Shown here one piece after another: positions 1 to 38,201 of a stretch of DNA of 38,201 nt (position 1 is the stretch's first letter; each line of letters begins with the position of its first letter). The notes under the pieces are model-generated. The model was not told the DNA's origin, did no database searches, and saw nothing but the letters and a program-made list of their open reading frames with translations. This DNA is from a virus: the IMG/VR virus record IMGVR_UViG_3300009788_000197, positions 1-38,201 of that record; one strand, given 5' to 3'. The translations under genes were made by a program, and so were the position numbers.

Positions 1-241
1 CGTCTATTGCGACGCCCTTTTCAATCAGCTCCCAATCGGCAGTCGTGTTGCCGCTCGCAATCTTTTTGTAGATCTCATTGGTGCCCTCACGGAAGTAGAG
101 TGATGGCTCCGGTGCGGCATCCTGATCGCCTGCGTCGCCGCCAGGAACCGTGGTACCGGTAAGTAATTCAAAAACTGCGTCCTGGCTGGTGGTCGACTGA
201 CCCCCAAAACCAAGACGTGCAATAAACTTTCGTAGTGCCAT
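1..241 (-). CDS. Tail fibre/virion structural protein, N-terminal part (runs off left edge)
   Basis: The ATG at 241-239 opens a frame that stays open to the window edge (80 codons seen). It is preceded by AAGGGG about 9 nt upstream. The visible protein starts MALRKFIARLGFGG and contains a segment reading PSLYFREGTNEIYKKI. That kind of text (a drawn feature, 'presented with a value', then a Gly/Asn/Thr stretch) is common in the head part of phage fibre and appendage proteins. It follows the lysis genes, a usual place for a further receptor-binding or fibre gene. Function is inferred from this style and position only, and the C-terminus is not visible. Confidence 0.6.
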   Translation of the reverse strand, partial: MALRKFIARLGFGGQSTTSQDAVFELLTGTTVPGGDAGDQDAAPEPSLYFREGTNEIYKKIASGNTTADWELIEKGVAID

Positions 242-243
242 AA

Positions 244-588
244 TTAATTACCCCTTACAAAGATTGATTCCATCCGCAGTGTCACCGCGAAGGCCTCTGA
301 GTTACTGAGAGACAATACAACGTCGGCACCGACCTTCTGAAAGTTGAGAACAATATCTATGTTGTCACCATAATCGTTGTAAATTGAATGGTCTACGCTG
401 CCGCCAATCTTCCATGATTTAGCCGTTAACGATCGGAGCTTAGATTCTGCTGTATTGAAAAGTGCTATTTCGAACGTACCACGAAGGAAGTCTGCAAACG
501 AATGCAGTATTACATCAAGACTTGAAGACGCAGGAACGACCGCTCGGAAGGGCCGGACATCAGGTACAAATGTTTGAGGACTGCCCAA
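244..588 (-). CDS. Hypothetical protein, 114 aa
   Basis: I do not recognise this protein. The start is TTG at 588, supported by AGGGGG six bases upstream, which overlaps the TAG stop of the endolysin gene. The protein is rich in Ser, Val, Asp and Phe, has alternating hydrophobic residues in its second half (DIVLNFQKVGADVVLSLS) and no membrane segment or signal peptide, so a small beta-rich domain is likely. It ends just before the partial fibre gene, so a role as a fibre-associated or baseplate-associated small structural protein is possible but unproven. Confidence 0.6.
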   Translation of the reverse strand: MGSPQTFVPDVRPFRAVVPASSSLDVILHSFADFLRGTFEIALFNTAESKLRSLTAKSWKIGGSVDHSIYNDYGDNIDIVLNFQKVGADVVLSLSNSEAFAVTLRMESIFVRGN

Positions 589-598
589 CCTTGTCCCC

Positions 599-1057
599 CT
601 AAGCCTTCAAATTCGATTGGTATACGATCAGCACTTTTCGTGCATACGCTCGACCACGTTTGGAGTTAGGGCGACCAGAATTGTATTTGGATAGTGCTTT
701 CGGGACATCATCCCCGACGCGGTCCATGCACTGGCGGAACTTCCTGCAACCGTAGTCGATGCCAATATTTGGATCGCACAGAGATGGAAGAAAGCCAGTG
801 TGGCCCAACTCCCTCGCTACTGTGCCCATCACTTGCATCGGACCCCATGAAGTCATTTGATTCATACGTTCGGTTGAACAAGATTCTCGAAGTCGGCGAG
901 CCCACCATTTAACGTTCAGCAACCACCGCCAGTTCGGCTCGTACCGATTTGCCCATGTATTGTGGCTGCTCTCGATTGTTATGATCGCCTTCACCAAAAA
1001 TGGATCGATGCGATAGCGCTTGGCCCAATGAACAATGATTCCATGTTGGATCTCCAT
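599..1057 (-). CDS. Endolysin, lytic transglycosylase (SLT-like domain)
   Basis: Predicted to cut the glycan strand of host peptidoglycan at lysis. The 152-aa protein is a single compact domain: IDPFLVKAIITIESS (residues 17-31) carries the usual catalytic Glu at about E29; SWGPMQVM (70-77) matches the G-L-M-Q motif of SLT/goose-type transglycosylases; ALSKYNSG (121-128) matches the A-x-x-x-YN-x-G motif. There is no signal peptide, so it should accumulate in the cytoplasm and need a holin for release. It lies directly after the membrane and lipoprotein genes of the lysis block. Several Cys residues (60, 94, 104, 110) are present. Fold and class are well supported; exact bond specificity is inferred. 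Confidence 0.85.
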   Translation of the reverse strand: MEIQHGIIVHWAKRYRIDPFLVKAIITIESSHNTWANRYEPNWRWLLNVKWWARRLRESCSTERMNQMTSWGPMQVMGTVARELGHTGFLPSLCDPNIGIDYGCRKFRQCMDRVGDDVPKALSKYNSGRPNSKRGRAYARKVLIVYQSNLKA

Positions 1058-1064
1058 TGCGACC

Positions 1065-1343
1065 TCACTTCCAGAATGGTTTGTCTTCGAGGCACTTCTT
1101 CAACAGCTTCTCCATGTCGCGACTGAAGATGCAGAACATCTCACTGAAGCGTTCGTCCTTGCATTGGATTGAGTGCTCCGCCTGGGCTCTGATAACTGAC
1201 TCGGACTTGTGATCGCCAGCGTAGATGTCTGGTGACCACTTCTCATCAGTCGATTGGCAACTAAGAACTACGGGCATTGCCAGTAGCAAAAGCCAACTCA
1301 ATCTTGGCAGTATTTTTCGATTTCCGAGATTCCTTGACTGCAT
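1065..1343 (-). CDS. Rz1-like outer-membrane lipoprotein (o-spanin candidate)
   Basis: I place the start at the ATG at 1343-1341 (MQSRNLGNRK) because GGAGG sits six bases upstream; a longer frame with ATG at 1388 also has GAGG upstream. The 92-aa product has a basic N-region, a hydrophobic run (SWLLLLAMPVV) and a lipobox VLSC, giving acylated Cys29. The mature part is about 64 aa and ends in a helix with Cys residues. The beginning is nested out of frame inside the preceding 67-aa membrane-protein gene, the classic arrangement of Rz/Rz1 spanins. Its place between holin-like genes and the endolysin fits a role in outer-membrane disruption. Sequence similarity to known Rz1 was not tested. Confidence 0.65.
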   Translation of the reverse strand: MQSRNLGNRKILPRLSWLLLLAMPVVLSCQSTDEKWSPDIYAGDHKSESVIRAQAEHSIQCKDERFSEMFCIFSRDMEKLLKKCLEDKPFWK

Positions 1344-1464
1344 GTGTAGCCTCCACAATGTTCGCAGCACATTTAAGATCGGATTCATCGCTTTCCCTCT
1401 GGTGCTCCAATAGCTCCTTGGCAAGTCCGATGATCGCTGTCACAAGCGCGACCCATCCCATCAT
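1261..1464 (-). CDS. Small membrane protein, i-spanin or holin-like, 67 aa
   Basis: The ATG at 1464 overlaps the stop of the 95-aa gene (ATGA). Residues 2-18 (MGWVALVTAIIGLAKEL) form one N-terminal hydrophobic segment, followed by a charged helical tail. That topology (N-terminal anchor, long periplasmic helix) is what an inner-membrane spanin has, but 67 aa is short for the class, so it could instead be a small holin or antiholin. The 3' half overlaps the lipoprotein gene in another frame by 83 nt, consistent with an embedded spanin pair. One Cys (C32) could form an intermolecular disulfide. Confidence 0.55.
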   Translation of the reverse strand: MMGWVALVTAIIGLAKELLEHQRESDESDLKCAANIVEATHAVKESRKSKNTAKIELAFATGNARSS

Positions 1465-1748
1465 TCGGATTTCGCCATGACAAGCGCCATGAGTGCTTGA
1501 ACGAGCTTGATCGATTTGGTCGCAAGGATCTTTGTCTCTTCTGCATCCAAGTCTCTCAACTCATCGTCTACGTCACTGATGCCCATGAAAGCTTTTAGTG
1601 CAGCAGGAGAATTGGCCGCGCCAGTTTGAGCCCATTCGCCGATGTCGATTTTTCCATCGTCGGATTTGTGCTTGACAAGATCCTCAAGAGTGCCCTGTGC
1701 AAAATCGTAAACTTCTGTTGTCTCTTTAATCGATAGTTTCTCAGCCAT
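1461..1748 (-). CDS. Hypothetical helical protein of the lysis region, 95 aa
   Basis: Acidic, mostly helical protein without signal peptide or membrane span. Segments include a Asp/Gly/Lys-rich loop (HKSDDGKIDIGEW) and a C-terminal amphipathic helix (ATKSIKLVQALMALVMAKSE). Its first 8 nt overlap the end of the holin-like gene and its stop overlaps the next start (ATGA), so it is translated with the lysis genes. I recall similar short proteins near holins in other phages, but no function is known to me. Confidence 0.65.
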   Translation of the reverse strand: MAEKLSIKETTEVYDFAQGTLEDLVKHKSDDGKIDIGEWAQTGAANSPAALKAFMGISDVDDELRDLDAEETKILATKSIKLVQALMALVMAKSE

Positions 1749-2094
1749 TTTCTAGTCTCCCTATGCTTGAGATTGCTGTATCAATATCGTCACACCTCTG
1801 ATGGCAGTCACGAATTTTGGAATGTTGAGCGTTGATGTCATCGCCGTTCTTCTCGATATCCTTCTCCGCTATCACTATGCGGTCGTGGTCTTCCCTTTGG
1901 TCGGCCTTCACTTGCTCGAAGTCATTGATCACCGCCTTGATCACGGCAATATCGCTTCGGATTTCAGATAGCAGATTCGTGCGTTCGGTTTCTTCCTTAC
2001 GCAACTCAGCCCGCCTTGCCACCTTGTAGGTGATGAAGCAGGCAACGATGGTGAACACACCACCGACTAACGACGCTATCAGTTCTGGGGTGAT
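1741..2094 (-). CDS. Holin-like protein: one TM segment plus coiled coil; apparent AUC start
   Basis: The frame is open upstream of the GTG at 2058, and using that GTG would cut into the hydrophobic segment. Only from ATC at 2094-2092 does the protein read ITPELIASLVGGVFTIVACF, a complete N-terminal transmembrane helix; GGAGG lies five bases before this ATC, and no ATG/GTG/TTG exists between it and the upstream in-frame stop. After the membrane segment come a basic patch (ARRAELRKEE) and a long charged coiled coil. Single-TM plus helical tail next to spanin-like and endolysin genes suggests a holin or signal-arrest-type membrane protein. The gene overlaps the preceding stop by 16 nt. Start choice is an inference. 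Confidence 0.6.
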   Translation of the reverse strand: MTPELIASLVGGVFTIVACFITYKVARRAELRKEETERTNLLSEIRSDIAVIKAVINDFEQVKADQREDHDRIVIAEKDIEKNGDDINAQHSKIRDCHQRCDDIDTAISSIGRLENG

Positions 2095-3092
2095 GCCAAC
2101 CTCCGCAAGATCAGGTCACACGCATAGGCGTCATCGGCCAACTTGCACCGCTTCTCCTCATCACATCGGACGTAGGAACAGATCGGTGGACTTGCCATCT
2201 CACACAGCTCGATCGCCTTCGTGTAGTCGCCTGAGTAGATCGCAAACGCTGACTGATACATCGGGCAGTTGGGCTCTCGATTCGCATGCTCTCTCAATCG
2301 CTCGTACATGATCTCATTGATGGATAGGAGTCTCATATACCCATCCTCCTCAACGAACTCTTGCAATTGATACCCAGAGCTAGATTTATACCTAAGTCGG
2401 TACAGATTGCCCTCCGGCTTCCTGGGGATAGCGTCAGCGTCGCCCTGCTTTCGAGAGATCTCCCCGCGGGTAACAATCGACATCACCTGGAGGTGAGCTT
2501 CGAAGTCGTCCAGGCCGGATGGATACACCGAAGGCCAGTGTCGATTGGCATTGTCTGGACCACCAAGCGAGTAGATCATCTGGTACAACATGCCAATGAC
2601 CTGGGGACTGTAGAGCACACGACCGTCGGAGAGTGGTTTGCCCATCAGCCAGGTATTGGATCGACCGTACGCTTCATGTCGTTGGAGTAATGATAGGTTG
2701 GCAGTGCGCAACGCACACGGACCCAAGCCAATCACGAAAGCATCACGCGACCAGGATGTGTCCGAACAGACGTTGCCCAATTCTGGAGTCCAACATCTTG
2801 GCGGAGCTCGCCGACCAAACCGACCTGGTTCTTTTGGATACTCAGAGGCGGTTGAATCGAAATTGAGTGCTGGTCCAAACGCAGCGCAGAACTTGCCAGA
2901 CCAATGGATCGCGTCGCCATCTCTCGGCACGAGCCAACCGTTTGCATCGACCAGCTTCAATCCCTCTTCCAATCGCTGAGTCTGTCGAGTCTGCACATCA
3001 GCGAGAAGATCAGGCGCTTCCGTTTCTTCTACGTCCTTGAAGTGGCCGCAGCCTGCGATCAACAAAATTTGAAGTATAATATTATACTTCAT
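2079..3092 (-). CDS. Large Cys-rich lipoprotein, 337 aa, unknown function
   Basis: The N-terminus MKYNIILQILLIAGCGH is a lipoprotein signal with lipobox IAGC (Cys15), so the product should be exported and acylated. The mature 323 aa contain many Cys residues suited to disulfides. A conserved-looking core reads SWSRDAFVIGLGPC, then YGRSNTWLMG, then IYSLGGPDN; this Trp/Ser-Arg-Asp and Gly-rich layout resembles a soluble enzyme or carbohydrate-active domain but I cannot name a family. The start codon abuts the TAA of the fibre-like gene. A superinfection-blocking lipoprotein next to a receptor-binding gene (as T5 llp lies near its receptor-binding gene) is one possibility; a cell-envelope enzyme is another. 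Confidence 0.7.
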   Translation of the reverse strand: MKYNIILQILLIAGCGHFKDVEETEAPDLLADVQTRQTQRLEEGLKLVDANGWLVPRDGDAIHWSGKFCAAFGPALNFDSTASEYPKEPGRFGRRAPPRCWTPELGNVCSDTSWSRDAFVIGLGPCALRTANLSLLQRHEAYGRSNTWLMGKPLSDGRVLYSPQVIGMLYQMIYSLGGPDNANRHWPSVYPSGLDDFEAHLQVMSIVTRGEISRKQGDADAIPRKPEGNLYRLRYKSSSGYQLQEFVEEDGYMRLLSINEIMYERLREHANREPNCPMYQSAFAIYSGDYTKAIELCEMASPPICSYVRCDEEKRCKLADDAYACDLILRRLASPQN

Positions 3093-5279
3093 TTAATTCG
3101 CCACCCAACTTATCGTACCGTTTCCCGTACTCGTTCTCGCCGATCCCGCTCCCGCCCAGTCGAAGTAAAGCCATTCAATACTCCCGTCAGCTTTTATATT
3201 GACTAGAAAGCTTTGGGACGCGCCCATGTTTGCGCCGGTACCGTACGTTGCTGCTGGTCTAAATCCCAATGGTATGACTCCCGCCGCTGTCTCTGGAGTT
3301 GACGTACTGGAATGGGCCAGGTTTACCCAACTCATAGTGACCATGTTTTTGAATCTTGCGATCTTTATGACCGGCTGTGCTGCGTCGAATTCTCCGCTGC
3401 TAGAGATGTCGAACGTAGTTTCTTCATACCCTTCTAGGGCTACAGCCTGCGGGAAGTTCTGGGTCAGAGGTCGGACAGTGTAGTGTAGATCCCTTTGCCC
3501 TCTGTTCGTTGCTCTATCTACCTGAATTTGACTGAAATCAGGTACACCGGTCACAAGTTGTTCGTACATCAACCTTATCGTTGTTTTTCCTGGCGTTAGA
3601 CTGAACGTTCCACAAATATTTGTCGCATTGGCATCAAGGTCATCAGTACCGGTTACATAACTCGTCGCATTGCCTTTCCGCGTATCGCCCTCTTGAATTA
3701 TAGTTTGCGTTGAATTAGTAGTCTGCACCAATTGAAATATAGTAACCACTGTCACAGCCGTATCAATTCTCATTTCGTGCATGAAATCAGCGCATACTTC
3801 AAACATGCCAGAGTATGGGGCGTTGAAAACTATTCCAGGTTCTTCGTTGCCAGCTCCACAAACCAGGTCGCCAGGGTCACTTGCGTTTGTTCCGCTACAA
3901 GCAATGCCAACATTAACGCTTCTTTTGTCGGTGTTGATGACCAAATCTAATCCGGCATCATTCGGTGCTGTGTATGTTGCGACAGAAGCGACACCTAGTG
4001 CGATCAAGGCACCGCCAATGTTTGCATCGATCAGCCAGCCCTGAGTTTCAAGCGTGACGGTCTGGTCTGAGGTATTGCCTTCAATCACTGGGATGTCATG
4101 GCACTTGATAAACGCTGTATCACCTGACTGCCAACTGAAAGGACTTGATGCGTCCCATTCGTCTCCTGTCCCATTCCCTCCCCCCGATCCGTCTAACATA
4201 AAAAGATCGCCAGTGGCCGGGTCAAAAAATACGGATGAAGAGTGTTGATCGGAGGCGGCCGCCGAAACAGAGTCGATACCTTGAGCAGTACCGCAGTTTA
4301 TCATCCCGCCAGCAGGAAAGATCGTCGAGTCGTAAGTAAACCCAGAGGGTATCCAACTTGCTAAAGGAATAGAAATTTGTCCAGATGCCGCGCCAGTCAT
4401 TTCCACAGCGGTTTCAATTCTTAAAGTTTTCCCCCTATGGATATACCTACTGTAAGTTTCGGTGCTAGCAATTGATGTCCACGCTGCTCCCCTGGTGTAT
4501 GCAGTCCAAGGCGTCTCGGTTACAGAAGTTGTTTCACCAACCTTGTCGTGCTCACCAAGATGCGTGTCATCCCAGATGAATAGCTCTGGATCGGCTACAG
4601 TCGAGGTGAATCTGATTCTGTAGTTTCCAGATTGAGGGCAAGTGAACGCAAGCTGTATTAGCCCTGTCTCCGGAGCAAGATCAGTAGTTGTAAGAACTGG
4701 AACAGCCGTGAAGATGGGATTGGTTCCATCGAACACTGTGACTGTCAGATCGCCATTGGCCGCTGCGCCCGCTTCGTACCTGTAATAAACTCGTTCGAGG
4801 CAATTCTTTCCAAGATTCCTAGGGCTGACATTCACAGTCGCGGAGTCGAGAGTCTGGGAGGTTCCGTTCGAGTCCCAGGTACACGACTGCAAGCCATTGA
4901 TCAGCTCACCACCTACGTTTGTATCGGCAAGCGTTCCACCTGAAATGACCCAATCATTAGGAACACCAGCTGTCGCGGCTTCGCAAGCAGGATTGGAATC
5001 TGATAGATCATTGAGTCCACCACCTCCGCCTGCACCTGATCCAACATCACTGAAGTTGGTTCCGTCGTTCGAAAATTCTATAAGTCCAGTAGAGTTGTTC
5101 CACCTGAATCTCGGTGGATCCGTTTGACCGCTATCGAACTGGAGTTCTTTGTCCGATGCATCACCTGATCCGATAATGACTATCTGTTTCGGATGACGCT
5201 CTTTACTAGCGCCGAGCGCCAAGGTTGAGATCATCAATACTGCCAGGGCAAAAACCCGGTTTCTGTTTATCCAATTCAA
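3093..5279 (-). CDS. Fibre-like receptor-binding protein with Sec signal peptide, 728 aa
   Basis: The start is TTG at 5279 with GGAGG six bases upstream (inside the stop region of the previous gene). The first 25 residues look like a cleavable signal peptide: basic n-region (NRNR), hydrophobic core (VFALAVLMISTLAL) and small residues GAS at the likely cut. After it come fibre-style text (FRWNNSTGLIEFSNDG), a Gly-rich hinge, and beta-rich Thr/Ser/Asn-rich modules. The C-terminal part reads VIKIARFKNMVTMSW followed by aromatic/Gly beta repeats, like the tip domains of phage fibres. Phage fibres are normally cytosolic until lysis, so the signal peptide is odd. It follows the baseplate genes and precedes a lipoprotein gene. 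Confidence 0.7.
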   Translation of the reverse strand: MNWINRNRVFALAVLMISTLALGASKERHPKQIVIIGSGDASDKELQFDSGQTDPPRFRWNNSTGLIEFSNDGTNFSDVGSGAGGGGGLNDLSDSNPACEAATAGVPNDWVISGGTLADTNVGGELINGLQSCTWDSNGTSQTLDSATVNVSPRNLGKNCLERVYYRYEAGAAANGDLTVTVFDGTNPIFTAVPVLTTTDLAPETGLIQLAFTCPQSGNYRIRFTSTVADPELFIWDDTHLGEHDKVGETTSVTETPWTAYTRGAAWTSIASTETYSRYIHRGKTLRIETAVEMTGAASGQISIPLASWIPSGFTYDSTIFPAGGMINCGTAQGIDSVSAAASDQHSSSVFFDPATGDLFMLDGSGGGNGTGDEWDASSPFSWQSGDTAFIKCHDIPVIEGNTSDQTVTLETQGWLIDANIGGALIALGVASVATYTAPNDAGLDLVINTDKRSVNVGIACSGTNASDPGDLVCGAGNEEPGIVFNAPYSGMFEVCADFMHEMRIDTAVTVVTIFQLVQTTNSTQTIIQEGDTRKGNATSYVTGTDDLDANATNICGTFSLTPGKTTIRLMYEQLVTGVPDFSQIQVDRATNRGQRDLHYTVRPLTQNFPQAVALEGYEETTFDISSSGEFDAAQPVIKIARFKNMVTMSWVNLAHSSTSTPETAAGVIPLGFRPAATYGTGANMGASQSFLVNIKADGSIEWLYFDWAGAGSARTSTGNGTISWVAN

Positions 5280-5280
5280 T

Positions 5281-5907
5281 TTAGACCTCCGTATGAGTCA
5301 GTGAAATAACAGGCTTCTTACCAGCTGGAACTGCTGCGTCATCGACTTCGTTGTTCGTGCCAACTCCGAACCAGGACTCCAGCACCTTACAGTATTCGGC
5401 AGGTGCCGTTAATTCTATAGCGTTATCGCCGCCGCCTGTGAATCCGGTGAATCTTCCGCCCCTTATGACCTGGCGAGCTGCGGTTAAGATGATCGCCTCA
5501 GTCGCGCTGTCCTTGGAGTATTCGACTCCAGGTTCCAGCAAGACGTCCCAACCAGTTTTCGTTAGGTTGATCGCTGTAGTGAGCGCTTGACTTCCAGAAG
5601 CTCGGACAAGGATACGAGAGTTGATCGCTACACCGGCATCGTCGTTTGCATCTTGCAGAGTCGCGTGAGTCGATCCAGTCTCGGAACCAACAATGGCATC
5701 GAAAAGCAGGAAGCCGATATCGGTTACTGTCTCGAAGTATTTGTTCCATTCATCCTGGCGGAAAAATAGCCAGTTGAAAAATTCATACGGTGGTCGTTCG
5801 TCCGCCGCCCAAGCTGAAATCTTCTTTGCCGGTGAAGGCTCGATGACGTTTGTCGCTGGGTCCGGATTACCAACCGCCCAATCTAGGTGCGAAGATGGTT
5901 TTGCCAT
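5281..5907 (-). CDS. Tail fibre base / baseplate-attached fibre, 208 aa
   Basis: The N-terminal 60 residues (KPSSHLDWAVGN, then WAADERPPYEFFNWLFFRQDEW) have the Trp/Pro-rich pattern seen at the baseplate-binding end of many fibre and spike proteins. The rest (VLLEPGVEYSKD, then RQVIRGGRFTGFTGGG) resembles short right-handed beta-helix rungs. At 208 aa it is too short for a full fibre and may be the proximal part or a trimeric tailspike stub carrying the next gene's product. RBS GGAG precedes the ATG. It lies directly after the gpI-like gene, the usual fibre position. Confidence 0.65.
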   Translation of the reverse strand: MAKPSSHLDWAVGNPDPATNVIEPSPAKKISAWAADERPPYEFFNWLFFRQDEWNKYFETVTDIGFLLFDAIVGSETGSTHATLQDANDDAGVAINSRILVRASGSQALTTAINLTKTGWDVLLEPGVEYSKDSATEAIILTAARQVIRGGRFTGFTGGGDNAIELTAPAEYCKVLESWFGVGTNNEVDDAAVPAGKKPVISLTHTEV

Positions 5908-5919
5908 TTGCTAACTCCT

Positions 5920-6630
5920 CTAAGTTGTAGCGAGTACGCCGCCTACGAGCGGATCGCGGACTGTACTGAATCCTCTGTTCGTTACTGATAAACCATCAAA
6001 CGCAAATGGGATCTTGAGCCTATGAACTTTAGCTAGCTTCCCACCAGCGTTTGAATCAAGCGTGTTGCCGAACCCGAGGCCCGGAGCATTAACATTCATG
6101 CCAGCGAACGAGAATGCGTCGTTGCTGCTGCTGTAGCAAATGATGTAGTCGATGCGGACACCGCCTGCGGCTACCTTCTGCATGTTTGTGTAGATGAAGT
6201 TGGCGACGTCGTCATCGTCAGTTGGATTGAAATCGACATCGATCGCAAGTAGCACCGACGCACTCGTAAGGTTCTGATAGAAGACACGAGTCGCGCTAGT
6301 GAGCAGGATCATGATATCGATCAGCTTCGGAGGTGTGCCCTGCGAGGTGTTCTGGCCGATCTTGATCTTCAGTAAGTTTCGATACTCGGCATCGGTTTGA
6401 CCTGGGACTCTCGCAAGGACGACGATAGTTCCGAACCGATCGAGTTGAACACCAACAGCAGAGTCAAGTGCGCGACCTGCAATCAATTGGATAGCTGTGT
6501 CTTCAAGGTCCTGGATCTGTTCGGCCATCGCCTCGACGACGCCCTCGATATTCGGCAGTTCCTTGTACTGCTCCAGCAACCGATTTTTGGCATCAGTCTC
6601 ATGGGTGGTGATTTGGATGATGTCTGCCAT
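5920..6630 (-). CDS. Tail protein I-like baseplate protein (DUF2612-like)
   Basis: Located right after the J-like gene, as gpI is in P2/Mu-type baseplates. The N-terminal half is helical and carries the segment RALDSAVGVQLDRFGTIV followed by R-x-P-G-x-T-D-A-E-Y-R (about 73-84), a pattern I associate with DUF2612/gpI-type proteins that connect wedge and fibre. The C-terminal half is Gly/Asn-rich beta. The product should sit at the outer edge of the baseplate and anchor fibres. Family assignment is from memory of motifs; role is well supported by gene order. Confidence 0.75.
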   Translation of the reverse strand: MADIIQITTHETDAKNRLLEQYKELPNIEGVVEAMAEQIQDLEDTAIQLIAGRALDSAVGVQLDRFGTIVVLARVPGQTDAEYRNLLKIKIGQNTSQGTPPKLIDIMILLTSATRVFYQNLTSASVLLAIDVDFNPTDDDDVANFIYTNMQKVAAGGVRIDYIICYSSSNDAFSFAGMNVNAPGLGFGNTLDSNAGGKLAKVHRLKIPFAFDGLSVTNRGFSTVRDPLVGGVLATT

Positions 6631-6639
6631 AACGTTTCC

Positions 6640-8727
6640 CTACGACGTAACCGTTATTCTTGAACTATCAAACTTCGCCAACTCTCGGGCAAATATAAGC
6701 ATGTTGTTGTCCAGCCCTCCGAAACTCACCGTGTGGACGCCCGATCCAGATCCAGAGAAACCGATTGGATCGCCACCCCTTAGCAACGACACCTTCAAAG
6801 TCGAGGCACCTGGGACTGCAACAATAAAGTACACCACACCAGGCGAGAGGCCAGGAGGCAAGGTGCCAGTTGTTGTGAACTTGACTCGATTGGCTACCAA
6901 GAGGCCGTGTGGAGATCCTGTGGTCAGCAATAGATCGCCAGTATCGTCAGTTGCCACCACAGTGTCCGTTCCGTCCGCGGGAATAGCAGCGGCCCCCAAT
7001 TTGATTGCGGCGTCTAGGATGCCCGGTATGTTGGCGAAGGAGCAGATCAGTTGCGGGACCACGATCACGTCGTCGCCAATTCCAAGAGCGGCACCGTAGG
7101 CCAGAATCGCATTCTCCACTTGGAGATCACCATCGGCAGGGTACAAGGCTGGATTTACTGCTAAAGCTACTTCGAGGGACATCGGTACGTCGGTTGGCCT
7201 GGAGAATTTTATTGTCTGCGAGAAGCCCTGTGAATCGAATAGGATCTCTGTCTCAGTTCCGATCGTCTCGATGCCAGCAGCGACTACGTCGAAGATCTCA
7301 GCAGCTATTACCGCGTCATCTCCATTTTCAACAACGATATCAACTGACTTCGGTGGGCGACCCTCTGAGTCGATAATAGATGTCTTATTTTGGAACACTA
7401 CCGCTTCGGTCACATCGGATATTGCCAGCATCGCCGATCGGATCGCTTCTAACGTCGCCTTCCCAGCGATAGCAATTTCGGCCAAGCGCCTGAGTTTAAA
7501 GGGTTGATCCACTTCAACATCGGTTCCAACGTCGATATCGAGAGCATTCGTGACCGATGACCAACCGGTGATTGGTGTCTCAATAACAGTCAGTGATCCC
7601 GCAGGAGCTGCGACTTCGCCAGCTGTCTCAGCAGTCACGCCGACGTCGACCTGGGGGAATACACCTGGAGTAGTTTCAGTTGGGGTAATTGTTAAGTCGC
7701 CAGCAGATCGGCCCTGCGTAGTTGTGGCAAATGCCCAACCTGTGTCGCCATCTGCTCCATCGACTAAAGCGCCAGCCGCTGACACAACATACGAGATGAT
7801 CGCGCCAATGGCTGACGCGGAAGAGAATGCCGCATCCGCAAGCATAACGGCTGCGACCTTGGTAGCTCTAACGCTAGCAGAATCAGCTGCGGCAATAGTA
7901 GTGATTTCTACCGCTCGGTCTGCGGCCGCTGCGCCAGCTGGGATTGTGGTTCCCGAGTCATCTTCGTCGATCCAGAAAGCGACCGACCCACCGGCCTCTT
8001 GCATGAGGAAGTACTCGCCATCGACATCAGTTCCATCGGTGGTGACTGTTCCTTCTTCTGTGTCGGTAAGCGTATTGACCACTATAGTAATCAGAGGTTG
8101 TGGACTTAGACCGTTAGATCCAAGGAAGGTGATCACGAAACCAGCAGCGAACGATCCGGTAACCGTGACATCATCGATCCCGTCCAGCGCCTCGAGCGCG
8201 GCTTCGACGTCACCAGCGACCGCAGTCTCATCCAGGGATGCAGTAGTCTCCGCTCCGAACCCTAACTGAAAGGTTCCCCCATCTGGCACTTGAAGGAACG
8301 CGACGGTTTGAATCTCATCGGTTCCTGGCAAGATCAGTGCAGCAGTATCGGTTAAAAACCTGGAACTAGAGTTCCCAAGAACTGACACAACAGACAAGGC
8401 GGGCACATTTATACCTGCAGTTCCAATTAGAGTGGCGATGCCGATCGACTTCGTAGGGTCTTTTCGGATGGTGCCAGTGATCGAAGCTACGTTATCGAGC
8501 GGGACACCTTCGGCAGTGTCGGGGTATTGACTATTGTAGATCTGTTCGAGAACTTCCCACACCAATGCTTCGCGCTCGGAAGTCACCCCGATGATCTGGC
8601 CAAGCAATGCTCTCTCATCAACGTTGATTCCTTGACCCATGACGGATCGGAACTTGTCCCGCATCTCCGTCTTGATTGTGTCGATGGTCTTTATCTCAAG
8701 ACCAAACTCGTCAAGTCCAAAGGTCAT
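6640..8727 (-). CDS. Baseplate wedge protein J-like, 695 aa
   Basis: Large baseplate assembly protein of the gpJ family. The N-terminus (DEFGLEIKTIDTIKTEM, then VDERALLGQIIGV) and the segment YPDTAEGVPLDNVASITG are the typical start of J-like proteins; the C-terminal half contains PKSVDIVVENGDD and an IAxxI-type arm region. A long Ala/Thr/Asp-rich insertion (about residues 150-390) adds several Ig-like or beta-sandwich modules, so it is longer than most J proteins (300-400 aa). The ATG overlaps the stop of the gp25-like gene. Wedge role follows from family and order gp25-J-I. Confidence 0.85.
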   Translation of the reverse strand: MTFGLDEFGLEIKTIDTIKTEMRDKFRSVMGQGINVDERALLGQIIGVTSEREALVWEVLEQIYNSQYPDTAEGVPLDNVASITGTIRKDPTKSIGIATLIGTAGINVPALSVVSVLGNSSSRFLTDTAALILPGTDEIQTVAFLQVPDGGTFQLGFGAETTASLDETAVAGDVEAALEALDGIDDVTVTGSFAAGFVITFLGSNGLSPQPLITIVVNTLTDTEEGTVTTDGTDVDGEYFLMQEAGGSVAFWIDEDDSGTTIPAGAAAADRAVEITTIAAADSASVRATKVAAVMLADAAFSSASAIGAIISYVVSAAGALVDGADGDTGWAFATTTQGRSAGDLTITPTETTPGVFPQVDVGVTAETAGEVAAPAGSLTVIETPITGWSSVTNALDIDVGTDVEVDQPFKLRRLAEIAIAGKATLEAIRSAMLAISDVTEAVVFQNKTSIIDSEGRPPKSVDIVVENGDDAVIAAEIFDVVAAGIETIGTETEILFDSQGFSQTIKFSRPTDVPMSLEVALAVNPALYPADGDLQVENAILAYGAALGIGDDVIVVPQLICSFANIPGILDAAIKLGAAAIPADGTDTVVATDDTGDLLLTTGSPHGLLVANRVKFTTTGTLPPGLSPGVVYFIVAVPGASTLKVSLLRGGDPIGFSGSGSGVHTVSFGGLDNNMLIFARELAKFDSSRITVTS

Positions 8728-9089
8728 ATCGATACTCCTAAAATCTCGCTGAAGTCAATGATTCCATCGGTCGCAATGCACTGGAATGTTAATGTCAGAT
8801 TCCTAGTAGCAGGATCGATATCCATTTCAAATTGGGTTAGCTCGATAACTCCTGGCGTGTTCAGTATTTCATTCTTGAATGCCGCATCCATCGCCGTGGG
8901 ATTTGGATTCTTCTTTAGAATTTCCTGATGGTACGGGACGCCTATTTCAGTATCCAGAAACCACTCACCGAAAAACGTTCGTAGACGCTGTCGAAGAAGT
9001 TGGACGACTTCATCAGTGCTTTCGATGAACGTCGCTTCGTTGTTAGTGATATCGATGTCACCAGCTTCGGTTTGTTTGATGTCTGTCAT
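8724..9089 (-). CDS. gp25/gpW-like baseplate wedge protein, 121 aa
   Basis: Small wedge protein of the gp25-like family that links wedge and tube/hub in contractile tails. The segment STDEVVQLLRQRLRTFFGEWFLDTEIG (split here: EVVQLLRQRLRTFFGEWF, then DTEIGVPY) is characteristic: the 'E-W' and D/E-x-G-x-P-Y motif of the family. Length is normal. Start and stop overlap neighbours by ATGA on both sides, so it is translated with the rest of the baseplate genes. Confidence 0.85.
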   Translation of the reverse strand: MTDIKQTEAGDIDITNNEATFIESTDEVVQLLRQRLRTFFGEWFLDTEIGVPYHQEILKKNPNPTAMDAAFKNEILNTPGVIELTQFEMDIDPATRNLTLTFQCIATDGIIDFSEILGVSI

Positions 9090-9628
9090 GCAACTGGCCT
9101 CGCTGGATCTACTAAAGGATTGGGTGGTCCATCACTATCGACTCCAGTAGTGGTTATCGTAAGCAACAGAAATGCATCTCTGAAGAACGGCGGGAAGTCT
9201 GATAGATCGGCATCGCCAACCTTCGGCGCGTCCTTTAACTCGATGATCTTCGCCTTGCCAGCAGCTAGTGAAGGGGCATCGATTACCGTCGAAGATATTG
9301 CCGACCATGTCGTGAATGTAGTAGGTGCTCCGATCGATGTTCCGACAGCGACAGCGGCAATAGATGAAAGCATCGCAGTCTCCCAAGCTTCGGCGAAGTT
9401 GATAGCACCTTCCTCCTCGTCGGTCGTATCTTCTAGTGCTTCAAGCTCTGTAATGAATGTGGCCTTATCGAATGTGAATGTTAGTCCTGGACCTTGAAGT
9501 CCAGGCAATGACATCTTGCTTGTGACTCGATCGCTCACCCAATTTGCAAAGTTGGTCGCCCATACATCAGTCACCACCAGAGGTAGTAGCTTGAATGTGG
9601 ATCTCCAAGTTGCGAGTGGATCAATCAT
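9086..9628 (-). CDS. Unknown baseplate-region protein, 180 aa
   Basis: I do not recognise this gene. It lies between the spike and the gp25-like gene with ATGA overlaps at both ends, so it is almost certainly a baseplate or tail protein. The N-terminus is aromatic and Trp-rich (VVTDVWATNFANWVSD), followed by an acidic stretch (ALEDTTDEEEGAINFAEAW), a central Ala/Ser/Thr region and a Pro-rich end. No signal peptide or catalytic motif is visible. It could be a hub-to-wedge adaptor. Confidence 0.65.
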   Translation of the reverse strand: MIDPLATWRSTFKLLPLVVTDVWATNFANWVSDRVTSKMSLPGLQGPGLTFTFDKATFITELEALEDTTDEEEGAINFAEAWETAMLSSIAAVAVGTSIGAPTTFTTWSAISSTVIDAPSLAAGKAKIIELKDAPKVGDADLSDFPPFFRDAFLLLTITTTGVDSDGPPNPLVDPARPVA

Positions 9629-10353
9629 ACTTTCTTATTCCCATCGTTTAAGACTTTCAGCGCCAAATATGTCGCAGAATTAACAGGAACACTAGTAGGC
9701 CCAACAGCAGTACCGTGAGTGTGTGTCGCATCTGCATCCAAGTGTTGAGAGTTGAGATCCCACATCTCACCCGTCGGTCCTTTGATGTTGGATTGACCTG
9801 CTGCGTTCATCGAGAATTCGCCGATCGGATTTTTGATCTCAATTTCTCCTGTGGCTTTCATCACGATATCCGATGCAACGTATTTCATGTGCAACGCATT
9901 AGGCACGACTGCAATCGGCGGCGTAGTAAGAGGGTATCCACCGGGGAAGAAAAACCCATCCGATAGATCATGCTTTCGAACATCTTGAGGATCTTGCGGC
10001 CCACCGAATGTTTTATATCGATCAATGGATCTCTCAGAGAAAATAACCAATCCGACATCGCCAGGAACTAATGGGAAGGCGACGAAGGCGAGAGTCGTTC
10101 TTGGGAACAACACCGGCACTTTATTCAGGAGCGGGAGAGGTATAGGCGGCAAAGGAAATGGAAGTTCGCCCTGTTTAAAAGTCCGAAGCAACAGAGGTTG
10201 AATGTTGGCAGTTCCGGTAAGCGGATCATAGGTCACGACTGTGCCAGGCATCGCGGTATGCACATCACACAGACGATTCTCGATAGCATCCTGAAGGACT
10301 TGCCCCAGGGTCGGCGTCTCGACAGTATTTGTTTCTGTTTTGCTACCCGCCAA
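9625..10353 (-). CDS. Membrane-puncturing spike, gp138-like
   Basis: Central tail spike that pierces the outer membrane. The N-terminal half has the OB-fold text of gp138-type spikes: DPLTGTANIQPLL (about 45-57), a Pro-rich run, LVPGDVGLVIFSERSID (about 94-110). The second half is a beta-helix with repeats (KATGEIEIKNPIGEFSM) and a C-terminal THTHG, a site type that often binds a metal at spike tips. The gene overlaps the hub gene by 11 nt. Family recognition is fair to good; the tip metal is an inference from HxH. Confidence 0.8.
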   Translation of the reverse strand: MAGSKTETNTVETPTLGQVLQDAIENRLCDVHTAMPGTVVTYDPLTGTANIQPLLLRTFKQGELPFPLPPIPLPLLNKVPVLFPRTTLAFVAFPLVPGDVGLVIFSERSIDRYKTFGGPQDPQDVRKHDLSDGFFFPGGYPLTTPPIAVVPNALHMKYVASDIVMKATGEIEIKNPIGEFSMNAAGQSNIKGPTGEMWDLNSQHLDADATHTHGTAVGPTSVPVNSATYLALKVLNDGNKKV

Positions 10354-11206
10354 CTTCGATTGCCTCCACTACTGTGTCCCAAGGACCACCATCAAGATCA
10401 CCAATGTGATCTACCTTACGTGGACGAAATGCGCCAGAGACAGCTAGGCTAGCAATCACAATGGTGCGCCCTGGCCTGATCTTAGGATTGAGAAGACTTT
10501 TAAATATGTAACCGCCATCAGATCTCTTCGTCGGTACGCCAAGCAACCCTGTCAGCTCGGTGAGAAGTACGGGCGGCTCCAGAGTTGGAAGAGACTTATC
10601 GACGATATGCAACTCATCGTCTTGGATCGACCACTCGACACCTAATTTTTGCACTATCGCTGTGAGTGCATTCTTGGCTGAACCGCTAATCGACATTCCA
10701 CCGAGAGAGACATCAGCGCCAGCAGTTTGAAGTTGCGCGATACTAAATCCCATCGAAGCTGCTAGATCCGTAATAACTTGGATGGCAGTTGTTCCAGGTG
10801 CATAGCTTCGATTAACAAACGAGTTGGTCATCGCTTCGATAGCAGTCGAGCACTCAAGTATCGTCGCAATGTCTGGTCCTCGACGTTCTTGCTTGATGCC
10901 ATTCAATCGGACGTTGCCAACGTAGATAATTTCCGACTGATCTGGGCCGAAGATCGCGGAAGGCGATATAGGATTGACACCGAAGCCGGAGTAACCGGCC
11001 TTGACTGTCACCTGGGCGAGTGGTTCTTCGAGTGCCGCTCGACTGTCAGGGCTGATATTCCATAAAGTGATCGTGCTGGTATTTGGGTTTGCTTCACTAG
11101 TCTTGGTGATATTGAAATTGAACCGAACGCCTTTAAGCTCACGTGCAAAAATTGCAGTCTTCGCCTTGACGGTTACGCTCCCAATTCTACCGAAGAGAGT
11201 GCTCAC
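10343..11206 (-). CDS. Baseplate hub protein (gp44/gpD-like), 287 aa
   Basis: Hub protein that forms the start of the tail tube and holds the spike. Features: FARELKGVRFNFNITK near the N-terminus, a beta-rich domain with TITLWNIS, then VKAGYSG (a recurring hub motif), and a middle domain ending WSIQDDELHIVD, which is typical for gpD-like hub proteins. Located between plug and spike genes with ATGA overlaps; length is usual for the class. Confidence 0.8.
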   Translation of the reverse strand: MSTLFGRIGSVTVKAKTAIFARELKGVRFNFNITKTSEANPNTSTITLWNISPDSRAALEEPLAQVTVKAGYSGFGVNPISPSAIFGPDQSEIIYVGNVRLNGIKQERRGPDIATILECSTAIEAMTNSFVNRSYAPGTTAIQVITDLAASMGFSIAQLQTAGADVSLGGMSISGSAKNALTAIVQKLGVEWSIQDDELHIVDKSLPTLEPPVLLTELTGLLGVPTKRSDGGYIFKSLLNPKIRPGRTIVIASLAVSGAFRPRKVDHIGDLDGGPWDTVVEAIEVGG

Positions 11207-11523
11207 ACAGCCTCCCGATAAATCAACTTAAAGTCGTCACCGAAACCGATCCGACCAGGACTACGACCCTCGCCGGTCTCATCGATAATTAGGAAGCGAC
11301 CAGGGGGCATTCGTATGTCCTTGAATCGATCGAATAGAATCAGACCGAACAACATCGGCACACCACTGACGATTTCATCTTTGTTGATGTCAGCGATATC
11401 CATGATCCAACGATCCTGTCTTGTGTTGAATCGGAATGACATATTAAAGGTGGAGCCCTCCAATGCGATCTGGAAAGTATACTTACCAAGATCTGATCTC
11501 ACTGGAATGACTTGATCTGCCAT
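11203..11523 (-). CDS. Baseplate plug family protein, 106 aa
   Basis: Small baseplate protein found next to hub genes. The pattern YTFQIALEGSTFNMSFRFN, then DRWIMDIAD, then GVPMLFGLILFDRF and PPGRFLIIDETGE matches the plug family I know from similar phages (beta barrel with W-x-hydrophobic-D and a PPG-x-hydrophobic-hydrophobic end). The ATG shares one base with the TAA of the preceding gene. Role: fills or stabilises the hub; inferred from family and order. Confidence 0.75.
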   Translation of the reverse strand: MADQVIPVRSDLGKYTFQIALEGSTFNMSFRFNTRQDRWIMDIADINKDEIVSGVPMLFGLILFDRFKDIRMPPGRFLIIDETGEGRSPGRIGFGDDFKLIYREAV

Positions 11524-12263
11524 TACACACCACCAGCCGCATCAAGTGCGGAGTATAGAATTGTAGAATTTTCACTCGTCGAATCACTTGCTGTCGTTGC
11601 AGCTTGCTTGCCAACATCGGTTGCGGCATCGGCTACGGCATCGGCGGCAGCATTAGCGGCTGCTTCAATGAGACTAGAAGTAACGAAGGTGACCTTCTCC
11701 ATCACAGCGGTGAATTGGATCGCCTTGCCAATCTGGGCAGAACGATTCGCCGTGATCGAGACCATGACCATGTCGCGGTAATTTTTGAGTCCAGTCACAA
11801 TATCGAACTTGGTCCGATTGAGCTGGAGGTCTTGCATGATCTTGAATCCATCACTCGCTCGATTGCCATTGATCTGAGAGAGAACTAGACCCCCTATGAC
11901 ACCTACTGCTGTAGCTGCTCCTGTACCGGCTGCCTTTTTTGATGCCTCGCTAGCCAAAAGACCTACACCCGATCCTATGAGCGATGAGAGCAAGTCTAAG
12001 GGGGTCTCAGAAATGACCCCTTCGATCGTCAATTGTTCCGGCTTCGTCAAGAGATGATCGTTGATGGTCGCGCCGCTCTCCAGTTCTCGGACAGTGAGTG
12101 TTGCATTTGATGTGTGCGACGATCTGATCGTTGCATCGACGGTTAGGATGCCTTTGCCTGGTATGTGTCCAATCAATCCACTGAGCGAAATGCCAGAGAT
12201 GTTCAACGCAGCCTTGAACTCTGTTCTGTTGTTGGTTCCAAATAGTAGTGAAGCTAATCCCAT
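11523..12263 (-). CDS. Dit-like/tail hub adaptor protein, 246 aa
   Basis: Directly after the tape measure gene. The N-terminal part has HTSNATLTVRELESGATIND and LTIEGVISETPLDLL, the pattern of the Dit-like N-terminal domain (E-x-G-x-x-I-x-D-H, then L-x-I-E-G-hydrophobic-hydrophobic-S) that mediates attachment of the hub to the tube end. Residues about 90-125 are Gly/Ala-rich and may be a flexible or hydrophobic segment. The second half ends in an Ala/Ser-rich tail. It starts one base after the tape-measure stop. Confidence 0.75.
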   Translation of the reverse strand: MGLASLLFGTNNRTEFKAALNISGISLSGLIGHIPGKGILTVDATIRSSHTSNATLTVRELESGATINDHLLTKPEQLTIEGVISETPLDLLSSLIGSGVGLLASEASKKAAGTGAATAVGVIGGLVLSQINGNRASDGFKIMQDLQLNRTKFDIVTGLKNYRDMVMVSITANRSAQIGKAIQFTAVMEKVTFVTSSLIEAAANAAADAVADAATDVGKQAATTASDSTSENSTILYSALDAAGGV

Positions 12264-12264
12264 T

Positions 12265-14049
12265 TCAACTCTCCACTGGCGTCGCTGTTGCGACTTGTGT
12301 TTCGCGGATGGTTTGGTTTAGAGCATCCTTCACTCCATCTCGAACCAGACCTTGAGCTTCTGCCCTGCTGACACCTTCAGGGATACTTATCGGCACACTG
12401 ATAGTATTGGTTTGAGTAATAATTTGAGTGACCGCACCACCAGGACGACCGGGGAATGCTTGAGCGCCGATACCAGCACCCTGTGCATTTGTCCTGAACC
12501 GCGCTCCTAAGAACCCGCCACCGAAACCGCCTTCGGCCGTTTGCTGTTTACTGGACCTGAGTAGTTTAGTAGCTGCGCTCTCTCCCGACTTCTCGTTTTC
12601 AGCGATCGATTCTAAGTCGATGCCGAGGAAGCTAGCGATCCTAGGGAACTTCTCCCTGATCACTTCGATGATCCCCTCGATGATCCCCTCGCCAATAGCA
12701 ATACCAATGCGAAGCGGAAGAGTGCTGACTAGGAATGCCAACTCTAACGCCTTCAGGATCACGTCGCCGATGCCCGCAAAATCCTCTGCACTCAAATTGC
12801 TAAGGAATTCGATCGCAGCCGTGAGCCCAGTTTTTACGACCGCCTTGACCTTCTCGGTAATGCCTGCGACGAAGCCCGTGAGTTTGTCACTGAGCATGTC
12901 GAAGTTATCGACCAGCAAACCGAATACGGATTTCTTGCCCTGGAAGAACCCGACGATATCTTCGATCACTAGGAACAATGCAGCGACCGCTAGGCCAATT
13001 GCGATCGGGATCAATAGCATTTGAGCTTGGGCTAATATTGCCGCTCGTCCTGCGACGGTGAACGCTTGGGCTAATCCAACACCGATAGCAACCGTCAAGT
13101 TGCCGATGCCTGAGAGAAGTTTAGCGCCACCGATTAGGATCAGTAGGCCAAGGACAATGCGGACGGCATTCTCCAAACCTCCCATGACGAATATCAATCC
13201 TTCAATCGCGCGGAATAGTTTTTTGAAGAACTCCACCAGGATTCGCGTTGCCCCGATCATGACCTTGATGAACGATGAGAGTTTCTGGCGTATCAATTCT
13301 TTGTTGAGCAGTACCCATATCCTGAACTGATCCATCAACTCAGTGATGAAAGGAAGTAGCTCGGCACCAACTGCATTACGGACTCTGATGAGCACAGACT
13401 TGACTCGGAGCATGGCATCGATAAACAGTTCGGAATTCTTTGTCGCCTTCTCACTAAGGACGACACCAAGTTCTCGCGCCTCGCGCCTCTGCCTTCTAAT
13501 GGCATCGCTACCCTGGTTGAGCACGTTGACCATTGCAAGGCCGCTGCCGCCGAAGATCTTCTGGGCCAATGACGCTTTCTCGGCATCGTCGGTTATCAGT
13601 GCGAACGTATCCGCTAGCCCAAGCATGGTGTCCTCGGCGCTGCCAAGGTTAGTGAGGAGATCTTTTCCTGTGAGTTGGTTGAGCCTGATTAGTGGCTCGA
13701 TGAGTTTACCGCCGCCCTTGCGAGCTTCGGCGATTCCAAATGTTAGACCCTCAAGTGCTGATGTCATTTCATTGGTGCTGGAACCAGCCAACTGCGCAAC
13801 GAACTGATACTCCTGGAGGGCTTCGACACCGACGCCGATTCGCTTGGCGGTCTTCGCCGCCTCATCACCAGCGGTAGCAACTGAAGCGGCAAGACCAAAA
13901 ATAGTGCCGACAGTGGATACTGCAACGGCACCAATTATCTTCACCGAGGATTTCATATCTGACAGAGATTTATTGAGGCGGTCGATCGGCTTAGTGTCAG
14001 CCTCGAAGCCCCATTTGGTAAGTAGTTCTCTGACAGTAATTGCAGCCAT
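12265..14049 (-). CDS. Tail tape measure protein, 594 aa
   Basis: Sets tail length and enters the host envelope during injection. It is located after the frameshifted chaperone and has the usual build: N-terminal coiled coil, Ala/Gly-rich central hydrophobic segments (IVLGLLILIGGAKLL, then LLIPIAIGLAVAALFLV) that can span membrane, and a C-terminal Gly-rich and coiled end. With about 0.15 nm per residue a tail near 90 nm is expected (family rule, not measured). RBS AAGGAG lies 11 bases before the ATG, overlapping the end of the chaperone extension. Confidence 0.85.
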   Translation of the reverse strand: MAAITVRELLTKWGFEADTKPIDRLNKSLSDMKSSVKIIGAVAVSTVGTIFGLAASVATAGDEAAKTAKRIGVGVEALQEYQFVAQLAGSSTNEMTSALEGLTFGIAEARKGGGKLIEPLIRLNQLTGKDLLTNLGSAEDTMLGLADTFALITDDAEKASLAQKIFGGSGLAMVNVLNQGSDAIRRQRREARELGVVLSEKATKNSELFIDAMLRVKSVLIRVRNAVGAELLPFITELMDQFRIWVLLNKELIRQKLSSFIKVMIGATRILVEFFKKLFRAIEGLIFVMGGLENAVRIVLGLLILIGGAKLLSGIGNLTVAIGVGLAQAFTVAGRAAILAQAQMLLIPIAIGLAVAALFLVIEDIVGFFQGKKSVFGLLVDNFDMLSDKLTGFVAGITEKVKAVVKTGLTAAIEFLSNLSAEDFAGIGDVILKALELAFLVSTLPLRIGIAIGEGIIEGIIEVIREKFPRIASFLGIDLESIAENEKSGESAATKLLRSSKQQTAEGGFGGGFLGARFRTNAQGAGIGAQAFPGRPGGAVTQIITQTNTISVPISIPEGVSRAEAQGLVRDGVKDALNQTIRETQVATATPVES

Positions 14050-14057
14050 CGCTCGGC

Positions 14058-14659
14058 TTACTCCTTTGGTCGATTGTAGTCGTCGATCTCATCCTGTATG
14101 TCCAACGCTTCATTAACATCAAGCAAGTCCGCGAGGGTGTAATGAGTCTCGATCTCTTCCAACGTCGCTACCTGGCGAAGTATCGGACGCCATATCAACC
14201 AGTCGCAATTGGTGAATCCGATTTTGTAAGGCGATTTAGTACCTGTCCCTTTATTGATTCTAGGATCCCGGTACTTCCGCCCAAAAAATCTTTGAAGTTA
14301 ACCTCCATGACGGCCGCGACGACTTTCAACATAGACATCAACTCGCCGTGCCACTCGGCATTCTCCATCGTGCATTTTCCAACTGCGAATTTTCCTGGCA
14401 GCTCGACACTACCCAACAGGATATCGATCTTGGCGCAAACTTCATCCTCATCAATGCGATCAATCAACTTCTCGATGAACTGGCCAATAACTGGGTCGTC
14501 CATCTTGGTATCCATCAATCCAGCGGAACCAGCAAGCGTACCTGCTGGTGCTCCAATAGTCTTAAGGATGAATGCCGCCATCTTGATCTGCTTCTTGGGA
14601 GACATAAAGTAGATGGTGTATTTAATGCCATCGATTTCTCGGTTCTCTGGCTCCTTCAA
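14058..14659 (-). CDS. Tail assembly chaperone, -1 frameshift extended form
   Basis: The zero-frame chaperone gene ends at 14195, but the -1 frame downstream is open to TAA at 14058-14060 and encodes a typical extension: DWLIWRPILRQVATLEEIE, then YTLADLLDVNEALDIQDE. This segment has no start codon or RBS of its own and lies exactly between chaperone and tape measure, as frameshifted chaperone C-termini do. Candidate slip sites are T TTT TTG at 14288-14282 and A AAG GGA at 14252-14246, plus a later A AAA. The fusion would be 200 aa. Both forms coat the tape measure during tail assembly in known phages. The exact slip site is unresolved. Confidence 0.7.
14195..14659 (-). CDS. Tail assembly chaperone, short zero-frame form
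   Basis: Start chosen at TTG 14659 because AAGGAG is eight bases upstream; the GTG at 14668 would overlap that site. The product (154 aa) is helical after an N-terminal beta part (REIDGIKYTIYFMSPKKQ), matching tail assembly chaperones of DUF3383/DUF3277-type myoviruses in size and position between tube and tape measure. The final residues (KSDSPIATG) look non-conserved, as expected when most of the fold ends before the frameshift. Confidence 0.75.
   Translation of the reverse strand: MKEPENREIDGIKYTIYFMSPKKQIKMAAFILKTIGAPAGTLAGSAGLMDTKMDDPVIGQFIEKLIDRIDEDEVCAKIDILLGSVELPGKFAVGKCTMENAEWHGELMSMLKVVAAVMEVNFKDFLGGSTGILESIKGQVLNRLTKSDSPIATG
14282..14288 (-). other. Candidate -1 slippery heptamer T TTT TTG
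   Basis: In the zero frame of the chaperone gene the codons are GAT TTT TTG, so a heptamer T TTT TTG lies in the correct phase for tandem -1 slippage. The same heptamer is used for the E/E' tail chaperone of phage P2 (known). The -1 frame is open from here to 14058. A second site, A AAG GGA at 14252-14246, is also in phase and gives a more natural-looking zero-frame protein upstream of the shift. Confidence 0.45.
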
Positions 14660-14682
14660 TTCAGACACTCCTTTTCAAAATA

Positions 14683-15114
14683 TTAAGCCGCGTTGGATTT
14701 ACCAACGAAGATGTTCACATTTCCGCTTGACATGATCCAGGTACGTTGACCGTTTTCTTTAGCAAACTCTGAGTCGGGAACCTTCTTGATCCATGCACTC
14801 TCGGAAACGTAAAGCGAATTGCCAAGGTTGTCCTTGACCAAGACTGGGATGACTCCGCCATTCGATAGCTCATCGGCAAGCGCTAGCTCTGACATGAAAT
14901 CGTTCTCGTCTGAGCCTTGCATCAACACGAATTCATACTCGCCACTTCTGTCATTTGTTTTCGATCTCACAGGCTCACCATCGGCACCAACCTGTGTGGT
15001 GAATGCATCTGAGTTCCTGCGGACGGTCACGAAGGAACCATCAGCAAGGCCAGTCAATGGTTTCGTACCAACGATCAGTGAGATCTGTTTTGAATCATAA
15101 GTCTTCTGGGCCAC
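14683..15114 (-). CDS. Tail tube protein (DUF3277-like), 143 aa
   Basis: Inner tail tube subunit. The sequence YDSKQISLIVGTKPLTGLAD, then a repeated V-R-R-N-S-D-A-F-T-T-Q-V-G-A-D-G-E (about 28-44) and SGEYEFVLMQGS are the hallmarks of DUF3277 tube proteins. The start is GTG with GGAGG six bases upstream. Position directly after the sheath gene and before the chaperone confirms the role. Confidence 0.9.
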   Translation of the reverse strand: MAQKTYDSKQISLIVGTKPLTGLADGSFVTVRRNSDAFTTQVGADGEPVRSKTNDRSGEYEFVLMQGSDENDFMSELALADELSNGGVIPVLVKDNLGNSLYVSESAWIKKVPDSEFAKENGQRTWIMSSGNVNIFVGKSNAA

Positions 15115-15127
15115 GATATTCCTCCTT

Positions 15128-16462
15128 TTAGACGGTCACTACGCCTAGAACTGTTACCAAATGGATAGCACCTGCGAGTGTCCCTTGGAAGGTGACATTC
15201 GGAAGTGTCCGATTCGCTTTATCATTCGCCGACACGTTTGCAACAAGAGGTGCGGTGATGCTGGGAGCAGGATCATTTGTCAAGATTGTATTCGCTACTG
15301 CCTGATCCAAGATCTGTTGCATCTGGTTGACGATGATCGAAACTCCGTCATCGGTGAATGGGATCTTCTCTGAATTGACCAGAGCACTGAAGATGTTTTC
15401 GGTCATCCGAGCTTGTATCCAATCCACTCCCCTGATCACATCGATGAACTCGCCACTCGCCATCTTGCCGTCGCAAGTCATGTTGACGCCGCCGACTGTG
15501 GTATAGATGTTCGAGTTTTTACCAAGAGCGTTGTTGCGCTCAGTAGTATTGAGAAGATCTCTGGTGATGCCAGAAAGGGTCTTGAACTTCCAAGTGGTCG
15601 AACCAGGTAGCAACGGAAGACGACCGCCCATCCAAGCAGCTTCGGGGAAGTTAGCTTCGTCGTTGCTAAACATGATCGCTGTTCGATCGAAAGCAGCGGC
15701 CTTGAGCGCGGTAGCAACGTCTGTACCTGCGCTCGTGATCACATCCGAGTCGGCAGTAATAGCGATATAGATCTTGAGCAACGGTTGGATGAAGGCAGCT
15801 AACAATTCGATGTCAGCTTTCACTCTGGTATAGACTGCGAGAGCATACCAATCATCATTGATCAATTGTGCCGCTTGGATCGACGCTACATCAGTCAAGA
15901 CAGTGTCAGCAAACTGAGTTTGAGTTTCTGCGACATTCGCTTGGGATGCACCACCCGTAACACTGACCGCTGTGAAGACGTTTGTGCCTCCCGGTGTCGT
16001 GTGCGTGATAGTGATCGTCCTAGCGATCGGATCTGAAACCGCAGTAACGACCGTGCCTTCGCCTTGAATTGCAGTAGCATGGGCCGCTAGAGTTGTCGCA
16101 TGATCCGACGCAAATACTGTTGCGATCGGTGTGCCACCATCGACGGTTGTGTTGTAGGTGTTTGATGCGATCAGATCAGCGTCCAGAGTCAATACTTTGA
16201 TACTGGGAAGATCGCGGCCCTTCTTTGTAACGTAGAGGATCGTCGGCCTAATCTCCTGCCCGAAATACTTAGACGCAAACAGTTGGCTATCGGCGCCCGA
16301 CAGTGTGTCTTGAGTAACTTCAGTAGCAGAGGAATAGCTCTTGATTCGCTCCGAGAAAACGGCCTGGTTCGAGAGAAAGTTCCCCGCACCGAAGCCCACC
16401 TGAGTAACGGCAGTAGTCTGTCGACTGATCTGCACGTTAACAATTGAATTGATAGCTGACAT
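15128..16462 (-). CDS. Contractile tail sheath protein (DUF3383-like), 444 aa
   Basis: Forms the contractile outer sheath, which identifies a myovirus. Length and layout match DUF3383: an N-terminal strand (SIVNVQISRQTTAVTQVGFG) that links neighbouring subunits, a variable Ala/Thr-rich insertion (about 105-185), and a C-terminal core with WKFKTLSGI, then NNALGKNSNIYT, GVNMTCDGKMASGEFID and RGVDWIQARMTENIF. These C-terminal motifs are strongly conserved in the family. RBS AAGGAG is nine bases before the ATG. Confidence 0.9.
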   Translation of the reverse strand: MSAINSIVNVQISRQTTAVTQVGFGAGNFLSNQAVFSERIKSYSSATEVTQDTLSGADSQLFASKYFGQEIRPTILYVTKKGRDLPSIKVLTLDADLIASNTYNTTVDGGTPIATVFASDHATTLAAHATAIQGEGTVVTAVSDPIARTITITHTTPGGTNVFTAVSVTGGASQANVAETQTQFADTVLTDVASIQAAQLINDDWYALAVYTRVKADIELLAAFIQPLLKIYIAITADSDVITSAGTDVATALKAAAFDRTAIMFSNDEANFPEAAWMGGRLPLLPGSTTWKFKTLSGITRDLLNTTERNNALGKNSNIYTTVGGVNMTCDGKMASGEFIDVIRGVDWIQARMTENIFSALVNSEKIPFTDDGVSIIVNQMQQILDQAVANTILTNDPAPSITAPLVANVSANDKANRTLPNVTFQGTLAGAIHLVTVLGVVTV

Positions 16463-16493
16463 TTTAGAACACTCCTTCCAATCATAACTTCGG

Positions 16494-17042
16494 TTATGGG
16501 ATTGTTACTGTATCATCAACGGAAACTTGTGTATTGCCCTCCTGGTCCTTCACATCTCCCGTATATTCGACTGTCTCAATCTTGCCTTGATCTTCATCTT
16601 GAATTGCAGTTGCTCCCATGAGCATGTCGAGCTGTGAACGCTCTTCCCAACCTGTTTCGAGCTGGGCGGATATATCAGCAACCAACGGTATGCCCCACAC
16701 AGCAATGTTTCCAAGCTGGAATAACTGCTGCACAGCCTGAAGTTCAGTTGAGTCGCAGAGGTCGGCCATGATCTGTTTCGACCCTTCACCATACGACTTG
16801 ATGCTTACAGTGATGGTCCTGGGTCCACTGATTCGAAATGTCGCATTCGTCTCATGCGTAATATTATCTCGACTCCCGACCTTTCCCGGACCCGTTAAGA
16901 TGCTGTAACTGATGTACGGTGGCTTCGGACGGTCAATGTTTGGACGGTCCTCGATGATCCGATTTTTATCGACAAGGTTCTGGCTTGCAATCCAATCGAA
17001 GATCGTGCCCAGAAATCCCGTAAGATCAATTGCGGTCGACAT
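16494..17042 (-). CDS. Tail terminator/neck protein, 182 aa
   Basis: Sits between stopper and sheath genes, the tail-terminator position. The segment RPKPPYISYSILTGPGKVG and the later FRISGPRTITVSIKSYG resemble neck/terminator proteins of related myoviruses (P-Y-hydrophobic-x-Y start, then a beta strand with 'T-hydrophobic-S-hydrophobic'). The C-terminus contains WGIPLVADISAQLETGWEE. It overlaps the upstream gene by 17 nt; AAGGGGGG serves as RBS. Role by position and pattern. Confidence 0.7.
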   Translation of the reverse strand: MSTAIDLTGFLGTIFDWIASQNLVDKNRIIEDRPNIDRPKPPYISYSILTGPGKVGSRDNITHETNATFRISGPRTITVSIKSYGEGSKQIMADLCDSTELQAVQQLFQLGNIAVWGIPLVADISAQLETGWEERSQLDMLMGATAIQDEDQGKIETVEYTGDVKDQEGNTQVSVDDTVTIP

Positions 17043-17400
17043 CTATCTTGACCCCCCTTGCCTTGCGGTATGATCCCCAGTCTTCAACGACCTGGACTTC
17101 GTACTCGGTTCCCATTCGCACCATCACATCGTTTTCCTTAACGGCGAATGGTGTATAGATCCAAAGGTGCTGCCGATTGCGATCACCCTCTGGTAACTGC
17201 AACTGCTCCTTGCCAGTCAATGGTTGGACGCTGGCCTTCTCGCAGTCGAATTCGACGAAGCTTTTTGACTCAACATATTTTCCACGACGATACACGCCGA
17301 GTGCTTTTCTTTTGAATAGAACACGCTCACCATCCTCGATCAATTGACAATCGTCTTCGAGATCGATCAGTAATCCTGATGCTGAGTTTCGTTCGGTCAT
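17026..17400 (-). CDS. Head closure/stopper-like neck protein, 124 aa
   Basis: Small beta-rich protein between the gp10-like and terminator genes. It contains repeated short strands (GVYRRGKYVE, SFVEFDCEKASVQPLTGKEQ, HLWIYTPFAVKENDVM, YEVQVVEDWG); the S-V-Q-P-L-x-G-x-E motif is common in head-closure and head-tail joining proteins of siphoviruses and myoviruses. Start overlaps the preceding stop (ATGA). Function is inferred from motif and order. Confidence 0.65.
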   Translation of the reverse strand: MTERNSASGLLIDLEDDCQLIEDGERVLFKRKALGVYRRGKYVESKSFVEFDCEKASVQPLTGKEQLQLPEGDRNRQHLWIYTPFAVKENDVMVRMGTEYEVQVVEDWGSYRKARGVKIDVDRN

Positions 17401-17879
17401 CCTACGCCCTTCTTAATCACAGTCTCGAAAGCTATCGACCTGTGCAGCTCACGGCTGTCCACTAGAGGGTTATTGAACCCTTTCGCTTCGATTGTACTCG
17501 GTGCATTGGCAGGATCGTTTAGCTTTAATATTCGCTGTTGAATCAAGGTCTGGATTTTAAAGCCCAATTTATCCAGGGCCTTCTTGGTGTCGGTCTTACC
17601 TTCCACGATCTGTCGAAATAGCTTCGCAGTAAGCTGTTCCAACTCACGACGGTTGTCATCGATGGTAGATCGGATGAAGGATCTCTCCGGTGCGTTGAGT
17701 GTTCCGAACTCATTGAAGAACGCAACCTCGGCGACCGTCAATAGACCGTCCGACGATGTGTGCTCACCAGCCTCCTCAAAAACTCCGATTTCTACAAAGG
17801 AAGTGTTGGCGGTTTTCGCCTCTTGGATGATCCGAATGGCCCCCAAGTCTTTGTCAGTCGTTTTATTTACCTTTGGCAC
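17397..17879 (-). CDS. HK97 gp10-like neck/tail-completion protein, 160 aa
   Basis: Recognised by the pattern VEIGVFEE (about 28-35), then VAFFNEFGTLNAPERSFIRS (about 51-70) and NPLVDSRELHRSIAF near the end; the N-E-F-G-T-x-x-x-P-x-R-x-F motif and the N-P-L-hydrophobic-D-S/T-x-x-L-x-x-S-I motif are the family signature. It likely helps complete the neck and join head to tail. Overlaps next gene by ATGA. Confidence 0.8.
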   Translation of the reverse strand: MPKVNKTTDKDLGAIRIIQEAKTANTSFVEIGVFEEAGEHTSSDGLLTVAEVAFFNEFGTLNAPERSFIRSTIDDNRRELEQLTAKLFRQIVEGKTDTKKALDKLGFKIQTLIQQRILKLNDPANAPSTIEAKGFNNPLVDSRELHRSIAFETVIKKGVG

Positions 17880-17888
17880 CGATCCCCC

Positions 17889-18359
17889 TTAGTTGTTTGA
17901 AGAGCGATCGTCGATATCTTCGTCGGTGATTTCAGTCCTGCGTGGATTGTCTTGCATGTGCTTGGTAAAGACTGGCTTGACTCTGTCATCGTCTTGGATG
18001 TTGGAGAGCTTGTCGCCTACGGAAATCCCACCTGCATAAGGAACTCCGTTTCTGTTAGAGGCCGATCGTAGACTCTTTGCCAAGTCGAGGAAAGCCTTCG
18101 CTCGCTGAGAGAAACTTTTCGAGACAGAACCGACGGTTTCGTCGGACTGCCTGGAAAATTTTGCTGCGAGAGCCCTAGCACCTGCGATAGATGCTTGAGA
18201 GGCGCTACCGTGGACCGTGACAAGATGCTGGATTTCTTTATCGAGCAACAACGGCCGATCGACATCAGTGTCCCCAATAGTGAACCGGACAAAGTCCTTA
18301 TCATTCTGGGATGGATCACCGCTGTACGACCAACCAGTTTTTTTCTTATCCTCAGCCAT
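17889..18359 (-). CDS. Head-tail connector adaptor, 156 aa
   Basis: The segment WSYSGDPSQNDKDFVRFTIG, then DTDVDRPLLLDKEI is the family signature of adaptor proteins that dock under the portal (S-G-D-P-S-x-x-D-x-D-x-V-R-F-x-hydrophobic-G-D-T-D ... L-D-x-E-I). I chose ATG 18359 (MAEDKKK), eight bases into the end of the zinc-finger gene; an ATG at 18380 would add seven residues and neither site has a strong RBS at ideal spacing, so the start is uncertain. The C-terminus is acidic and probably disordered. Confidence 0.75.
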   Translation of the reverse strand: MAEDKKKTGWSYSGDPSQNDKDFVRFTIGDTDVDRPLLLDKEIQHLVTVHGSASQASIAGARALAAKFSRQSDETVGSVSKSFSQRAKAFLDLAKSLRSASNRNGVPYAGGISVGDKLSNIQDDDRVKPVFTKHMQDNPRRTEITDEDIDDRSSNN

Positions 18360-18750
18360 CCGATGCGTGGTACCTCTCATGGACTTTCATTGAACGACTA
18401 GACGCGAACGTCCGATCGCATTGCGGGCAGCTTACAGATCCACCCTTAGCTTTTACGGTCTTGGACTTTTTGCGTTTTGCGGCTTTCTTTTTGGCCGGCG
18501 ATTTCTTCTTGGCGACCTTCTTTGGATCGACGGTCACACCTTTCGGAAGAGTCAAAACCTTTGCCTTCTTGTCACCCGGAAGATCGACTGGCTTCGTTGC
18601 AGAAATCCAATCGATGTTCTTGAGTGATTTGAATGTTGGCCAGGTAGTAACTTTGGGGACGAGATCGCCGTAGACATAATCAACGACTCCCCCATCCCCA
18701 TCGGGACCTCTGAAATTCCGCAAACAATAATAATCTTCTGCTGCACTCAA
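18352..18750 (-). CDS. C2H2 zinc-finger protein with Lys-rich linker, 132 aa
   Basis: Lies between the major capsid and connector adaptor genes. The start is TTG 18750 with AAGGAG upstream. Residues 1-70 form a small domain (VVDYVYGDLVPKV, then WPTFKSLKNIDWIS). Residues about 76-103 are Lys/Ala/Pro-rich like histone H1 tails (AKKKSPAKKKAAKRKKSKT). Residues 108-128 form a textbook C2H2 finger: C108-x2-C111-x12-H124-x3-H128 with the hydrophobic F at C+4 and M at the helix. A protein with a nucleic-acid-binding finger and a basic tail in the head region may bind packaged DNA or scaffold the head-neck joint. Zinc binding is predicted from spacing, not shown. Confidence 0.8.
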   Translation of the reverse strand: MSAAEDYYCLRNFRGPDGDGGVVDYVYGDLVPKVTTWPTFKSLKNIDWISATKPVDLPGDKKAKVLTLPKGVTVDPKKVAKKKSPAKKKAAKRKKSKTVKAKGGSVSCPQCDRTFASSRSMKVHERYHASDG

Positions 18751-18775
18751 ATCTCGGTTCTCCTTCCAGAAGTTA

Positions 18776-19741
18776 TTACGTCAATGTGTTCAAGAAGAAC
18801 ACGCCCAACTCAGCAGCGATCTGTTTCATGTCGATCGCCATGTCACCCTCGACACGATCTGACTCCAGGTGATTCATTCGGAACTTCTTCATTCGAGTAC
18901 CGGCCTGGGTCGCGCCCAAGTATCCAGTCCAAGAGAAGGTGTATCCGGCTGAAGGAATCATGATGCCAGGATTTGGAGCCGCGTAGACCAATAGGGCATT
19001 GTTGCCATAAAGGAATGAGAAAGAACCAGTGGCTCCTTCCGTCGCGGTGTTCTCGGTTGCATTTGCAACGAGATACTTGTCCACGCCGAACAAGCTTGCG
19101 AGCAGGTCGACCGTTAGGATCGCCTTCTGCACATACTTGATCCGATCGCGGATGTCCGGGTGATTCTTGAGGGCACGGTGAGTGCCTGGGCCAACTACTA
19201 GAACGTTTGGACGGAAGCCAGTCTTTTCCTTGACGGCGTCCTGCTGCGCATCAACGTCCTCGATCGGAGTTGAAGATGCAACGTCCCACTTCGTTCCTGG
19301 GGTGATGTCACCACCAGTAGTTGATCCAGTCCAAATGCTGGTTGTGAAATACGCTGCGGTGAAGATCTTCTCCTTGCGAAGTAAAAGCTTCTGCGTGACG
19401 TACATGGTAGCATCACGGTCCGCATCCAAAGGCTGATCGGTGTTGGCACGAGTTTGATCATCCACGTCCTTGTGCAACGCCCAAATGTCAGCGTTGTAGT
19501 TTGGAGTGTTGTCAACCTCGAAACCAGTACCGGCAGACTCTGTGCCTGGGGCGCGCTTCTCGGCTTCATCTTTGAACCAGAAATCTTTGTCATAAACAAA
19601 GTACCGATCCGACTTCTTGGTAACTGGGACGTTCGGGAAAACTCGATCCGCGATGAAGTCCTCTGCCGCCTGGATAAAGGCGATCGAGATATTCGTCAGG
19701 GGTCGATTGACATGAACGTCACTTAGCGTAGGTTGTGGCAT
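18776..19741 (-). CDS. Major capsid protein, 321 aa
   Basis: Recognised by position (after decoration gene) and by the sequence style of lambda-E/DUF-type capsids: start PQPTLSDVHVNRPLTNIS, segment RYFVYDKDFWFKDEAEKRAPG, central GFRPNVLVVGPGTHRAL, and a C-terminal FRMNHLESDRVEGDMAID. HK97-fold residue patterns (Asp/Asn-rich E-loop region, 'RPNVLVVG' strand) are visible. RBS AGGAG precedes the ATG. Length is typical for capsids of this type. Confidence 0.85.
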   Translation of the reverse strand: MPQPTLSDVHVNRPLTNISIAFIQAAEDFIADRVFPNVPVTKKSDRYFVYDKDFWFKDEAEKRAPGTESAGTGFEVDNTPNYNADIWALHKDVDDQTRANTDQPLDADRDATMYVTQKLLLRKEKIFTAAYFTTSIWTGSTTGGDITPGTKWDVASSTPIEDVDAQQDAVKEKTGFRPNVLVVGPGTHRALKNHPDIRDRIKYVQKAILTVDLLASLFGVDKYLVANATENTATEGATGSFSFLYGNNALLVYAAPNPGIMIPSAGYTFSWTGYLGATQAGTRMKKFRMNHLESDRVEGDMAIDMKQIAAELGVFFLNTLT

Positions 19742-19765
19742 TTAATACTCCTATTCTAATGCCGC

Positions 19766-20134
19766 TTAAGCCAATCGGCCTGGACGAGTTATCGATACAG
19801 AAACAACGTCGCCATCGGCTCCAGATGCTTCCAACAAACGGCCAATGATGTACTCGGTAGTCGCTGCGGCTTTCGCCTTGCCAGCTGCATCGCAAGATAC
19901 CAACGCACCTTTAGCAAGTGCGGCAGATGCTACGATCTTCGAGACACCAGTAACCATGACATCAGCAGGTTGGCCAGATACGGGCTTGTCCTGAAGAATG
20001 CCATCAATGGCCTCTCCCGTTCCCGCAAGATTGACTCCGGTGGATGTGAACTTGACGCAGAAGAACTGCTTCGCGCTCAAATCCGCCGCAGCGTCTTCGT
20101 GACCAATTCTAAAACCTGGTTGTTGAGTAGCCAT
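19766..20134 (-). CDS. Capsid decoration/cement protein (DUF2190-like), 122 aa
   Basis: Small Ala/Gly/Val-rich protein encoded between scaffold and capsid genes. The pattern QFFCVKFTSTGVNLAGTGEA, then VTGVSKIVASAALAKGALV and the end GDVVSVSITRP matches DUF2190-type cement proteins: beta strands with Ala-Gly turns and a final V-S-hydrophobic strand. The ATG shares a base with the preceding TAA. It would stabilise the capsid at the time of DNA filling. Confidence 0.8.
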   Translation of the reverse strand: MATQQPGFRIGHEDAAADLSAKQFFCVKFTSTGVNLAGTGEAIDGILQDKPVSGQPADVMVTGVSKIVASAALAKGALVSCDAAGKAKAAATTEYIIGRLLEASGADGDVVSVSITRPGRLA

Positions 20135-21126
20135 TATGCAACCCCTTTCCGCTTCTCAGCTTCGTACTCTTTGTACAGTTCAGGGTGCTGCTTCAACACT
20201 AGGTCGATCGCGGCAGTCTTGGTGATTGATTTGTCGCTGTCCTTGATGATGTCGTCAGCGGCCTTCTCGATTTTCTCCCAAGCACCTTGACCGTGGCGGG
20301 TCTGGTTGCTTCCGCCAGTTCCAAGTTCTTCGAAGACAGAAGCCTTCTCGACTTTTTCGTGAGCGGACTTGAGGACAGCTTCAGTAGTTTCGCCGTTCTC
20401 CTTGCTGACTTCATACGCTGACTTGAGAACGCGGGCAATTTTCTTGCCCTCTTCGCCTTCGTGTCCCAAGGCATTTGCTTTCGCCTCGTACTCTTTCAAC
20501 ACGCGAGCGTCCCTTTCGGCTTTCAGCTCATCGGCTAGGGTGATGTTCTTCGCTGTCTGTGCCGCCAATGCGGTATTAGAAGCTTGAACTTGTTTGCAAA
20601 CGACTTCGAGCGATGGTCGCAAGGCTTCGTCTACGCCTGATAGATCGAATGATCCATCTTCCTTCATAACTGGAATCTTGGGCATATCTCCACCTCCTTT
20701 GCCCTCTTTGTCGACAGCTTCAGTTTCGGCTTTTTTCTTTGCAGCAGCCGCCGCAGCCTCATCCTCTTCTGCCTTTTTGATCTCTTCGGGCGTTTTCTCA
20801 TCGCCCTCCTTCTTCACTTCTTTTCCGCCAAGGCTCTCAAGTGCTTTCATGAGATTGGCTTTATTGAGCGGCGAATCATCGCTGCCCACCATTCTCATTA
20901 CGGCCTTTAGAACTTTGACCTCCTCTTCTCCAAGATCGAGGTTTTTGGCGACTTCGTCGACCTTGTCCTCGTCCTTGAGATCCGCTTTCAGGATCTTCTC
21001 CAACAAACTTTTCATGCAAGTATCTCCATTTTCTTTGACGACCAAAAACCTCTTTTTTAAATTGGCACCTTTCGGCACCAATGAAGCTTCATAACCTGTG
21101 TAATCGGATAGTAGAGTGAGTGGCAT
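20134..21126 (-). CDS. Scaffold protein carrying an XkdF-like N-terminal segment, 330 aa
   Basis: Mostly charged, helical and Ala/Glu/Lys-rich (KKAEEDEAAAAAAKKKAE and long coiled coil), typical of phage scaffolds just upstream of capsid genes. The first 30 residues are different: TGYEASLVPKGANLKKRFL matches the end of XkdF-type prohead proteases (the S-L-V-x-x-G-A-N motif). In XkdF relatives I know, this motif usually sits in the protease itself before the scaffold part, so the gene boundary here may divide one domain (see findings). The gene starts one base after the preceding stop. Confidence 0.8.
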   Translation of the reverse strand: MPLTLLSDYTGYEASLVPKGANLKKRFLVVKENGDTCMKSLLEKILKADLKDEDKVDEVAKNLDLGEEEVKVLKAVMRMVGSDDSPLNKANLMKALESLGGKEVKKEGDEKTPEEIKKAEEDEAAAAAAKKKAETEAVDKEGKGGGDMPKIPVMKEDGSFDLSGVDEALRPSLEVVCKQVQASNTALAAQTAKNITLADELKAERDARVLKEYEAKANALGHEGEEGKKIARVLKSAYEVSKENGETTEAVLKSAHEKVEKASVFEELGTGGSNQTRHGQGAWEKIEKAADDIIKDSDKSITKTAAIDLVLKQHPELYKEYEAEKRKGVA

Positions 21127-21127
21127 T

Positions 21128-22915
21128 TTATTTCAGCTCCGTACGTCGGGCGAAACCGCCAATAGAGAAGGCGTTGATATCAAAATTCTTGACTGCTTCC
21201 CAGATTTCGAGATCGTCAATGATAACTCCAAGCAACCAACTCCCTTTTTTGACCTTTTCTCCATCTAACTCGAAATCGACTCGGGCGATATAACTTTCTA
21301 CGACTTTGGCGTCGGCTCTGATCTTATGTCTTAAACCAACTACCCTATGATCTGCAAGAAATGCCCACGCAGTTTTCTCAATCTCACGCGGTATAATAAT
21401 GTCAGTCTGTGCATCAACCTCAAGTGGTTCTAGGACTACGCCCAACACGAACCGTTGTTCTTCGTCGGCTTTCAGGATCTGGACTTTAACTTCTTTTTCG
21501 AAGGTGTCCGGTTTGGGCTTGACCTGCTCCTTGCAAATCCGTAGAGGCTCACCTATTTCGGGTTGTGATTCCTTTACGTTAAACCCTAGTGCCGCAGCGA
21601 TTAGAGTGTCATCTTCCTTTTCGACGACTACCATTTCTTCCGGCAATCCGTACCATCCGGTCTGGGCTGTGTTGAGTTCGTATTGGCCACCAGCTGATTT
21701 CAGTAGTGCGCCGTTACTAAACCCAGGCGCTATCGCCCACTTGACCGCTCCATCCAACTCCGAGATGCTATTGATCCATCGTACATCAAGAAGTCCCAAC
21801 CTGCTATTTTCAGTGAAGTTGTCGGTATGTAAGTTGATTAGATGCTTGCGGCGATCTTCGAACCCCAGAGGTGTTAAGTCCTGTCCCCAGTAGAGAAGGT
21901 CGAAAAGGAAAATTTTGAAGGAATCTCCGTTAGGTACAGCGTAGATCTCTGCCGAGAAATCGTGTTCAACGGCAAGAACTGCCGCCTTCTCCTCTAGGTA
22001 ATCGCCTAGCCTGTCTACCCCGAATTCGTCCTCGTACCAGATGCGCGCCTGGTTGCCTTTTTTCTCCATGATCCCGCGGCGTCCGACCATCACAGGATGG
22101 ACCCCAACCGGCAACCTGACTTGCGACCATGCCCAGGGTTCATCGAGATCGATCAAAGGCACATTCATCACAGGTGTGGCGAACGCTGGCTTCTGTAATC
22201 TGATCTGTTGGAACGGCTCGTACCCGTCGGCTTTATTTATAAGGCTATCTTGGAGAGCGTCGTCCAAAACAGGATTGCCAGGATCACCATCACGGATCTT
22301 CTGAGGAAGAGATTTTGCAAGGTCGTCCGATAAATCGAATGAAGACACTGCGTCAGGTGTTTCGGACAGAACATCCCAAAATTCCCCCGGCCATAATGAT
22401 TCGATCTCAGTACCATCAGCGAGAACGAGTGTGTGTATATGAATCCCATCGTAAGCAGAAGTCCTCACTAGCAACTGGTGATCGTGGATGCCGGTGCCAT
22501 CATCCTTGGTCGTGAGCTCCGACCCATCTGGCATAATGATTTTGTGAACGTGACCGCCGCTCTCGGTAACAATATCGACAATCTCGCTGCCGAACATGTG
22601 CTCGTGACCGCCGTCATCCTCAGTTATGACAGTCGTGCCATCGGGGAGTATGAATAGGTGAGTGTGCCGACCATCGAACAGAGACTTCTTACCGTCTCGA
22701 TCTAATCGGTGAATGTGGATGCCAGCTTCGGGGATGAACCGCTCAACGTTTTCGATCGCTTTAAGTAATAGACTCCGCCCCAGGGTGACACCCTCTTTGT
22801 AGGCTTTCTTCTTAACGTCGATCGCTTCCTTCATGATCGGTCCCAGTGGTTCCAATGCACGAGCCTTGCGGCGGTACTGCCTCGATAGATCTGACCAAGT
22901 TGCCTCGAATGTCAT
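21128..22915 (-). CDS. XkdF-like prohead protease fused to HxH repeats and a degenerate ligase-like domain, 595 aa
   Basis: ATG 22915 overlaps the MuF stop (ATGA); an upstream in-frame start at 22957 lies inside MuF and lacks support. Domains: (1) residues about 64-161 carry six His-x-His motifs (67, 84, 104, 122, 144, 159) in short beta-like repeats with P-D-G; (2) residues about 230-425 resemble the adenylation domain of ATP-dependent ligases: SAEIYAV in place of D-G-E (321-327), FLFDLLYWGQDLTPLGFEDR (336-355), NGALLKSAGGQYE (401-413), but the catalytic Lys of K-x-D-G appears replaced by Leu near LPVGVHP; (3) residues about 478-592 match XkdF: LGVVLEPLEVDAQTD, FLADHRVVGLRHK, INAFSIGG. Likely the prohead protease; the ligase-like part is probably inactive. 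Confidence 0.75.
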   Translation of the reverse strand: MTFEATWSDLSRQYRRKARALEPLGPIMKEAIDVKKKAYKEGVTLGRSLLLKAIENVERFIPEAGIHIHRLDRDGKKSLFDGRHTHLFILPDGTTVITEDDGGHEHMFGSEIVDIVTESGGHVHKIIMPDGSELTTKDDGTGIHDHQLLVRTSAYDGIHIHTLVLADGTEIESLWPGEFWDVLSETPDAVSSFDLSDDLAKSLPQKIRDGDPGNPVLDDALQDSLINKADGYEPFQQIRLQKPAFATPVMNVPLIDLDEPWAWSQVRLPVGVHPVMVGRRGIMEKKGNQARIWYEDEFGVDRLGDYLEEKAAVLAVEHDFSAEIYAVPNGDSFKIFLFDLLYWGQDLTPLGFEDRRKHLINLHTDNFTENSRLGLLDVRWINSISELDGAVKWAIAPGFSNGALLKSAGGQYELNTAQTGWYGLPEEMVVVEKEDDTLIAAALGFNVKESQPEIGEPLRICKEQVKPKPDTFEKEVKVQILKADEEQRFVLGVVLEPLEVDAQTDIIIPREIEKTAWAFLADHRVVGLRHKIRADAKVVESYIARVDFELDGEKVKKGSWLLGVIIDDLEIWEAVKNFDINAFSIGGFARRTELK

Positions 22916-23955
22916 ACCGCTCCCTCCAATAACACTACCGCCCAACCACAGTTGCAATTTGGATGCGCGGGTGGATGCGCAATGTTGATCCCAAGTTTAG
23001 CTACATAGAAATCTTCGTCGATGCCAACCTTAGCGCCAGCCATCGGCCTGCAAATTCTGCAAACTCGATCGTATGGCGTGACGATCCATTCTTTCTGGGC
23101 TAGTTTTCGATCGTACAAACCTTTGTCAGCATTCTGATTTGCGACTTCGAGCAGCCCTCGGTTGTTAGCAGTCATCGCCTCAGTACGTGCGATTGTCTCG
23201 CTCCGATACTTCAACTGCTTCAACGTGAACTGACTCATGATGTCTTCGAGTCGTGCACCTTTGACACCTTGACCCACAAGAGCAGCGCGACGATTGATCA
23301 CAGCCTGCACCTGGCGGTCGTTGAGTCCAATGATTTCCTTGATCGACTTCGCGGTCGTCCTGGGCGGGAGCCCTGCGTTCATCGAATCGGCGATGATCCT
23401 CTGGATGCCCTTCTGCGTATCGGACTGCACGTTCTGAACTAGCTCGCCAATGTGGGAGTCGATCCAAGAACGTATAGCAGGGTTATCGGCGTTGAAGACT
23501 ACATCAGGCCGAAGAGTTGGAATTAGTTTTTTGATTGATTGACGGAAGAGGAATTTCGACTTAGCAGCGGAATCGGATACACCTTCGAGGATCGCCATAT
23601 CGACGCCCTTGATCGCACCCCTGAAGTCTTCCCACGGCACCACGTCGAATGCATCCTGGGCATTGTTCCTGGAGATAGCATCGGCCAGGTCATTCAGATC
23701 TATGTTCTTCTGGAAATCGCGTATACCTCTAACCAGCGAACCTCGGACGAGTGGTCTAATACGACGGGCAATGTTGTGTAGGGCTTGGAACTCCGGCGAG
23801 ATTGGTCTTCCCCTGGTCCGTGGGACCTTGGGAAACTTCGGCTCTTTGTTAACCGATTCCAGATCATCCAACCAGAAATCCACACTATTGCAAACACTAT
23901 CATTGTGCCCTTTGATAGTTGTTCGCCAATGTAACTGCCCATTCTCACTGCTCAT
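22912..23955 (-). CDS. MuF/SPP1 gp7-like minor head protein, 347 aa
   Basis: Minor capsid protein often injected or involved in portal/head assembly. The C-terminal part carries the MuF signature: TIARTEAMTANNRG, then W-I-V-T-P-Y-D-R-V-CRIC (Cys 299 and 302) and HPPAHPNCNCGW (about 327-338), consistent with a metal-binding fold. The start ATG 23955 is used because the preceding TTG has no better RBS; both are weakly supported. Located between portal and protease genes, as in SPP1 and Mu. Confidence 0.85.
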   Translation of the reverse strand: MSSENGQLHWRTTIKGHNDSVCNSVDFWLDDLESVNKEPKFPKVPRTRGRPISPEFQALHNIARRIRPLVRGSLVRGIRDFQKNIDLNDLADAISRNNAQDAFDVVPWEDFRGAIKGVDMAILEGVSDSAAKSKFLFRQSIKKLIPTLRPDVVFNADNPAIRSWIDSHIGELVQNVQSDTQKGIQRIIADSMNAGLPPRTTAKSIKEIIGLNDRQVQAVINRRAALVGQGVKGARLEDIMSQFTLKQLKYRSETIARTEAMTANNRGLLEVANQNADKGLYDRKLAQKEWIVTPYDRVCRICRPMAGAKVGIDEDFYVAKLGINIAHPPAHPNCNCGWAVVLLEGAV

Positions 23956-23974
23956 CAATACTACCCGTTAGTTT

Positions 23975-25264
23975 TTACGCCTTATCCGTATTTGACATTG
24001 GGAAATTCGCCTGACTACGAAGATGGTTCTCAAGATCCTCATCTGGGAACAACGACATGCCAGCACCAGCAAGACTAGTGACGTAAGATCCAAGCTCAGC
24101 CAGATCTACTGTCTCGATATCACCGTGAGTAATCTTCGGGAAGTCCTTCACCTTGAAAGTGTTGAGTGCAAATAGCCGTGGGATGGCGAATCGGTTGAAT
24201 ACGTCAGCGATGCCATCCATGAACGCGCCCATTGCAGAGGCAAACATCTCAGTCTTCGAGCTAGCTAATGCGAACGATCCGACCTTCTCGTGACCTAGTA
24301 GGATGAAGTCGGCCAGGACTGACATTGCAATAGCTTGGTTATATCTGTCAACGATCTTGGTGGTGTCGAATTGTCGAGTGCCGCCCGTCGATAGAAGTGT
24401 GAGGTCGTAGACGCGATTACTATTTTCATCAAACGACTGTGGCATCAGGATGCCTTCCTGCTCGTCGCGCTTGATCGAAGTAATGATCCGCCTAAGCTGT
24501 GTCGCAAGTGCCCGATCATCCGAGCTAGCGTTCGCGGATAATAGTTCGGGTGGAACCCACATGACAGGCAGTCCGGCGAGGTCGCGCTCGATGCCGATGC
24601 CTTCGATATTCTCGATGTGCTTTTTGAAGTACCAGGAGCGGTATGCGGTACGAAGAATCGATCGACCTTCGGGATTGTTTTTGCGGTGTCGAGTTCTGAA
24701 TAGGAGACTCTTCTCGATAGGAATGATCGCCTTGATACCTTTGACCATATCCCATTGCTCTAGTGCAACAAGACTATCGACTTCTTTCTCGTCGAACCAC
24801 CAACGGAACCAAGTCTCCTGGGAACGTATTGGCAATTTCCGCCAACCTATTCGCCCATCAGTGAACTTCGATCTCTTCGTCGGGTCAGCATGATCTGGCG
24901 CAACTCGCATCTTGTAGACGATCTCGTGCCAGGACCAGCCATAGACCAGCATCGAAAGGATCTCGCTGATCATCTCCTTCCAAGAATGCGACATGTCATC
25001 CATATTGGATTTCACAAAGTCGGCTGCTTCGACATCCTCTGGATCATCGCTAACCTTCTGGACGTCCCAATCGACGTTGCGGATCAACATATCGATCGCA
25101 AATATCACAGCGCCAATGATCGAATCGTTCTCGGACATCTCTTTGTAAACTGCAATGCCTCGCTCGCCGACCAACTCCCGGAGGAATTCTTCGTCGATGC
25201 GACCACCAATTTCTCTAAGGCCGGTGGTGCCCATGATCGATGTATCTAGTTTCGGCAACGTCAT
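23975..25264 (-). CDS. Portal protein (DUF935-like), 429 aa
   Basis: Dodecameric portal at one capsid vertex. The N-terminal half has IIGAVIFAIDMLIRNVDW, then MLVYGWSWHEIVYK and LPIRSQETWFRW; the middle has SILRTAYRSWYFKKHI and GIERDLAGLPVMW. This order and these motifs match the Mu gp29-like DUF935 portal family. Start overlaps the TerL stop by ATGA with GGAGG before it. C-terminal part ends in Leu/Ala-rich helices that would form the crown. Confidence 0.85.
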   Translation of the reverse strand: MTLPKLDTSIMGTTGLREIGGRIDEEFLRELVGERGIAVYKEMSENDSIIGAVIFAIDMLIRNVDWDVQKVSDDPEDVEAADFVKSNMDDMSHSWKEMISEILSMLVYGWSWHEIVYKMRVAPDHADPTKRSKFTDGRIGWRKLPIRSQETWFRWWFDEKEVDSLVALEQWDMVKGIKAIIPIEKSLLFRTRHRKNNPEGRSILRTAYRSWYFKKHIENIEGIGIERDLAGLPVMWVPPELLSANASSDDRALATQLRRIITSIKRDEQEGILMPQSFDENSNRVYDLTLLSTGGTRQFDTTKIVDRYNQAIAMSVLADFILLGHEKVGSFALASSKTEMFASAMGAFMDGIADVFNRFAIPRLFALNTFKVKDFPKITHGDIETVDLAELGSYVTSLAGAGMSLFPDEDLENHLRSQANFPMSNTDKA

Positions 25265-26673
25265 ACCCTCCAGGTGCTTGACTTGAACATACCTTGTGGA
25301 CCTATCTTATCAACTTTCTTCGGCTTCATTTGCCATAGTGCTTGAGTAGCAGTATCTACCTGATCCTTGTACTTGGAATTTGGGAAAGTCGCATGCTCTT
25401 CTATGAAAGCCTCAACCCACTTGTGGTCCTTGGGCCTTGGTAGCCATACGTTACCCGACTGCACGAATCCAGATACAGCCTCAGCACGAGCAGTCTTCGA
25501 TCCCTTTGGCGTTATTGGGATGATCCCAGGAATAAGCGCTCTCAAATTTTCTATGAGCGCGTAACCATTGGCAGTTTTCTCGATGTAATGCTTGGTGCAC
25601 TGCGGCCACTTGCTAGCAGCGGCGATTAAAGCCTTCTCAGAGGCAATGTAGCCCATTTTCTCTCTGAATTGATCCACCAGGTAGAAGTCGGCTTGTTTGG
25701 CTGCCCACGTTTGAATTACGCAGTATGCGGAGGTCTTCTTGTCGGTGAAGGACGGATCCACCGACTGACACCATTTTGTAATGCCCGATGGGAGCTCATC
25801 GTAGTACTTCCACCACTGACGCTTGAAGATGTCGCCCTCGGCAGGACTAGGCTGGCCTTGGAATAGTGCGGCGTAGAATCTCTCGCCGATATCAATGCGG
25901 ATTTCAGCGAGTGCTTCCTCATCGTATCGAGCTGGGCAAAGGGCTTCACCGTCCTTTCTACCCATTGGGTCAGTTTCTTCGTTATCGCAAGTTGCTGGAA
26001 TGTTGATGACGTCCCAAGTGCCCTCGTCGATCAACTTGCCCGAGAGATCAGACTCATGCCATCTGGTCTGCAACACAACGAAGACTGCGCCAGGTTCTGC
26101 CCTGGTCCTGGTCACGGTTCGCATCCAGTCATAGTTGCGACCTTGAATTGTTTCTGACTCAGCCTCCTGCCAGTTCTTCACTGGGTCATCGATGATGATT
26201 AGGTGACCGCCCTTGCCAGTCAATGGACCACCAATCCCCGCGGTATTCATGCCGCCATCGCCGCTGGTAGTCGCCCAACTATCGGCAGCACTCGAGTCGG
26301 GAGAGATCGCAACGTTGATCGCTGGATTGGCTTGGATCTCATTACGAACCTTGCGACCCCAACCAGCGGCGAACGAAGCAGAATAGGTAGCCAGTATCAC
26401 TTTTTTGTTTGGAAAGAGGTCTAGGAACCAGATTGGAGTCCAGAACGATATCAGTGTGGACTTACCATGCCGAGGTGGAAGAGACACGATCAGCTTGCCC
26501 CCACCCTTAGCGACCATCGCAGCGATCTTCCGACTGATCATCTTTAGGTAATCGAAAGCAACCCAGTCCTCAGAAGTACTGCCCTGGACACACATCATCT
26601 TCTCGGCGTAAGTGTGCGGGAACAGTCGCCAGAGTTCATCGGTGTGGTCTAGGTTTTTGGCAGGACTACCCAT
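25261..26673 (-). CDS. terL: Terminase large subunit
   Basis: DNA-packaging motor and nuclease. Walker A is LPPRHGKS (65-72), Walker B LIIIDD (158-163) and the C-motif region AVFVVLQTRWHESD (196-209). The RNase-H-like nuclease domain has SVDPSF (D306), HYIEKTANG (E365) and KDQVDTATQAL (D437/D440), the usual acidic residues. Length 470 aa is normal. The gene overlaps a small membrane-protein gene by 8 nt, and its ATG follows GAGG at four bases. The small subunit is not adjacent but lies about 4 kb upstream, with 16 genes between. Confidence 0.95.
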   Translation of the reverse strand: MGSPAKNLDHTDELWRLFPHTYAEKMMCVQGSTSEDWVAFDYLKMISRKIAAMVAKGGGKLIVSLPPRHGKSTLISFWTPIWFLDLFPNKKVILATYSASFAAGWGRKVRNEIQANPAINVAISPDSSAADSWATTSGDGGMNTAGIGGPLTGKGGHLIIIDDPVKNWQEAESETIQGRNYDWMRTVTRTRAEPGAVFVVLQTRWHESDLSGKLIDEGTWDVINIPATCDNEETDPMGRKDGEALCPARYDEEALAEIRIDIGERFYAALFQGQPSPAEGDIFKRQWWKYYDELPSGITKWCQSVDPSFTDKKTSAYCVIQTWAAKQADFYLVDQFREKMGYIASEKALIAAASKWPQCTKHYIEKTANGYALIENLRALIPGIIPITPKGSKTARAEAVSGFVQSGNVWLPRPKDHKWVEAFIEEHATFPNSKYKDQVDTATQALWQMKPKKVDKIGPQGMFKSSTWRV

Positions 26674-26863
26674 TCAACCTCATAAGACCGACGACGCAGA
26701 GGTGGACCATCGCTGAAGTCAGACCGAGCATCACAGCTCCAACTATGATTATTGTCAGGGGTTTCGACTTCATCGACTCAATGCAATTCGTGAACACGTG
26801 CGCCAAGAATAGAAATACGAACCAGAAATTGACCCATCCAAAGGCCAGATAAAAGTGATACAT
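26666..26863 (-). CDS. Small two-helix membrane protein, 65 aa
   Basis: Two hydrophobic segments (WVNFWFVFLFLAHVF, residues about 10-24; LTIIIVGAVMLGLTSAMV, about 36-53) separated by a short polar loop with Cys27. GGGAG lies about ten bases before the ATG. The stop region contains the RBS and start of terL. Possible holin, antiholin or host-membrane factor; nothing more specific can be said. Expression together with late packaging genes is implied by the overlap. Confidence 0.65.
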   Translation of the reverse strand: MYHFYLAFGWVNFWFVFLFLAHVFTNCIESMKSKPLTIIIVGAVMLGLTSAMVHLCVVGLMRLNG

Positions 26864-26878
26864 CAGTGACTTACTCCC

Positions 26879-26917
26879 AACTTGTTATCTGTGTAGTACA
26901 CGGCGAACTTGTTATCT
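26879..26917. repeat. 12-bp direct repeat flanking a short palindrome
   Basis: AACTTGTTATCT occurs at 26879-26890 and again at 26906-26917 (27-bp period). Between them GTGTAGTACAC (26891-26901) is a perfect dyad around one central base. The downstream copy covers the TAA stop of the Cys-rich gene. This is the only non-coding gap between the small-gene cluster and the membrane protein/terL pair, so a protein-binding site is plausible, but no promoter boxes are clear. Confidence 0.4.
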
Positions 26918-27268
26918 TTGTATAACAGCGGCCCGCCGATTCTCCTGCTCGATCACGTTGATGTTCTCACCCCAGACTATGATCCGGCTCTCGCACGGTC
27001 GGCACTTGCAGTCCTTCATCTTGTACTTCACACCTTCATGGTCCCTCTTGAGTTTCTTGCAAACTTGCGTAGCGATCCGTTCAAGGCAACTGTGGCACTT
27101 CGGATCATCCCAGTCTTCTGAGTCAGCTAGGATGACCCCTCCGCATTCGCAGTAGTCCTGCTTGATCACGATCACCTTGCCACGGCATCTCGCCGAGCAG
27201 TAGACGCCATGCTTGTAGTTGATGTTCTCGAATGGCAGTACGCATTTGGGGCATAGGACAAGGCTCAT
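26912..27268 (-). CDS. Cys-rich zinc-binding protein, 118 aa
   Basis: Contains about eleven Cys, arranged as pairs: C6-x2-C9, then YCSARC, YCECGG, KCHSC, DCKCRPC. These look like two or three zinc-ribbon modules in tandem. RBS GGAG is seven bases before the ATG. No HTH or catalytic residue is recognisable, so a small nucleic-acid- or protein-binding factor is likely. It belongs to the cluster of short genes between the terminase subunits. Confidence 0.65.
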   Translation of the reverse strand: MSLVLCPKCVLPFENINYKHGVYCSARCRGKVIVIKQDYCECGGVILADSEDWDDPKCHSCLERIATQVCKKLKRDHEGVKYKMKDCKCRPCESRIIVWGENINVIEQENRRAAVIQR

Positions 27269-27296
27269 TCGGTTACTCCGCTAGCGTGATATCGAT

Positions 27297-27482
27297 TTAG
27301 TATTCCTTGCCGACTTCGAAGTGCTGCTCCTTGACCACGAATAGCTTGAGATTCCCAGCAGGAGTTGATGCGAAGAAGTCTTCGTTCTCCTTCGAACCTG
27401 TGTACACCGGCATAAACTCGGCCGTGTGGGTTCCGTCATCCACCTCAACCTTGGTGCATTCGAATTTGCATCTGATCTTCAT
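27297..27482 (-). CDS. Small conserved-type phage protein, 61 aa
   Basis: Reads MKIRCKFECTKVEV, then VYTGSKENEDFFASTPAGNL and ends FEVGKEY. I know this layout (small beta protein with x-V-Y-x-G-S-x-E-N-x-x-F and a final F-x-x-G-K-E-Y) from hypothetical proteins in many tailed phages, with no known function. RBS GGGAG sits six bases before the ATG. Confidence 0.7.
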   Translation of the reverse strand: MKIRCKFECTKVEVDDGTHTAEFMPVYTGSKENEDFFASTPAGNLKLFVVKEQHFEVGKEY

Positions 27483-27531
27483 TTGATTCTCCCATTCCGT
27501 TTTATAACTCTAGTTTTATTTTGAAATGAAC

Positions 27532-27855
27532 TCACACATTGTGACCTGCCTTCCGAGCTATTTTTAGCCCCTCCAACTGTCCAAGCGATCGAGAATAGTC
27601 CATGTACTTTCTGATCTTCTGCCTCTTCTTAAATGCGTGCATCTCGCTGTTCCAGGTGCAGTTGAACTCCTCCTTATCTTCTAGGATGCTAAAGACGACG
27701 TCCTGGTCCTTGCGCTCCTCAGCGATATACTGAGCGTTCGACTTCCCTTGGTACTCCTCGGTAAGACCAAAACGGATAGCCTTTATAAGCCTTTGTGCGA
27801 CCTCGATGCTTTCCTCTGCGGCGAGCAACATCAGGTGTTGGGTTTCGGTCATCAT
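27532..27855 (-). CDS. MazG-like nucleotide pyrophosphohydrolase, small
   Basis: The start ATG 27855 forms an ATGA overlap with the previous stop; the longer frame has no support. Residues about 10-45 read AAEESIEVAQRLIKAIRFGL and carry the E-E-x-x-E motif of MazG-fold enzymes, followed at about 46 by the E-x-x-x-D-type motif in AEERKDQDVVF. The pattern 'IKAIRFGL' is typical of phage MazG-like proteins. Such enzymes hydrolyse (d)NTPs or ppGpp-like nucleotides; here it may clean the nucleotide pool. The C-terminal half (RKYMDYSRSL) is extra. Activity is inferred. Confidence 0.6.
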   Translation of the reverse strand: MMTETQHLMLLAAEESIEVAQRLIKAIRFGLTEEYQGKSNAQYIAEERKDQDVVFSILEDKEEFNCTWNSEMHAFKKRQKIRKYMDYSRSLGQLEGLKIARKAGHNV

Positions 27856-28133
27856 ACCAACGCCACCAGATCTTGCAGGTCCTTGCACGGCACCTTGTTT
27901 TTCACCAGGATCGGCATGTAATCCTTCTTCAACGCCATGACAATGTCGCGATGCGCCAGCACCTTATCGTACATTTCCTTGACTTCTTGAATGGACGGCA
28001 ACTCCCCACCCCGACTAACCATGCAAGTCAGTTCGGCCTGGAGAGCGCCAACCTTTCGATTCGAGTCAGCTAGCTGGCGGACTATCGACTCGTTCGTCGT
28101 CTTCAGATGCTGGATCAGTTGCTGGTCGGTCAT
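27852..28133 (-). CDS. Helical small protein, 93 aa
   Basis: Starts MTDQQLIQHLKTTNES with a coiled-coil-like first half (RKVGALQAELTCMVSRGGE) and a helical second half ending LQDLVALV. GAGGTG lies seven bases before the ATG, which is inside the 3' end of the preceding gene (68-nt overlap in another frame), so translation start is supported. No family recognised. Confidence 0.6.
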   Translation of the reverse strand: MTDQQLIQHLKTTNESIVRQLADSNRKVGALQAELTCMVSRGGELPSIQEVKEMYDKVLAHRDIVMALKKDYMPILVKNKVPCKDLQDLVALV

Positions 28134-28467
28134 TGACGATCACCTCTGGCATGTCGAGCATAGTTCGGACGATGTCCATCTCGGCTCGAAGTTTAACGAT
28201 GTGTGCGTTGGCTGCCGCAAGCCCGACTGTCAACTGAGCAACCTGCTCAAGTGCGAAATGCTTGGTGCGCCATAGCTCGTAGATAATGATCGTCTGCAAC
28301 TGGACGGGAGTGATGGTGACACCCTTACCGTCGTTCGCCTCCTGCATCTCAATGATCTTTTCGATGCCGGTTTTCATCTCGTCGATGTCGTTAGACTCGG
28401 TGTGATGATACGGCAGCCCGTTGGGCGACACGATTTGCGGTCGTTGGTGGATCTTCTTATCCGGCAT
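28066..28467 (-). CDS. Helical small protein, 133 aa
   Basis: Sections: a polar N-terminus with His-rich YHHTES, a central helical region (LQTIIIYELWRTKHFALEQV, then AQLTVGLAAANAHIVKLRAE) that looks like a coiled coil, and an acidic Pro/Ser C-terminus. It overlaps the previous gene by 11 nt and the next by 68 nt. No function recognised. Confidence 0.6.
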   Translation of the reverse strand: MPDKKIHQRPQIVSPNGLPYHHTESNDIDEMKTGIEKIIEMQEANDGKGVTITPVQLQTIIIYELWRTKHFALEQVAQLTVGLAAANAHIVKLRAEMDIVRTMLDMPEVIVNDRPATDPASEDDERVDSPPAS

Positions 28468-28690
28468 CGGTTGTCCCCGCTACTGCAGTCGCAGTCTCTA
28501 CCCCTGCTTCGCCTGCTGGTGGTTGGTTAGAATCCGCATCGAGGTCCTTCCTGGCTTGTATAACTGCAAGTCGGTCACCCTCGTTGTGGGTTGGAAGATC
28601 GAGTACGTAGTTGGCGAGTCGCTTCGCAGCTTCTTTGTCGCCGTTTACCAATACTTCCTTCGCTGAATTTACTGCTTGTTTGTGGTCCAT
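28457..28690 (-). CDS. Small acidic protein, 77 aa
   Basis: AGGAG is a clear RBS before the ATG at 28690. The first half is helical (AVNSAKEVLVNGDKEAAKRL) and the second half is Gly/Ala/Thr-rich and acidic, probably disordered. Not recognised. Confidence 0.6.
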   Translation of the reverse strand: MDHKQAVNSAKEVLVNGDKEAAKRLANYVLDLPTHNEGDRLAVIQARKDLDADSNQPPAGEAGVETATAVAGTTDAG

Positions 28691-28708
28691 GATTTTTCTC
28701 CTAAGTGG

Positions 28709-28915
28709 TTAACTTGCTATTGATTCTCTGTCGATTCCCAGGCTCTCAAGGTGGTCTATCTCACCCTGCAACCATTTTTTGTATTCGTCGTTGAACTTCT
28801 TATATGAAGGAGCTGACTTGCACCTCATTCGATCCTTGAGACGAAGCCAAGCTCGGGTGCGTCTCGAAATTTTCGGTATCTTGCCTCGCGGCAGTCTGCA
28901 TGTTCGTTGGGTCAT
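28709..28915 (-). CDS. Small basic protein, 68 aa
   Basis: I use ATG 28915, two bases after the preceding stop, with AAAGG eight bases upstream, rather than the longer frame beginning inside the previous gene. The product is very basic in its first half (KIPKISRRTRAWLRLKDRMR) and more acidic at the end, so it could bind nucleic acid. Not recognised. Confidence 0.55.
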   Translation of the reverse strand: MTQRTCRLPRGKIPKISRRTRAWLRLKDRMRCKSAPSYKKFNDEYKKWLQGEIDHLESLGIDRESIAS

Positions 28916-28917
28916 AT

Positions 28918-29346
28918 CTATAGCCTTTCTCCGCGCTTCATTGCGTCGGCGTAGTATTTTCTCGCTCGGCAGTAAGGACACTCGATCACTCTGCCTTCAT
29001 AGAATCCGTACATGAATTTATCGCTATAGGATTTCTGAAGTGGCGAATGTTCTGTGCAGACTTCGCAGGTCTTCCAAGCTCCCGCCCATTGCTCCTTCTT
29101 CATGTGTTGGTCTAGTCCGATGTCGCGGACGATCTCTTGGAACTCGGTCAGCGGTTCTGGCTTGCCGCCCTTCCACTTGTAGAGACCCCATAGGCGATCA
29201 AGGTCGCTGCCATTTATTTCTGAGTAGTCTTCCTTGAAATCGTCCCAGTCGATCCAGGATTGGACACCAGCATAAGTCAGGAAATTATCTGTGACTGTGT
29301 TGTACCAGCCGAAACCTGTACCCTCTATTTCTACGAATCTAATCAA
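28918..29346 (-). CDS. Zinc-ribbon small protein, 142 aa
   Basis: The start is TTG 29346 supported by GGGAG seven bases upstream and a TTGA overlap with the preceding stop. The N-terminal 70 residues are aromatic and acidic (FGWYNTVTDNFLTYAG, WIDWDDFKEDYSE). Residues about 93-131 have two Cys pairs (CEVC and CPYC) and look like a zinc ribbon, followed by a basic helix (RARKYYADAMKRGERL). A DNA- or protein-binding role is possible; no family recognised. Confidence 0.6.
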   Translation of the reverse strand: MIRFVEIEGTGFGWYNTVTDNFLTYAGVQSWIDWDDFKEDYSEINGSDLDRLWGLYKWKGGKPEPLTEFQEIVRDIGLDQHMKKEQWAGAWKTCEVCTEHSPLQKSYSDKFMYGFYEGRVIECPYCRARKYYADAMKRGERL

Positions 29347-29537
29347 TAGTCCGCTCCCTTTTTCTTGCGCTTTTCCACAGCGCTAGTCGAAGCAATTGCT
29401 CGGCCTTGTTCTTCCGCCTTTTTGCGCGCCCTGTCACGGTCAGTAAGATCCCCAGCCCGATAAGTAAAGCACTTGCCGCTATCGCCGAATTTGAATCCAG
29501 GATTACTTCCCTCCTGACAGTCCATTATTGGTGGCAT
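29343..29537 (-). CDS. Small phage protein, 64 aa
   Basis: I use ATG 29537 (MPPIMDC) because GGGAG is eight bases upstream. The sequence GFKFGDSGKCFTYRAGD, then ARKKAEEQGRAIA is a type of short protein I have seen in several phage late regions (G-x-K-x-G-x-S-G-K-C-F-T-Y, then K-A-x-x-Q-G-R-A-I). Its role is unknown. Confidence 0.65.
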   Translation of the reverse strand: MPPIMDCQEGSNPGFKFGDSGKCFTYRAGDLTDRDRARKKAEEQGRAIASTSAVEKRKKKGADY

Positions 29538-29772
29538 GATCTGCACTCCCTACTATTGGTTTTGGCAAGTACGGATCTAGCTTGTACTCTGCCAGCGTCT
29601 GGAACTTATTACGTCTAAGCTGATTCCTCAACCAATGAAGCTCTTTCTCGCACTTAGCAACCAGCTCGATCAGTCGTTCGGTCTTTGCTTCTGCCTTCTT
29701 CCGCCGACCGATCTCGTGCGACAGTTTCGTCATCAAATTTGAAATCTCTTGCTTGTGAGTTTTGTTCGCCAT
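29503..29772 (-). CDS. Coiled-coil protein, 89 aa
   Basis: RBS GAGGT lies six bases before the ATG, inside the longer upstream gene. The first two thirds are helical with heptad-like spacing (SNLMTKLSHEIGRRKKAEAK, then ERLIELVAKCEKELHWL) and the end is Asn/Gly-rich. It overlaps the upstream gene by 119 nt in another frame and the downstream one by 35 nt. Not recognised. Confidence 0.6.
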   Translation of the reverse strand: MANKTHKQEISNLMTKLSHEIGRRKKAEAKTERLIELVAKCEKELHWLRNQLRRNKFQTLAEYKLDPYLPKPIVGSADHATNNGLSGGK

Positions 29773-29989
29773 TGATTGACCTCAGGCCATGTTTCGGGTT
29801 GAATAATTTCTTGCGATCCTGCCTCGATAGGCGACCTCGCTTGCACCTGGTGCGGCAGTCACTGAATGCGTGACGGTGTTTCGACGAAGACAGCACATGG
29901 AATTTGCGACCACAGCCGCCCTTGCATTCGCGCTGCTCAAGTATATGTGTGACGTTGCCATCTTGGTAGGTTCTCGGTTCTACGCTCAA
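29654..29989 (-). CDS. Zinc-motif protein resembling the N-terminus of the HerA-like gene, 111 aa
   Basis: Residues about 16-45 read LEQRECKGGCGRKFHVLSSS followed by a spaced Cys (SDCRTRC). The same layout, E-R-x-C-x-C/G-G-C-G-x-K-F-x-V then SK and a later Cys, opens the 680-aa HerA-like protein at 37114. The rest is basic and then charged and probably disordered; the last 119 nt overlap the next gene in another frame, and the tail has the look of uncommitted sequence. Only the N-terminal 70 residues look like a folded domain. Confidence 0.55.
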   Translation of the reverse strand: MSVEPRTYQDGNVTHILEQRECKGGCGRKFHVLSSSKHRHAFSDCRTRCKRGRLSRQDRKKLFNPKHGLRSINGEQNSQARDFKFDDETVARDRSAEEGRSKDRTTDRAGC

Positions 29990-29998
29990 TGTGATTTC

Positions 29999-30247
29999 CT
30001 AGTTTAAAAAGTAATTTCCATCTGGTGATTGCACGAATCTCTCCCTTGGTAGTTCACAGCCTTGATCGGTTGTCGGGAATTTATCATTTGTTACAACGAG
30101 GCAATATTCATCGTGCACGTAATCACTGAACCAACCTCTGATCGATGACCCATCGGGCAGCGCCTCCAAAACATTGATCAGGCACCGAACCGGCAACGGT
30201 GCGACTTCACCTGGTAGCGAATAGATTTTGCTCGGTAGTCGGCTCAT
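29999..30247 (-). CDS. Hypothetical protein, 82 aa
   Basis: Start overlaps the preceding lipoprotein stop (ATGA). Contains LPGEVAPLPVRCLINVLEAL and ends YFLN; it looks like a small mixed alpha/beta domain (RGWFSDYVHDEYCLVVT). No family recognised. Confidence 0.6.
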   Translation of the reverse strand: MSRLPSKIYSLPGEVAPLPVRCLINVLEALPDGSSIRGWFSDYVHDEYCLVVTNDKFPTTDQGCELPRERFVQSPDGNYFLN

Positions 30248-30432
30248 TTTCTGATGTCTCCAACGTAGGTGCCATCAGCGCATCTAGCGGTAGGAAAAAT
30301 AGCTGGATCAATCTGAGCCCAACCACCATGACCTTTACATTTGACTTCAGCAGTCTTGATATGCTTTCGGTAGATCTTGTTCGAGCACCCCGCCAACAAG
30401 ACCACCACCACAATTGCTAACAATTTTTTCAT
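30244..30432 (-). CDS. Small lipoprotein, 62 aa
   Basis: ATG 30432 gives MKKLLAIVVVVLLAGCSN, a lipoprotein signal with lipobox LAGC and acylated Cys16. An ORF start at GTG 30435 would add one residue only. The mature part of about 47 aa has three further Cys. The ATG overlaps the stop of the preceding 58-aa gene (TGATG). Export to the envelope is well supported; function unknown, superinfection exclusion or envelope stress are guesses. Confidence 0.7.
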   Translation of the reverse strand: MKKLLAIVVVVLLAGCSNKIYRKHIKTAEVKCKGHGGWAQIDPAIFPTARCADGTYVGDIRK

Positions 30433-30608
30433 CACTTACCCCGGTTCTGTTTTCTGGATTTCTTCGCCTGCTTATTCTTCTTACGACGTTTCTTAGTGCG
30501 ATTGACAAACTCCTCGGTGCAACCAGGCCAGTTGTCGTTCTTGCCCCTGCATCCGTGATCATTATCGGTCTGGATATTGTTGATGGCCTCCTGGCCTTTC
30601 ACGGTCAT
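30432..30608 (-). CDS. Very basic small protein, 58 aa
   Basis: Not in longer-ORF lists because it is short. ATG 30608 overlaps the stop of the preceding gene (ATGA) and its TGA overlaps the next start (TGATG). The protein starts MTVKGQEAINNIQTDN, has three Cys-spaced turns (DHGCRGKNDNWPGCTEE), then a strongly basic tail (KKRRKKNKQAKKSRKQNRGK). The codon pattern and tight overlaps make a real gene likely. A nucleic-acid-binding role is possible. Confidence 0.65.
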   Translation of the reverse strand: MTVKGQEAINNIQTDNDHGCRGKNDNWPGCTEEFVNRTKKRRKKNKQAKKSRKQNRGK

Positions 30609-30796
30609 GCGTGGTTGCCCTCCTCTTCCAACAGCTCCTTGGTCATCTCGAAGATCTCCTTCTGGGCCGCTGCGTGTCCGACCTGGTCGCCGTACTTCAC
30701 CCGCTTCACCAAGACGTTGGCACCATCGTTCTGCAACTTCATGATCGCCTCCTTAGTCACTGGGTTGTTATTGACCACCACTTTAATCTTCCCCAT
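30605..30796 (-). CDS. Small charged protein, 63 aa
   Basis: I place the start at ATG 30796, with GGAGGGUGGAG just upstream, not at the longer frame that begins in the small-terminase region. It reads MGKIKVVVNNNPVTKEAIMK, then VKYGDQVGHAAAQ and ends ELLEEEGNHA. It overlaps the terS end by 14 nt. Not recognised. Confidence 0.6.
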   Translation of the reverse strand: MGKIKVVVNNNPVTKEAIMKLQNDGANVLVKRVKYGDQVGHAAAQKEIFEMTKELLEEEGNHA

Positions 30797-31484
30797 CTCC
30801 ACCCTCCATGATTTCGAGAAGCTTTTCCGCTGCTGCCATCGCCTCAGGGTCTTTAAGAATGCGGAGCATCCGTCGGCGAGTATCTTCGATTGTTTCTGCT
30901 GATGGCCCTGTTTCGATTTTTCCACTGTGCTCAACCTTCTGATTTCGACTCCACCGTGTAGGGTACTTGCGCTCCAGCTTCCACGCTGCCGCTTGCCATG
31001 ATCTGCCTGCTGCTTCGTCGATCCTCATGAGGTCTCTGACCTCCGCATCACACATGGCTTTTTCTATGGCGTCCGTAAACTGTTCATAGATTGGGTCAAT
31101 GAGTTCCTTGTCTTCTTTGCTTGCAGTCTTCCTCTTAGCTCCGAGCTTCAACCACTCATAGTAGAGCCCCTTAGGTAACCCCACGGAAGCACAGGCAGTT
31201 TCCACGTACATGCCAACTAAGATCAACTTGCTGACCTTAACGATCAAGCCGGAGGTAAGTATCGAAGGTCGCCCGACTTTTCCCTGCTCCCGATTGAGAT
31301 GTTCCTCGGCTGTCTTCACCTGGCGTCGATTGATCTTGGCCTTCTTCGTTGCTTCGATCTGGGCTCGGGATGACTTGACCTTCTTATGAGAGCCTTTTAG
31401 AGATGTCTTAGCACCAGCCGATTTTTTCTTGGAATTACGGGAGGTTTTATTCTTTTTGGATGCTAATGCTTTCTTCTTAACCAT
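30783..31484 (-). CDS. terS: Terminase small subunit (homeodomain-like, phBC6A51 type)
   Basis: Recognition subunit of the packaging terminase. Residues about 77-125 form an HTH-like domain: SILTSGLIVKVSKLILVGMY, then VETACASVGLPKGLYYEW, with the D/E-A-C-x-x-V-G-x-x-x-x-x-Y-x-W pattern of small terminase subunits. The following EQFTDAIEKAMCDAEVRDLM and SWQAAAWKLERKYPTRWSR complete the family signature. The N-terminal 65 residues are Lys/Ser-rich and variable. It is separated from terL by 16 genes, which is unusual. Confidence 0.85.
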   Translation of the reverse strand: MVKKKALASKKNKTSRNSKKKSAGAKTSLKGSHKKVKSSRAQIEATKKAKINRRQVKTAEEHLNREQGKVGRPSILTSGLIVKVSKLILVGMYVETACASVGLPKGLYYEWLKLGAKRKTASKEDKELIDPIYEQFTDAIEKAMCDAEVRDLMRIDEAAGRSWQAAAWKLERKYPTRWSRNQKVEHSGKIETGPSAETIEDTRRRMLRILKDPEAMAAAEKLLEIMEGGDGED

Positions 31485-31740
31485 CCGCTAGATCCTTCTT
31501 CCGATCCCAATCGACGAGGACTTCCATCTCGAAACTGGATGCGAACTCTTTAGTCATATCGATGAGTGCATTGGTGCAAGCCACCTTGGGTGAGTCTCCA
31601 GTGCCGACAGAATGAACAGGCAGATTGTTGCCGTTTGGGTCACTAACGTCGATATGGGCTCTGTATAGTTTTTGGCCTTTGAACACTTCGGGGTTCATGC
31701 CCATGCGGAAGTTTAAGAATGGCGGCATCCCATGTTTCAC
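31477..31740 (-). CDS. Hypothetical protein, 87 aa
   Basis: The first in-frame start is GTG 31740; an ATG at 31728 is an alternative and neither has a strong RBS. Contains FKGQKLYRAHIDVSDPNG and a helical end (NALIDMTKEFASSFEMEVLV). The last 8 nt overlap terS. Not recognised. Confidence 0.5.
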   Translation of the reverse strand: MKHGMPPFLNFRMGMNPEVFKGQKLYRAHIDVSDPNGNNLPVHSVGTGDSPKVACTNALIDMTKEFASSFEMEVLVDWDRKKDLADG

Positions 31741-31747
31741 AGACGTT

Positions 31748-31978
31748 TCACACCTCTCTGATCAGGGTCCACTCGGACCAATTGCCAGTTAATGCGATGC
31801 GAACACCGTTCATCTCGCCTTCGAAGAATCCCTTAGTCCAGTAATAGCTGGTGACTGCAAGCTTCTGTCCGCTTAGTGGGCACTCAACCAGGAATGGCAT
31901 CTCCACGCCAGATTGCCAGATCTCGAAGAGGCTCCCGAGTCTGGTTGGTTGATTTCGATGTGTCTTTACTACAGTCAT
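31748..31978 (-). CDS. Hypothetical protein, 76 aa
   Basis: First gene after the 180-bp non-coding stretch. Beta-rich look (MPFLVECPLSGQKLAVTSYY, then GEMNGVRIALTGNWSEWTLI). RBS is weak. Not recognised. Being first after the intergenic region, it may be the start of the late transcript. Confidence 0.55.
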   Translation of the reverse strand: MTVVKTHRNQPTRLGSLFEIWQSGVEMPFLVECPLSGQKLAVTSYYWTKGFFEGEMNGVRIALTGNWSEWTLIREV

Positions 31979-32158
31979 TCTAGTCGCTTAAAATTAAAGT
32001 GCACAATTTGTACGATTTCGCTCATGTATAAAAATACATACCCCAATGGGGTTTAAAACAAAGTTGACATTGTTCTAAGCCCCGGTCAGTTAACGAATGC
32101 GGTATTCGTTAAGTGACCACTGTCCAAATTCAACTATTGATATTTGATTTTTGCGCAC
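31979..32158 (-). promoter_or_regulatory. Non-coding region with three inverted repeats, possible late-operon control or packaging site
   Basis: Largest non-coding gap in the window. Inverted repeats: 32084-32118, GGTCA-G-TTAACGAAT / ATTCGTTAA-G-TGACC around loop GCGGT (14 of 15 positions pair); 32041-32051, CCCC AAT GGGG; 32024-32039, ATGTAT AAAA ATACAT. No U-run follows the first dyad, so it is not a simple terminator. On the minus strand the AT-rich part near 32024-32039 offers TATGTA/TATACA-like boxes, but no good -35 is at correct spacing. The location two genes upstream of terS also fits a packaging initiation site. Function is open. Confidence 0.45.
32084..32118. repeat. 35-bp inverted repeat (dyad)
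   Basis: GGTCA then G, TTAACGAAT, loop GCGGT, ATTCGTTAA, G, TGACC: nine- and five-base arms with one unpaired G on each side. It would fit a dimeric protein-binding site or a cruciform. Adjacent to the ParB-like gene stop (32161-32159), so it could also be that protein's site. Confidence 0.6.
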
Positions 32159-32989
32159 TCATCCCTCATCCGGTTCCTCGGGCGTCATCACTGATGCATC
32201 TCTCAACACCAACTCAGCGGTTGTTTCGAGCCAAACTTTAGCGCCACATGCCAATGGTTTCTCTGGCCTATAGATCAAATCGCTCTCCCCCTTAAATTCA
32301 ACACCGAAGCATTTGTAATTTTCGTCTGAAGTTTTGATAGTGATAACAGGCAGTTCGTAATTATCGTTCTTCTTATTTGCCCGAATATTGTGCTGATTGA
32401 CGTGTACCTTCTTGATTGATCCCGATTCGAGGGTGATCTCTCCGGAACCCTCTGCACCTGGGACGCCCCCACTGTCACCTGAGCCGCCTGAATCGGCTTC
32501 GGAGGCCCCAGGGTCATATTGTTCCCAATCGAACTTCAGGAGCTTCGTATAGCTATCCATCTCGGACTCTGAGAAGGGCATGGTCGAAATCATGTCATCC
32601 ATGTCGAATTCTTCAGACACCCGAGCGAGTAGTGCGGCGAGCTTCAATGGATCCGCATCGAACTTGGTCTCGTTGGTTTCGGCGGCGATCCGCTCGGCAT
32701 GGGCCTGTGTGATCTTGCCCATCATAAAGCAGACAGCGGTAGTCATCCCGATCGACTCCATCGCCTTCAACCTATGATTCCCATTGACAACCTCGAAAAA
32801 GCCTTTCTTGTCAGTGTCACGGACGATCAGGTTCTCGACCTGTTTGTTGCGCAGGAGATTTTTCTTCAGCTTCTCCATTTTTTCGAGCGACTTTTTGTCT
32901 TCAGCCTTCTTGTAGTTCCAATCGGCTTCGACCAAATTTTCTAGTGGGATCTCTTTGTAAAATTCTAGTGCAGATTTTTTCTTCGCCAT
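32159..32989 (-). CDS. ParB/Srx-fold protein, 276 aa
   Basis: Residues about 15-80 match the ParB/sulfiredoxin-like domain: IPLENLVEADWNYKK, then LRNKQVENLIVRDTD and FEVVNGNHRLKAMESIG (the G-N-x-R motif, like G-E-R-R in ParB). The middle is helical, followed by an acidic Gly/Ser linker (about 160-185) and a beta-rich C-terminal part. RBS AAGGA lies before the ATG. Proteins of this fold act as nucleases, nucleotide-binding adaptors or partners of DNA-modifying enzymes. In bacterial dpd clusters a further protein (DpdB) is needed with DpdA for modification; whether this gene plays that role is inference from location. Confidence 0.7.
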   Translation of the reverse strand: MAKKKSALEFYKEIPLENLVEADWNYKKAEDKKSLEKMEKLKKNLLRNKQVENLIVRDTDKKGFFEVVNGNHRLKAMESIGMTTAVCFMMGKITQAHAERIAAETNETKFDADPLKLAALLARVSEEFDMDDMISTMPFSESEMDSYTKLLKFDWEQYDPGASEADSGGSGDSGGVPGAEGSGEITLESGSIKKVHVNQHNIRANKKNDNYELPVITIKTSDENYKCFGVEFKGESDLIYRPEKPLACGAKVWLETTAELVLRDASVMTPEEPDEG

Positions 32990-33126
32990 CTCGGTTCCTT
33001 AGAGGCTGTTGTGTAAAGCTGTTGTAAAGGTGGAGCTGGCCCGAGATAGCTTCGGTAGTATTCCGGTTTTTACGTCCCGGACCAGCCTGGAGGATTGGAA
33101 ATCATAACTCTACAAATGATTCCACC
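32990..33126 (-). promoter_or_regulatory. Intergenic region with predicted structured RNA upstream of the ParB-like gene
   Basis: On the minus-strand transcript: a 6-bp closing helix GGUGGA (33126-33121) with UCCACC (33034-33029); a 5-bp hairpin AUCAU/AUGAU (33120-33116 with 33105-33101, loop of 10); a 12-bp helix 33086-33075 with 33046-33035 including two G-U pairs, and a 28-nt apical region containing CGG/CCG. The closing helix abuts the long helix at its 3' side. G-U pairs only work on the minus-strand RNA, which agrees with transcription direction. The leader ends about 40 nt before the start codon. A riboswitch, attenuator or stability element is possible; no match to a known class was recognised and no U-run follows. 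Confidence 0.4.
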
Positions 33127-33468
33127 CTATTTATTCAAGTCTCGAATACGATTGGCGATGTCAGTGCCATGCTGTGCTGCACTCTTGCCAGAGTGAGCTG
33201 GATGCCTTGCTGCCAAGTCCGATGCCAAATTCAGTGTCTCTCGGGCCGATACTTTGGCCGCTTCCCTCATTCCAACTTGCATGTCTGCTTCAGTATAAAT
33301 CTTGGGCTGTTCTTCCTCTTCACCCGCTGGCGGATCTTCTACCGTCTCAGTTGCTGCCGGTGGGTCTTCGACCGGTGGTGGTGCTGCACCTTCTGCCGCT
33401 GGATCTTCGGGCTTGTTGGTCTCATCTTCTGGTGCCGAAGTGCCGGCCGGATTTTCTTCGTTGCTCAT
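33127..33468 (-). CDS. Acidic Pro/Glu-rich protein, 113 aa
   Basis: Start chosen at ATG 33468 because AGGAG is seven bases upstream; a longer start at 33507 lacks this. The first 70 residues are acidic, Pro- and Ala-rich (EDPAAEGAAPPPVEDPPA) and should be disordered; the end is a small helical domain (DLAARHPAHSGKSAAQHGTD). Possibly a DNA-mimic or charge-based linker protein. Lies between dpdA and the ParB-like gene. Not recognised. Confidence 0.6.
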   Translation of the reverse strand: MSNEENPAGTSAPEDETNKPEDPAAEGAAPPPVEDPPAATETVEDPPAGEEEEQPKIYTEADMQVGMREAAKVSARETLNLASDLAARHPAHSGKSAAQHGTDIANRIRDLNK

Positions 33469-33510
33469 TGAATTTCTCCTAGTGAATATTTGAGTGATTA
33501 CATTCATTTT

Positions 33511-34347
33511 TTACTTTACCTCATCGAATTCAATCCCCCTTGCTTTCCACAGATCGGTCACATAGGTCGCCATCTTTTCGAACTCACGGACGTTGTGTCT
33601 CGATCGCGCCTTGTAACCCGAATCACCTTCTTTATCGAGCAGAGAAAAGTCGGCGAGTTTGGCGATCTCTCGATCCTTCGCCTGATACTTTTTCATCTTC
33701 CGAGTTTCCCAATTATAGACGGTTGCGTATTGCTCACCAGCGAGCCAGCTAGTCGAGTCGACCGAGTAGAATGGGAAGCGTTCGAGCCAATCTAGTTGAG
33801 TGACGCCGAATCCGTGGACCCTGACCTTGCGCCCATTCTTCCAATGCTTACCGATGGTTTGGAAGCATCGATCGAAGTGCTGCGTGGCCTGCTCGACCGA
33901 TGTGGATCTCCCCGCGGTTCCGCCCAGGGCGATGTAGTCATATTTTTCACACATCTCCTCGAGTCGCGAATATGGTTCTCTCGGAATTGCGGAGTGAAAC
34001 ACAGGTAGCGGTGCGAAGCCCTTGGATTCCATATACTCCTGATTTGACTTAGTCCCTTTCCAATCGCCAATGACATCGAGCGCAGCGTAGACCGTGACTC
34101 GATCGGTGTTCGGTCGAAGGAAGTTCATGTACTTCTCAATATCGACTTGGCCACCTTGAGCCCATGCCGAGAATGCTCCGGAGTCGATGAACAAATTATC
34201 GAACCGACTCAACCGCTCCCAGTTATCTTCCAACCAAGTAGTCTTGTCGATGATATTGAAACATGAAAACAGAACGTTGCGACCGCCACCGTCGTAGATC
34301 TTATCGAGATGACCTGTGGTCTCACCACCTGCGAAGTAGAGTTTCAT
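33511..34347 (-). CDS. dpdA: DpdA-like DNA 7-deazaguanine transglycosylase (TGT fold)
   Basis: Would exchange guanine in DNA for preQ0 or a derivative. The segment NLFIDSGAFSAW (about 51-62) is the DpdA-type motif with catalytic Asp near D55; YAALDVIGDW (about 87-96) supplies another Asp; ALGGTAG (140-146) and RVHGFGVT (176-183) match the TIM-barrel loops of this family, and VDSTSW (196-201) the later conserved strand. Length 278 aa is like phage DpdA rather than bacterial tRNA-TGT; the tRNA-TGT zinc Cys cluster is not visible. ATG overlaps the queC stop by ATGA. Placement with queC, folE and queE makes DNA modification very likely. Confidence 0.85.
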   Translation of the reverse strand: MKLYFAGGETTGHLDKIYDGGGRNVLFSCFNIIDKTTWLEDNWERLSRFDNLFIDSGAFSAWAQGGQVDIEKYMNFLRPNTDRVTVYAALDVIGDWKGTKSNQEYMESKGFAPLPVFHSAIPREPYSRLEEMCEKYDYIALGGTAGRSTSVEQATQHFDRCFQTIGKHWKNGRKVRVHGFGVTQLDWLERFPFYSVDSTSWLAGEQYATVYNWETRKMKKYQAKDREIAKLADFSLLDKEGDSGYKARSRHNVREFEKMATYVTDLWKARGIEFDEVK

Positions 34348-35075
34348 AGTGCTAGGTCCTCATGGCGGGAATTCAAGAATCCACTGATCCGACCTAGACA
34401 CGCTCGGCACTCACCACATGGTTCATCGCCGCCTTTATAGCAAGACCAACTCAGCGCCATTGCTTTCAAACCGGACGGATATCGAGCACCGAATTCGATG
34501 GTCTCCTGCTTGCTTAGAAATTGAAGAGGAGCGTCGATTGAGATAGGTCTCCTGGGAGATACTGCTGTAGCCCGTACTGCATTATTTTCGATATTATATG
34601 CATCTGATCCGATTAGATCGATCGGGCTCTCCTGGGCTGGATTTGCGATCCTGAGAGCGTTCTCAATCGATCTCATAGCTGCATAGGTGCAATCAGCGAA
34701 AGGACGCTCGGCGATCTCTGAAACACCGATCACCAGATTGTCCGCGTCGATCGACCAAGCGTAGGCGGCAGCTAGTGACAGGAACACCATGTTTCGACCA
34801 GGTAAGAACGCCATGTCCTGCCCAGTGTCATCCTTCGCATCGACTTCGATGTCTGGTGATGTGATTGCGCTCTTACATAAACCGAGCGGCACCTGGACCA
34901 CAGTCATTTGGAAGTTGAATATCGTAGCGATGTCATGGGCCGATTTATGCTCCTTGGAATGTTTCTGACCGTATTGAAAATGGATGGCGTGGACTTCATC
35001 ATACTTTCGATGTGCGTACACGGCGCAAACTGCGCTATCCAATCCACCACTTAAAAGAATTACCGCCTTATTCAT
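34344..35075 (-). CDS. queC: 7-cyano-7-deazaguanine (preQ0) synthase QueC
   Basis: Converts 7-carboxy-7-deazaguanine to preQ0 with ATP and ammonia. PP-loop SGGLDS is at 9-14; FLPGRNMVFLSLAAAYA (about 89-105) is the conserved QueC helix region; zinc ligands are C212, C220, C223 and C226 (in SCYKGG then PCGECRAC). Length 243 aa is normal. There is no glutamine-amidotransferase domain, so it is not the Gat-QueC type that yields a further modified base; preQ0 is the expected end product here. ATG overlaps the HerA-like stop. Confidence 0.95.
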   Translation of the reverse strand: MNKAVILLSGGLDSAVCAVYAHRKYDEVHAIHFQYGQKHSKEHKSAHDIATIFNFQMTVVQVPLGLCKSAITSPDIEVDAKDDTGQDMAFLPGRNMVFLSLAAAYAWSIDADNLVIGVSEIAERPFADCTYAAMRSIENALRIANPAQESPIDLIGSDAYNIENNAVRATAVSPRRPISIDAPLQFLSKQETIEFGARYPSGLKAMALSWSCYKGGDEPCGECRACLGRISGFLNSRHEDLAL

Positions 35076-37114
35076 CCGTGTTGTGTCTCCGTTGCTCCGA
35101 TAGTTACTGGAATGGGCACGTCTGAGATCGCTGGACCGAAGGCGTAGAATTCACCAGGCTCCAGGTCTCTCAATGCCCATGCTTCTTTTTTATTGATTTC
35201 CAATTCGTCTGCGGCTCGATTCACATCGATGTCCAGGTTGGTTCGACCGATCAGTTTGTTTAGGAGCTCCGCTGCGACGTCCTTATTAAATTTCGATAGT
35301 CGTTGAGTAGCTGCGATCAAACAGTAACCGCGCTTACGACCCCTGGTAGCGATCGATGCGACTGCTTCTCGGCATCCTGTTTTCTCCTTGCCGCGCTGGG
35401 GTGCAAACATATGGGCTTCGTCTAGGATGACCACTACATCTTGCCAGAGTTCTCGCTTGGCATTGATCATCGTGTTGAAGAAATCTCGGACGAAGTGCTT
35501 GCGGAATTCGAATCCCATTTCGAATAGGTCGACAACCATAGACTGATCGCCCTTCAGGAAGTCAATCGCGGACTGAGTTGTGTCCGAGATATCCTGCCCT
35601 TCCACATACAAGGTCGTCTTCGATCGGCATAGATTGACGAATTCACCCTCTGGATCCAACACCAAGAACTTGGTGCCCGATTCTTGAAGCTGCTCGGCCA
35701 ACTTTCGAATCGTCCACGACTTGCCGCCGCCAGAGTTGGCTTGGATCAGCATCCTGGTTTTCATCAGTTCATTGAGATCGACTTTGCAGCCTTTGCCAAG
35801 GGTGGCTATCGAAGGTCGAGGTCGTACATTATCACGATTGCGGCTATCACCTTTTCCTGTTCCAATCTTGGCAGACCCTCCAGAGACTTGTAAATCGTCT
35901 CGAACGACTCTATCTTCTGACGGTCGTGACTCTTTTCCAGCACTACAGGTGGTGGTGGTAGTTTGTCCTTCGGTTGTTTTGCCATCGCCTAAATACTCCG
36001 TTAGTTTTATTTCAGTCTCTCGCGCCATATCTCGAATGCCTATCAGCTCCTTGCGATCACAGTGCTTCAATGACATGCGTTTGCGAATGTAGTTGCGAAT
36101 GTATTTCATCCATTTGAGACAAAGACCGGCGTGGTGATCAGATCCACATCGTTTTTTCTCTCGATCGTAGACCTCGGCAACTTCTTTCGGGGTGGACTTC
36201 TTGCCCTTGGTTTCATTAAGTGTTCGACGAGCCGCCCCGTAGTCCCGCTCATCGTAAGTACCAGGGGGCAACTTGTCGATGACGTCTCTTTTGATTCGGA
36301 CATAATGGTGCAAGGTTTTATAAGCGATGCCAGTTTCTCGGCTAAAATCTGCGAGGGTTCTAATCCCTTTGTACTCGGACCAGTGTCCACCACCACCATG
36401 ATCAACTTGGCAAATTGACAGCGCAAGTTCTGCAAGCTCGACACGAGATCGGTTAATTGAGAGATGCAACTCTCTGGCACGTGCAGTACAACGATTCCAT
36501 TCTTTGTCATAGTCGGAAGCTCTCCCCAGAGGCCGCGACTTCAGATTCCGTTCGCGCTTGGGTTCAAAGTAGGCAAGTGGATCGGTCGCGACAGTAGGCG
36601 TTTCAGTAGTGTGTTTGTGTAATGTGTTTCGAGTCTCGGCGGGTTGGCGACCTTGGACGTTCCGAGCCATGTTCCTGGGAATGCCTCTGCACTTCAGATA
36701 GACCGTTGACTTCGTCACGCAATACTTCTCGGCGATCTCTGTAGCCGACATCATTGATTCTTGCCAGTCGTGGATCATCTCGAAGTAATCAGCTTTCGGT
36801 TTCGGACCTTTCTTGGTTGGTTTGAAATCTGGATCGTTAGAAGGGCCGAGTGTATTCAGCTCAATCTCAGTGAGATCTCCACCATGCATTGGCTTATAGG
36901 TAGTCGTTTTGCACTTAGGTCCAGATGGTTCGGGCTTAGCAGGCTTCGTCTCGTGTGGTGCTGGTATACCATCATCAATTCGTTTCTGGCAGGTGACAGT
37001 CATCACTTGTTTAGAGATAGGCATCACTGAGAACTTCATGCCGCAACCGCATTCGCAAGTTCGCTCCTCCAGGACAATTTTTATGCCAGCGATGTCAACT
37101 ACATTCGATTGCAT
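35072..37114 (-). CDS. HerA/DUF87-type ATPase with N-terminal zinc motif and HTH, 680 aa
   Basis: Sits between folE and queC with one-base and ATGA overlaps, so it is co-translated with the modification enzymes. Domains: zinc motif (RTCECGCGMKFSV at about 18-30 plus Cys42); HTH (SATEIAEKYCVTKSTVYLKC, about 123-142); a helical region with HWSEYKGIRTLADFSRETGI (244-263), which looks like a second HTH; a linker; then a HerA-like ATPase with Walker A QANSGGGKS (458-466), VLDPEGEF (485-492), Walker B VVILDEAHMF (561-570), an Arg-rich RGRKRG and GPAISDVPIPV (660-670). A DNA-bound translocase or remodeller is inferred. Confidence 0.85.
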   Translation of the reverse strand: MQSNVVDIAGIKIVLEERTCECGCGMKFSVMPISKQVMTVTCQKRIDDGIPAPHETKPAKPEPSGPKCKTTTYKPMHGGDLTEIELNTLGPSNDPDFKPTKKGPKPKADYFEMIHDWQESMMSATEIAEKYCVTKSTVYLKCRGIPRNMARNVQGRQPAETRNTLHKHTTETPTVATDPLAYFEPKRERNLKSRPLGRASDYDKEWNRCTARARELHLSINRSRVELAELALSICQVDHGGGGHWSEYKGIRTLADFSRETGIAYKTLHHYVRIKRDVIDKLPPGTYDERDYGAARRTLNETKGKKSTPKEVAEVYDREKKRCGSDHHAGLCLKWMKYIRNYIRKRMSLKHCDRKELIGIRDMARETEIKLTEYLGDGKTTEGQTTTTTCSAGKESRPSEDRVVRDDLQVSGGSAKIGTGKGDSRNRDNVRPRPSIATLGKGCKVDLNELMKTRMLIQANSGGGKSWTIRKLAEQLQESGTKFLVLDPEGEFVNLCRSKTTLYVEGQDISDTTQSAIDFLKGDQSMVVDLFEMGFEFRKHFVRDFFNTMINAKRELWQDVVVILDEAHMFAPQRGKEKTGCREAVASIATRGRKRGYCLIAATQRLSKFNKDVAAELLNKLIGRTNLDIDVNRAADELEINKKEAWALRDLEPGEFYAFGPAISDVPIPVTIGATETQHG

Positions 37115-37689
37115 TACCGTCCGATCAGTTGCAAGAATTCATTCCTGACTTGTGACTCTTCGAATGCGCCTCTGATAGCACTGGTGATCATAGTCGAGTT
37201 CTGTTTCCCGACTCCGCGCATGGTCATGCACATGTGCTGCGCTTCGATCACGACCATGACGCCCTTGGGTTGCAGGTGCTCTCCGATACAGTCTGCAATT
37301 TGGCCAGTCAGCTTCTCCTGAATCTGCAACCGTCGGGCGAAACAATCAACTAGCCGAGCTATCTTCGATAGACCGACTACTCGCTTCTTAGGAATATAAG
37401 CCACGTGAGCACGTCCATGAAATGGAAGCATGTGGTGCTCGCACATCGAATAGAGTTCGATATTTTTGACCGTAACCATCTGATCATAGCCTTCTCCTTC
37501 GAAAGTTTTGGATAGTATTTTCTTCGGGTCCTGGTGGTAGCCGCCATAGAACTCGCGCCAAGATTTGATCACACGGTGAGGTGTCTCCTTTAATCCTTCT
37601 CGTTTGGGATCCTCACCCATCGCAGTCAACATATCTTCGATGATGTCCTGGCCGTCGATGTGCTCTTTGACTCTGTCGTTCTGACTCAT
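37114..37689 (-). CDS. folE: GTP cyclohydrolase I FolE
   Basis: First step of the 7-deazaguanine route: GTP to dihydroneopterin triphosphate. Signature residues: [11 protein letters not shown] with zinc ligands C83 and H86, C154 in [10 protein letters not shown], and [20 protein letters not shown] (97-116). Length 191 aa is normal. I chose the ATG at 37689, which forms an ATGA overlap with the queE stop; a longer frame to 37860 lies within queE. TAA overlaps the start of the HerA-like gene by one base. Confidence 0.95.
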
Positions 37690-38201
37690 CTCCACTCCGC
37701 GAATTTGTGCGTCTGCAATGAAACTCTCCACCAGGGGTGCAGCTTGATGTAGTCCTCGATCTCGATCAGCGATTCCTTGAAGCGACCGAACTCTGGTGAA
37801 AGGGATAGCACGTAGTGGCCACGTTTTGTCGCGCTGTTGTGACGAGAGAGAACAGACCACCGAAAGCCTTCTTCGATAACGTATTTGTATTCGCTGACGA
37901 ACGGCTTGATTGAATCGTGGATGAAAAACTCTTCCCCTTTAGCTTGGGGTGCATCCTTGCTGTATTTCTTCGGCGAGCAAGTGATCCAATCAACTAGACC
38001 TGTATCGAATGGAACTGTGCCGTTAGTTTCGACTGCGATCTCGAAACCGCGCATCTTTAGGAGCTCGCATACACGCTTGAATTGTTTGTTGAGTGTCGGT
38101 TCGCCGCCTGTGATTACTGCAAACTTGCACTTCTCATTGTCCAGCGCATTCAGGAACTGATCCTCGCTCCATTTTACGTGAGATTCGAACTCTGTGTCGC
38201 A
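37686..38201 (-). CDS. queE: 7-carboxy-7-deazaguanine synthase QueE, C-terminal part
   Basis: Radical-SAM enzyme that makes 7-carboxy-7-deazaguanine from 6-carboxytetrahydropterin. The window starts inside the gene; 171 residues are visible. The first ones, CDTEF, carry the last Cys of the iron-sulfur motif; TGGEPTL (31-37) is the second family motif and AVETNGT and ITCSPKK follow. The beginning with the other two Cys is beyond the window edge. Stop overlaps folE start (ATGA). A queD gene, needed between FolE and QueE, is not seen in the window and could lie upstream. Confidence 0.9.

Follow-up and report, generated by a model that had tools for sequence, protein, structure and literature searches.

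What does a protein with the features of a DNA ligase do in front of a prohead protease, and can its ligase part still work? The question is raised by a gene at 21128–22915 of the window, i.e. the whole 38,201-nucleotide stretch of viral DNA that was analysed (IMG/VR record IMGVR_UViG_3300009788_000197). The ORF lies on the minus strand, as do all features of the window given below, an orientation absent from the sequence-only reading of this DNA. Translation from the ATG at 22915, which GGAGGGAGC shortly precedes, gives 595 amino acids; inspection of the ORF gave an alternative in-frame TTG start at 22957, resulting in 609 amino acids; the residue numbers of H-x-H motifs and XkdF sites follow this longer form. 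The product combines a His-x-His repeat domain, a pseudo-ligase and an XkdF protease, which bears out the triple architecture claimed in the sequence-only reading (H-x-H repeats, dead ligase domain, XkdF protease), and these unrelated domains (His-x-His, ligase fold, XkdF), of which polyvalent phage polypeptides have at least two, are here united in one chain. This architecture is well supported, and the function of the protein we infer. When the full-length protein was submitted to Pfam, XkdF at the C terminus was the sole domain recognised. A genome scan using the window protein as query gave no match, and a direct phage-database search with the ligase and His-x-His regions gave no useful match.

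The C-terminal part (21137–21481), which had been read as XkdF-like, matched XkdF (Peptidase_S78_2, PF14550) with an E-value of 1.2e-25 and 90.4 bits, above the family cut-off of 24. Asp515, His544, Glu554, Trp586 and Ser598 were all present, and D515, H544 and S598 were each kept in 31 of the 31 rows of the XkdF alignment. Family match and residues make this domain a prohead protease of the XkdF family that has kept its conserved positions, and proteolysis itself is predicted. In passing, short XkdF proteases of Pseudomonas phages (L016 2950–3420, PAK_P1, and many similar records) were found labelled as DNA methyltransferase, apparently a propagated mis-annotation.

The middle domain (21620–22222) proved to be a genuine ATP-dependent DNA ligase adenylation domain, on which five routes agree, i.e. 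Pfam, hhalign, an independent profile and two fold models. The isolated region scored 24.9 bits (E=1.9e-5) against Pfam DNA_ligase_A_M, just below the cut-off of 26.2, and hhalign against four active ligases of related viruses aligned 194 columns with an E-value of 6.1e-7. A profile built from 51 ligase matches, with the window left out, gave 34.5 bits for the window, the best of 2,000 shuffles reaching 5.1 bits. The ligase features were found in the order described from the sequence (SAE replacing D-G-E, FDLLYWGQDLTPL, GALLK and QYE), and their being chance or misread motifs is ruled out by the profile, hhalign, shuffle and fold tests.

An AF2 model computed with active relatives in the alignment (the ANMV-1 row left out) had pLDDT values mostly of 70–89 in the folded core of the ligase domain, and in a Foldseek search of this model against the PDB the best 50 matches listed were all ATP-dependent DNA ligases (best E-value 1.6e-7). 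Structure prediction of residues 220–430 had been set beforehand as the refuting test for the ligase reading; a nucleotidyltransferase fold was present, and the 50 PDB matches listed were DNA ligases. Because the active sequences could have steered this first model, a control model was built from dead sequences alone (window and L077); it was of low confidence (mean pLDDT 41), and its 50 listed Foldseek matches were all DNA or RNA ligases. The ligase domain of Mycobacterium tuberculosis LigD was among the matches of both models. Among predicted structures of viral proteins, those best matches that carried a name were mostly DNA ligases together with some mRNA capping enzymes, which share the DNA ligase fold.

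The catalytic residues of this domain have largely been lost. In the alignment with 48 other ligase rows, motif I is represented by the remnant VMVGRR (22079–22099), in which the nucleophilic lysine is replaced by valine (codon 22091–22093) and the aspartate by valine, with the glycine and an arginine kept; active relatives read VQKKYDGAR and the window VHPVMVGRR, so that the suspected loss of the K-x-D-G lysine is real. The motif III glutamate (SAE, 21947–21949) is kept, the motif IV glutamate (21713–21715) has become asparagine (SNGALLK) with the motif lysine at 21698–21700 kept, and the motif V lysine is glycine. The motif I lysine, the motif IV glutamate and lysine and the motif V lysine were kept in every full row of the 48 other ligases, the only exceptions being the intein-split L010 (motif I) and two truncated or split rows. 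No OB domain follows the adenylation domain, and OB, phosphoesterase, nucleotidyltransferase and 2H domains had no match anywhere in the window. Nick sealing needs an OB domain. Judged by its residues, the domain is predicted to be unable to adenylylate itself or to ligate by the known mechanism.

Ahead of the pseudo-ligase lies the His-x-His repeat domain (22385–22723), which has a counterpart in the viral contig L033 (phmmer E=3.7e-17). Its six H-x-H motifs, set in strand-turn-strand units, are at residues 81, 98, 118, 136, 158 and 173 (67–159 when counted from the ATG), and the spacings of 17, 20, 18, 22 and 15 residues are exactly within the 15–22 described earlier. Six such motifs within 100 amino acids were reached in none of 20,000 whole-protein shuffles, and in one of 20,000 when just the histidine-rich stretch was shuffled. 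The L033 counterpart is 42–43% identical to that of the window, with all six H-x-H pairs aligned, and the domain was seen only in the window (plus two near-identical contigs) and L033. Since the related proteins of L077 and L157 are without it, the pseudo-ligase lineage as a whole does not need this domain.

H-x-H motifs bind iron in the tail-fibre tip of T4 gp37, to which the repeats had been likened. That likeness did not extend to sequence relation, as a PDB sequence search with the domain returned no relative and only a weak, unrelated match (E=0.14), and metal binding is for this reason a guess; the AF2 model placed the region at a confidence too low for His-pair geometry. With the motif as the ground for metal binding, this part of the protein is probably a metal-stabilised beta-repeat module.

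The gene is placed, as expected of an XkdF protease, between portal/MuF and scaffold/capsid genes. Its upstream neighbours encode a MuF-type head morphogenesis protein (22912–23958; Pfam Phage_Mu_F 1.9e-9, phrog_3517), the portal protein (23975–25264; Portal_Mu 3.9e-31) and the terminase large subunit (25261–26673; phrog_38 4.7e-101). Downstream are a scaffold-like protein (20134–21126), whose putative scaffold role is suggested by position and a weak phrog_17741 match and which is 53% identical in L077, a head cement protein (19766–20134; Phage_cement_2 1.6e-7) and the major capsid protein (18776–19741; phrog_1005 1.2e-86). The order TerL-portal-MuF-fusion-scaffold-cement, homologous to that of the window, was found in L033, L035, L039, L077 and L157, with portal E-values of 1e-113 or better, and the capsid gene comes next in these five loci wherever the locus extends to it. 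Elsewhere in the window (32159–37860), ParB/DpdB-like, queuine tRNA-ribosyltransferase-like (DpdA), QueC-like, HerA-like ATPase and GTP cyclohydrolase genes are clustered, and probably form a 7-deazaguanine DNA-modification system.

The protein is not isolated. The sequence-only reading had called the triple fusion unfamiliar, and the fusion itself stands, but not its isolated status: an active ligase and XkdF share one ORF in about 20 non-redundant other viral contigs obtained in the viral contig scans, all metagenomic and always with XkdF at the C terminus, and a C-terminal prohead peptidase is a theme already described for polyvalent proteins (PMC5512222). According to the domain census, the common core of these fusions is formed by ligase, OB and LigD-like phosphoesterase-like domains ahead of XkdF, with a nucleotidyltransferase or 2H phosphoesterase as optional front domain; Pfam added uracil-DNA glycosylase in L033 and L080 and methyltransferase in L013 and L080. 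The phosphoesterase assignment comes from an HxxxxxHxDxR-like motif, a weak Pfam LigD_N match and weak PDB hits, of which the two best obtained with the phosphoesterase profile (3p4h and 3p43, E-values of a weak 0.03 and 0.06) have descriptions that fit LigD phosphoesterase structures.

L033 has, in order, 2H phosphoesterase, nucleotidyltransferase, His-x-His, active ligase, OB, uracil-DNA glycosylase, phosphoesterase-like and XkdF domains, the His-x-His domain standing immediately ahead of the active ligase. As L033 occupies the same locus with this fuller set, the window protein looks like a reduced form of the L033 architecture.

Several further ORFs were recorded among the relatives. In L010 (ORF 2–4357) and L022 (ORF 3766–8994, IMGVR_UViG_3300036766_000686) an intein-like insert is located just past the K-x-D-G of the ligase-XkdF fusion; it contains a LAGLIDADG endonuclease (7e-21 with Pfam LAGLIDADG_2), and its Intein_splicing match of 1.7e-4 stays below cut-off. 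The N-termini of the fusions in L036 (ORF 5855–9844) and L037 (ORF 1307–5218) resemble the dpdA-like protein of the window (queuine tRNA-ribosyltransferase family) with E-values of 2e-5 and 4e-6, respectively, folE adjoins both, and the N-terminus of the L022 ORF 3766–8994 is similar by eye; the likeness of L036 and L037 suggests that the capsid-protease precursor can include a DNA-modifying enzyme as well. Ligase fusions starting with a metallo-beta-lactamase domain, possibly a nuclease, were found in L045 (ORF 4868–8947) and L062 (ORF 4661–8221), and XkdF was not detected in these two ORFs. The end of the L044 ORF (5519–9931), past the phosphoesterase-like domains, has no XkdF match and looks in its sequence (ITHGTWNGLYFPPDVIEES...LEHDQKRTVGK) like a prohead protease that has diverged. 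Ligase fusions with nucleotidyltransferase and in some cases phosphoesterase-like domains, close to the ANMV-1 ligase, were present on Methanosarcinales, Methanophagales and Euryarchaeota assembly contigs (L068–L072).

Other N-terminal parts were also observed ahead of XkdF. Histidine-phosphatase-like, NUDIX-like or methyltransferase-like N-termini were recognised by eye in L108 (ORF 5723–7696), L112 (ORF 1–1911) and L085 (ORF 3295–5127), and with this variety XkdF seems to be a general carrier of cargo domains. In L099 (ORF 5297–7357) a phosphoesterase-like domain ahead of XkdF has, by eye, apparently lost its His and Asp residues, and is possibly a second kind of pseudo-enzyme in this slot. 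A 2H phosphoesterase is joined to XkdF in Arthrobacter phages (L014 3308–4447, Kharcho gp87, annotated as RNA ligase; L018 2272–3390, Waltz gp18, hypothetical). Kharcho gp87 was rejected as a relative of the window ligase, being a LigT-type 2H phosphoesterase; phrog_14859 carries the same RNA ligase label.

Loss of the catalytic residues is not confined to one gene. Sequencing error or one broken gene was dismissed, as L002 is identical, L003 has a single difference in 1,830 bases, and L077 and L157 show the loss as well; a dead ligase common to at least these two other viruses indicates a conserved lineage. L077 (L078 is the same protein from another sample) is 41% identical to the window protein across 412 aligned residues and is without the nucleophilic lysine (VQPLYKGIR), the motif IV glutamate and the motif V lysine. 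L157 is without the nucleophile (IEPIFKGGK) and the motif V lysine, and keeps the motif IV glutamate. Window, L077 and L157 formed a clade in the XkdF tree with support of 99/97; XkdF trees were used for placement because the branch of the window in the ligase tree was too long (3.79). The closest active ligase by profile was that of L080 (5.5e-27). The ligase of L079, matched by the pseudo-ligase profile (2e-6), looks dead by eye too, and since L079 falls outside the window clade in the XkdF tree, inactivation may have occurred repeatedly.

The explanation we propose, with about an even chance of being right, is that the window encodes a polyvalent-type capsid-maturation protease precursor whose N-terminal cargo was once a DNA end-repair enzyme and is here a non-catalytic binding or assembly domain. 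The precursor would be built into the procapsid beside the portal, MuF and scaffold proteins, after which XkdF would cut itself free and trim head proteins, and the N-terminal cargo, to go by the head-gene context, would stay inside the head with the DNA and enter the cell along with the genome. For the active relatives, this cargo would consist of a LigD-like enzyme that repairs the incoming DNA where it has nicks, blocked ends or uracil. The window lineage would have shed the OB, phosphoesterase and partner domains together with the catalytic residues and kept the ligase fold, whose most likely use is to bind DNA or head proteins or to act as a spacer in assembly. Relatives with intact DNA-repair enzymes at the same locus suggest that some phages carry a repair kit into the head, of which the window kept only the shell. 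A wider claim is put forward more tentatively, with the odds somewhat against it: an undescribed, widespread virus family in which a LigD-like end-repair machine (ligase, OB, phosphoesterase-like and nucleotidyltransferase domains, sometimes uracil-DNA glycosylase or 2H phosphoesterase) forms the N-terminus of the capsid protease, is loaded into the head and is delivered with the genome, the ligase of the window lineage being a pseudo-enzyme with a new structural or DNA-holding job.

The divergence of the pseudo-ligase bears on its present role. Between window and L077, cassette proteins were 53–72% identical, XkdF 64% and the pseudo-ligase 36%, and in most active pairs ligase and XkdF were about equally conserved. 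The pseudo-ligase pN was 0.45 with a pS of 0.83 (synonymous sites saturated), and pN was 0.22 for XkdF and 0.21 for the capsid protein; a pN of 0.45 at saturated synonymous sites means that the pseudo-ligase is still constrained, about two times more loosely than XkdF. Such a pattern is compatible with a non-catalytic job as well as with slow decay. According to the latter explanation, which we consider unlikely though the most serious of the rivals, the domain is a relic: the need for a packaged ligase was lost, catalysis decayed first and the OB and phosphoesterase domains followed, leaving an undeleted spacer. The twofold pN, the absence of OB, phosphoesterase and nucleotidyltransferase domains from the window, and the many relatives with unrelated or short N-terminal domains, so that none appears essential, are as a relic would have it. 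However, window, L077 and L157 are three separate viruses that still hold the domain in frame, it has kept 36% identity at saturated synonymous sites where the cassette genes have 53–72%, and in L157 it scores above the Pfam ligase cut-off, the folded core being kept. What favours a non-catalytic job over decay is that at least three viruses have retained the domain.

Less probable still, and by a clear distance, is that His-x-His domain and pseudo-ligase are assembly parts only, the former, with metal bound, serving for oligomerisation in the core of the procapsid, and that neither has a past in cargo delivery. The gene does sit among head genes, and some further phages have XkdF proteins with His-x-His motifs (RcZahn, L019, has three and a Rhizobium phage, L015, two), but several distinct DNA-end enzymes occupy the same slot in the active relatives, an outcome not expected if the role were purely structural. 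That the domain is not dead, performing other chemistry or adenylylation and ligation via a displaced lysine, is very improbable: L077 (LYKG) and L157 (IFKG) have a lysine two residues past the normal nucleophile and the window keeps the motif III glutamate and motif IV lysine, but its V-M-V-G has no lysine there, the motif IV glutamate and motif V lysine are lost as well, and the window has no OB domain, which nick sealing requires.

If the packaging part of the proposed explanation is true, forming the front part of the head protease would be a simple route for loading enzymes into the head, some viruses would introduce a DNA end-repair kit of their own along with their genome when entering the cell, and the pseudo-ligase lineage would allow the importance of the fold for head assembly to be tested separately from catalysis. 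For annotation, a gene named DNA ligase or RNA ligase beside a portal gene may encode a cargo-bearing head protease, and having the ligase fold does not equal having the activity.

Among known systems, the XkdF/Peptidase_S78_2 proteases (phrog_3017, PF14550) share with the window the C-terminal domain, its conserved residues and the genomic position, and differ in that many members have short or other N-terminal parts. The T4 gp37 tip is likewise part of a phage structural protein in which His-x-His motifs recur; gene, position and repeat context differ. Like bacterial LigD, the active relatives have one or two phosphoesterase-like domains in addition to an ATP-dependent ligase and an OB domain; unlike LigD, they are fused to a capsid protease, have a different domain order and show no polymerase domain, and the window keeps the dead adenylation domain only. 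The ligase of virus ANMV-1 (KP703175.1, AJP62006.1) has the nucleotidyltransferase, ligase, OB and phosphoesterase-like modules of the fusions, aligned over 72% of the L010 query, and is encoded directly after a portal-like gene, but its catalytic residues are intact and its ORF has no XkdF domain.

A literature search, covering mostly open-access papers and no preprints and therefore weak evidence of absence, returned no LigD-like ligase-XkdF fusion, His-x-His partner or pseudo-ligase branch. In the text of Iyer et al. 2017 (PMC5512222) as searched, ligase was mentioned solely where RNA ligases and 2H domains are discussed, XkdF and HxH were absent, and neither a DNA ligase-XkdF nor a His-x-His fusion was found. 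A C-terminal head peptidase on multi-enzyme proteins is already known. The polyvalent proteins of phages and conjugative elements described there carry several unrelated enzyme domains per polypeptide; their assemblin-like peptidases are always C-terminal, are encoded among head genes and belong to proteins proposed to be packaged and injected, and inactive domains, such as MuF-C of Mu, are described among them as well (PMC5512222). The window differs in that the peptidases described there are called assemblin-like, not XkdF, and it shares with polyvalent proteins the multi-domain polypeptide, the C-terminal prohead peptidase, the location among head genes and an inactive domain.
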